Shown: positions 1 through 64,000 of the stretch, piece after piece
Numbering within the stretch: position 1 is the stretch's first letter
Layout: every line of letters begins with the position of its first letter
Assembly (NCBI RefSeq): GCF_964204865.1
Contig: NC_135252.1
Location: forward strand, 9,445,383-9,509,382
Direction of reading: 5' to 3'
Length of the DNA: 64,000 bases
Source: Styela clava
Taxonomy: Eukaryota; Chordata; Ascidiacea; Stolidobranchia; Styelidae
Program-made: the position numbers and the translations under genes
The notes under the pieces: model-generated
Databases searched by the model: none
What the model was told of the DNA's origin: nothing
The model's input: the letters and a program-made list of their open reading frames with translations, nothing else

Positions 1-767
1 TGGTTGATTAACATTACATGCTGAACACTTATAGTAGATTTCATCTACATAATACAAATGTAATATTTGAAATCGTCAAGATGTTAAAACCATACCAGAT
101 GGATTTGGTTCTGTTGTTTTTTTTGGTAGTTTAAAAACGTAACACTGAACAATACCAATGCATTGACAATGACAACTAGTTTTGAATTTAAAACTGGTTT
201 TTCTAGTTACTGTAGATCGGTCCTCTCTTTGATTGAAATCAAACTATATTACGCAATAGTAATATGGTCTGTGTCTGCACTATCATTGTTCTTTGTGATG
301 TAGATGGATACTAACAAGTCATATTATTCATATTTCACTTTATTGACTATGCGGTTACAACTAGGGCGAATTGACGATTGAAATTTAGAATTTGAAAATG
401 ATATCGGAACCAAACATCATGGTATACTACTCACAACTTGTACAAGTGCTATGCTTTTGGGAGTTTGGTAATAAAAACTAGTTCTTAACTATAAAAAGCA
501 TGTGAGTGTGTTTGAGTAGATTTGCCCAAGTTGTAGGTTGTGGTAGTGATATGTTTTTGCATACTCATTAGTCATTGCCATTTTTTTTGAACACTGATAG
601 TATAATATTCATCATTGTCTTTACAAGTCTTAAGTACCAGTTAAAATTCATTGTCCAAATTCCCCTAACCTTATATGTTTGGGTGATGCTTGTGGTGACT
701 TAACATTATTAATTAACAAAATAAATGTAAGACCAAAACAAGCACGATGTACTTCCGATTTTTACAG
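1..767. other. no gene recognised (left edge)
   Basis: AT-rich sequence without a long open frame or a recognisable protein segment on either strand. If the exon-like segment beginning at 768 is real, this would be intron of a gene that starts left of the window. Confidence 0.4.
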
Positions 768-830
768 CTAGACAGTGATGGATCGAGTCCAGATAACAAA
801 GACGATTTCGAAGACAACGATTCATCTTAA
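768..830 (+). CDS. possible 3'-terminal exon of a gene entering from the left
   Basis: A good acceptor (pyrimidine run then TTTTTACAG) is followed in phase 0 by 20 codons, LDSDGSSPDNKDD... and on to EDNDSS, then TAA at 828-830. The peptide is acidic and serine-rich, like many C-terminal tails. The other two phases stop at once or within three codons, so only phase 0 makes sense. I do not recognise the protein. No upstream partner exon is visible in the first 767 bases, and a chance open stretch of this length is possible. Confidence 0.3.
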   Translation, partial: LDSDGSSPDNKDDFEDNDSS

Positions 831-1133
831 AAAAACGTTCACATACCCTATGTGCCGCTTATATCTCTATTTACCTATTTTATCCTATCCTATTACTGTT
901 TTTACCAATTTGGAACCAACTGCATGGGGTATGGTACATCCATATCCCATGCTTGGTCTTAATTCCTGTTCCGTTTATCTCACATCCGCATCTGAGTGTA
1001 CCAACTCATCAATACCGACCTAATTAACATGAATCATGGTGTCTGCTTTCTCATACAATGTGCATGATTGCCTACCCTCACTATTTCATTCAAACTAACC
1101 AATCTAGTTGCAAGTCATTCTTCTTGTAGATTC

Positions 1134-1274
1134 GTATATGATATAAACATCGTATACCTTTTTGGACTCTTTCTTCTGGTAGATCTGTATATGATATAAA
1201 CATCGTAATATAACCATTTTATACTTTTTTGAACTCATTCGTCTGGTAGATCCGTATATGATATAAACATCGTA
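1134..1274. repeat. three-copy short tandem repeat
   Basis: The 21-base core GTATATGATATAAACATCGT(A) occurs at 1134, 1187 and 1254, so spacing is 53 and 67 bases. Flanking words (TTGGACTC / TGAACTCATTC, TTCTGGTAGATC) are also shared, which marks these as diverged tandem units rather than chance. No coding function seen. Confidence 0.8.
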
Positions 1275-1837
1275 ATTTAACCATTTAAAGTTTTATACCT
1301 TATTGGACTATAATTTTGATAGGCCTGCAAGACCATTTAAATCATATTCATATAAAAACATTTACAATTTTTCCACCCGCCAAAATAGCAAGTCATACAG
1401 CTAATCACTATTTGGTCATCATTTTTAATATCTACATTTTGGCTTAAAACAACTCTAGAATGAAAGAAATTTCAGATCTCTCACAAATCGATTTGCCATT
1501 TTTTTTATATAATTTTATTGCTAGTTTTGCATGGTTGCATGTGCTTGAATGTAGCACTCGTTCCAGTAATATAGTTTCATTTTCATCTAAAATTCTTTCC
1601 TAAACCCCACCCACTGTTTCTTTTTTTTGTATTTGATTTACGTTCCATGTTGCTTGAATAATATGCTAATTAACAGATAGCAAATGTTGCCCATTTTAAC
1701 CATTATCTGCGAAATATGTACCGGTATATTTAAATTTACTTTCCTGGTGAATATTTTCATATTGCATCTATCATACATCTTCAACACACATAGTTTGTTG
1801 CTCAGCGAATGTTAAGATGCCATTTTTAGCTTTAATT

Positions 1838-1883
1838 GTCAGCTGAATCTGTTCGTGCTTGTCAGCTGAATCTGTTCGTGCTT
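1838..1883. repeat. perfect 23-bp direct repeat, two copies
   Basis: Bases 1838-1860 are repeated exactly and without spacer at 1861-1883 (each begins GTCAGCTGAATC). The identity implies a recent slippage or duplication. Function unknown. Confidence 0.9.
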
Positions 1884-2348
1884 GGATATGTATCAGTATG
1901 CCTTTTACCATTTTTAATTCAACCTATTGAATATGCTTCAGTTCCCAAAACGAACTCGATAGCATTAGGAATATTTTCATTTTTATGGTGAAACTAAAGG
2001 AACTCATTTAAACCTGATAATGGTCAGGAATATTAAAGCAAACAATCTGACATCATGTGAAAGTACAATGGTGTGTTTCTCGTTAAATATTTATAATGTG
2101 TGTTGTTCCATATTCATAAATATTCTTCAAAATGTGTTTGGAATAGTAAAGGCCCTTCCTGATTTCCCTGTGTCAGCTCCTACTTAGTTGCCAAGGTAAT
2201 AATTTTTGAGGTCTCATTTGGCCATTCAATTATTACAAAAAATGTCACATTTCATCTAACTGCCTGGTACACATTACATCCACATATTTGCTATTCAGTA
2301 ATGTATTGAACTAACCATAACTCGTTTTTATTTGACTCACATGTACAG

Positions 2349-2448
2349 CTTGATGGATAACACAGTGTGTGAAGTTTTCATCAAAGCTCAAGACAGCTTG
2401 TGCGACGTACCCACCGCAGAAAAGACAAAATACTTTGGAAAGTATTAA
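2349..2448 (+). CDS. possible 3'-terminal exon, unidentified protein
   Basis: An acceptor (CACATGTACAG) is followed, after one base completing a split codon, by 32 codons ending in PTAEKTKYFGKY and TAA at 2446-2448. The residue mix (alternating charged and hydrophobic, two cysteines) looks like real protein rather than AT-rich noise. A polyadenylation signal AATAAA lies at 2929-2934, giving a plausible 3' UTR of about 480 bases. Its entry phase differs from that of the segment at 768, so the two are not simple alternatives of one splice. I do not recognise the family. Confidence 0.35.
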
Positions 2449-2928
2449 TTGTGCTTTGGCTTGCGGTGCGTTGGTTGCATTTGCTGTGAATTTCTTCTCT
2501 CTATGCTTAGAACTGATAATGTGTGTTGTGTATCATAAAACTGCTATTTGACAATCGTTTTCTCACAATTTGTGCAAATTTTATTGTTATATATAATTAT
2601 CAAAGCTTGTGGCTAACTATGTAAATGTGTGACACTACTTCAATATGCTTTTGGCCATGCACTAGTTTGAACATTTTCCAATAACATAAGAGCTGGTGAC
2701 ATCCGTAACCATCTCACCACTATTATATTGTATGGAAAGCATGCAATTTTTGCTGAAGTGGATCTTCAAGAATTTACAAACATTTTCTCAATCTGTCACT
2801 GGAGACTTTCTGAACTTTTACTGCTTAATTTCACTGTATTGCATAAATAGTTGGACCAGCAAATACTAACTAGTATAAGAATTTTTTTTTTGCATTCATT
2901 GGTGTATTTATCAGTTATTTGTCATGCA

Positions 2929-2934
2929 AATAAA
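2929..2934 (+). terminator. candidate polyadenylation signal
   Basis: AATAAA on the plus strand about 480 bases past the stop of the exon-like segment ending at 2448. It lies between two convergent transcription units, because the oxidoreductase on the minus strand ends at 3369. Confidence 0.35.
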
Positions 2935-3368
2935 TTTTCTTACTTTTAATGAACCAAGTGCTATATACCGAGCATTTTATTCAATAGATTCTATGTTTTA
3001 GTAGTATTTTTAAACTGGTGTTGACTAATTTTTTTAGTAGAAATAAAGGAATTTTGAGCAGCTTCACCACCAATAATTATTTGTTTAAAAGATAAAAACC
3101 ATGTGATTTGCTTTTAATTAAAGTTGAATAAAATATAAAATGGAACAAATAAGATTGTGACGATTAATGGGTGCAGTGGATCACAGGATTATATAAAAAG
3201 AAATAAAAACTGCAAGATTTGGCGCAGGAAAGATATTCAGCATGGCAACGGGGGGTTAGTTTCGTAAACTGAAATGTGGGACTGTCATAATGTTTTGCTC
3301 AGGATATACCGTTTCGTTTTATGGGAACGAGAGGAACTTTTTTGGTGACCATCAAGCACAAATACAAA

Positions 3369-4472
3369 CTATACTGATTTTCTGCTGGGAGAAAACGCTG
3401 ATATATCCAGAGTGGAAACACCATTCAATACTAATTCTGATAAACATTTTCCAGTTGCAGGAGCATTCAATATCCCCCAACAACCATGGCCAGCGGCAAC
3501 ATAAACTCCATCAAAATCCGGCACTTTGCCGATGATAGGTAAACCATCTTGTGTTAGTGGGAGATAACAGGCCTGCTCAACAGTGACATCACCATCTCGC
3601 AGTGAACTGGACATTTTATCAGCTATCGTCTTCAGTTTTTCACATGCACCATCAGAAGGGTTAACTGATCCAGGGTTGTTAAGTTTTTCAGAGGGCTTTG
3701 GCTTCTCTGCTATACCACATACATATGCTTCACCATCTGGTCTAGGATACACGTCATGCGAGTCATCCCCAGAAGTAGCCATTATGCAATCAGTTGACAG
3801 TAGTGCATTGGGATGAACAGTGATTGAATGTGCTTTTTGTCCATAAAAAGAAGTAATTGTGGGGAACCACTTGCTGGCAAGACCGGTCCATGGTCCCATA
3901 GCAATTATAACAACATCAGCAGATAGCTGTTTGTTATTGTTCATTGTAATGATTTTAGGTTTCTCTTTTGAATATGCAATATTAGTGACTTCGTTTTTAG
4001 TAAGAAAAATGACTCCCATATTTGAACATGCTTTGCGGAGAGTTTGGCAAAATTGATACGGATGTACTTGTGCACATGTTTCTAAGTTCCCAATTTGCAT
4101 GGAAGGGTTTTTCACTAAGTCTAACCAGGAAGGTAGTTTATTGTGACTCGACTTGCTATTGGAAACATTTTCATCCAAAGTTAAAGTATGACAATTTGTT
4201 CTACGATATCCGTATTCCATTTCTCCATTCAATTCATCTGCCAAATCAGCATGAAGGTCAAAGCTAAACTCAGAAAATTTGTCTAGTGGTGAACCTTGGT
4301 TCCAGTCTCGTGCAAGAAATCCACCAGCTTTTCCAGATGCAGCATTTGCAATCATATCCTTTTCAATCACAATGGAAAAAACACCCCGTTTTGCCAAAAA
4401 ATATGCAGTACTTATTCCCATTATCCCGGCTCCACATATAATAACATCAATATGTTTCCCATCATCAGCCAT
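3369..4472 (-). CDS. FAD-dependent oxidoreductase (DAO family, Tda3-like)
   Basis: An intronless 367-aa protein. The N-terminus carries a Rossmann dinucleotide-binding motif GAGIMG at residues 14-19 (preceded by DVIIC), followed about 20 residues later by an acidic IEKD, typical of the ADP-ribose-binding strand. A downstream GKAGGFLARDW resembles the second FAD-contacting segment of the D-amino-acid/sarcosine oxidase (DAO) fold. Near the C-terminus, IGKVPDFDGVYVAAGHGCWG is the usual DAO C-terminal FAD segment. The overall layout recalls the fungal/plant Tda3-type putative oxidoreductases more than sarcosine oxidase; the substrate cannot be told from sequence. It lacks a clear signal peptide, so it is probably cytosolic or endosome-associated. 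It faces the rhomboid gene head to head, with 1.3 kb between start codons. Lack of introns in an intron-rich window suggests retroposition or an old intronless family member, but the frame is intact. Confidence 0.85.
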   Translation of the reverse strand: MADDGKHIDVIICGAGIMGISTAYFLAKRGVFSIVIEKDMIANAASGKAGGFLARDWNQGSPLDKFSEFSFDLHADLADELNGEMEYGYRRTNCHTLTLDENVSNSKSSHNKLPSWLDLVKNPSMQIGNLETCAQVHPYQFCQTLRKACSNMGVIFLTKNEVTNIAYSKEKPKIITMNNNKQLSADVVIIAMGPWTGLASKWFPTITSFYGQKAHSITVHPNALLSTDCIMATSGDDSHDVYPRPDGEAYVCGIAEKPKPSEKLNNPGSVNPSDGACEKLKTIADKMSSSLRDGDVTVEQACYLPLTQDGLPIIGKVPDFDGVYVAAGHGCWGILNAPATGKCLSELVLNGVSTLDISAFSPSRKSV

Positions 4473-5810
4473 TGCATAGCTGATTTAGTTGAAACTGAAT
4501 TCAATAGGTTTATATGATTTATTCAGGTAATGCTGCAATAAGACAGAAAGTAAGGAAATTTTGTAGATATAGCAATTTCATTCCTCAAACAGCCAATTGA
4601 AGAAGCAAATATGCAACATCTTGGATCAAAGCCATAAGTGTAATTTCACATTAAAATTCGTGATGGGTCCAATAACTTTTGCACCTATAAAACTGCAAAA
4701 TAAGAACTACCCAATATCCCCAATTCAAGTTGCTTATTTTGCATTAAAATTGGATATCATTTACTAACTTTTTAAAGCAAACAAGTCTGTCCTGAGCCTA
4801 ATTTCCTATAAAATATTCTACATGAAACTCTTAATTACCCCCATCAATCTTCCTAAAAGATTCAATGATAATTCTGTAATTGATCAATTTTTGGCATGCT
4901 CTCATTGAACAAATGTTCGGACTTTTTTTGTATGACTTTCGGGACTGATCAATCTGTTTTTACCCAACAACGACTAAGCATATAAGTAACCCTGTGGTCG
5001 CTATTCGCAAAAAAACTTTCTAACTAGTTGCTAACGAGAAAAGAAATGATTGTTTACCAGTACGTGTTATTGCCGTTGCCGCACCAGACACTACGTTAGC
5101 AGAAGCACGTCTTTTTATTCTATCGGGAACACCACTCTACGTAATAAGGCGTTACATTTCTGAAGTTGTCAACAAGAAATATCAAACATAAATTGCCTTT
5201 GTATCCAGCGACTGGTCTGTTTCATTTTCGTCCATGTGACTAAACTTAACATACCTAGGCCTATACATAATAACCTTGGGTGGGAATTGGTATTTTACAT
5301 TGCAAAATATGAAAATAGGTGTTTATTATACGCCCATTCACTGCGTATGTACGTTTTAAACTTCATTACGGGCTTGATCTGCCTTCCTTACGTTGTAGTA
5401 CATTTATATATGTTTCTATAAATTTCTTCGGTTTTCGGAAAATAAGCTCAGATATTTAATCATCAATTTTAGTGTGTATTATGGAGATTTCAAAATAAAT
5501 TAGCGGCTTTTTATATCAATGGAACCACGAAATTGTTTAATAACATCGTTGTGTCGGAAGACACTGGGTGTGGTTATATTAATAAAAACATATACAGTAC
5601 GTCTATTTTATATTGTATGCTATACTTGTCCGGGTAGTATCTTCATACATAAAATTGGAGAATCCGGACAACATGTTTTAAACAGTGGGTGGAGTAGAGA
5701 GGACTTTTCGTCCGATGTTTGTTTCGCTCAGTTATCGCGGGTATCGGGATATCGCTGTCTGGCTGTGGTTGTGTAGAGTCTTGGAGTACCCGTGGGGTGG
5801 ATGTACTAAA
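4473..5810. promoter_or_regulatory. divergent intergenic region between oxidoreductase and rhomboid genes
   Basis: These 1.3 kb separate two start codons on opposite strands and must contain both 5' UTRs and promoters unless one gene has an upstream untranslated exon. I cannot place a TATA box or initiator with confidence. The rhomboid frame is open upstream to an ATG at 5685, so translation could start there instead of at 5811. Confidence 0.4.
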
Positions 5811-8800
5811 ATGAACAATGCGTCGACTTCAGCTAACAGGAATGACGAAGTCATTGAGGTGGACGGCGTTGCTACGAGACCGTTAGCTGCACGACAACCA
5901 ATCACTCCCAGGAGAAATCATGCGGATCATCTATCCAGGAAACCAAATGGTTGGTGAGATAAAATTATACCCTCAGGCTATGTAGGCGTGCTAGCATTAT
6001 TTGCACATTATACCTATTTGATCGGCACGTACTTACTATATATTTAAGCTGGTTCTACATCTTCTGAGAGAAAATCTCCAGGATGCTGCGACAGATTCAT
6101 GGGAGGACTTGTTGACTTGGTGTTGACAAAAGATGAGGATAAGCTTGCATATTTGAAGAACTATAACTGCATGCCTCCACCAATCTTTATATTACTTGTC
6201 TCTATCATTGAGGTTTGTAGAGTTTAGTTATGAAATGATATTATAACATTGAATAAATTTGTTTAGTGAGCGACAAAGTAAAAATGTTTTTTCGCACACT
6301 TTCATTTATGAATTTGATTTCAATTTACATGGCTGACCCCCGACCTTATGAAGTATCCTATATTCTGGCTGCCTTTTTTCAAATTTGGATCTTCTTCATT
6401 CTAATTGAAATAAATTTTAAATTATAAATAGTTATTATCGAATGAGATGGCTTATAAAAATTATCTTTTTCAGATGGCAATCTTCATCTACTATAGTGTG
6501 ATAGCAGAGACGAAGCAATGGATGACATTAAACGATGCTTTGCTTTCTAGTGTATTGATTTATGATCCATATAAAAGAGAACAGGCTTGGAGATTCATTT
6601 CATATCTGCTTCTCCACGCTGGGTAATTTTCAAGCTAGAATTCGAAGGGACTAAACTATGTATTAATAAGGAAAGAAAAGGGTTTTACTGTTCTATCTGT
6701 AATTCGTTGACTTCTTTTTGATATTTCATAAAATATAATAAAAATCTTTCCTCATTGCCAATATTTGCTTTTATAAGCACAGTATTTTTAAAAAGTGTTC
6801 AATTCATAAAAGTTCTGAAATATCATAACATTTTTTTTAGCATAGAATGGAAATTTCTGTCTATCTTGTACTGTACATTTGAGCTTATGTTTGTAAATTT
6901 TATTTTTTCATTTCAGAATTGAACACATTATGGGCAATATACTATTACAGTTGGTTATTGGTATTCCATTAGAAATGGTTCACAAAGGTCTGAGAGTAGG
7001 AACAGTGTACATGTCGGGTGTTTTAGCAGGTTATATAGCTTCGTATAAGAGTAATATTTATTATCATAGACTTTTCTGCGTATTATTACCCCTAGCGGTA
7101 TCATTCGAAATGTGCTTTTTGGTCCACTTTTTCTGTAATAGAAAAAATTATTGATAAAATTCGTTCTTTCATTTCTGAAGAGTGAACTTGAAATTTCATG
7201 TAATTATTCTCCAAAAATTTTCTTATCTAATCCCAATTACGACTCATGAGGCTGAGACTTTTGGTAGTGCCTTCATTTGGTACAATAGGTTTGAAGTAGA
7301 TGTAGTATGCGTTTTTTTAGTATTAATGGAAAATTAATACAGTGCGAAATTAAATCTATCAAATATGAGTACTGGTATGTATTGTAGTCATTGGTGTGAC
7401 GCCATTGTTAATCCCAATTTTCTATTGACATTGCGTGTTCCAATATTCCTTGAATTGACTTCCCGAATGAAGAAGTACTATTGTGCTGGTAAAGAATATT
7501 GTATAACAGTTAAAATTTCAAATGTGTTTGCTTTTTCAGGTTCACTTGCAAGCTCTATGTTCGATCCATTCATGTATCTGGTTGGTGCTTCGGGGGGAGT
7601 ATATGCTCTCATAGGAGGGTATTTCTCTAATCTTGTCATGGTAGGTATAACATTGGGTAGTTAATCAATCACTGTTTATCTTGTGGGTCATAAAAAATTA
7701 GGGAACTTAATTCTTATGATAATGATTTTGGTCTTTTGATATACTACACTGACATTTATACATTTGTTCGTATTGTTTTTAACTAAAATATATATATTTT
7801 TTAAATATTTCTTTAAGCTTTCAAAGTTTATAATATGTTGGAAAATCAAGAGCAATTAGCCTTGTATGTAAATTAATCCACAATTTACATTTTAATCAAC
7901 TAGGGATGTCAACTAGAACTAACCGTTTTGTTGCTGTCCAGATGTAAATTTGCCCTGAATTGTAACATTCAATTTTTTTAAATACACAATTAATGACTTA
8001 TGGAATGTTTGTAATGTGTGTTTTAGAACTGGTCAAATATGGCAATGAATGGTCTTCATCTTGTGATGGTTATTATTCTAGGTAAGGTAATTACATATCT
8101 TCATGTATCAGTCTATCTATGAGAAAAATATTGTTTGATAATGTTATAACTCTTATCATTGTACACAACTGTTGAAAAATTGTCTGTTTACATTTTGAAA
8201 TCGGGACCAAGCATCAGGGGCGTAGCCAGGGGGTGTTGCGGGTCGAAACCCCCCCTTTTGGAATGTGTAAAAAACGACGCCTAGTAGGCGCGACTTGCCA
8301 TGCACCAAATGAGCGCGCAAAACTTTACTTAACTCCGGATGTGTAGAAGCGACGTTATTGTGACCGAATAAGGCTATTTGTGGACCTTCGACCCCCGTAA
8401 AATTCTTCCTATACTATACCATTGCAAAATTTCCGGTGCTTATTTTAAGAGTGGTTTTGCGAGTTGGCGCCTGTAAAATGGGGTATTTTTGTTTCAAACC
8501 ATCATTCTGATTCATAGCATTTAACAATCCGATTTTAAAAGTACTGGTAAATAATTTTAGCCTAGTCTATCGCAGCTATTTCTACACTAATTTTTGATTT
8601 CTGCAATTAAACTCCTAAGAAGACAAAGTGTTCATTGAATTATTTGATAGATATTTATATATCCGAAACACAACTGAACACTAACGAATAGATTTCAAAA
8701 ACGAGGTAATGTGTACGACGACGCCTGAAAATCTGTCTAAGCGGATGCGAAACTACGTCACTCTTTGCATCTTGCTGATTGGCCGAAGTAAACAAGGAAG

Positions 8801-10257
8801 TCGATGCTCGGGGAAACATCCATTCAGTCCGCAATTTCCATTTGAAGCCCTTGTTCCTGGCGAATCCTGACATATTCAGTTTCGATTTCTAAAAACATTC
8901 TGTATCACACATAGCAATTTTTAGAACATCAGTTCTCTCAGAAACTCGTGTTTTGCGTCCTCCGGCCAGACCACCTGTTACAGTCAAACTTGGCAATTAC
9001 AAATTTCGGCGCTCCGGAAGTATCTGTACCAAGATGACGCACAACCTGGACCCTAACCTGGTACACTTACTATGTTCAGGTCGTGCGCCATTTGGAGCAC
9101 CTAAATTTCACCCCCCCTTTGAAAATTCCTGGCTACGCCCCTGCCAAGCATTATTTTATTCTTGTTCATTTTTGCCAAAGATACAAATAACAACAAAATA
9201 TGATGAAAAAAAGAAATATTGCTTTTGTATTCTCCTTTTCACAACTTCGACCTTGTTTTCATGTAGCTTGCAAATGTACATTTACTTTCAGTGCTGGTTG
9301 ATTTTGCATTTTCAATATATAGAAGATTTGTATATTATCCTGAAGGTGGTCAGCAAGTATCGTTTGTTGCTCATTTAGCAGGAGGATTGGCAGGTTAGTT
9401 TAGTACTGAATAAATGCACTTCAGTGCAGATTTTCTAATTCGAATTAATTGTATGTATGCATGTTTATTAGTCTCAAAAATGTAATAGTATCTGCATAAT
9501 AATTAAACGGTATAAGAGAGACGGGATACATGTTCAAGGCCTTACTGATCTAAGACACAGTTGTGTGTAATGTACCCGTAACAGGTATAACGGCAGTTTG
9601 AGGCTGCTGCGTTATAATAAGTCAACAGACATAAAATAGCGAAAATATACAAATAAAACTTCATTACACATCGCAACAACGATATGCACAATAGTCAAGT
9701 CCATGTTCCAGGTTCCAATGTGAATAGATTGAAGTAGGGTTAAAGTTGCAATTGCATGTTTAACAATAACTGTTATGAAACAAGTAAATATTTGCTCAAC
9801 TTGACAAAAACTATCGTTCAGTGAGACCACGACGCGCCTAGATAAAATTTTATGAACTTATAAATTCGTAGAAGCAAATATATATTTGACACAATTAGTT
9901 AGATCCACTGTCTGAATCTTGACCCTCATTATTCAGGGTGAAAGAGTTTGTGATTTGCATTAATATCACACAAATTAGAAAAAAATGTCGAGGACTATTG
10001 ATTCACAGTTCTATTAATATCGGTTCCCATTGAAAATTTGTATTCTGGCCAAACACTGTTTTCTAGGCCTGTATTTCATGTGTCATTAATATTTCATTTC
10101 ACTTACAGGCATCACGATTGGTTATGTGGTCTTCAGCAATTTCAACAAAAAATTGTCAAAAGATCCAAAATTTTGGGTTTGCCTTCTTTCGTACTTTGGG
10201 TGTTGCGCAGTTGCTGTCTTTTGGAATTTGTTTTTATCACCTGTTGGAACTATTTGA
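5811..10257 (+). CDS. RHBDL: rhomboid-related intramembrane serine protease (RHBDL type)
   Basis: Eight coding exons: 5811-5949, 6049-6212, 6474-6622, 6917-7029, 7540-7640, 8027-8081, 9292-9393 and 10109-10257. Phases add up to 323 aa, close to vertebrate RHBDL2. The protein cleaves membrane proteins within the bilayer. Seen directly: a PPPIFILLVSIIEMAIFIYY first transmembrane segment, then WRFISYLLLHAGIEHIMGN (the HxxxN element, His154 and Asn158), the catalytic serine in GASGG (Ser206) and the catalytic histidine in VAHLAGGLAG (His268). The loop between them (LEMVHKG) is typical of secretase-type rhomboids such as Drosophila Rhomboid-1 and RHBDL1-3. The short N-terminal region has no EF hands, so RHBDL3 is less likely. 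The first junction is weak: a better donor at 5954 breaks the frame, so I used GTTGGT at 5950. A start at 5685 is possible. Confidence 0.93.
8215..9143. mobile_element. hAT-type nonautonomous element with perfect 8-bp target duplication
   Basis: The element starts CAGGGGCGTAGCCAGG and ends with the inverse, CCTGGCTACGCCCCTG. It is flanked on both sides by the identical 8-mer CCAAGCAT (8207-8214 and 9144-9151), the signature of hAT insertion. The 929-bp body has no intact transposase. It lies entirely in intron 6 of the rhomboid gene, in the sense of not touching either splice site. A second repeat (9008-9108) is nested inside it. Confidence 0.9.
9008..9108. repeat. palindromic repeat family A, copy 1 (nested in hAT element)
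   Basis: Begins GGCGCTCCGGAAGTATCTGT and folds back on a later TTCAGGTCGTGCGCCA. It shares its arms with the copies at 30990-31206 and 55687-55797 (words such as CACAACCT, GGTACACA and GAAGTATGCGCACCA). The right arm is shorter than in the copy at 55.7 kb. Probably a small foldback MITE. Confidence 0.7.
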
Positions 10258-13132
10258 TTTGACTCTGCCAATTTGAGCAAATTTAAATAAGAGATTTGCA
10301 CATTAGGTCCTTTGCTCTCGCTTAACTATTAGTTCGCTTTATTTTTATTCCAAAGAAAGTCATTATGTCCAAAGCAGTAACTACCATAGTCATGCAACTG
10401 AAACACAAACAAGGTTTATTTGGTTTCCAATACCAGCACAGTCTCAGAGTCTCATATATTAGGTGAATTTAGTGATGTATGGGATTGCATATTTTAAATG
10501 CCATTTACAGGGCCGCGTGCTGAGTTCTTAATACTTTAGGATTGGATTTTATAAATACAGGGTTGTCAAAAATAACGGAACCCATAAATTTCCTAATTCG
10601 ACGAAATTTAAGAAAACTTATTTTATACCTGAACTTCTGTTTTTGAGTATGATTGTACCAAAAATTTCAGTAGTCTATGTCATTTTACACAAAAGTTATG
10701 TTCTGTCTATAATATGTTTAAATTGACCTGGGTTCTGTTTTTTTTTTATTGAGGTCACCTTGTACCAACTCAATTGAATATTATTTGGTATATTTAGTCA
10801 AATTGAATTATTTTCTATACAAAATTGCACTTATTTGATGATGACATATTCTCACATTTTCATCGTTCCATCAGAGTGAATTATCTCATGTCTCTTTTAT
10901 ATGTACACCCAAGTTTGGGATAATGAGCAAAAATTTTTGACTTTGTTTAGGTAACACATTGTCAACTGCTTGCTTTTTTACACATCTTGAAATGTCTTCA
11001 ATTCATATTTTACTCTTGCAATTTGCAAACGCTGCACTGCATGTCTTTTTTTCTATCTCTTTTTTATTTACCTAGTAGAACTGTCCCGTTAACAACATTC
11101 ATATATGCATTAATTTTACTATTCCATCAGGAATGCCATGTACTATGAAGAATAATACAAATCCTCGTTCGTTGTTAATGTGTTTTCTGATTGATTTTAA
11201 GGGTTTGTTTCCATTATTTCTTAAATCCGAATATGGCCGGTCCGTGATCTATGCGCAGAAGCAAACCTGCTGTAAAATTGTCTAAGACGTTGCGAAGATT
11301 ACTGTCTCGTTTATGCAGCAGGACATCGTCTATATTCGGCCGTTTTGTTGTGCATTCGGAGTTATCGGAACTCAGCAATCGAACAGTTGTATTAAGTTAG
11401 TGTTTCTTTTCTAATGTTTCAGAGCGAATCAGTTTTAAAAACGACAAAATTTCTAGTCTAGGCATTTTTGAACGAGGTTTGCCAGATCATTCGTGAGCGT
11501 AAAATGGCTTGCCGGGAACGTCATTTCTAAATTCGAATCAAAGACTGGAGTTCGCAAAATGGCGTGGAATTGAAATTCCAAAGGAGAAAGTAAATGTACG
11601 TTAACTTCAACATCTATATATATCTGTCACTAGATAATAATCTGGAATCTACAGGACGCTACTTAATGTATTTGTTTTTCAATCGTACCGGTATTCATTT
11701 TTTGACCAAAGTAAGCATTTTGGGAGACTGAATACGGATATTTTGCACAAAAACACATCGCCGCCAACGCTCAGAGTAAGAAAATTACTCATTATCCAGG
11801 GAGTGTTAGGAATGCATATTGCGCGAACAAGATTGTCATTCTAAACTGGTTCAAACATTTCATTAGATTAGATTCATTGGATTAGTAACGCCTCTCAAAA
11901 TTAGACGAAAGATGCAGTTGAGATGTTGCACAGATGCTTATTGTGCTGTTTCAGCCTTTTTTATTTTACTTTATGGATGCACTTTTTTTTTAATTTTAAT
12001 TTTGCCTAATGCATTGTACTATTTTACTGCTTTCATTTATTCAAACACAAATATATCACAAACGGCACATTTTTCACATTGAAATTATATTGATTAAAAT
12101 TCAATGGTCATCCTTGTACGTACGATACATAAGCGCCTGTGCAAAATTGGTATAGTTGAACTGAAATTAATAAAACAGTAACCTTATTTGTAAATAACTC
12201 AAACGCCAAATAAGTCCGAAGAGCTGCTCATGTACACGGGAAATAATTAGCTAGGCAAAATTGTTAACAATTCGTCTTCGCGATCTTTACTCCTGATACA
12301 GGATAATTGACTCGAATATCAAGTTATTTCATTTCGCTAGCGATAAATGTGTTCTTCAACTTTTATCTGTGTGGCGTCAAATATTTTCCCATCTTTATAT
12401 TGAAACTGAAACCATACCTAAACACAGAAAGAATATTTTTAAATTTTTGGTTTTTCCGGATAGAATGGCTTTCAACCTACCGTTTTGTTTCGGGAAAACA
12501 ATTTTATCTTGTGTTTTGTCTACATTGAGTGATTAGTACAATGTGGCTATGGAAATATTTATTTTGCATAATAAAGAAGAGTATAAAACTATAAAGCCTT
12601 CGGCGGTCCTGAAGTGTTATTGGGCCCATTTATGTTAGGTGATTTTAGCATACGCCTCTTCATTAAATTATTTTAAAACCCTCATTTCAAATTTTCTTAT
12701 GTCGCTTACGGGGCAATTGTTGATGTTTATAGTGGATTTGTTTATCTACGTTTTGGCATTATTGCACCAAAATGTCGGCCAAATTAGTATAGTTTTCCTA
12801 TCAAATAAATTTTTGCTAAATGGTATTTTTTCAAACTGCCCAATTTTTATCAAATGAAAACGATTTTATAAAATATAGAGCGCTTGACAAAGATTCTGTA
12901 AAGTTCCGCGGGAAGGTGACAAATCTACTTATTAGTGAGTAAATCACTTGAACGTAATCTCCCCTACAGGTATATTAAAAAGTTAGCGTAAATCTGCCAA
13001 TTCCTGCCAGCGATATACGCGTTGAATCAAATATAATATATTTGGGCTTTGCCAATACTTCTGTATACCGAACTAATATGATATTTGTATTATAAATATA
13101 ACCACAAACTAAAATAACTTACCTCATCTTGT
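10258..13132. other. no gene recognised; rhomboid 3' UTR then AT-rich spacer
   Basis: Follows the rhomboid stop codon. Candidate AATAAA signals occur near 12168 and 12566, but none is close to the stop. Around 11.2-11.6 kb the base composition is less AT-rich, with short open stretches that I could not assign to any family. No long frame on either strand. Confidence 0.4.
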
Positions 13133-14785
13133 TCTAAATAAAATCCAGATAATGTATAAATAGTATGCGCTCTTTTTGTAGTCTTTCCAGCTCCGAATGC
13201 CTGTAAAAGTAGTAGGTATGTCTTAACAAGCTAACACACATAACATTATACATATTTCCGATTATATTGCGTCAAGCTGCTCGGTAGTCGGTACACCGCC
13301 GTATTTTGTATAAATATCATAATATGCTTAGGATGTTGAAGTACACAACAAAATTGTTTCAAAAATGAAAAAAATTATTTCTATAGGAGTATAGGTTAAT
13401 GCAAGTGCAGTCGTACAGTTATATTAACTTCTAATGTGCTCACCACTGGGAGCGCTAGAGTATTGCTAGCTCAGTTGAACAACGTTGTTCTATAGTAGTA
13501 ATTTAGCATATTATCTTTCTTTACATAATTATGGTTTTAGTATTTTGTACTAGTTGATAATGCGGTAAAACTTCAATTCATTAGTTGTGATATGCTAGTA
13601 TGTATGGTCACGTAAGAATGTTACCCTGAATTCCTCAACTGGAAAGGGAAAGTAAAGTGTTATTTGACTTTTTCTTCGCAATCCGGGAATCCAGACATGA
13701 GAAGATGCCAAATTCTGTGTGAGGTCAGTTGGGAATGAACGAATACCAACTGTAATAAACAGAAAGTATAATAAATAATTGAAACAATATTATTTTGATG
13801 TTTTGCAAATAATTTTAAATGCGAAAAACACAAATATAATCTATACTATTTAAAAAAAAGATTACCACCACCACGTAACAGGTAGCTAAATGGGGTCAAA
13901 TAAGAATATCAGTTAATGCCTACAGACCAAATACAATTTGCTACAAAATTAGGATAATGCTACAATGTTGTTCGAATTCTAATATCTCACCATCTGCTTC
14001 TTGTGAGATATCGCACGACCATTCTATTCCTTCAGCAGAAAACGATTTTCCAGGATAAAAACGAAGCAAAAAATTGAATTTTGGCTCGTTGTAAGCTTTG
14101 TATGGAGCTACGAGGACATATTTTCCAATTCGATTATCTGACAGATGAGGCACAATATCAAAATTTTCACCCTGAAATGATTGACATGATTTGTTGAAAT
14201 CAAGATGAAACATGAAGTCATGCACTGACTTGTTTGGCAGATGCACGACAGTAATTGTGGATTGCAGCACTTTTTTTTTCGGAGGTAATGGAATTATTGC
14301 AACATTTAGTCGATATGCGCGTGTAACAAATATAAAAAAATATATACTGCGTTTTAACGGAATTTTAAATATTTTCTAGACATACCCACATTTGGTATTG
14401 TAATTTTGTAAAAACTATAAATTTAATGAGAATATTTGGAGCTATTGAAAATTTAACAGGATCGAACTTAATTTTATTAATAAAGTGAGGTGAAAAAATG
14501 AAAAAACGCTAAAAATTTATAATCGCTATAATTTCGCCATCAAAAGTCAAAATTCGTTCCTAATCCATGATACGCAGGAAATATATCGTAGCACCGTTGT
14601 TATCGCAATATAAACAACAATAGGACTAATGGATGAATATGGTGTCCTGATACTTACTACAAATAGTGGCACCGACAATGGCAGAAATATTGTGCAAGTT
14701 CCAGTGTATAAATCTGGAAACTCAAAATATCCTCTCGCTCCCGCATAAGAGTGGCGTCCTGCCGGCCATTTGGTTGTGTACATTA
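13133..14785 (-). CDS. unresolved minus-strand gene fragment (three exon-like blocks)
   Basis: Three blocks look coding on the minus strand. Block 1 (14658-14785) follows TTTTTTAG and ends at GTAAGT; it reads VMYTTKWPAGRHSYAGARG and on to CTIFLPLSVPLFV. Block 2 (about 13991-14330) reads VVHLPNKSVHDFMF... with IGKYVLVAPYKAY and FLLRFYP, ending at a GTGAGA donor in phase 1. Block 3 (13133-13203) follows TTTTACAG and, in the matching phase, reads GIRSWKDYKKSAYYLYI and ends at a TGA. The middle block weakly resembles the beta-sandwich C2-like domain of calpains (YVLVAP...FLLRFY), but I do not trust that. The junction between blocks 1 and 2 is not resolved: phases disagree and no good acceptor is visible. 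It may be a decayed gene. Signal-peptide exons at 16.7-16.9 kb match block 1 in phase. Confidence 0.35.
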
Positions 14786-16699
14786 CTAAAAAAATAGGCA
14801 GTAGGTAGTCATTGCGTGATAAAAAAAAATCATTTGGAAGTATATACGTTAGTAACGATTTGAAAATTTTGGAATAGTACAGGGAAATGCAAAATCGTGA
14901 ATTGAAGTCCAATTAAATTGATCTTAATTAAAACGTCAGGACTCGATTAAGAGAACGAGAGGATTTCTGTATTTTCCACGGGGAGGGTAATGCGCTTAAG
15001 GAGATTGCACGTGACCGACCACTTGGGGTGGACTTGCAGCGGGAGAGTGTTGAATTTATTATTATCCGCGGTTACGTGAAACTTTTGTAAGCGTAGTCCA
15101 TCAACCATTTCTTACTTGATTATCCCCGTGAGATTCAAATCTGCTAAATCATTCTATTCCCTATTGCCGTCGTGCCAACGGTGATCGTCATTCGACATAA
15201 TTGACGTAAGTTTTGTCTAAATACGTCGACATCGGACTATATTAGTCGCAGTGGACAAACACGTAAAGTCGTGCCTTTTTCATTGTCGCGGGCAACAAAA
15301 CTTTCTCTCACTTCTCTTGATAAAAATGCAACGGCCATGTACAGAATGGTAAGAAGTTTCTGCCTCTGGAATTTTCATGCAGTTACGTTGGCAGCTGCTA
15401 ATAATGCTAGACGCATAGCCTCCGATTGCCTGCGACTGTTCTTGATCAAGTTCTCTCCGACAGGGAGACGTGGGGAAAATTACTGGAGTTTTCCGCATAT
15501 TATGCAAATTTTTTACGGTCGAGTGAAACTCTAACAACGCAGGCACTAACGGAAATTATTAGTTACTAAAATTTTCGAGCTTAATACGATACACATTACT
15601 GATTTCGAACTTCAATTACATTTCGGATGGTCCTGACCTGAGCGTAGGTAGCACTTTTTCAATTGCCCATTATGAAATTACAATTAAGCGGAATCTGAAT
15701 TTCTTGTTTGACCAATAATTAATTACCTATAGGTCAATCATATATGCATAAACAACATTATTACTACATTATTTGGCTAGTAATGCTTGAGTTTACAATG
15801 AGTACAAGTTACGTTTGTAAATTCAGGACGTGTTGGACGAAGGCCAAGTCAGTCACATTAAATTGCACAGTACTGATTATCGCCAACAACGACATTTGAT
15901 TTTTGATATTGCCAATACTTGGTTATGTCGTATGTTCGCTCCCCATGTCCACGTTGAAAGATTGAAAATTCCACGAATTAAGTTACAAATGTATCACAGT
16001 GATTACATTTGACAAAAGTTTCTTCGTTTTGCCCTTTTGCATTGTAAATATTGGCTGTAGTGAACAATTTAGCAAAGAGGTATCGATATATATCAGTGTA
16101 AGTATTGTATAATTTTTTCCATTTAGCGTGTGGGAAGTACCACCCAGTTAATATTAATTTTATGCAATGACGAAATCGAAGTTTTGCAATGTCGATGTGG
16201 GACGACGTCGCGAGATTTATTTGCTTGTTGTTGTTACATAGATAACATATTTAAGGTCTGGCTTATCGTTACTACAATCACATTCCGTGGTGGAAAATTT
16301 TAAACAATTTCTCGCCAACTCAGATTTAACATAGTCGGTTTATTACCATGCACGAATCGTGTATAAAATGCCCTCGATGTTTGAATGCAAAGTACCTGGC
16401 CACAATTTCGGGTAAATGTATTTTAATTATGCCAAGTCAATAATCATATAATATTCGTTTTATCCGTTGCGGTTACGTTTTGCGCCGTTCGCACACGTTG
16501 CGAAATGCACAAAATGTAGATCAAAAATTATAAATATTTTGAACTTGAATTTTTAAAATCTTCGTTGTTCGTCCTTGCAATTTCAACTTTCCGAAGATGA
16601 TATCATCATATCAGACAATCAGTTATTCAACTCGTTAAAATTATCTCATAGTACTACAAAAGCAATTACAATACTACTTCATTTCTAGGTATATTATAC

Positions 16700-16757
16700 C
16701 TTTGGAAGCAGCGGCATATGTTAAAAAGAATGCCCATAACAGCAACCTGTAACGCAT
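16700..16757 (-). CDS. signal-peptide exon, copy B
   Basis: On the minus strand, ATG at 16757 opens MRYRLLLWAFFLTYAAASK, a textbook secretory signal (basic start, hydrophobic core, small residues before the cleavage site). It ends with one base of a split codon at a GTATAATA donor. Exon length (58 nt) and exit phase are identical to copy A, 168 bases away. Block 1 of the fragment at 14658-14785 begins with the two bases needed to continue this phase. Confidence 0.55.
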
Positions 16758-16867
16758 TCTACGTGGTCGAAAATATAGAAATCTGAATCACTGTTAAATC
16801 TTTTAATCCATTAAAACCACCTTAGCTTACTAAAAAGCTAACAAAATACTAATTTATGTGTACGTAC

Positions 16868-16925
16868 CTTTAGAAGCAGAGGCAGACGTCAAAAAGAATG
16901 CTAAAAACAGCATCCTGGTGGACAT
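16868..16925 (-). CDS. signal-peptide exon, copy A
   Basis: On the minus strand, ATG at 16925 opens MSTRMLFLAFFLTSASASK, again a clear secretory signal, ending at a strong GTACGTA donor in phase 1. It shares the core AFFLT, the ASK end and upstream noncoding bases (AGAAATCTGA in plus orientation) with copy B, so the pair arose by tandem duplication of roughly 100 bases or more. They could be alternative first exons of one secreted protein or the first exons of two paralogues. Confidence 0.6.
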
Positions 16926-19604
16926 TTTATGCAGTAAACAGTTTAGAAATCTGAAGCGTAGCTACATACAAATCATACAAAATGTTGCAAAGATCAACAA
17001 ACTGAAAAATTTCTTAAACAAATTCCATATTGATCATGTGGTTAGGTATTTATGAAGATCTGTGTCAAAAACCAGGTTCAACATCCGATTATAACTGATT
17101 TTATCCTTTTCCTGAGACCCAGCTATGTCTAGCCAGAGGCGAGATAGTGAGAATTAAAACTGAAATTACCTCACGTTGCAATTATGAAAATATCTATCTC
17201 TACTTATGAATAAACAATTGCGACCACCGTAAACATTTAGTATTTTGTGAGTAGCCATGGAAACTGTATACTGGCTCTAGAAAGGAGTGTCGAGAATTCA
17301 GAAACTTTTATTTACAATTTATTTTGTAGGTTCTCATTTTACACATACATTTTGTAAGATTGAATTCCATTTTAAATTTATTTTTTTTTGATTCGAATTG
17401 TAATTGATTTGAAATTGACAGAATTGTTTAGATTGGAATTACATTCTTGGCTATTCACTTTCATGACTACCGCTCACCAACCTACTTTCTTTCTACTACG
17501 TTTAAAATTGTCTCCAGATCATTAAATAAGATTTGTAATTCACAAAATTATTTATACTTCTACAATTGTTCTTTTTATATTTTTCGAACTCCAGCCAAAA
17601 CGACCTCTTCATTAAAATGCTTTTTCACAAAGTAGCGCTTAGTAGTAGTTTAAAAAGAAATACTCGAACAATACTAGTCTTTCACACAAAGTCTCATTAT
17701 TTCTGCCTGCTAAAGTACTTTTTGCTATTTTGAACGATACAGCTTGAAAATCCACAAAAATGTCATTTCGAAACTAAATGCAATTGCTTCTCGCACGAGG
17801 ATTTCTATATTTAAACACTAAATTTTTGAGCGTCTATCAATTACACCTCCATCTACTTTGACATCTTCGTTGATTAAGGCATGTTGGTACGCTCTTAATT
17901 AGCCTACTATTTCCGGCTAAAACCCTGCTTAGCAATGAACTTTAATTTCAACTTGCGCGCACCACCTGATCGTTAAATACAAACTTGACTGGTTTGTTTA
18001 GGGAAGTAACAACTAAATCCAGCATTGAGGGCAAATTGCCGATAGTTAACCTAAACATAACGCCCATTGTTAAGATCTGTCCAACGTTAAACCCTCAGCA
18101 GTACGACTGCAGGTGCGAAGAAAATTAGAACGCGGATATATATGGGCCATGGATAAAGTGCGAATATTGAACGTGTACCATTCTCTCTACATACTTGATT
18201 GAAGTGTAAACAACTGTAATTTATTTTTTTTAGTTTCAGCTTGCCTGCAGTTACAACTTTTCCTGCTACTAAATTTTCTAGATAGATTGTTTTCCGATAA
18301 AAACGCGATTATATATTTCCGTTCTACGACGTCATTTTTGATAGCTGACGCCGACTTTAAATTGCTAGTGGCAATTCCTATTTGACACTTTTTTTAAATC
18401 AAATATTTTTCTTTTCCATCACGACTGGGAACGGATTACCGTGATTCACCTATTGTTTTCTCCCATGGACGTTTTATACAAAGATAACAAACGTGAACTT
18501 CTAATGTATACCTTTCTGACTTTTGCGAAAATCGTATTTAGCCCGAAAGTATAGGTTTATTCATATGAGGTATATATATATATATATGAAAATTGTCTGA
18601 CGCCCTAGTAGTGATTGCAAACTTGAGCTTGTTGACAGAAAGTATAGCTAATGTCGTTCGACATCTCGAGCACGAAATCGAAATGATTCATATATATATT
18701 TATTCCGGTATTAGAATATTGTTGGTATCGAAACGTTTTTAATTTATAATGATAAATAATCAGCAATTTTTTTCGTATCTTCTACATAGAATCTATCTCG
18801 CCGAGGAAAGTAACAAGAGCTCAGAAGCGAATAAATAACTATCTGATGGCAACGACTGAGCAATTTTGGACACCGATATTCGTTATTTTAAACGAAGTGT
18901 TTGAAGGTGAAACTTAAAAACGATGCACAAACTATTTTAAAAAGTATTGAGTCTTATCGAGTTGAATTATGTCGTGCAACCTTGATCGCCCATCAACTAC
19001 GCAAGAATTGTGTTGTCACAAAAACGTCTATCGCCTTCCCCTTCGATAACGAAAACAAAAATCTACAAGTATTAATTTTATTACAACTTGGTATAACTTT
19101 ACATTGATAATTTTCAACTCTCAGGTATATATATACAGAAATGAATTATATTTAGCGATCCAATCAAATAATAATCTGCGTCGATAAAATTAATAGATAT
19201 ACTTAGACAGATATTAAATCGTATGGTACTGCTCTTATGTTTCGTCGTAGAGGTAGGAACGTAAAATCACAGAAAACTAAATATTTCAATTCTTTTACGT
19301 TACCTCTGTGCCATAATAGACCACGGAACAAAATATATTGTCGTACGCCCCACATAAGCTCACGAAGATCTTGAAGACTACTTTAATCGTTAAAACTCTC
19401 TTGTAGCTAGATTGCAATACAGTTTTTGTACAAACGACCGAGGGCCGCGTTCAGACGCGCGCCCATCATTGAATCACACTTATTGCATGATGTTAGTTAC
19501 AGAATTAGTGGGTTTCGAGAGTAACATAATTTTGGCTGTACTCCCCAAGTACGCCCTTATAATTGAAACCATTTGCGCAAATTCTGCGCCACGCTTTTTA
19601 AAAT
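16926..19604. other. no gene recognised between signal exons and decarboxylase
   Basis: AT-rich, no convincing coding stretch. It contains the 3' UTR of the decarboxylase at its right end, with a candidate minus-strand AATAAA at 19077-19082, about 520 bases past that stop. A short TA repeat occurs near 18570. Confidence 0.4.
19077..19082 (-). terminator. CSAD: candidate polyadenylation signal of the decarboxylase
   Basis: Plus-strand TTTATT reads AATAAA on the minus strand, 522 bases beyond the decarboxylase stop. It is the first clear canonical signal I noticed downstream; distance is plausible for a 3' UTR. Confidence 0.35.
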
Positions 19605-22508
19605 TTATAAATCTCTTCCCAACTTTTCAATCTCGTCAAGAACAAAATCTAAATCCGCTGTGGTTACCATTGGGTTAATAATAATCATCCTGAAGAAATT
19701 AACATGTGATGCAACGGTTGTATATGTAATGAGCATCGTCCCGGCCTTCTGCATTCTCTGTTTTATGATCGGTGCGACGTGGGACAACTTTTCATAGAAT
19801 TTGTTTGTGAGGTCTTCGGGAAATATAACGTCGCCGTCTTTTTGATGACAAAGATTCCTAATACTTGGAGGTACAAACCAAAATGACACGTTGGTACACT
19901 CAGGCTGCAAAACAAGATTTAGAAGTTGTTTACTGCTGCTATACATCTAATAAAAACTCGGGAATACTGCAAGCTCGAACATTACAACAAAATCTTAATC
20001 CATCACATTTATAAGTACTATATGAACTAACCTCTTCTAAGACAAGTTTGAACCACTTTCTCGTCTGTACTTGCGTTGCCAGATATTTTGCATTATCGAA
20101 CGCTTTGTCGATTTGATCACGAAAGCCCAAAGTTCCTTTAGCTTTCCACATCAACCAGAATTTCAGAACATCTACCTACAATACAACGGTTTTTGTGGTT
20201 AAAATCAGTGGTGGGACTCAAATTTTTTGTCAGTCGGTTCCATCACAAAAGTCATATTTTTCAGCCGGTTCTGTTACAAAAACTCATGTTTTTTCAGTAA
20301 TGCTAACCGGTTCGCTGATCTCATAAAATTCCGTGAGACGGTTCTATAGAACCGGTGCGAACCGGCTGAATCCCACCACTGGTTAAAATGAAATCGTAAT
20401 AAAATACTGTTGCAATTTTATCTTTTCCAAAGTTATCGATGATCTATTAATGTGATTTTACTTTTTCAAACAAATGCCATCAAAATACAGCGTTGAAATG
20501 AGTAGATTTGATAGATATGCCAGTTTTGCATCAAAATCGAAAATTTAAATTTTTGAATAAACTGTCAAAAATTCTAACCTTTCTTCCGCATTGTATAAGT
20601 TCATGGCCAACGTCGAAAGATGGATCGTACGCACGTTTGTCGGTTTGAAATAAATATGGAACGTTCAGACTGTGACATTCTTTCATTATTTCCTGTAATT
20701 GTCATAAAACATCATCATTTTGTACTTTGATATTGCTTATCATTATATATATAAGTACTAGTTATATTTAAAACTTGACCACACATGCTAATTAATATTA
20801 AGCATCGCAAAAATTTCTCTAACCTTTCTCTTGACTAAAAGAACTGAACATTGCTGTGGAACCATCATCAATTTATGTGGATTCCACGTTACAGAATCTG
20901 ACCTAGATAGAAGGAAAATTATATTTTGTATTAGAAATTTAAATGCGTGTTGTGTGACATGTGAAATATTTTAACTAAAATTTATGTTTTCAGGTACCTC
21001 TCGATTCCTTTACAAAGATGTTTATGTTTTTCGGACATCAGGCTGGCGCCTCCCCATGCTGCCTGTAAAAAAAAAAATATATATTCAGATACGGTCGTTA
21101 ACAAACGCTGCATACGGTGACTAATAAATAAATAGCGCATATAAAACTTACATCAACGTGCAACCATATATTGTGTGCTTCGCATATCGATGCTATTTCT
21201 TCGATTGGATCAAAAGCTCCGAGTACAGTCGTTCCGGCAGTTGCATTTACCATGAATGGAAGTTTACCCTGGTCAGAAAAATATCATCAATATACATAAA
21301 TAAAATTTTATAATGACAATTTTTATGTAATGTTGTAATATTTATTACCTCAGTTATGGTCTCTTCTATTTTCCGTTCCAGGTCACTCGGTAACATCTTA
21401 CCTCGCGCGTCGCACGTGACTGAAATCACGTTATTGATGCCGATTCCTATTAGAGCTGCGCTTTTTTCAATGGAGTAATGACATTGTTCAGATGTGAAGA
21501 GTACTAGAGGCTTTGTAGATGACATTCCTTCATGTTTTATTTCAGGACATTTCCAATATCGTGCAAGGTTGATTGCTAGCATGTTGCTGTAGGTACCACC
21601 TTTAGGAATATTGAGTTGGGAGTATTTAGAAGCCTACCAGGTGCTTTGAAATCCTAGACTTCGTCTTATAAATATTATTTTCGAAAAAGCCGAACTACTT
21701 ATAATACCATTCACGAATATATATTGGTTCAATAACTAATATAAAATAGTATTCATTTATACCCGGGCACATAGTTCCGTTTCCAGTTTTATATCCGACA
21801 AATTCTCTCATTCTCTGCAATACGATCTTTTCCATCATAATGAACACAGGTGCAGTCTCGTATGTGTACCTGAATTAGAACATTGTGATTGTAATGCATT
21901 TTGATGTATCTTTGTCTTCTGAATCTGCAGCTCAGCCTATAGCGCCATACAGGGTTTTCATGCCAAGGTACATCTGTGATGAGTGTCTGAACATTGACTT
22001 ACGGGCACTATTTTGACATCCTATACTAATGTAAAAAGCGACATTAATCTCAGCCGTGAGCAGAAAGCACCCCGGAGGCTATATGTTCATGTCGGTGATT
22101 CTAACTTACATAGCTCCGTTTAATGCATCAGTCAAAATCTGTCCACCGAATCCATACGTATCAAGTCCACAGAACAATTGGTTGAAAAATCGTTGATGAC
22201 CTTGAAACACAAACAAAAAAATTTGTACTCGTTGTCCTGCATAAAACTATATAGGTAAAAATTGTAAGTTTCCTACCTGTTTTTACGCTGTAGTGAAGAA
22301 TATCCTTGCAGTGATCAAGCAGGGTACTGTTATCCGTTGGTTCATCTTGAAGATTGAAATCCATGGCTTCCAACAATTCTTTTGGACTTTTAAAATTGAC
22401 GACAGGTGTTTCGACATCCCGGGGCTTCTCCCATGCTTCTTCTATTGCCAATTTTGTTATATCATACAAGAAATATTTTTCTTCGTCTATTTCACCTAAC
22501 GAACCCAT
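19605..22508 (-). CDS. CSAD: acidic amino acid decarboxylase (CSAD/GADL1-like, PLP-dependent group II)
   Basis: Ten exons on the minus strand: 22508-22277, 22200-22110, 21869-21763, 21599-21349, 21268-21152, 21062-20998, 20902-20824, 20692-20579, 20175-20032 and 19904-19605. Phases sum to exactly 500 codons including stop (499 aa), close to human CSAD. The family removes the alpha-carboxyl of cysteine sulfinate, aspartate or glutamate, giving hypotaurine, beta-alanine or GABA. Visible hallmarks: [29 protein letters not shown], the PLP-binding LHVDAAWGG (Asp266) and WNPHK with the Schiff-base Lys298. CPGG, EQCHYS and the phenylalanine in NQLF favour CSAD/GADL1 over GAD, while [10 protein letters not shown] and NFFRMII also occur in GAD. 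After the lysine, LMMVPQQCS departs from the usual small-residue loop. Substrate is therefore inferred, not shown. No targeting signal; cytosolic. Confidence 0.95.
20206..20381. mobile_element. 176-bp hAT-type MITE with perfect 8-bp target duplication
   Basis: Starts CAGTGGTGGGACTCA and ends TGAATCCCACCACTG, imperfect inverted ends that match over the outer bases. Both sides carry the same 8-mer GTTAAAAT (20198-20205 and 20382-20389). The interior repeats ACCGGTT-like words several times. It sits in the intron between decarboxylase exons 8 and 9, with no effect on splice sites. Intact duplication means a fairly young insertion. Confidence 0.92.
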
Positions 22509-25500
22509 TGTTACTAGATATTTTATTTAACTGTAATTTCGAAAATAACATAATTTGCACGTTTCAGTCTACCGATCGCTTTTTACATTTTTCGAATTCA
22601 TTCTCAATTCACGATTCTTGTATCAAGGCTAAGTAAGTGACTATACCGTAACATCAGAGACATCCACATTCTGACCGGTATCGCTAAAATGACATCCTTC
22701 TCAATCCGTCCGTCGGCTAATGTCTCTTTCTGTCTTCCTACTGAATATATTTATAGTGAGCTTGGTAATATAGATTATTTACCTTTTTTATTTGTTCATC
22801 AACCTTTCTCACAGCCAGGTTACACTTCTGATTGATTTTTGTTTATTAGGAGCTAATTAAAAGTCGAGAAATATTCGATAATATTGAGCATACATACTCG
22901 AATTTCAATTTGTACACTCTTGAATAAATCGATTTTATTGAGCAGTTTTTAATAGTTTCACATAATTTTTATGGGCCCAATTTATGAAACCGTGTACTCG
23001 ACAAGTGAATCGATAATAATACGCAAAATTACAAATGAACCGTTAAACTAATATGGATTTGCATGTAAATGTTGTCGGTTTTTATTGATCAGTGTTATAA
23101 CATAGCTTTCTAGCAGTAAAACAGGTGGAAAAATAAACTAAGCAATTGATTTTTATGAATATAGCCCAACTGCGCCAAATTTTATTAATTTGCACTATTG
23201 ACCAGCACTACGTCAGTTAGTTTGCTACAATTTTCGCATTTATCGAACGAGCATCTGCCTACGCCGTTCGAGAGAGCATCCCGGTTTACACAAAAATATT
23301 GTGTAATATCTCGACCGGATTGCATGGTCAGTCGGCATTTCCATTGAATGACGATTTGTTCCTCTCCTATTTATTCCCACCCAGAAATGGCTTACATCGA
23401 TGAATGGTCTGTTTTCTCGGTTCCAATTATTTTCCCAACTGCTTGTGGGTAACTGTGCTGTATTAAAATGCTTACGGCAACTGACTCACAGTCATTCAAT
23501 ACAGCCGGTCGTTTAATTACGCCATACATACAATGGTAATTTCACAGTAGAAAGTGGAAAATTCCACAGAAACAGCAACGTGATAAAACGGCTTCGGAAT
23601 TCCGTTACGTTTATGATGTGATATGAATTTAATTTTTGGTTCAGGGAAAATTGAAAGTATACTTGATGAAATTTTTTCTAGTTTTAAAATTATTATATCG
23701 GTCGGTAATTGAAAAAATTATTTGGTTTGAAACGATACACATATATTTATATAACTTCTACAACTTAAAAAACATAATTATATATATATATATATATATA
23801 TTTAGTTCCCAAACTATTTCTTCGGCACCGTAAGCAAATGCGCGGACTTCATTGAATTTAACTATGGATTATCAGGGCATGCGCAATAAGTTAAATAAAT
23901 CCATTTATTCCACAAATTCCAATCCCAAATTTGATTATCTTCCGATTGACATACGATCGTTTGCATAAAAGTGGTGCCATTAAATTTTAAAAGTCCGATT
24001 CGACCAATGTTCATTCTTGTTTGTAGTAATTTATTTTTATTTACTTTGACATTGCTGACGTTACTGAGACGTTGTAATTCTGAGGTACCTAAATGAAAAC
24101 GGAACGTTATCAATATGTGCATTGTAGATGCAATCTCTTCGCTGTGCTTTTTACTAAAATATTTTGAATATAATTCCTGCTTCAAATGAACACTACTTAT
24201 TCTTTTTGGTGATTGCAAATCTCCCTCAAATTTGTCTTACCCGAACGTGGCGTCGGTTGCTGAATGAATGGAAGGTTGTATTATGTAACCTATTTATATA
24301 TATATCATTTTTGAACCGAACGTGGAAAATAACTGGGTTTTCCTGAAGTACGTCCTTACTATAAACCAATGCCCAACCGCATTCCTATCGGCAATAAGTC
24401 TCCGAATTGCGAAATACGCTCGGTGGAAAAGTACAAAAAGTTTCACGCCACCGTCGGCGCGTATGTCTCAATAGTCGATGAAAACAGCCACCATTGCCAG
24501 CGCGGCAGAACGATACAAAATTCTATGATTCAAGGTACTTAACCATATTACTGGGTCGTATCACGTGACAAAATCTAAAAATAAACTTTCGAGTCCCCAA
24601 TATAAATGAATGACTCTACTCCACTTTCGAGGATCTTAAGGACAAATGCAAAAGATGAATGGAACAGTCGAACCACTTATAGTGCAATAGTATCGACATA
24701 CATGGCCGAAGCAAACATTCCATTAGGTATAGAAACGAAGACTGACCCTTTTCATGAATTACACATTTTAGGTTGTCATGAATCGACCACATCCATTAGT
24801 ACGAAAACAATTACATTTCGCAATTCGCATGTTGTACGTGTGAACAATAACTTCAGAAAAAATTCCATTGTGTCATCGTTGCTGTTCAAAACATCATCAA
24901 TGCCGGGTTTATCGAATTCGCTTCTCTCATGATTTAGCGCGTGTTAGTCATCGTCGTTTGCAGCTTTTCTTCCCGGTTTCGGCTGTTGGCCCGGGACCTT
25001 ATTTTGAACAAACTTGAGCGAAATATTTATTCCCACATGAGAAGTTTTACTAGATAAACATGGAAAAAAAGAGAAACATAAAGAAAAAATAAATTTCGAA
25101 TCACTATATTTCAGAACGTAAGAATATATTGAAATGCTTTATATCTTGTTGTTTTCCAGTCTGTATAGCGGTAACCAAGTACCTTTCCTAATTTTGTCAG
25201 GACATGTATGTCTCGGACTTTATGCATTACCTACACTTTATTACATCTGAAAATACATTTACATTTTACCTTTACAAAGGTTTAAATATTAAAACTATTT
25301 GTGCTTTGGTAATAAGGAATATTTCGCAAATTCTTGTCAACATTGGTCAGATCAAACTATTTATGAGTGTTTTGGAACCACGGACCAGGTAACAATTAGT
25401 CACCATTGTTTTGTAACACGATGTCAGCGATTTGACAGTCGCTTATGTCGAAGCACAGTGCGTTATATAATATTAAAAATTATTGGGGAAACAGTAATTG

Positions 25501-27174
25501 TAGCAAGATGAAACGTCATATCAATTAAACCTTTTGATACTGAATAGAGTGATTTATTGGATTATTTCCTAAATTAAAATTATTATCGCCGCTGCTCTCT
25601 TCAATCCGATATGATCAACCATAATCGCTAAGAGAATTACTCGTATAAAGCGTGACCAGTGGGTTGTTGTGATCAATCAATTTATACATGCCATATGATT
25701 ATGAATACGGGGTTGTCCTTTTTGCGGATGCGGGAATAGATGGTAATTGCGCTGATAGGAAGAGCAGATTTTAACCTTGATAATTATATCAGGAACTCCT
25801 GTAAAAATACCGACGAAAGGCGGAAAGTATTATATAGTCAATATATTTGAAGTGGCAAAAGCTTCGTCAACATTCACCACACTCTGTATAATACCTTGTT
25901 CATTCAAAGCTACGCCTTTTTTGAGCGTGGTCCGTGGCAATACACATGTCAATACATGGCTACTGCATAACCTATATTGCTGACGAATATACCCCTGAGG
26001 AATCATTATTCTGCGAGTTTCGACAATGAATAAAAAAGACAAAATTCGTTTGCTGGTACAGTATTTTTTTTTTTTATTAGAATATGGCCCATCAAAATAA
26101 GCTAGTCGAAACGTAAGATAAATTTATTACTCTTGCAGCGCGATCACCATTCTGCTCGAAAAAACTTTGATTGTTACAATTCCAGTGGGAGTATAACTGT
26201 CCATCATAAATCTTATGATCTATTTTACATCTTCGAACAATGCTTTAGAGTAGACAATGCGAACGATAAGCGAAGGACCAATATGTTATTGGTAGAACCG
26301 GAATCTTTTCGATTTTGCATATCCTACTTAATTTATTATACCCTGTTTGGTTTTCAAACCGAGAATTCAACCTTGGTTATAATATTTCATACAACTTGTG
26401 TATTTTTTTTTAATAATTGAAAGTACATTTCCATTCAAATTTTGTGTTTTTATTTTCATTTATTAAACGTTTGTCTTTTCGGGCATTTAATAGATCTATT
26501 TTTTGTGCAGATGGGATTATCTTAGATAAGTAAGATAAGTTTGTTTCGACTCCATAATCAGCATAAAGGCGATAAAATGGTGATAAAGACAAATAAATAA
26601 AAACTGAATATGAAATCAGGAGAGTAAACAAAACCTTGGAAAAGTTTTAAAACGTACAGAATATAAGATGGAAGGCATTGCCAAAAAGAAGTGGTACGTG
26701 TTCACTCACCTAAAAATACTGAATCAAATCATACACACTCGCACACACACATAACCATAAGGCATTATTAAAATTAGAAAAAAAGAGAAGCTTTGGATAT
26801 TTTATATAGTGTAATTGTATAGTGGATAAATTATTAAAAAATTGTAATTTATACGATTATATTTATTTTTTCTTCCTGCTTTATCAAATTTAATAGAATG
26901 AGCGAAGTGGTCACTGCAATTTAAATGTAATCCGCCTATTTTTTTTAATATTTCTCTTCGTATATTTTTTGTTTTTTCACTTTCGCAGGAATTTATTACT
27001 GTCCCGGCTAAAATAACAGTCCCAATTGGAAAGTCAAAACTATCTACATGGAAAAAAAATAATCAGCATAACAGATAAATTATTAGTTCTTTCAATGTCG
27101 CAGGTAATGAGCTGCATTTTCTCAGCAAGGCTAGTTGAGGGAAAGAACATTCATGGGTGTTCTTAGGTCTACAA
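22509..27174. other. no convincing gene; AT-rich spacer
   Basis: Several stretches of 60-120 open codons occur (for example plus 24606-24932 and minus 23862-24218), but they overlap antisense frames, lack recognisable domains and have no supporting splice pattern. Some may be decayed coding exons. A TA dinucleotide run lies at 23778-23801. The decarboxylase promoter must lie just above 22508. Confidence 0.4.
23778..23801. repeat. TA dinucleotide microsatellite
   Basis: About 12 uninterrupted TA units. Likely length-variable between individuals. Confidence 0.9.
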
Positions 27175-27682
27175 CAGGGGTCTCCAACTCAAAAAATGTC
27201 ATGGGCTAATTCTTGAACTTTATTGACAACGCGGGCCACAAACCAACACACTAGTTACAAAATTAATACACATAATATTGCGTTGGCTTGCTAGTCTTAA
27301 GACACCACGCAAATACTCGTCCGATATTCGTGTGCGGAGGGCTGCTTTGTAACCTTCAATGTTTAAAAAAAAATGCTCGCAAAAAAAAAGGTACTGCCAA
27401 ACATCGCCAAAACATGCCAAGTATGCGACGTGAGTGTGCAATTAACTTTGGGAACCCTTCTTCGCACACAATGATCTGGCCGAAACTGGTTTATTTTGTC
27501 ACAATAAAAATAAAATATGAACGGAGTAAAGTGGAATAACAGGGGAAAGGTTTGTTTCACTTTTTACAGTTTGTCGGACCGGATCTTGAATAACACGATA
27601 AAACTTACTTATAGTTGACACCGTACTATTTTAGTTTCTCTGCGGAAAAAATTGGCTCTGGGCCGCGTGTTGGAGACCCCTG
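27175..27682. mobile_element. 508-bp hAT element relic with transposase C-terminal remnant
   Basis: Ends are CAGGGGTCTCCAAC and GTTGGAGACCCCTG, perfect 14-bp inverted repeats of the Charlie-like hAT type. Flanking 8-mers (GTCTACAA and GTCCAAAG) agree at only five positions, so the duplication has decayed. On the minus strand, 27220-27441 reads ...YKAALRTRISDEYLRGVLRL, matching the end of hAT dimerisation domains (tether of the form L-T-D-E-H-L...LLRL). A neighbouring minus frame (27363-27560) supplies the preceding piece, LAMFGSTFF, so the remnant is frameshifted. Internal deletion has removed most of the transposase; it is not functional. Confidence 0.88.
27220..27441 (-). pseudogene. hAT transposase C-terminal fragment
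   Basis: Minus-strand remnant of the hATC domain inside the relic element: FFLNIEGYKAALRTRISDEY is followed by a short hydrophobic end and a stop 13 to 30 codons later. The part of the domain that normally precedes it lies in another frame, so at least one frameshift is present. No catalytic region remains. Confidence 0.75.
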
Positions 27683-28402
27683 GTCCAAAGCATATCCCCA
27701 GTCGATAACCCAAAATAGAATCTCATAAATTAGCACTGCATTTGAATTTTACCAATCAAAATTTATTTCACAGGAACAAATATTTTGCATAAGCGCAAGC
27801 AGTTCCAAACATTTGAAATATTGCACTTGAAAAATACACAAGAAGCAAGATTTAAACAAAATAAAGAATTAAATATCAACATATATGTGAAAATTTTGAT
27901 AGATTTCAATATCACAGCAAGATACAAAGCCCAGGCAAATGTTTTTTTCATCTTTTTTTCAAAATTAATAATAAAAAATTATGAAGTCATTAAGGCACAG
28001 GTTGTAAATAATTGGAACAAAACGAATATGAGAAATGTACATGTTATATCACATATCGAATAGTTAATATATACAAAGTGATTCTAAACATAAGAAAAGA
28101 GTCATTCGTGTTGAATTTTTCTGGCTAACAGCTGATTAATGGTTAAAACAATCTCTTACATTTTGTATTAAATAATCGCTACAATCCTATTGATTAGGTA
28201 AGGTTGGAAGCCGAAAGTTGCTTTGAATCTGTTTAAAACCACTCTAAGAAGGACATATATGTATATATACCAATATATTCATCTATATTGTTAATAAACG
28301 TGATAGCACTTTCCATTACTCAAAGCCTTAATGTGAAATATGGATTAAAACAAATATTTATCATAAAAAGTGTTTTGATTAACTAGGATGGAACTAAAAC
28401 TT
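27683..28402. other. 3' flank of the giant BCH gene
   Basis: No coding content recognised. Contains the 3' UTR of the minus-strand BCH gene; a minus-strand AATAAA occurs near 27762-27767, about 640 bases past the stop. Confidence 0.4.
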
Positions 28403-31400
28403 TCATTTAGCAATTTCACTTGGAACAAACAAGAAGTCTGTTGGAATGAACGTCTTCAGATCTGACATGTTTTTCACATATTTCATTTTCTTCATTACTT
28501 TCCGACTGTGTGATGATAAAATTAGTGGTTATTAAAATGACAAATTTAAGTTATCATGTACAGTATATAGAGAAATTCAATACTCCCTAATATAGTTATG
28601 TATACAGACAACAAGGACACTTGTACTGCCATATGAATGTTCAGGCGAGTGTTTCATGGTGGAATTGGTTGGTGAAATAGCCTTTATAACAACTGTTCTG
28701 AACGTGAACATTTAATGGTGTTCTGCAAATCATGAAGTCAAATACATGTAAAATTGCCAGCACAACCATTCTTATTCAATACTAAAATAAATTTTTGTTT
28801 ATTAACGTTCCCTTATTTGAAGCATTTCATGGCAACGATATTTGGTTATTATTGAGAAGAAGTTTGATGAACAGCTTTTCGGAATCCTAAGTCGATATTA
28901 GTTGTGACAAGATACCTCAGGTTCTAAACCTATATTATGCTGGCAATGGCAGCTTCAATTATTTTTCACCGTTTTTTATACTCATGTTTTTTTCATATGG
29001 ACCTTGTGGTCGGGAGTCATAAACGGCAATGAATGAAAAGGAAGTACACATTTGACCATTAAATAATATTTGCGGTGATAAGGAGTGTCGAAATCACTCT
29101 GACAAAAATCACCCAAGCACAATTCCTTGAGCCAATTAAAATTAATATTTTTGCACATCCAAATAAGCAGTTTCAAACCAGATAAAACAACACAAAATAA
29201 TATGAGAGCAAAATAAAAACATTACCTGACAAACAATCTTGCCATTGTTCTAAAATATAGAGTTGGATTCATAATGTAGAATGCTTCCACATTCTTCTTC
29301 AAACTATAGTCAACATGCTCATGCCATTTTTTTAAAAGTGAATTTGAAGGAATTTGATGTTTGGGAGTTGATCCAACAAACATAACCACACTAAATTTAT
29401 CTCGAGCGAGAAGTTCCACAGTGGCTAATACATATCTGGAACGAAAAGAGTTAGAATAGTCTATTGGTATTTTATATGGAAATTTGGAATTTTCGAAACA
29501 ACTGATTTGAGCTGTACATAAAACAAAAGATTCAAGTTTTATTTTTCCATGTTAGTAAACAAGGTTCATATTGATTCTTCCATTCTGTGATTATATGGCA
29601 TTACTGAAGCATTACATAGCAGTTATATCACAACTAGTTACTGATCAAGTCAATTATAGAAAATTTTAAAAAATTTGAGCACCCAAGACAGGTAGTTGAA
29701 ACAGCAACCAAATATCAGCTTAATATTGTACTGCTTTTGGTAGTGTTGTACAATGACTGTCAATTTAAAAAAATATTAGAACATTTAAAACACAAATTAC
29801 CGGTACTCAAAATTTGAATAGTCTTGACTCATACAAATCAAATACTCGTACAAATAAAAATCAAAGGAACTCACAGGAATAGATTGTCCATAACCCAGGC
29901 ATAATGATCTATGTTGGAACTTGGTAGGTATGAAGTGAATATTTCAATAATTGCACTCTTTTCATCATAAAATCCTGTATGTAAAATAATAAATAAACAT
30001 TTTCTATATACACTACCTTTGCTGCAATAATAGATCAACATAAATAGAATCATAAGTGTCTTACAAAAAACATCCTGCAAATAAGAATAACAAGAATATA
30101 TTTTGTATGTGAGCATGATTCATAAGGAAAAATACTAGAAACATATTTTCCCAGAAGTCATTTATATCTCAAACATCGAGGAGTGCATAGTTTTTAATAT
30201 GTGTTTTCCATGTGTGACCTATATCCAAGTCCTCATTGGTGAGGCATACTAAGTTCAGAAATTCAAAAGAATTCCTCTTCATTCAGTATCTTAACTTTGG
30301 AATTCACTAAGATTAGCAACTATAGTTGGAGCAAAGTGATTTAAATTCAATTTTGCCTCAATTTTAACTCCAAAAAATTAGTAATTTCAAGTACAAATAC
30401 CTGATTATAATACAACATGCATTTATATCAGTGACTTACCTCCATGAGAGATGACCTTTTTATAGGGTTGTATAGCAGTTTCATCAATCTTATACTCAAT
30501 ATTTTTTATTGTTACAGTCTCCCACCGAATCATTCTAAGTACATCTGGTTTCGGTGAGATTGGTATGATATCTTTTCTTGCCACCAACTGAATATTGGTT
30601 TTTATAATTGTCGGTTCCGGAGGTGTTTTGGGCTTTTCCTTCCGCAGTGATGGCAACCTTGGAAGTGAGCTTCTCTTTCCTGTTTTATGAATAAAAGAAA
30701 AAGAGCGTTTTGAATTAAATGCCACAAAGCCATACTTAAAAAATAAGTACAAACCTGTAACATCATCAATACTGCTGGTTGCTGAAGTTTCAGACCCAAT
30801 GAAGCTAGAAGACCTTTGACTTATATTTTCTGACATTGATGTTGCTGTTGAAAAATTTTGATTTTAGCGTCTTAGGTTTCAATATACCCAATTATCACTT
30901 CCTTAAGACCAATATTATTACAGTCATTACACATCTAATAAGTAGTCATAAGGACAACAAAATATAACTCTTTCAGTCAAATGTTTTTTTGGCGCTTCAG
31001 AAGTGTGTGTACCAATATGGAGGTAACTAATTTTTGTTCACCTACTCTACATCAAGTTGTGTGAAGGGACTGAAACCTATGGGCAGGGGGTATATTCACT
31101 TAGCTAACATAGACAGTCCCGAACTCGCAATAGAACTAAAATAAGGAAAATTGAAATAAAATTATGGCCTAACCCGAACCCAGTACACACACTACGGAAG
31201 TACAGTTTTTTCCGTCTTACCTTATACCAAAGCTACTAGAATGCATAAACTTAGAATATTGACTTCTCTTACAACATTCCTAATAAACAAAAAGAAAAAC
31301 GGTTCCAATTGTTATCAACACAAAAATTACCTAAATCGATGGTTATTTGTTCGACAGGGGTGTCGACAAATTGTGCGGCGTCAGGCGTGTCATCCAGAGC

Positions 31401-34400
31401 AACTGATAGTATAAGAGACGATGGTGGTACCAAAGATTTCCTTTTTCCTGGTGAATGAATCTCATTACTAAAGTCATTGATCATTGGTTCAATAATGTCA
31501 TCATCATCATCATCCACAACAGCATCATCATCAAGTGATATGAGCTGTTCTTGCTTTTGTTCTGAAATTAAAATTAAATAATTATTGTGAAAATATCAAA
31601 AACTTGACTGCATTTAAAAGTAGAATGTTTTTTTTTCATCAATAAACCTATGCCAATAAATAAATCATTCAGGATATCGAATGAAATAATTTTGTTGGAA
31701 GGAAAGCAGAAAGATTTCACTAGCAGTGCCAAAATGTGAAATATTACTTCAAAATAATTTTTCACATGAGCAGAACTTAAACTTAGGAAAGTGAACTGGG
31801 GAGAAAATCTGGTGGTTCTTGGAAAATAACGGACTTCACATAAACTAAAATACAATTTAAGTATCACCAAGCAATAGATCCTAAACCTCACACCAAATTT
31901 CAAATGTGACTTTCCAGCATATACTCACTAATGTTAGCATCATCATCTTCTTCTGAATCAGTAAGAAATGTCAAACTTCCAACACTTCCAGTTGTTTCAT
32001 ATCGTATTCTGTGTGATTGGTTTGATCTAAAATTTTTTTTAATTCAGTTATACTGATAAATCCGAAATCCAGAAATATTGATGCTTTCAATATTGCAACA
32101 AATTAGATAAATACATGACATCGATCATTCAATTACTTTTATTGGCTTATTCCATAACATTTAAAAATATATTATACCTATTTGAATTCTCATTTATATA
32201 TAATCGGATAAAAACAAATGTACATACTGTTCAGGCTTGGATTCTGCGTCATTAAGAGCAACCAGTTGCACCAAATGACCCTCATTGGAATTATCTTCAA
32301 ACACCTCAGTCTCAAGAGATTCATTTGCTTTGGCCTCGAAACTATCATGTGTAGCATCAAGGTTGACAAAAGTAATATCTGCATCAATCAGATTGGGTGG
32401 TTCAATGTCATGTCTGGGTTCCATTTCTGGTTTTAAATCTTGATCGTCTTCTTGAGCAAAATTAAAAGGATCTGTGTTGGAAACATTTTCAACTGATATA
32501 AGAGATTCCAAAGTGGACTCAGCGACAGTTTGTTCTTTTCCCATAGTTATGACTTCTTCCACCAACTGATCAACAATTGCGAAAGCCATTGAGTGGTAAG
32601 ACTCCATTAAAGAATCCTGAACGGGCTGCTCTGGTTTTTCATTTGCATGAATATCGACATTTGATGAGAGCAACTTTCTATCATCATTTGCATGCAAATT
32701 TTCATCTGAACTTGACATATCTTTTAATAAATCTTGAGTATGTTCACTATCACTATCAGATAGACCATGTGTCTCCAATAAATTCTTTTCAATGATTTCA
32801 TTAGTATCTTTTGATGCAGTTGAATCTAAATCATGATTTGAAGAAGCCATGTTATCTTTTACGGCACTATCCAAAATTGATTTTTTGGGTTCTTCCGACT
32901 CGATTTGTTCTGTGATCTCCTCAACATGAGTCATTTCTTCCGATTTTGTATCTACAGATTCAGGTTCCATGATTTTGGTCATTCCTGTGACGGTAGCACC
33001 AAAAAGTAATGCCTCCTCTATATCTGAATCTTGATCACTATTTTGTATAATATCAGAATGTATTTTCACATGGTCTACATCAGCATCGACAATTGAATTA
33101 CTAGTTTCTGCATTTGATTGTAGTGGTGTAATTGTCGTTTCAGATTTGGAAACTGAGGAGACATCTTCAGTAGTATCAACCATGTTATCCACGGTGTTTT
33201 CAGTGATTAAATATGTGTCCTGTGTAGGTGGCATCGGAGCAATTTTTTTACGTGGCATTACACCATCTTCTATATCTGTGACTGTAGCACCAAAAAGTAC
33301 TGCCTCTCCTACCTCAGAATCATCATCACTTTTTTCTGTAATATCAAATTGAATTTTCATGTGATCAACACCTGCATTTTCGACATTCATAATAGAATCA
33401 ATTGAAGCTTCTACATTTTGGGCTATTGGTGTAATTTTGTTAGATTCAGAAACTGCTGCGGTATTATCAATAGCATGAGTGTTGTTATCTGTGGTGTCGA
33501 CAGTATTCAAATATGTATGCTGAGTTGGAGGCATTGGAGCAATTCTTTTACGTGGCTTTACACCATCTTCAATAACTGTGACTTTAGCACCAGGAAGTAA
33601 TGCCTTTCCTACCTCAGAATCATCATCAGTTTTTTCTGGTATTTCAGATTGAATTTCCATGCGATCCACACCTGCATTTTCGACATTGATATTTGAATTA
33701 CTGGAAGCTTCTACATTTTGGGCTATTGGTGTAATTTCGTCAGATTTGGAAACTGCTGAGGTATTTCCAATAGCATGAATTCTGTCATCCATAGTGTTGT
33801 CAGTATTCAAATATGTATGCTGAGTTGGTGGCATTGGAGCAATTCTTTTACGTGGCTTCACACCATCATTAATTTCTCCTGTCTGAGAGCGTGTGTGATT
33901 TTGGAGAATATTTTCATCCTGTGATGCTTGCAAGTCTGCAGGTACTTCACTACGATCTCTAGATGTGATTTGGTCATTGGCCACCAAATGACTCTCAATA
34001 ACTTGACGGTCCAAAACATCTTTCTCACTGTCATTGGCATTGAATGGTTGATTATCCACAAAGTCATTATCAATACTATGGTTAGATGGTGGAAGTGGAG
34101 CAATTCTTTTTTTCGGTTTCAAATCAGATTCATGTTGACTTATAACAGTTTCCTCCACAGCCTGCTCAATATCCGATTTTAATGTTCTTTTCTTTTTTCT
34201 TGAGGGAGGTGGAGGAGGATAGTTTTGATTATGTTCATCTGTATCAATTAAGGATTCTTGAGGCGACTTATCAATATCTGGTGAATGAGCTATTGCACAT
34301 GATTCTCTTGAATCATCTGTTTCATGAAAAGTTTTTGCAAATATGTTTTCTGCAGCCTGTGGGATTAGCGAGTTTGATTGAATCTCGACTACAGAATCTT

Positions 34401-37400
34401 TTCCCATTGGATTACGATTAGTTGAATCATACAAAGATTCTGTTTTATCTTCCATTTGCAGTGTGCCAATACCAGTACAAGATTCCATACTCACTTCAGT
34501 ATTTACAACAACATTGGATTCAATGTGCGATTGTGCATATATTTCAAAACTTGAATCCATGGCTGATTTTTCCTGCTCTCCAGAGAGTTGAACATCTGCA
34601 TGTAGAGTGTCTTTATTAATCACATTCTCTGAAATTTCATCTCTAACTGAAGTAGGTACTGACAGTTCACCCTCCATGGCTGGTTTATCAAGCTCAATAG
34701 TAGCATTGGACAATGAATCGACAGTGAGTTTGTCAGGTATTTCTGACTTTGTGGTGTCTGATATAGGCTGGTCTTCAAGAAAGGGTGGCTCAGGTATGCT
34801 GATTGGAGCTGCATGAATAGCTTGATCTTGCTCTTCATTGCTCTGTGATATTATTGAAGAAAATGGTGGAGTCCCTCCAGTGACTATTGAATCATCAATT
34901 TGAGGTGCAGACTCACTTATTATATCCACGTTGTGTTCCACTTCATTTAATAAAAGTTTTTTCTTCTTTCTTGTGGGAGGTGGTGGAGGAATGTTGTCTT
35001 CATGTCTGTTGGTATGGATTACAGAATGCTCAGATATTTCAGCATTTGTTGGTGAAAAATCATTTGAGATAGATTTCTCCACATTCTGATTATCAGAAGG
35101 TTCACTGATTAAGTTACTGTCAGCGATCTGATGTTCCAACAAGGTTGAATGAATTTCAGTGTCAGAATATTTTTCAGTATTGGCAATTTCTATTCCATCG
35201 CTGAGATCCATATCCGCAACTAATGGCTGATTCAATTCATCATTTTTAAGATTGCTGTCTCCTTTTGCTTGTTCATCTAATAACTCATTATCAGTAGGTA
35301 TTGAGTCTACAATAAATACATTCTCATGAGTAATTTCAGCTGATGATTGTAATGATACCTCCCTTTCTGTGTCTAATTCAGTAGCAACTTCTTTCTCTGT
35401 ATCAGAAGAAGGAATGATTACTTCATTGGCTTGTTTGCCTGATTCTTCTGCATTAGCATTTGTGGATAATATACTATTAGAATGTTCAATCATGTCCATA
35501 TCATCAAGCGAGGCTGGTTGAGATATAGTAATTGTTGGTACACCCTTCTGTAACTCTTCTGTAGACGTTTCAAAAACACCAGTGTGTTCAGTTTTACTGT
35601 TTACTATCGATGTAGGTTCAGTTGTGTTGGATTCCCATTCCTGTAGAATTTCGAATTCTTGCGCAATGCTATGTCCATTTTTATCCTCAGATTCTTCAGC
35701 AGAATGATTCAAAGATGTGGGTTCATCAGTATCACTCGGTTCTGTTTCTTCCATAATTATAGGTAAATTAGAATATATCGGATGTTCCTCTTCAGCTATT
35801 TCTTCCCAGCCAGCATCAAAGCCTCTGTAGGTAAAATTAGAATCTTCTGGCCCGCTCTGAACATATGAAGATAAGGGCACAGAGTTGTTTTGACTGACTT
35901 GGTGCCTCAATGCTATGATAGGATCGTCAAAGTCATCTTGACCGTGAAACATATCATCATCGGTTTCCGAATCATCATTATGTTCATCATCACTACTTGT
36001 AGCATTTGCTTCTATTGAAGCAACATCACCCTCATCATCAGAAAGCAAATCGTTATCAATATAAACTGATGATGGAACAGCAGATGAGTAACTTTGTCCA
36101 GAAACGTAAGTATTCGAAACAGTAGTTCGATGTGATGGAAGAGAAGGTGTTTTCTTTATTACATTAGATGCTATTGATATTCTTGACTCAAGTTCAGTGT
36201 CTCCAAACATATCATCATCAAACTCCATTGTTGGAGAAACTATATGATCTGGAGGTAAAATATTGCTATCTCTTGTAGCAGCAGCCGGTTCTATTAATTG
36301 CAAAGTGCTTTCAACTTCTTCACAAGAAGCATCAACATTTATAACCTGATCATGTTCTTTACCAACAATTTCCTCTTTTGATGTTCCATCAATTACATCA
36401 ACTTCATTGATATCTGTTATGTCTATGTCTGCATCAGATGGTGCCAGTTCTGTTATATTTACACCTAATTTTGCAACATTATTATGACTGCTGGCTACAG
36501 TATTGGAACAATCTTGTATGGTTTCAAGTCCGTCCTCCTTTTGCCGAAAGTTGACACTACTACCATTTTTCGAAGTTACATTTGAATCTACATCTATAAT
36601 CTCCGAATGCTCTGTATGATCATCAGCTGGTAAAATTTGATACTTATAAAGTTCATTTATAGTATGGTCTTTTTCATCATTTGACTCATCATGTATTCCC
36701 TTCAGTAAATTCTCATTTCCGAAACATGATTCACTTTGGGATTCATCATGAACTGTATCTGGCACATCCTTTGTAGAATATTCAAGTACAACTGAACTTT
36801 TATCTAGTGTTGGGTCTGAAATAATTTGATGAAAAATTTGGCCTGTTACACCTGTTTCAACCAAACCAATTTCCTCAGTAGACTTTTCTTCAATAGAATG
36901 ACGAACTGGCTCTATAATGTCAATGTTGTCCACAGATTGATTTTCAGATGCTTTTTCAAGTATAGGCTTCTGTAATCCATTACTTGAATTTTTCTCGAGA
37001 ACAACCTTTTCCGAAGTTGATGTTTCATCAGAGTGACTCAAAGTAGTAGATCTTTCAGAAGCTATGTCACTGAATTTGAGCATTTCGGAATTTTTCAGTG
37101 GATCTCCAACATGATTTGATTCCTCATTCTCTTCATCAGCTATACTTAATGACAACTGCATTGTATCCTCTACATTTAAGCAGTCTATGACAGGTATATA
37201 ATTTGAGTCTGGCTGCATGACAACTTCACTGTATTGATCAGGCACTTGACTACATGTATCATGATATTTTTCAGTGTCCACTTTTAATTCACTCGATTCA
37301 TCATTTATGAATGAGTCTAGCTTTACTTCTTCACATTCTTTAGGCGTATTGGAATCAATTATTAATAAAGCATCGCTTTTGTCACAAATGCTATTGTTTT

Positions 37401-40400
37401 GAATGTCTGCTAACAAACTTCCATTGTCTTCAAATAAACTATTGAAATTTGATCCATCATTACTATCTTTTGTTTTCTGTAGTGCCACCGTCTCAAATGT
37501 ATCGGAAGTAAGTAGCTCTGATACGAGTTTTTCTGAAATTGTATCAGATGCATTTTTCGTCTCAAATGAATTTTCTTCATCCATTTGAACGTCAATAATT
37601 GGACTATTGGTTTCATCATCTATTTGGTCTTCATTATTCATTTCACCAGAATGTATAGAAAAACTTGCCTCAGAAGTTGTTGTCATTGATTCATCAGAAT
37701 CCATAATTAATATGTCTTTACCGGACTCAGTATGCAACACAGGATCAGTGGTTTCAATATTTACACCTGTGGTTGTATCTGGTAGTAATATGCCATCAGG
37801 GTAAGTGCCTCTGTCACCAGTCATAAAACTTTCTTCAGAGTTCATTTGCTGCTCATTAATTGATGTAATAGGCTGTATCTCATGAGTAGCTGGGGATGGT
37901 ATTTCTTGTGTAGTGACAATAAATTGTTCTTGTTCAGAGATTTGCATCAATGAATTTGACATATTTATTTCTGGCGAACGATCATCCATAAGATTATCTT
38001 TCACCATGTCATCGGATTTTTCTTTGTCTGCGAAATCTGCCATATCGCTTATTTGATTAATCACTGTAGGTAATTCAAGAGGCAAACTACTGCCAATAGA
38101 ATCCTGGTCAGGACTTCTTTGCTGCTGTTGATCTTGCAGTGAATCATTGTCATTTCCTGTTATTTGATGTTGGGAAGCGTTTTCTGAAGAATCGTTCTGT
38201 TTTGAGTCAAACTCTGTTTCAGTGAAAATATCATCATTTGATTTCGAAATTTCATGATAGTTCTTATCAGATTTTTCTGTCATGTGCCTTTCTGTAAAAT
38301 CTTTTTCTAAATTGATGGTTATGTCACTCCCAAAAGACTGGTCATAAGTTGTTTCCAAAATGCAATCTGTAGCTTCAATATCTGCTGTAACTATAGTTGG
38401 CTTCGCAATATTGACAATGCAGTCTTCAACTTGAAACTTCGGTACCAACTCACTTTGATCTTCATCATTTGGTTTAAGATCCTCTGAGTCACGTGGTGAA
38501 TCATTTATAAATTGAACACTGGAGTTTTCAATCATCAAATCCTCTGCTTCACTTGCAACTAAATCTTCAGAATTTATCATATTCTCTTGGTTTATGATTT
38601 GAAATGAATTATTGATGCCTTCAATTATTCCTTCGTTTGTGTCACTTGATTCATGTTCAGTGTGTTTGACAAATGCATTTTCTTCAGAATAACAGTCTTT
38701 TGTGACACTATCCACAACCTGATTTTGATTTTCTTTCGAGACAGTGTCATCTATTCGCTCAGCAGATATAATATCTGACATATTGCTTTCAGTTGAATTT
38801 TCATCACATTGAGCAGTATCTTGTTGACCAATATCACCAGGATTTGAGTCGTCAACTTTATCTTTTTTCTTTTTACGCCGAGGGGCAACAGGTGCCGTGT
38901 TTGTATTAGTAATGTCAGTTTCTTCAAGTAAATTCTCAATAGCATAGGGCAATGTCACTACCCCTTCAGAGTTCGAATAATCCGCATTTGAATCATCCTG
39001 TAACCCTTTCATTGAATTGTTATTTTTAAAACATGATTCACTATTTGATGTATTAGGAACTGTATTGCCTTGAGTTGACTTTTCCGGCTCATCATTTATA
39101 GATGATTCTTGAGAAACAAAACTATTATCTGGTGATTGGTCTGTGATATTTTGTTCAAGTATCTGGTCAATGGAATAATCTTCAGCCTCATCAGGATTTT
39201 CTCCATTAAAACTGCTTTCACTGATATTACCAGATTCAACTCCTTCAATTAAATCCTCTACAGGAGAAGCCAATGACACTACTACTTTGGGAACTGTACC
39301 ACATGTATATTCAGCTTTCGATCTTTCAGACTGAGTTTGCGGCAATTTTCCCAGTAATAAACTTTTAGGAATAGACATATTTTTATCTGGGATATCTTCA
39401 ACAAGTACATTTTCAGAACCAGTATCCATTGTGCTGTTTTTACTTTGACTATTGAAAGTGTCAGAAGAAGATACTTCCAATATTTCTGTTTTTGATTCTA
39501 ATGTGGTGGACACATCAACATTTTCACCATTAGAGCTCTCTTCACTAACATTAGCAGATTCAGCTTCTTCAATTAAATTCCCAGCAGGCGAAGTCGAAGA
39601 CACCTCGTTTGTGGAAATAGTACCAAGTGAGCCAAAGATATCCATATTAGCACTGTTGGAATTTTTCTCTGACCCTTGTATTGTCACTTCATTGCCCACT
39701 TGCATAATCAAGTCAATTGATGGCTTATCATCTTGAGAATTTGAATGATTTTCTGAATCCTCTTTATTTTGATCTGAAAGCATTATACTTTGATCATGCC
39801 CAACTGTGTTGACTTCAGAATGTATGAAGAGGTTCCTTTCTTCTGCATTGATGTCTGAACAATCAATGTAGTCAGCTTCTGATCTTTCAGGTGGGGTTTG
39901 CTGTACTTTTTCCTCAGATAAACTTGCAGGAATAGAAGCATGGAAATCTGAAGTATCCCTCACATGAATATTTTTAGCATCAGTAGTTGCATCGTTTTTA
40001 CTTTGACTATCAAAAGTGTCACAAGTGGATATGTCAAATATTTCTGTTTTTAATTCCAACATTGTGGACACATCAACACTTGTTGACTCCGTTTCTAAAC
40101 TTTCTGTTTCATGAGTTATATAAGCTTCCTCATTATTAAAGTTATTGTTATCATCAAATTGATTGACAAAATCATCATCACCATTCAATTCAGTTGAAAT
40201 GCCAATGACCATTAATTCTTCGCCCAATCTATCTTGTTCATTCTTATTCTGACTTGAATCAGGTGGTAATGTATCTACATCCCGAGAAACAGAATCAAGA
40301 ATAGAATCATCAGCATTAGACTTTGAACTAACATTTTCTTGGACATGAGAAAAGTCATTTATCAAAAGTTCAGATTTTACTTCCGAGTTTTCTCCGTCTT

Positions 40401-43400
40401 CTGATATAGTTTTTTCATCAGACTTTCCAACAGAATCAATGATGTCGATTGCAATTTCCTTCATTGCCTGACTTGAATTTTTAGAATTAGGAACTATGGC
40501 ACTATCATTGTCATTACAACCGGGTGATTTTGATTCAGATATGATTGATTCATTTGCAGATTCCAGCATATAATCCTGCACTGAGCTTTTTTGTTTTGCT
40601 ATTAAAATTTCTTCAGGCGAGAATAGCTCAAAATCATTTGACAAAATTTCCAGGCTCTCTTCAGTTGAGGAGCCACGCGCTGTATCCTCAAAAATATGTT
40701 GTTCTAAAGATGGTCCAAACGAAGTCTGTAGATTTGAATGCTTGTTAAAATCAAAATTCTGATCATAAGAAACTTCACTGCTACTTTTCTCTGTATCTTT
40801 TGTTGACAAGCACTTTTCACTTGTATGCGTGTAGTTTGCAATATCAAACTGACTATGTATATTTATTGACTGATCTGTGGTATTCTCAGCATGTGGTGAT
40901 GTCATTTCATCGCTATTCATATTTTGGCCCTGGGGCAACATAGTACCATTAAGCACATGACTGTCTGATAATTCCAATAAACTCTCAGAAAAATTTGTTG
41001 TTATAGTAGACATGTTGCATTTTTCTCCTTCTGAAGGCAAAATTATATCTGAAGTCAGAGAACTATTACTTATGGCAAATTCACTTTGTTGTCCAATAGG
41101 TAACAGAATATCATTGACTTCACCACCAGATGAATTTTGAACGGGTTCTACACTCTGTTCAAATCCGGTAGTTAAATCAAACATGTAACTTATATCGGCA
41201 TCATTATCTTGTTTGGATTCAGCCTCATTTGTTGTTAAAAGTCCATCATTATTTAGTTGTGAAGTGCCACTTGAAGCGAATGGTACACCATCGTCAGAGA
41301 TCATAGGATCAATAATGCTATTCATATCATCACACACTGGTTTGTTTGTCTCGAATAATGAAGTTTCCACTTGTGGCCCAATAACTGCTCTCATATTTTC
41401 TTCTTGATTATCGTCTGTTTCAGTAATATTATTTTTGTCCAGTTCCATAGCATCTGAGTATTCTGATATTTCTTTGCCTACTTCAATGAAAACAGATTCC
41501 AACAAATTATCCACCGTCTCCAACAGTGCTTGTGAATATTCTATAGGAGTTTCTGAAGGACTGGACAAATTTAAAATTGATTGAGAGTCAGAAATGGCAT
41601 CAGAAGCAGCATTGAGCTCATCAATTTCACTTTTATGCAATTCTGGATTGATGTTTTCATAACTTATTTCCAAATTCTTGTGATCAGCAGTAACTGGTAT
41701 TAAGGGCTCATTGACAGCACTACTACTTGAGCCTTCAACTTCAAGATCGTTTGTTGAGATTTTATTATCCTTCTGATGATTTGAAGTCATCGGTGCAGAT
41801 ATGCTCAAATTTTTTTCAATTATAAATGAATCACTATCAAGTTCTTGCTCCATTGAAGAGAGAAGAGTGTCATTTACTAGATTTGGTAAAACATCAGCTT
41901 TTTCCTCATTTTCTGATATCCCAGTCTTCTCAACCATGCCCTCTGTATTTTCTTGCTTATCTGTAAAACCATGATTGCCACTCTCATCAACACCAGTTGG
42001 TTCTGTACATAGATTTAACAAATTTTCCCCAGAACTGGCAGTCAAAAATAGATCAGAATTATTAAGTCCTTTTGGTGTTCCATCGCTGTCCTGTATCAAG
42101 CTGACATGATTTCCTGAATAATCGACACTGTTTTCTTGAGAAAAGAGAAACTCGTTATCAGACGTTTGTTCAGTTTTAGTTAATTCTGAAGTGGAAGTGA
42201 ATAATAGATCTTCACGTACATCAGCATCAATCAGTACATTAGTAAGCATCATAAAACTTGGATTATTTTCTACTTCAGAGGATTTCTGTGAGGTTTCCAT
42301 TGTAGAAGATTCTTGATCCGTGGATTTTATATCCAATGTATCCAGCGAAGTCTTGTTTGGGTGAAATGTACTTATATCAGCTGATTGTTTTGCAGTTTCT
42401 TCACCCAAATCAGTTTGATTGACAATAACGTTATCAAAATTGGTAGGACTAGAATCCACTGCAACTGTTTTATTCCCCACGTTCAAACTGACTGAATTTT
42501 CATTGGGAATTGTTGTCTTGGGATCATCTGCAATTTTATCATCACTAAAAATACTCAATTTTTCTTCATTTTTAGATGTCAACATTGCTTTGTTCTCCTC
42601 ATTGTTGTTAACACTCTTTATCATACCACTAGCTTCTTGTTCAGCATTTGCAGTAAATATCGATAACTCTGAACTTTCTGAAGTAGGGAAAAGATCTGAG
42701 TTTGACACCAAAGAATTACTTGCTTTTAGTGAATCAGCGCCCATAATTTCTGATAAACTCTGACCCTCAGTGGCATTGCTATTCTCCAATGGTGTCATTA
42801 AATTTGGTGGCAATAGATTAAAATCTGATTCATTCTCATGCTGAGTAGCAGAAGCTTCTGAAGGAATACTCATTGATGTTGATGTAAAATCTATTACATC
42901 CACTTGTTCAATATTCTGGCTGCTTGGACTCGTTTTATCTCTGACAATATCAGAATTAAAATCACTTCCATCCATCCGTGCATCTGATGTAACTGCTATG
43001 TTACTTTCAATGCCGAGTACATTATCAAAAGTTAGATTATCTTCTGATTCAAGGGATTTCTGTGAGGTATTGCTTGTACATTTTTGATCAGTGGATTTTA
43101 TATCCAATGTATCCAATAAAGTCTGATTTGAGTGAGGTGCACTTTTATCAGCTGATTGTTTTGCATTTTCCTCACCCAAATCACTTCGATTGACAACAAC
43201 GTTATCAAAATCGGTAGGACTAGAATCCACTACAGCTGTTTCATTATCCAGGTTTAAACTGAACAAATTTCCATTTGAAATTGTTGTCTCGGGATCATCT
43301 GCAATTTTTTCATCCTTTACAATGTTACATGCTTCTTCATTTTTAGATGTAAACATAGCTTTGTTCTCCTCATCATTGTTAACACTCTTTAGTATACGAC

Positions 43401-46400
43401 TAGCTTCTTGTTCAGCACTTGCAGTGAATATCGATAACTCTGAACTTTCAGAAGTGGGAAAAATATCTGGGTTTGACACCGAAGAAGTGTTCCCTTTTTT
43501 AGAATCATCCATCATTGCTGATAAACTTTGACCCTTAGTGGCATTGGTATTTTCCAATGGTGTCTCAGAGTTTGGTGACATTAGATTAAAATCTGATTCA
43601 TTCTCGTGCTGAGTAGCAGGAGCTTCTGAAGAAATACTCATTGATGTAAAATCTAATACAAATACTTGTTTGTTATTCGGGCTGGATGGACCTGTATCAT
43701 CTTTGACAACATCACTCTGCGTAGAATTAAAATCACTTTCATCCATCAGTTCATCTGATGTAACTGCTGTGTCACCTTCAATGCCAAGTACATTATCAAG
43801 CATGTTAAAACTTGGATTATTGTCTGATTCAAGGGATTTCTGTGAGATATTGTTTGCACATTCTTGATCAGTGGATTTTATATCCAATGTATCCAATAAA
43901 GTCCGATTTGAGTGAGGTGTACTTTTATCAGCTGATTGTTTTGCAGTTTCTTCACTCAAATCACTTCGATTGACAACACTGTTATCAAAATCGGTAGGAC
44001 TAGAATCCACTACAGCTGTTTCATTCTTCACGTTTAAACTGACCAAATTTTCATTGGAAATTGTGGTCTTGGGACCATCTGGAATTTTTTCATCCCCAAA
44101 AATACTGCATGTTTCTTCATTATTAGATGTCAACATTGCTTTGTTCTCCTCATTGTTGTTAACATTCTTTATCATACCACTAGCTTCTTGTTCAGCATTT
44201 GCAGTAAATATGAATAACTCTGAACTTTCTGAAGTAAGAAAAAGGTCTGGGTTTGACACCGAAGAGTTACTCGTTTTTAGTGAATCATCATCCATCATTT
44301 CTGATAAACTCGGACCCTCAGTGGCGTTGTTATTTTCCATTGGTGACATTGAGTTTGGTGACAATAGATTAAAATCTGTTTCATTCTCATGCGGAGTAGC
44401 GGAGGCTTCTGAAGGAATACTCATTGATGTGAAATTTAATACATCCACTTGTTTGTTATTCGGGCTGCTTGGACTCATATTATCTTTGACAATATCAATT
44501 TGCGTAGGATTAAAATCACTTTCATCGATCAGTGCATCTGATGTAACTGCTTTGTCACCTTCAATGCCAAGTACATTACCAAGCATGTTAAAACTTGGAT
44601 TATTTGCTGATTCAATGAATTTCTGTGAGGTATTGTTTGCAAATTCTTGATCAGTGGATTTTATATCCAATGTATCCAACAAAGTCTGATTTGAATGAAG
44701 TATACTTGATTCAGCTGGTGTTTTTGCAGTTTCTTCTCTCAAAGAAGTTTGACTGACAGTGATGGTATCAAAATCAGAAGGATTAGGATCCACTACAGCT
44801 GTTTCATTCTTCAAGTTTAAACTGACCAAATTTTCATTGGAAATTGTGGTCTTGGGACCATCTGCAATTTTTTCATCACTAAAAATACCACATGTTTCTT
44901 CATTTTTAGATGTCAACATTGCTTTGTTCTCCTCATTGTTGTTAACACTCTTTATCATACCACTAGCTTCTTGTTCAGCATTAGCAGTAAATATGGATAA
45001 CTCTGAACTTTCTGAAGTAAGAAAAAGGTCTGGGTTTGACACCAAAGAGTTACTCGCTTTTAGTGAATCATCATCCATCATTTCTGATAAACTCGGACCC
45101 TCAGTGGCATTGTTATTTTCCATTGGTGTCATTGAGTTTGGTGACAATAGATTAAAATCTGTTTCATTCTCATTCTGAGTAGCGGGGGCTTCTGAAGAAA
45201 TACTCATTGATGTGAAATTTAATACATCCACTTGTTTGTCATTCGGGCTGCTTGGACTCATAATATCTTTGATAACATCACTTTGCGTAGAATTAAAATC
45301 ACTTTCATCCGTCAGTGCATCTGATGTAACTGCTTTGTCACCTTCAATGCCAAGTACATTTCCAAGCATGTTAAAACTTGGATTATTTTCTGATTCAATG
45401 GATTTCTGTGAGGTATTATTTGCAGATTCTTGATCAGTGGATTTTATATCCAATGTATCCAACAAAGTCTGATTTGAATGAAGGATACTTGAATCAGCTG
45501 GCATTTTTGCAGTTTCCTCATCCAAAGAAGTTTGGTTTTCAGTGACATTATCAAAATCAATAGGACTAGAAACCAATACATCTGTTTTAATCTCCATGTT
45601 CAAACTGAACAAATTTTCATTTGAAATTGCTGCCTTGGAATCATTTTCATTTACAATTTCATCATCACTAGATGTGCCATATGGTTTTCCATTTTTAGAT
45701 GTCAATGTAGCTTTGTTTTCCTCATTGTTGTTAACAGTCTTTATTATACCACTAGCTTCTTTTTCAGCATTTGCAGTAAATATGGGGAGCTGTGAACTTT
45801 CTGCAGTAATAAAAAGATTTGAGTTTAACAATTGAGATAGAGAACTGTTCGGTTTTAGTGAATCATCATCCATCATTTCTGAAAATTCATCAATTTGTAA
45901 TAAACTCCGACCCTCAGTGGTATTATTTGTCGATGCTGTCATTGAGTTTGATGGCAATAGATTAAAATTTGTTTCATCCCCATGCTGAGTAGAAATGGCT
46001 CCTGAAGAAACGCTCACTATTGCTAAGTCATCAGTTTTAGAATCAGCGTCAGATAAGGATGTAAATTTTAAAACATCTACCTGTTCATTCTCCTGGCTGC
46101 TTGGCGTTATATTATCTTTGATAACATCACTATGTAGAGAATTAAAATCACTGGTATCCATCAATACATCCGTTTCAACTGCTGTGTCACTTCCAATGCC
46201 AAGTAAGTCAACAGCTGACGATGCTGACTTTGCTTCACTGGCTTCATTTTCAATCCGTTTAGGTTCATTAGGTGCGAGTAAATCTGTTTGAACAACATTC
46301 GTCTGAAAGAAACCACCCAAAAGGTCAATATTGGACTCGTCTGGGATATTCTTCACAGTGTTATCAGCAGTCTCAAATAATTCAAGCATGCTTTCAATGC

Positions 46401-46818
46401 CGGATTCAACTTCTGATTGATGAATGTCAAACAATGAGCTTTCAAATGGGTTTACTTGATTTTTGGCTTCTGTATTTTCTATAGGATGCTGATTAAATAC
46501 ATCAAAGTCAAGATTGTCCAATGTGTTAGAGGTGTTGGTAGAATTTTCTGCAATTTGATTAGGTAAGTTAATATTACCTGGAAAATTAAGTAAATTTTCT
46601 GTTGCAGCTCCATCATTAAACTGCAATGTATGATTGGCATCAGGGTATCCAATTCCTGTGATATCATTGCCATTTGCTGAACTACTGTCATTGTCAAATG
46701 CCAGTAGTATTTGGTCATTTGCCGTAGAATTCTGAGGACTATCTTCACTAGTCAACCCATTTTGTTCAACAGCACTATTATCTCCAAATATATCTAGCAG
46801 ATCACCTTCGGATGCCAT
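28403..46818 (-). CDS. PRUNE2: giant PRUNE2/BNIP2-type BCH-domain protein, 5,220 aa, with a 14.6-kb exon
   Basis: Eight minus-strand exons: 46818-32228 (14,591 bases), 32026-31929, 31561-31331, 30844-30755, 30679-30440, 29974-29875, 29435-29226 and 28505-28403. Phases sum to 5,221 codons including the TGA at 28403-28405. The first exon encodes about 4,860 residues rich in S, D, E and N and so probably disordered. It starts MASEGDLLDIFGDN. Tandem repeats fill residues about 190-1530 and 4320-4530; proline-basic motifs (PPPPPTRKKK, KRIAPMPPTQ) recur, and two tryptophan-acidic motifs lie at W3671 and W3728. The last 160 residues are a Sec14-like BCH domain as in BNIP2, caytaxin and PRUNE2: YKKVISHGG, MDNLFLYVLATVELL, FVGSTPKHQIPS and MKYVKNMSDLKTF. 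Family members act as lipid/GTPase-related scaffolds, some linking cargo to kinesin light chain. In-frame TAA nine codons upstream of the ATG bounds the frame. Its prune partner is a separate upstream frame here. Confidence 0.93.
30990..31206. repeat. interspersed repeat family A, copy 2 (intron of BCH gene)
   Basis: Starts GGCGCTTCAGAAGTGTGTGT and ends with the near-inverse GTACACACACTACGGAAGTA, enclosing about 170 bases. The outer arms match copies at 9008 and 55687. It lies in the intron between exons 3 and 4 of the giant gene. I associate this sequence with tunicate genomes from memory only. Confidence 0.7.
33230..33880 (-). repeat. coding tandem repeats of about 297 bp with KRIAPMPP motif
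   Basis: Three copies of a 99-codon unit begin near 33842, 33542 and 33245, each with DGV(K/M)PR(K)(R/K)IAPMPPT followed by a TYLNT-like segment and ending with SDDDSEVG(K/E)A. A fourth related motif, KPKKRIAPLPPS, lies just upstream in the protein near 34100. The repeat period differs from the 780-bp array, so these are independent expansions. Confidence 0.9.
42230..46250 (-). repeat. coding tandem repeats of about 780 bp in the giant exon
   Basis: The same block recurs at about 42316, 43088, 43867, 44648 and 45431 (plus-strand word GTGGATTTTATATCCAATGT), a period of 772-783 bases or about 260 codons. Each unit carries LDTLDIKSTDQ, a VLGIE segment, SDFNSTQSD, PSSPNNKQVDVL, ESDFNLLSPNS, EMMDDDSLK, SSELSIFTANAEQEASG and NNEENKAMLTSKNEE, in that order. 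A sixth, more diverged unit is seen at the N-terminal side. The frame is kept in every copy, so the array expands the protein without breaking it. Confidence 0.93.
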
Positions 46819-48425
46819 TTTCGATTTGACAAAGAAGGCTTACATTTTGATAAATTTTGTATCTGATAACAGTAAAAATATGGTGATCAAATCACATCGG
46901 TAGTAGATTATATTGTCTCGAAACTGAATTACCATACCTGTCGCTATACTGAAATGGATAAACTAAAATGCATCAAGTATAAGATATCCTGATGAACTTT
47001 ATGAGTTTTAACAATTTATTGGACATTATCTGACATGTTAGGGACATATTATCAATAATATAACCTCCGTAATTATGGCTGATGACATGACTACTTACTA
47101 AGATCAGGGCAAAAAAAAATGAAATAAATACTTGATACAATTATAAACATTATTCGCTTCGTGCAGACTTATTAGCCTTGAACTAACTATTTGCAACTAA
47201 ACACAATGCTGTTTGCAGAACCTGAACCAGTAATAATTTAAGCTGCTTCATAATCATACACCCACAGTAAGAGCATATATTGTACCATGCACACACTCGA
47301 CAACATATATATAATGGGTAAATATAAATCGAAACACAGTTAATTATTAACCAGAATATGAAAGAATGACAAATAAATATAGATGTTCCGCGATATAAGT
47401 CTATAGTTGAATACCAAATCAAAATCAGTTCATTTTACACTATCCTTTCGCTTCAACTTTGTCACAGTAACTAACTGTGCATACCAGATGGAATGTTAAT
47501 GGCCCATATATCTGAAAAACTAACACAATTGTGCTTTACTAGTTTCATCAAAATTTACTTGACTTTATCTTCTGTTATTCATGTTGAATTCAATCTGGAC
47601 TATAACTAATGAAGAAAAGCATTTCCACCTACCTTCCACTAATTCTTTAGTTTTAATACTATATGGTATTTTTAATACTTTCTCTTTCATGAATGAAGTC
47701 ACAAGAATAAACTATGCGGTGATCGTTTCAGTGTTTATTATCAAACATTCTCTCTTATTTGATGGTAATATATCAAAACATTTTGTTCATTCAATTATGG
47801 CAAACGTGAGGTCATGGTATTAAAGCAATCTGATAAGATTATGGCAGTGGATATAAAAAAAGGGGATTTACTAAATTGAAACAAAGTAAAACCAAATATG
47901 AAAATGCCCTTCCACTAACGACAATAACATACTAATAATTGCATAAAAACAATAACTATATTATCAACGGGTTTGGCAGTGACAAATATCAAATTAATAA
48001 ACAACATACAAATGATCATTAGTTGAGGCAATTTATAGTTCAATTATACATGCATTTTCTATAGTTTTGTAACTCATGGTGAATTAAAACGTACATTGCA
48101 CCTGATCTCTGCCTCTCTTCTGTAATCTCAGTAACTGCACTGTAACGAATGCGTTCTTGGTTCTATAAGATACAATAGGTCTCTGTTATCTTAAGCCAGT
48201 TTGTTATCTATTCAAAGAGCCGTGACAGAAACCACAAGGCTACATAAGTGGTCATAAATAGCATGAGCAAAGAATAAAATTCTCTTTACACAACTTAATA
48301 GGTACCATTTCTGGCATTTGCAGATGATAAATATTCTACCATGCACAAAATCACTAAAGCAAGTTTGTTGTGTAGAAAAATTATTTACCTGAGTATAAGA
48401 TAACAAAGATATATCTTAGCATTAA
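46819..48425. other. spacer between the giant BCH frame and the prune stop codon
   Basis: No long coding stretch on either strand. Near the left end, on the minus strand, GTAAG at 46839-46843 could serve as a weak acceptor, and GACAGGTATGG near 46936 could be a donor of an untranslated exon. Near the right end, CTCAG/GTAAAT at 48389 is a good minus-strand donor just after the prune stop. The promoter of the giant gene, if it has its own, should be here. Confidence 0.5.
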
Positions 48426-51400
48426 TTAATCAATGGCCTGTTGTACCACTGGAAGAATTTGTTTTCTAGAGGCTTTAATGTTGTACATTCTGAAAATAAA
48501 AAATTAGAAAATAAAATCTAAATGGTTAATTCCTCCAAAGAGTGGTGGATAAAACTTTACGATTTTAGTAAAGATATGTAGTAGTTGTTACTGCTTCAAA
48601 TTACAGCAGTTCAGCGGCAATGAAATTTTCTGTCTATAGCAACATTAAGTATTTGTATAATAAATGCAAAGTTGAGCGTTCAAGTCATCAATATAAATAT
48701 AACTATACCTTAGCTTCGTGAATTCCTCAGAGATTCCATTACTATCTTCTACTATGATTTGTAGACAAGGGGTTTCAGATGAAATCAGCGCTTGTTTCAC
48801 CTGTAAAAAGTAGAAAAAAAAAATTGGAATTGCAAAATTATCAATTGTTTTATGCATTAGAAACTAACTGCAATTTGCAAATGATTATACGTGGGTCTAC
48901 AGGTTTGTATCCTATTGGGCATAATCACAGGCAGGGGGATCACAAGAGTTATTTATTGGCTTTCTTGTGCCTTCGAAATAAATATGGAAGCATCTTATAA
49001 AGAGTGCTTTGTCAGCATTGTTTACACCCTGAAACATATTTTATTTTTCATTCAAAATGTCTTCTCAGCATATAGTCAACATCTTAACATCTTTCGACAA
49101 ACTATCTATCCATGTTGTTGGTTGCATTATCAACAAATGCTAGTTTTTGATTGTTTGCATTTAAAACTGAGCTTGACACTAATCCGATATTACAACTGTT
49201 GAAAACAAAAAATTCTAATTTAGTATCAGCTTGTTATGAGCATCCAAATTAAACACCATTCAGAAATCGGTACCTTCGCCGTCAAATCATGATTTTCAGA
49301 GAAGAGTAACAATGGTTTGAAAGGTTTTTCAGATTCATCATTTTTAAGTGGTGCCAAGGCAAGCCATAAGTGACAATTTCTTGCAGACACTAAAATTGGA
49401 ATGCATGATACTGCATCATCACGATGAAGAAAATTTTCCATTTTGTCGTGTATTGTACTGAGGAACAATTTTATTGTACAATCTTTGTTCTCAATAAATT
49501 TTGCATCCTAAAAATATATATTGTCATATCACGTAAGTAAAATAATGTACCGTAATTCAGATGATTATAAAACTGAAAGCAATTATCAAAATGATTTTTC
49601 GAACTCAAACAAAATATCAAACTAAATAATACACGATGCAAAGAAAAAAATCTAACTCAAAATTTTTAAAACATAATAAAATGAAATACAATGAAAAAAA
49701 ATTACCACTTAATTCTGAATTAGGAAGTTGTCTATTGATAACTCAAAAAATGTTGTTGTGAATATGAAAAACATTTACCTTCAGCATCAAATCCTCGACT
49801 GTTAGGCCATCTGCAGAATACTTGGCTTCACTCAACTCAATAAAAATTCTACAAAATTAAATATTGAGCATAAGTAACGATCAGTGACCAAGTGTCATTT
49901 ATTCTAAAAGTTAGATTACAAATATTAATTATGCTGATGTTTCAGTTTATAAAGTATTGCAGTGATGCAATTCAAATTGGGAATTGAAAAATCTAAATGA
50001 CTCATAGAACAACCTTAACTGTCCTTAGGTCATATTTCCAAAAGTAAACAACTAAATTGACTGAAATATAAAATGCTGAGTTCCCACTGACATTTCACTA
50101 TTCTGTTGTTACTAGTTGACACACAATATGTACTACAGTACATTTAATAGGTACTATATGTTCAAAGTGCATAGTATTTGTATAAAGGAAGTTATTCAAT
50201 AACACATACTGTGCCAGTTGCTCATTGCTGTTGTTTTTCCAGAATGTCCCGATGACATTCAAGTCACGCTCAGTAACTTTCCCAGCAGATTCTTGTAGGT
50301 TAACAGTATCTAGCAAGATTGGACCTGAAAGTATTAAATTAAATTTAGCACAAATTCCACACAACAAATTCAGCGGGATAGACATGACTACAAATGCAAT
50401 AACATTTGCTGTCAATGTAGAATTGCTAGATTCTTCAAAATAGAGTTTAGACCAGCGTGTCCCAAATTCTTTACACCCACTAATTACAATTGTCAAATAC
50501 CTCATATCTATCCGCAGTACAAAACATGAGAAGATTGGATGTATCAAGTGATATTAAAAATTCTATGATATTTGATAAATCCATCTTAACGTTATCAAAC
50601 TTTATTATTTTTTAAACTATCAACTTTTAAATTTTTTCGCTCTAATATTTCATATCAATAAACCAATATTATAAAGCCGATTCCGCAATCTTTTCTGACA
50701 ACAAATATTATGTGTGTGTACAAATATATTTTGAAATATTTTTTAGTTTTAAGTGGTCAAAGGATCTTTTCTCTTTACGAATCCGGAGTTTGGCAGTAAT
50801 TTTCAATATGAGTCTCTTAAAATATGTATTTTAGCTTACTTTTTAGTCATTTGAAGCTAAACATAATAAACTATGCATGAATTTTATTGACATTTCGTAG
50901 TCGTAGACTATTTTCTCACCAGCGAGAATCTTTGCGAACTCAAGGTGCGTTAATTGCAACGTGTCCCGCGTATCTGAGCCACTATTGATATCTCTTAGAA
51001 AAAAAAAATCCTTGTCCAAACGTGTGAGAAACACCACTAAGTTTAAAACTAAAAAAAGTTTCCAAACTAAGGGGTCGGCTTATAGGCGCATGACTCTGAC
51101 CGCACTCAAATGTAATGACATTTTATCAATTGAATATTAACGCAAACTCAAACTGAACAATATTATCATCAACGACGCCAGGCTGACAATAAAATCCGCG
51201 ATAGATACTAAATAATATTTAAGAGCTATTTTATATGCTGTAAGTTGCAAGAAAGCTTAGTGACCTACATGAACTATATGACTGCATAATGTTTCTAAAA
51301 CGATATTGTTCATTGAGGACTCATTAAAACGCCTCTGCAGATTCCTTTAAGACCCGGACTCGGATTGGGAAACACTGTTCTAAAGAATTGACCAAGAATC

Positions 51401-54084
51401 TAAAAGTGACAATATTGCAGGAGGAAAAAATCAAAAATTTAATAAATTGAATAGGACAGTTTCGAATATATTCAACATTATATTCTCTTGGGATATCCCT
51501 AGTTTGAACACAGTAGGATAGGATTTAGACATTTATCCCAGGTAAGAAGAAAGCCAATAAGACACCATAATCATATAGCATACCACGGCCCCCCGTTCAC
51601 TTACCAGAATATGTTGAGTATGGGATTAGATAGCCGGTTAATCCAGCAATCCTCTTGCACATATCCATTCCCTGGAGGCAAACATATTCCTAACACTAAG
51701 TAACATGTGCAACACCACCAAGCCTCAGTACAATATCCAATACTAAGTACATAATAAATTTAAAACAAAAGAATACCTGTCACTAATAAAGTAATTTCTT
51801 TCAGTTCTTTTTCACTGAGCATAAGTTCTTCCCTATCAATTGCCTTGATGATTCTTTCAGCAATCAAGGTAGTGCAAGATCCGACTGTTGCTATTTCAAC
51901 TTTAATATCAGAGTCATATTCTCTTGCCTGAGTCCTGTGATCTATAACTTCAGAAACCATTGGATACAAATATTCATCTGATCTGCCAAAATTGAATAAC
52001 ATAGAATTTTTTGAAAAATATAAAGGTCATAAATCAAAAATATGATCTCAGATAAATATTGTAATAAGAAAATAAGAATATAATATTAGGTTTTAGAAAG
52101 CATTTGTTGTGAGAACTTTTTCAAAAACTAATGTTATTGAAAATGTGAATGGTTCAATTAATATTTCAACACTCATTTTCACATTGGGTGTATAACTATT
52201 GATCAATGTCCTTCATTGCAATGCAAGAGAAAGCTTTTTTTGTATCGCTAATATCATGTTTTCTCGACACTGTAGGTTCTGCATTGAATCAAAACTGAAG
52301 ATAATAGCATAAATAAATGTCAGTTTTGAACAAGATAGTTAATATTATCAACACAGATAGGATATGATTACCAGTAAGTTGCATTCACAATAACCGTAAT
52401 AAAATGAAAACTAAACCTAGAACCTTGAAATATTTAAACCTAACCTTGATAACACATGATGGTCCAGAAGAGTGATTTTAACATTTTGTTTATGATTGCA
52501 GAAGAGATCATGAAAATCAACTGTATCTTGAAAAATCAAATCATTCTGTGATATTTCAAATTTCTTCAGCAAGTGAACGGTTTCTGTTTTCAGTCGAAAC
52601 ATGTTTTGAGGGATGTTTAAAACTGGAATATGATAAATCTTCTTCCTGTTTTCGATGGATTGAATCTAGAAATATTAACATTACTTGTTTACAATTAATG
52701 ATAACAAATATGGGTATCACAAAGCAAAGGGTTTGGTCAGTTACAATGCATATATCTTCATTGCATTTATAATTGTGTTTCATTTAAGGCTTCAAAAGTT
52801 TCTTCAATATTCAAGAGATGCCAGCTGAACTCCAGTATGCAAATAATTTAACCAAATTAATCTAAGTAGTGATATTACAACAATAAAAGCTAACATAAAT
52901 AGTGTGACAGTCAAAAGTCAACCTAATCCTTGTTTTTTTTTAGTTTATTATCGTCAAATTGTCTTGCTAAAATAACTTTTATGTGCTTTACCCGTGTAAG
53001 AAACCAAGCATACACCAAAGCTGACACAGCAGAATCGAGATCACATGCTTCATTCCCAAATATTACATTGAGTGTTTCGGTAGTTGTTAAAAGACTGCTC
53101 CGTCTTGCCTGACGAATAAAAAATGACAAAATCAAAGTCCAAGCTAGCATGAAGTCAGGTCAACCATCATAAAAAAGTGAAATTTTAGTATTCTATATTT
53201 TAAAGCATACTGATTGCGATTGGCCACCTTTCTGCCTTTAGGGAGATTTTTGACATTTTATAGCATTTAAGTTTTTCAGCAACAAATGAAAGAGTTAAAA
53301 TGAAGGTTTAAACTTCTTTGTTGAGGCAAACAAGGAAATATAGGGTCTGGTAGAATTTAGTACCACATGTACTTCTAGTTGGCCTGGCTCACCAATTTTT
53401 GCATACGCCATTCCTAACCCCCACCTGACTACGTCACCGAAAAATTACGTCATTAAAACGTCACAGTCAGACAGTGGCGTAATAAGACCCACCAAAGTAT
53501 GCAGATGGTCGTTCAAAACGCGCAGACGATCACCCAAAATCGAGCAAGCTATTTCGCTCGTTTTCTCGTTGCATCGATCACGATATGAGACAGATTGCCG
53601 GCGTTATCGGCGGCGCAGATGCCATTTCGGGCGATTGTAATTATACTTTGGCAAGCTCTATGGCGTGATGGTGACGTCGTAGCAACATAATTTTTGGATG
53701 GCATAGTCAGGTGGGGGTTCTCTAGACTTAGAGAATGATAACCGTATCTACAGACCTATAACACAAACTCAGTGTGCGGGATAGGCCATCAATCGTTTAT
53801 AACTAAACAGCGAGAACATTAAATTCCCAAATGATATTGCCGAATCGGTTTTGCTGGATCTGGCACTTTCTTATCAGAATAGCCGTTTTGTCTGTCCTGA
53901 TTGCTCAAGTAATCAAAAAATCTTTTTTCATTCCAGTCTTATGTACCGGTACGGTACAATTTCAAAAGTGGTACAGGATTTTATTAAAAATCAGTAAAAT
54001 GGTTAATTACAAGTTTTTCCGCATCTTACTCACCACGTCGGAAATTTTTACACGTGCCCGACTCAAAAAATCCACAAAATTCAT
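48426..54084 (-). CDS. PRUNE: prune exopolyphosphatase/phosphodiesterase (DHH-DHHA2)
   Basis: Nine minus-strand exons: 54084-54034, 53108-52992, 52665-52445, 51982-51777, 50324-50210, 49848-49779, 49507-49274, 48800-48709 and 48489-48426. Phases sum to 334 codons including the TAA at 48426-48428 (333 aa). The start, MNFVDFLSRARVK, aligns with the N-terminus of prune proteins and sits in front of a strong GTGAGTAAG donor. DHH-superfamily metal motifs are intact: GNEACDLDS (residues 35-43), LIFQDTVDF with Asp106, LLDHH (His125, His126) and VIDHR (Asp144-Arg146). DHHA2 features follow (LLDTVNL, AKYSADGLTVEDLML, FLSTIHDKMENFL). Prune enzymes hydrolyse short-chain polyphosphate and cyclic nucleotides and bind regulators of motility. 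The tail after DHHA2 is absent; the frame stops shortly after ASRKQILPVVQQ. It is followed on the same strand by the giant BCH gene, its fusion partner in vertebrate PRUNE2. Confidence 0.93.
53416..53719. mobile_element. 304-bp MITE with perfect 16-bp inverted ends (prune intron 1)
   Basis: Left end AACCCCCACCTGACTA (53416-53431) is matched exactly by its inverse at 53704-53719, and a second inner pair (ACTACGTCACC / GGTGACGTCGTAG) extends the symmetry. The body is less AT-rich than its surroundings and has no open frame. I see no convincing target duplication, so the superfamily is not assigned. It sits in prune intron 1. Confidence 0.8.
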
Positions 54085-54827
54085 CGAGGACAGTGGACCA
54101 GACCCCCACCAAACTAAAACAAAAAATAAACAAATCAGACACAAGCTGTCAATCAAACTTGGCTACTCCAGTCACTCAACCCGAAAGGGTCAGAGATCAC
54201 ACCGCAATTCCATTAAAATTGTAATTTTTGGCAATTGGCATTAAATATTTCGTCAATACAAATTTTACATTATTATTCCTTGTTTTTATTTCATATTAAA
54301 TTATTTAATAATTTTGTGAATGTTTAGTGTTTTTTATTTCATTTATTTGACGCACCGGTCACGGATGAATCGACATGTAGTTGCTAAGCGACACAAGCTT
54401 CTCGACAATTTTGTCGCCAGGTCGCTGCTGGTAATTTATTTTGTCTCCCGGTAAAATTTAGTTAGGTTTCAGTTATTTGTACGAAATCCTTGGCAAACGC
54501 CCTAGGACTCGATAGTCTGATATTTTGGTTTTGCTAAAAATTAATGAAAGATACAGCGGAAAAACCGATACCGGTAACAATACATCAAAAATGACATTCA
54601 AATAGGTCATATTTTCTTCAAGTATATTCAGAGTTTCATCTTTTTCTGTGCCTAAAATTATGCCTCTATCTGTGTATGATGAATAACTACTTCATAGGGT
54701 TAAATCTATGTATGGAGTTGATTGAAACTTTTTGAAAAATAATTTTGCTTCAATTTTTATTCTTTTCCTATAAATTAGCCAAATGAGATGATACTATACG
54801 CTAGATAAAGTTAACAGGTAACGAAAG
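54085..54827. promoter_or_regulatory. divergent promoter region between prune and dynein heavy chain
   Basis: Only 743 bases separate the prune start codon (minus, 54084) from the dynein heavy chain start (plus, 54828), so both promoters and 5' UTRs should lie here unless there are upstream untranslated exons. No obvious TATA element. The arrangement could allow shared control, but that is inference. Confidence 0.5.
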
Positions 54828-57800
54828 ATGGACTATCAGGTTGGTTATTTAATTTTTGATTATATATTTCAACCTCAATGCTTTTTTCTCATTATATACA
54901 TGTGTTTTGTTTTTTAAAAGTCAACTCCAAGGCTGAGGTCCAACAAAGTGAAACTGTCGGAACCACAGACATCAAGTTTTTTACCTCAACTTCCCCAGAA
55001 GAGAAACAAACCTCTATGGTCGAGTACTGCTCCTTCATTTGTACTGAATGGAAGTGCACCAGATGATGCTTTAGGAAGGTATTATAAAATTACTAGTATA
55101 TTATCTTAATATGATGAAGATTTTCATAAGCTGTTTCACACACATGTTCTGTGGATGCTCAATTCAAAAGTATAACACTTGCCTTCAGTCAAAATTTATA
55201 AATATGCAATATTGTATTCCATATTTCAAATGCTTTCAATAGTGGAGTTCTGTGTTTCATACGAGTATTTTTACCTTGAATATATACAAAATATAATGAA
55301 ATAAAAAATAAAATTTTTATATCTTTACTTTTTAGAAATTTATATTTTTATCATTACTTATCAATAAACAATTGATGCAATATATATTTGTCTTCACTCC
55401 TATTTAAAGAGGCTCTCTACTGTCTTTCATATTTCTGTTTTTTTCTTTATATTTAATGATCGTTTCACCCTTAGGGACAAATTAGATCTTGCTCGTGAGC
55501 TGTCAGTTCCAGCTAAAAGACAAAAGCCTCACCAAAGAAGCAAAACATGGTCAGAAGACAAATCTCGTCATTCACTGACAAATGGAGCTTCCTCGTCTTT
55601 CCAACATCCAAAGAAAAGCCGAGAAGCATTCAGGAGTTCATTGGTCAACATTATAATGTAGGTTAAGTATTGTACTGACATTTTTTGGTGCTCCAGAAGT
55701 ATGCGCACCATGATGTCACACAACCTGAATCCCAACCGGTACACACATACTATGTTTAGGTTGTGTGCCATCTTAGTGCGCATACTTCTGGAGGTCCCAT
55801 TTTTTTTTTATCTATTTTGCCTACTTGCGTGATGGATGTACTGTAATAGCACATTACACCATCTTGAAATAAAAATCATTTAGTGTTATTGGATTTCCAT
55901 AAATAAAAATTTCATATTTGTACAAAATGTTACTAATTTAGCCTGATTTAACTTACAATTTTTGATATTGCTGTTTGACAAGATGTTAGAAAGAATTATA
56001 TAAGCCATTCACTCCATTTTTATTACTTTTACTATATATTGTTCGATATCAAGACATATGTAAATATATAAAAAATTTAAATAGGTTTTCTTGGTAAACA
56101 ACATTACAAAACTTTATGATTTTACTTTTATTTGGTAGAAGATAATAAAAATAGATTGATTTTTGGATTCAATTTCAAAAAGTTTGTGTCATGGTTTAGA
56201 TTTGTATGTTTTTTAATTATATTTTTAACATTAGGCATAAGCATGCAATCAGAGGTAAATTAGAAATGTCATACTTTTTAGGCAAAAAGAGGAAAAAAGT
56301 CGACCACCCAGTGCCACAAGTAGCTTATCACAAAGACCTGGTTCTCCGACAAGTGCTGAAAAGGACATCTTGAGATATTATTATTACATTCATAATGGCA
56401 TTGATACAGGTGCATGGTGCTATATATTTGTATTTCACTTTATTCAACATAATCTTGTTGAAACAGATAATGGTGGCAGCTTATATCATATTATCTTTCG
56501 TGATGTTTGCCCCATTCAAACACTATATACCACTGTTATGTTTATATACCACTCAGAATCAATATTCATTTTTTATTGTATGATTAAATGAACGATTTTG
56601 CTGAATATTTGAAAGAGTTAATAACAGTGAAAAGTGCATATTTTTTGGTGACCAGCTTCCAATTTCTGTAATTCATTATTACCATTTAAATTTTCAAGTT
56701 TATTTTATTGCAGAATTTTTTTTTTATATTTTTCTTAGAACATGTCGCACCTATGGAGGATATGTGGTTGGATCATGTTATGCAAATGGTTCCAAAGCGT
56801 TTGAAACATCTATCGGATTCCATTGAAACTTTATCAGATGAAATGAGAGAAGATTATCTTCTGTCAGTGAAAAAAGCTATTGGTAAGTTGCTTTCAGTAT
56901 ATTCATACAACAATTCTAAACTGAGGAGCAACATCTAAAATATTTTTGCAAGATCTGAAATTTTTCATAATGAACTTGAAAATTACTATTTTAAAGTATC
57001 CTGCAACCTTTTTGAATCCTGGTTTGCTATGTTACACTCTCGATTTTTGCAATACTCGATAGATACTCATTGTGAACATTTGAGTATCCTACTGCTGATT
57101 CATTTTGTAGACGGAACAAGCACTTGTGACTTCTCAAATAATTGTATTGAAGAGCAATCAAATAAAAATATTATGTTACCCTTGTATATAGTTTTACAGC
57201 CATTGTTGCACCATATCATGTTATTTGTCTTTAGAAATATAAACTTGGGTCTTTTGATTTTAATAAAAATTCAAAATATGAATGATTTTTAACAAAACTT
57301 TATTTTTTTGCTCTTATGCATGTATTGTAAATACCCACTTGATTAAATTGAATGGAATGATTTCGGAAGGCTTTTTGTTAGAATTTTTTTTATATATACA
57401 TTATGCTTCCTGGTAAGCAGGAATGTCGAAATACTTGGCTGAAAATTTAAAATTGAATTATTTGTATATTTAAGAACAACCCAACTGGAATTCCTGTATT
57501 TACCGCCTCAGTAAAATTTATCAGTAATTATGTGACCTGTGTTTTCTGCATAACAAATTGATATTATTTAGAGCATAAGTCTGTATTTTAAAATTACTTG
57601 ACTTTCAGATTAGGATTATTTTTAGTCTCAAATGCGAGGATATATTTACTTTCTTCAAATTCCTTGTTCAACTAATACTAATTGGTTTTACAATTTTTTT
57701 TTAGTCGATTTCGTACTTCGAGATCCAAGAGAGAAAGAAGAAGCAGCTCCAGAACTTCCACCACACCGTGAGGAGTTAGAGGTTGTTCCTAAACCTTGGC

Positions 57801-60800
57801 ACAGATCATTTGTTTCAGCTGCGAATTCTACTAAAGATAAATTGAATGTCACAAACCCAACAATGTTGGCTGTACTCGATCTTTGGCATGTATCATTTGG
57901 GTACGTTCAGTGTTTTTTAGATTGACTTAAATAGAAAATTTTATTTATTGAATATATTAGTATTTCTAGATTAGTTAAAATTCTTACCATGTAACATGCA
58001 TCTTGATTGATTTATGCAGGCTCTCTTTTTCTAGGTTATATTGGGTTTGGAAGTTATATTAGTGATTTATGACAACATATAAAATAAGGAATGCTTTCCC
58101 CATTTGATTTTTTTAATAAAATTAAACTCTATATTCTGCTTCCGGCAACCCTATATTTTTGTTGAAGTGCTAAAGTACAATTTGGAATTTTCATACAATC
58201 AAAATAATTTAGGGTGCACAAGGTTTCACTGTTTTGTTAAGTTATGTCAGTGATTTATGGCAACATATTTTTTATTTGTTCACTCGTAAAATATGAGAAG
58301 CTTTATGGATATTTACATTTCATAGTTTTTAGTGTGTTTATTTACCTCAAAATGAAAGTTTTGTTTGCTTTGTAAATATAGGAAACTTCGGTTAATTGAT
58401 ATTGAAGAATTTCACAAGAAAGAGGATTCAATGGAATTACAAACATTTCAAAGTCTTGTTTTAAGACATATTGAAGCAGCCAAAGACAAACTTTTGAAAA
58501 AGTAATAAATTGCTTCTTGGATAAGTATTTCTTATCATTCCTTTTTATTACGATATATAATATATTGTGTCTGTTCAAAATTTTGAAACAAAGAAGAGAT
58601 GTTATTGGACACTTTATGAATCATGAATTACATGCTTATTTGGTATTTTGTACTGACATTACTTGTCTATATTTACTTAGTCTATTTTATTTTCTTGGGG
58701 CATTACATTCTTTCAAGAGCAGTCATTCTATCCAACAGAGTGTGCTCTTGTCTGAAACTTTGCTCAAAATATGGACCTATTACCCAATATAAAAAAGACT
58801 AGACAAGTATATATATAAGAAGAGGTCCAATACATACATTATTAAACCTTTTTCAATATTATACAGATGGTTTCCTGAAGTACAGAACATCTATTACCAA
58901 GGAAATAAAAGAAAGCAAGTACCAAGTAATCACAATGAAGCAAAGTTACAGTCATTCTTCAATTGTGCAGCAACATTGATGACACAACAATTACAAAGTC
59001 TTGCTCTTCTTTCTATTGATGACTACACCAGCTTGATTTGCCAACCTCCTGTAAGTATTTTCATGGAAACTGTAGCGGAATGATGTCAATAGTCACGAAA
59101 TGATTATTTATTTTTGTTAATATTGTGGAATTCTCAACAGATATTTTATCTTTCCATTGTTCTTCAACATCTAAAATAATTTTATGTATGAAAAGTTCAA
59201 AAAATCTAAATTCTAACTTTAATTTCAGTTTTTTGAATTTAATCCATATCTAATTTGTGGTCAAATAATGTAAATGTTAATGTGATATCAAGACTTGCAA
59301 CCTGTAGAGCTAATTACACAAAGTAAAATTGTATATAAAGCTTCGAAGTATTTGTGATTTCCTAATTGAGCGTCACAGATTTACAGTGGTTTTGTGATTT
59401 TTTTCCCTTTATTCAATATACCGGTAATTGAAAATACAAACCCCAAAATTAAAATCATTGGATTTCCATTCTTCTTTTTTTACATTAATTGTTGAAACCG
59501 TGTAATTGTTGAAAAATTCAAATATAGTAATGAACTGTTATATCAGAACATGCATTTCAGACTCATATACACAATAAAAGAACTTATTTCTTTATTTCAG
59601 ACATCGATTCGAGCTTATGAGCATTCTGGTTTCATCATTCGACTTGTGTTGGATGATACAACAATCAAATTTGAACCTGATTTTCCGGATTTTGAGTTGG
59701 TTATCGTCAATGTATTTGATGTTATGATAAAAGCTGTTAGTATTGTACCAAGAGTGGAAACTAAATTATATTCAGAATGGGTAAGAAAGTCTGTTTTAAA
59801 TTTTTAACATAATTTTTTGTGCGACAGATTCATGTTATGTATTTCTAGATGGTGCAATTGGATAATGTATTATTTGCTGTATTATATGGCCACACCAGGA
59901 AATATCCTGTAGAAAACTAGACAACTCTTCAACAGTTATCCCTTCTCACATCATTCACTTACAATAATCGTCAATCTCATATATGATACAAGAAAGTGAA
60001 TATGGGGGAGGCTGACTCTGGTGACCTGTAATCGTATCGCTCCCCCCAGTCTATATCAATGAAACTTTGCGTATGTTGTATATTTTTTTTTTTGTTGCAA
60101 TGTTTGTTTTCTGGTTGACAAATAATAAATATTTCTCACTCTCTCTCGGTATACTTGAATATAATTCATATAATAAGTATTAAATATAAGTAATAATTGT
60201 CCTCTATAATAATGAATCTTTCTAATTTATTTTTAAATACATTAGAAATTTGTCAAATCATATTTCTGAGTGTATGAATTAGATGAACACTGACTGTTTT
60301 TTTGAGATATTTAGTTCTGTCATAGTAGCATATAGATATAGTAGGATGTAAATGATAATGTGATGACTTCGCACTATTATTTAAGTTGTTACAGCATTAA
60401 ATGAGTTCCGTTTAGTTTTTTCCATGTTTTCTGTTTTGAAGATTTCAACAGTTAAATTATTTTATCAAATAGCATGATCAGACAAAATATAAAAATGCGG
60501 TGCAAAACTTTCTATTTACACGCTATTCTTTCCTAAAAGTTATATTTATCTGAATACAATGCAACTTTTGAAATTTTATATCATTCGTGTAATAGGATAC
60601 TACTATATTTCTAATACTCACGTCTTGTGAGGTCCAACACAATAGCAAAATGTATTGTAGTCATAAAATGTTTTTCTTGGGCGAGAAATGAACAAAGGTG
60701 TGCCTGAACTATTGTTCATTGTTTTCTTTTGTCTACGGAACAAAATGGAGTTATCCATGTTGAGTATTATGCAGCAATAATATTCAAGTATCGGACGTAT

Positions 60801-63800
60801 GCAAAGGCTCTTGATGCCTTCATTTCTTTTAAGTTCATGATTAGGTGTTTTGTGTATTTGCTATGAACAAGAACTTGGCAAGCCTCTGTTAAGTTTGAAA
60901 TAGCCAGAATCTATCTGTCCTGGCGCAGCCTGTCCAATTTCTAACATTTGGAGTGGTTCTCTCAAATTAAATTAGGGTCAGACTGATCTTGACTCATCAA
61001 AATTATTCTGAAATCTTGTAGCTGTCAGACTTTGGAATAAGATGACACTTTTGACTTGGCTCGCTGAAGATCTTGGCACTCAAGTGATTGCTTATACTTT
61101 TGCTCACTTCTGAGTGAGTGAGTGCACATGACCTTGCTTTGAGATCAAATTTGCCTCAAAAAATATGTATTTATTATATCAACCCTGTCAAAAATAGTTA
61201 AAACATGCTAAAAATGACTGCAAATATCAATCATAGTCGCAGTTTTTTCCTAATTTTTGTCATTTTCATTTTATGTTCCTAGTCTGGAAGCAATACCACA
61301 CTGAAGCCTGTGATTTTGGATGAAATAATGTCAGTTGTAAAAGCACAAGTTCGTGCTGTTATTGCCAAAGAAAGTGAAGCACCAAAGGAACATTTGAAAC
61401 TTTATGACAAATACCATTTCCTTATTAATAAACAGGTAAAGGGAGAATTATAACTATTGTTTGGACCATTGATTTGGCTTGTTTACTCTTTTACATATTC
61501 ATTTCGGATTTTAGCAGAAGATTCAAAATAACCGTTAGCTAATACTTATACTTTATCATCAAATTTGTTTGACTTTTAAAACATAAATTTTATGTGCCAA
61601 ACTGCGAAACATATTAAAACATATTCACATAAATTACCATATTCCATGGGCCATAGGGCACGTTTTGAATCCTTTTTATTCACAGAAATTGATTGTGCGT
61701 CTTATAAGCCGGTTTCGCCTAATGTATGGATCAGTTAGTGCTTTAAGTTTTATTCTTCACACCTAAAACCAGTACCAGTACCGGTTGTGTCTTATAGTCC
61801 AAGTGCGGCTTATGTATGGACAAAACCCCAATCTAGACAATTTATTGACGGTGCGCCTAATAACCCGAGGCGCTTTATAGTCCTAGAATACGGTAGTTAC
61901 TTTGGTTCGTTTTATTGAAATCTGAATGAGATTCATACAAGATTTTTATGTAGCGTGCTCACTGCTCAGTTTAAGACACCTTGGGTAATATTTTTAGTCT
62001 GTGACACTAACATAGATATATCTAATGCTCTAATCATTAGACTATCACTAAGTCATTTGTTGAAATAATGTTTGTGTGAATTTTATTTAGGCTGAAGATG
62101 ATGTTGTCGAGTTTTTATCCAAAGATAGATCATTTGATGATTACATCAGAGAAGTCACTAAATTCCAAAAATTGGCAGAAGACATTACCTTCAACTCAAG
62201 AAAGGTAAGATTGTTATATTTCATACACAGATATTGTAATTGTTTGCCATTGTTTGAAACCCAAATAATATATTATTCTTTCGAGAAAAAAAATGTCATT
62301 TTGCACCTCATGAATATGTTTTAATTCAATTATTAACTGTTGAAACTCTCATTCATGCTGAGGTTTAGTTGAAAACTATATGAAGTCATTAGCCCTATTT
62401 AGTCCTTTTACTGACAATTGAACAGGCTATGTGATATTTTGTTGCTCGAACTATTGATGTGCGGATGCTTAGATATATATTGTTATATTCTTCTGATACT
62501 AATCACTTAAATTCAACAAAACTTGTTATCAATAGCTTCTTACATTGGTTTTAAACTGGGGTTCGGAGACACCTTAGGGTTCTGCCAGACCAGTCTAGGG
62601 GTTACGCAGGTTTCCATTCAAATCCCAGAGTCAATATTATTATATGTACGGTATATTGTTTGCACCATTACTAAACTTGCTACGCTTCAAAGATCATTCT
62701 ACTTTTGCCAGTATTATGTTTTCTCTTATATAAATATCTATAGTTATACAATAAAAGGCAATTGAATTATTGTACAAATTATAAAGTTTTTGCAAGCGTC
62801 TGAAATGTTTCATGGGGAGTTCCGCTCCATCAAAAAGGTTGAAAACACTAGTTTAGTAGATACACAGATTACCGGTATATGAAATTCTGCAAATTGTTAG
62901 GTTTGATATTCACTCAATGTTTTCAATTCTTCTTGTTACAGGTGTTGAGACTTGGAATGTTTGAATTACACTGTGATGAATTGATCGGAAGTCTTGCTAA
63001 AAGAGCTGAGAATATGGCTAATAAAATGTTGACTACAATGAGTAAAAAACATCAGGAAGAAAACCAAGTGTAAGTTCAGTGTAGTAGGATTTTAAAAGTT
63101 GATTATCCGTAGGGAATGTTTACCGATTTATCAGACTGGGGCAGAAAATTAAATTATGTGGCCAACTGGAATATCAAACACGCTTGGTCAACACATGGGA
63201 TAGCTTTTTCACATTCATCCCGTGGGAGAGTAAAGTCGATAATGCGACTCAATCATATGGCGAACCACAGCCTCTCATCTGGTTACCAGTCCATGTCAGG
63301 TGTGGAATTAGTTAACCAGTTATTTGTTTCAGATGCATTGACAAAACATTTTACAATAATTTTTATACATACCTATAATTGTACAAAGGTATTAATATTG
63401 AATCTTACTAATAAATCATAATTGATCTAGATTGTGCAAGGAGTTTGAAGATATTGCCAACAAAGCCTTGACAACGCCTGCCAATACTGAAGAACTTGTG
63501 GAACTTAAAGAATATGTCGCCAAGGTTCTTTTTAAATTTTTTAAAAATTTCTGACTTTCAGCTTGTAGAACAAATTGGTAGCAGAAGTTTCAATATGAGC
63601 ATCTCACCAATATTTATGTGATTCAAGAATTGTTTCGCTCGTTTTTTGAGCAATAAAGATTTAGAGAAATCTTCCCTAAATTATTACCGTATTTTAAATT
63701 TTTGACTTCTGAAATGAATATACCTTGGCAATTTCTGCTCAAACTCAAAAAGTTTATTGATTATATGCTGTATACTGTCAGATTCTTCCAAATAGATTTT

Positions 63801-64000
63801 TAGGATGCATTATTGATTTTTTTCATAAAATGCAATGGCTATCTTATATAATTTAGTTTTATCGTACTTTATTTTGGTTCAATTTGGACGGCTTTATTCA
63901 TTTTTTGGGTAAGGTAATGGACTCAAGGTTGAAGTGCTGTTTCTATTTTAAAATAACATTCTGTGGTCTTTTTATTTTCAGGTTCGTACAACAGATATGC
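54828..64000 (+). CDS. DNAH: axonemal dynein heavy chain, inner-arm DNAH3/7/12 type (5' part)
   Basis: Fourteen exons, the last cut by the window edge: 54828-54839, 54921-55078, 55475-55657, 56282-56409, 56739-56882, 57705-57900, 58382-58501, 58867-59050, 59601-59780, 61283-61435, 62091-62204, 62942-63069, 63431-63524 and 63982-64000. Phases agree throughout, giving 604 codons. The tail begins MDYQSTPRLRS and includes LPQLPQKRNKPLW. The family-typical block EKDILRYYYYIHNGIDT, EHVAPMEDMWLDHV and VDFVLRDPREKEE follows, then FQSLVLRHIEAAKD, FEPDFPDFELV, VPRVETKLYSEW and RLGMFELHCDEL. This is the N-terminal tail/linker-proximal part; the AAA motor lies beyond the edge. These chains power single-headed inner arms of cilia and flagella. 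I cannot separate DNAH3, DNAH7 and DNAH12. The tiny first exon (12 bases) and the GTTCTT donor of exon 13 are the weakest calls. Confidence 0.93.
55687..55797. repeat. palindromic repeat family A, copy 3 (dynein intron 3)
   Basis: A nearly complete foldback of about 110 bases: GGTGCTCCAGAAGTATGCGC on the left pairs with GCGCATACTTCTGGAGG on the right, and CACAACCT with AGGTTGTG inside. Arms are shared with the copies at 9008 and 30990. Likely a foldback MITE. Confidence 0.82.
61665..61905. repeat. interspersed GCGCCTTATAGTCC-type repeat (dynein intron 9-10)
   Basis: Alternating words GTGCGTCTTATAAGCC, CTAATGTATGG, TTATAGTCCAAGTGCGGC and GGTGCGCCTAATAACC mark an internally repetitive element resembling a widespread metazoan repeat I know from memory. 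Its ends (around the TACGGTA word near 61900) are not precisely defined. Located in the intron before dynein exon 10's neighbour, between 61436 and 62090. Confidence 0.6.
62543..62851. mobile_element. degenerate hAT-like MITE (dynein intron 11)
   Basis: Left part ATTGGTTTTAAACTGGGGTT and right part AAAAAGGTTGAAAACACTAG form imperfect inverted ends. Interior words GGGTTCTGCCAGA and GGGGAGTTCCGCTCC match the style of a common hAT MITE. No intact target duplication is visible, so this is an old copy. Confidence 0.5.

Follow-up and report, generated by a model that had tools for sequence, protein, structure and literature searches.

The closest described systems to the locus reported here are vertebrate PRUNE2 and the PRUNE1-BNIPL pair. 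In human, PRUNE2 was initially annotated as a pair of genes (PMC3765211). According to the transcript descriptions in PMC2655648, it gives rise to a prune-only mRNA made of exons 1-6 with an extended exon 6, to a giant-BCH mRNA made of exons 7-19, which encodes 2,724 aa and does not overlap with the prune-only mRNA, and to a joined form of 3,088 aa. If the C-terminus is common to both of the latter, subtracting 2,724 from 3,088 lets the giant part begin near residue 365 of the joined protein, after roughly the length of one prune. For PRUNE1 and BNIPL, a goat table lists ANXA9, MINDY1, PRUNE1, BNIPL and CDC42SE1 consecutively and seemingly by map position (PMC9902602); a dog table that names PRUNE1 and BNIPL is alphabetical and shows no order (PMC6834583). 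According to a 2009 statement in PMC2655648, frog, fish and invertebrates had yielded no BMCC1 homologues.

Within the open-licence literature on PRUNE2, BCH and gene fusion, judged mostly by title, no title on an unfused invertebrate pair of prune and giant-BCH genes was found. The PRUNE2 passages of open-licence sources that combine PRUNE2 with Ciona concern human PCA3 only, and nothing was found in this literature on a common ancestry of caytaxin, BNIP2 and PRUNE2. An unfused state of the PRUNE2 parts in a tunicate makes the origin of PRUNE2 testable, either as adjacency followed by fusion or as fusion followed by fission. Here we describe such a state in the ascidian Styela clava.

Organisation of the locus

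The window, i.e. the whole stretch of 64,000 nucleotides that was analysed, corresponds to contig C3:9445383-9509382 within the 376.6-Mb genome. A prune gene of 9 exons is situated on the minus strand, 1.6 kb upstream of an 8-exon gene that combines a giant exon with a BCH domain. The gene models contain the following features (window positions):

48426..54084, minus strand: prune gene, 9 coding exons with GT/AG introns and one open frame, DHH and DHHA2 domains
48426..48428, minus strand: prune stop codon TAA at the end of the DHHA2 fold
46819..48425, minus strand: spacer of 1,607 bp separating the prune stop from the giant ATG in the gene models
28403..46818, minus strand: giant BCH gene, 8 coding exons with GT/AG introns and one open frame
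32228..46818, minus strand: giant single coding exon of 14,591 bp, open frame without a stop
28403..30679, minus strand: BNIP2-type C-terminus with the BCH domain, matches to PF13716 and PF12496

The first-pass annotation of this DNA had described prune, giant exon and BCH domain as following one another in this order on the same strand, with prune ending at TAA 48426-48428; gene models and domain matches bear out both points. Its placement of the giant ATG had to be corrected to 46818-46816, while the rest of the described anatomy stood. A single reading frame through prune, giant exon and BCH domain, as in PRUNE2, is not present at the locus.

With respect to the wider neighbourhood, two vertebrate VPS13 members lie near PRUNE2 and BNIP2. 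In a genome search matches of the VPS13 family were found on contigs C4, C8 and C13 and none on C3, so that the test of wider synteny failed. Elsewhere in the genome, contig C9 carries a cellulose synthase exon (PF03552, 28.3 bits; PF13632, 60.9 bits) with a GH6 exon (PF01341, 42.4 bits) behind it on the same strand, a pairing that is diagnostic of tunicates. A COX1 family search of the genome gave no match.

The prune gene

The prune model consists of the minus-strand exons 54084-54034, 53108-52992, 52665-52445, 51982-51777, 50324-50210, 49848-49779, 49507-49274, 48800-48709 and 48489-48426. Its introns are all of the GT/AG type (8 of 8), and the spliced model contains a single open frame of 389 aa. 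The first exon (17 aa) was placed by its ATG, a good donor and the matching phase only, and not by homology. The DHH domain (PF01368) was recognised with 31.4 bits (Pfam cut-off 28.1) and the DHHA2 domain (PF02833) with 32.8 bits (cut-off 27), the latter match stopping at residue 387 of 389. Yeast exopolyphosphatase PPX1 (2qb6), the only solved relative with a clear match, aligns to prune residues 23-387 (E 2.7e-15); its 397-residue chain is thereby aligned up to residue 391, opposite prune residue 387. There is no tail past the prune fold, whose C-terminal end lies at about the same place as in yeast PPX1. Since the DHHA2 fold and the PPX1 alignment end at TAA 48428-48426, this codon marks the normal end of a prune-type fold.

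Animal prune proteins are characterised by the active-site motif pattern NEACDLDS, LLDHH and VIDHR. All three motifs are retained in the model and align to NESADMDS, LVDNN and IIDHH of yeast PPX1, respectively. Judged by its sequence, the gene is best explained as an ordinary and complete animal prune of the DHH phosphatase family with the TAA as its normal end.

With the prune protein as query, the genome yielded 9 matches (E up to 1), all of which are exons of the prune locus itself, and consequently no prune paralogue or second haplotype was found. A DHHA2 family search of the genome gave no match and missed even the known prune locus, where the domain is split across exons; this search therefore says nothing on copy number.

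The giant BCH gene

The second gene comprises the minus-strand exons 46818-32228, 32026-31929, 31561-31331, 30844-30755, 30679-30440, 29974-29875, 29435-29226 and 28505-28403. All of its introns (7 of 7) are of the GT/AG type, and the encoded protein of 5,220 aa is open from ATG to TGA. The giant open frame alone extends over 4,881 codons, and frame length together with domain content is clearly beyond chance. At the C-terminus PF13716 (CRAL_TRIO_2, BCH) was recognised with 59.9 bits (cut-off 23) over profile positions 17-122 of 137, and PF12496 (BNIP2) with 34.0 bits (cut-off 27) over profile positions 95-136 of 137 only. A second BNIP2-family gene on contig C10 likewise matches BNIP2 and CRAL_TRIO_2 and is 35% identical over 167 aa; unlike the giant gene it is intronless, encodes 380 aa, has no giant exon and is located on a contig other than that of prune.

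The giant exon itself matched no Pfam family at E up to 1. A k-mer diagonal count revealed internal repeats of ~261 aa at residues roughly 320-1,500 of the protein; self-BLAST printed no repeat pairs, and the repeats rest on the k-mer count. The differences between the repeats are spread about evenly across the three codon positions, so that purifying selection on their amino acids is not apparent, although the frame stays open. The protein is rich in S (13.3%), E (9.9%), D (9.7%) and N (8.6%), with W at 0.1%, and is probably for the most part a disordered scaffold.

Thirteen linear motif patterns were counted in the 5,220-aa protein and compared with 300 composition shuffles, uncorrected. DLL was found 7 times versus 2.2 expected (1 of 300 shuffles reached 7) and PxxP 22 times versus 10.3 (1 of 300). 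For LLD the count was 6 versus 2.1 (8 of 300), four of these being copies in one repeat, and for a KRIAPxPP-type pattern, which was picked after being seen and is repeat-borne, 4 versus 0.00 (0 of 300). NPF, DPF/W, FxDxF, clathrin box, WxxF, YxxPhi, AKAP and FFAT motifs were near chance or absent, and dileucine motifs were below chance (4 versus 9.3 expected). BMCC1 associates with AP-2 according to a passage of PMC3765211. As DLL is in excess but most other endocytic motifs are not, a similar AP-2/clathrin role of the giant protein is only hinted at by the motif counts.

Candidate splice sites between the two genes

The first 1,587 bp of the spacer (to 46839) have a GC content of 30.7%. AATAAA occurs twice (47739, 47020) versus 1.56 expected, and ATTAAA twice (47676, 47657) versus 2.0. 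The poly(A) signals are hence no more frequent than expected by chance and do not demonstrate separate transcripts of the two genes. The splice-site features of the region are:

48384..48393, minus strand: donor-like TCAG/GTAAAT 3' of the prune stop, exon side ending at 48389, score 8.9
46838..46843, minus strand: acceptor GTAAG/C, first exon base 46838, score -1.78
46863..46937, minus strand: candidate 75-nt 5'-UTR intron of the giant gene, from splice scores

Splice sites were scored with a model trained on only the 15 introns of the two gene models. Acceptors were scanned from 48420 to 46501 (108 AGs), and the real acceptors were scored leave-one-out (n=15) for comparison. The donor at 48389 is the second best of the scanned stretch and lies 36 nt 3' of the prune stop. 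Reading on through the TAA gives it phase 1, and no further stop interrupts the frame before the donor. In the window, donors with a score of at least 8.85 occur within 60 nt downstream of 39 of the 4,132 stop triplets of the minus strand (this one included) and of 56 of the 3,784 of the plus strand; phase 1 and an open frame in addition are found for 7 of 4,132 and 9 of 3,784, respectively. A donor of this kind after the prune stop is therefore unusual (~1% of stop triplets), the phase match alone having a chance of about 1 in 3 once the donor is given. With respect to its rarity after stop triplets, the donor may be used.

The acceptor at 46838 behaves differently. It ranks 50th of the 108 AGs and is better than only 1 of the 15 real acceptors, and the junction from 48389 to 46838 reaches a sum of 7.1 (8.9 and -1.78), below all 15 true pairs (11.4 to 25.4). 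The first-pass annotation had considered one mRNA with both frames in register and interrupted by one stop, which would be made from a good donor CTCAG/GTAAAT at 48389 in phase 1 through the stop and from GTAAG/CC with exon start 46838, phase 1, no other AG being present from the upstream in-frame TAA (46842-46840) to the giant ATG. Donor, acceptor and agreement of the phases were all recovered; as a splice junction the pair falls short. Prune exon 8 (phase 2) joined directly to 46838 (which needs phase 1) would be out of frame.

A better acceptor (7.37) is located at 46862. Joined to the donor at 48389 it gives a sum of ~16.3, inside the range of the real pairs, with ~80 nt left between the cistrons, so that a bridging two-cistron mRNA is possible; from the coordinates, its register brings the second in-frame stop TAA 46842-46840 before the giant ATG. 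A 75-nt intron would result if the same acceptor were paired with the donor at 46938, which has the highest donor score (10.75) of the scanned stretch. This is a plausible candidate for a 5'-UTR intron of the giant gene itself, whose intron between exons 4 and 5 is likewise 75 nt long. The putative leader of the giant gene furthermore contains a minimal uORF, ATG-TAA, at 46845-46840. In-frame junctions that bypass the prune stop into the giant exon exist, the best of them (48743 to 46577) with a sum of 15.5, towards the low end of the real range. The spacer was also scanned for cassette exons, with minimum scores of 3 for the acceptor and 4 for the donor; 15 candidates were free of stops, the best with a sum of 12.0, and none was compelling.

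The scores bear on a working PRUNE2-like fusion that has been interrupted by a recent nonsense change or a sequence error or is read through a leaky stop, which had been among the initially listed options. Such a gene would account for a frame that is open on either side of the TAA as far as the donor at 48389, and for the agreement of the phases. It is nevertheless extremely improbable: the TAA sits at the natural end of the fold in the PPX1 alignment, the acceptor at 46838 is poor, the better acceptor at 46862 adds a second stop, and no second copy was found in the genome. The sequence from the prune stop on reads TAA TTA ATG, in which we know of no recognised readthrough signal. Because the TAA is at the normal fold end and the fused junction scores below every real splice pair, the idea of a stop-interrupted PRUNE2 was dropped.

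Search for a spliced leader and operon organisation

Spliced leaders and operons are in use among tunicates, for example in Ciona; passages of PMC7986045 give a 16-nt leader for Ciona and operons predicted at under 100 bp between genes. The spacer of 1,607 bp from stop to ATG is outside this limit. In the genome the exact Ciona leader followed by GT had 0 matches, and the leader end together with an Sm site 0 matches versus 1 + 1 for the reversed control. When up to 2 mismatches were allowed, the leader gave 43 + 117 matches versus 27 + 36 in the control, and at 20 near-match loci read of these 160 matches an Sm-like site was absent. A tandem array on C3 (24.85-24.96 Mb) was considered as a set of leader genes and discarded on account of its tRNA matches and the lack of GT/Sm-type sequence: GT directly after the 16-mer was seen in 0 of 14 copies read in three stretches (one overlaps the last base), AGCTTTGG was not seen in the 94 nt after each of the 14 copies (fewer at one stretch end), and the one array stretch searched gave 14 tRNA matches above the gathering score. 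No Ciona-type leader gene was recognised, which does not mean that the species is without a spliced leader.

One transcription unit for both genes, which would be compatible with two genes and whose giant cistron would be either released through trans-splicing of a leader or translated from a two-cistron mRNA after splicing, appears quite improbable in the light of these searches and of the 1.6-kb spacer. The sum of the 48389 to 46862 junction and the occurrence of leaders and operons in tunicates such as Ciona speak for it. In Botryllus, rare mRNAs link two adjacent fuhc genes, which also fits such a unit, but the authors favoured insignificant read-through in the passage concerned (PMC3691228).

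Discussion

With a probability of roughly 0.7, the locus represents two separate, complete, head-to-tail genes whose linkage is ancestral to both PRUNE1-BNIPL and PRUNE2. Of the options raised at the outset, pre-fusion neighbours is thereby the best supported one, given the complete prune gene, its TAA at the fold end and the open giant gene. The giant gene has its own ATG and would probably have its own promoter and a short 5'-UTR intron; the prune promoter would be separate. Prune would act as a metal-dependent phosphatase, and the giant protein may be a disordered scaffold that binds partners through its BCH domain. The simplest history would start from a linked pair of prune and giant-BCH genes before the vertebrate genome duplications. 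Duplication would have led to PRUNE1-BNIPL, still neighbours, and to PRUNE2, fused on one copy. For the fusion step it would have sufficed that prune transcription ran on past the gene end and that an acceptor at the giant exon was joined to an in-frame donor located in the last prune exon or upstream of it. The neighbours in Styela clava thus probably keep the linkage from which vertebrates derived PRUNE1-BNIPL and PRUNE2, and an evolutionary link of this adjacency to PRUNE2 is likely, though not proven.

Alternatively, a chordate ancestor may have possessed a fused PRUNE2-like gene with internal starts and stops, of which the tunicate lineage lost the joining splice. A giant exon before the BCH domain is present in the Styela clava gene and in PRUNE2, and we know of none in BNIPL, BNIP2 or ATCAY. 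This distribution, together with the strong donor just past the prune stop, is consistent with fission, as is the single human locus that still gives prune-only and giant-BCH mRNAs besides the joined form (transcript descriptions in PMC2655648). The prune protein, however, ends at about the PPX1 end with no tail beyond the fold, and PRUNE1 and BNIPL are listed as separate neighbours in the goat table (PMC9902602). We regard a secondary separation as unlikely and the ancestral one as the better reading of the locus. The giant exon may be homologous to that of vertebrate PRUNE2; as it matches no Pfam family at E up to 1, its sequence does not show such a homology. The unfused state further suggests that it was the BCH gene, and not prune, of which the giant exon was a part.

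A rather unlikely extension of the two-gene reading is that prune transcripts run on and are spliced from the donor 36 nt after the stop into the 5' leader of the giant gene. The resulting minority two-cistron mRNA, with frames in register and parted by stops, would represent a fusion in the making, and a small splice shift would suffice to give a vertebrate-type PRUNE2.

Comparison with known systems

The fuhc sec/tm pair of Botryllus resembles the prune/giant pair as adjacent tunicate genes that were first called one gene and have rare joined transcripts; it differs in that its proteins are unrelated and its spacer measures 227 bp instead of ~1.6 kb, as described in parts of PMC3691228. PRUNE1-BNIPL of the goat is similar in consisting of separate prune and BCH genes that are listed as neighbours (table in PMC9902602). 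The vertebrate PRUNE2 gene has the same kinds of parts as the locus described here, namely a prune domain, a huge exon and a BNIP2-type BCH domain in the same order and on the same strand, but reads them in one frame, whereas prune and giant frames are separate in Styela clava. The giant protein of Styela clava comprises 5,220 aa without prune, the human joined protein 3,088 aa with prune. To our knowledge human PRUNE2 is without the LLDHH and VIDHR motifs, both of which Styela clava prune keeps. The human locus nevertheless comes close to the ascidian one in a further, human feature, as its described transcripts include a prune-only and a giant-BCH mRNA (PMC2655648).

Giant exon and other features of the window

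Features of the window considered here include:
32228-46818, minus strand, giant exon of the giant BCH gene, carrying internal amino-acid repeats
54940-58480, plus strand, gene head to head with prune
3369-4484, minus strand, 371-aa open frame

Repeats of about 261 aa were found in at least four copies between residues about 320 and 1,500 of the giant-exon product, and a second set of 100-aa units, bearing KRIAPMPPT motifs, lies around residues 4,300-4,550. Differences between the repeat copies are spread about evenly across the three codon positions. In the putative leader, a minimal uORF (46840-46845), in which ATG is followed at once by TAA, lies 21 nt 5' of the giant ATG. The plus-strand gene presumably encodes an axonemal dynein heavy chain N-terminus, as judged by eye from its motifs, and the 371-aa frame a putative FAD-dependent oxidoreductase, likewise judged by eye.

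Loci elsewhere in the genome

Three further loci were located on contigs of the same genome:
C4:19997224-20000397 (L043), VPS13-type gene inside one 3,341-codon open frame
C10:9907078-9907866 (L002/L042), intronless BNIP2-family gene, 380 aa
C3:24.85-24.96 Mb (L038-L040), large tandem array

Given its single frame, the VPS13-type gene has no introns across that length. The BNIP2-family gene may be a retrocopy whose parent had introns, e.g. the BCH part of the giant gene. tRNA genes were present in the one stretch of the C3 array that was searched, and the array units contain ATTCTATTTGCATAAG, accompanied by a short inverted repeat and identical to the Ciona spliced leader but for one base.
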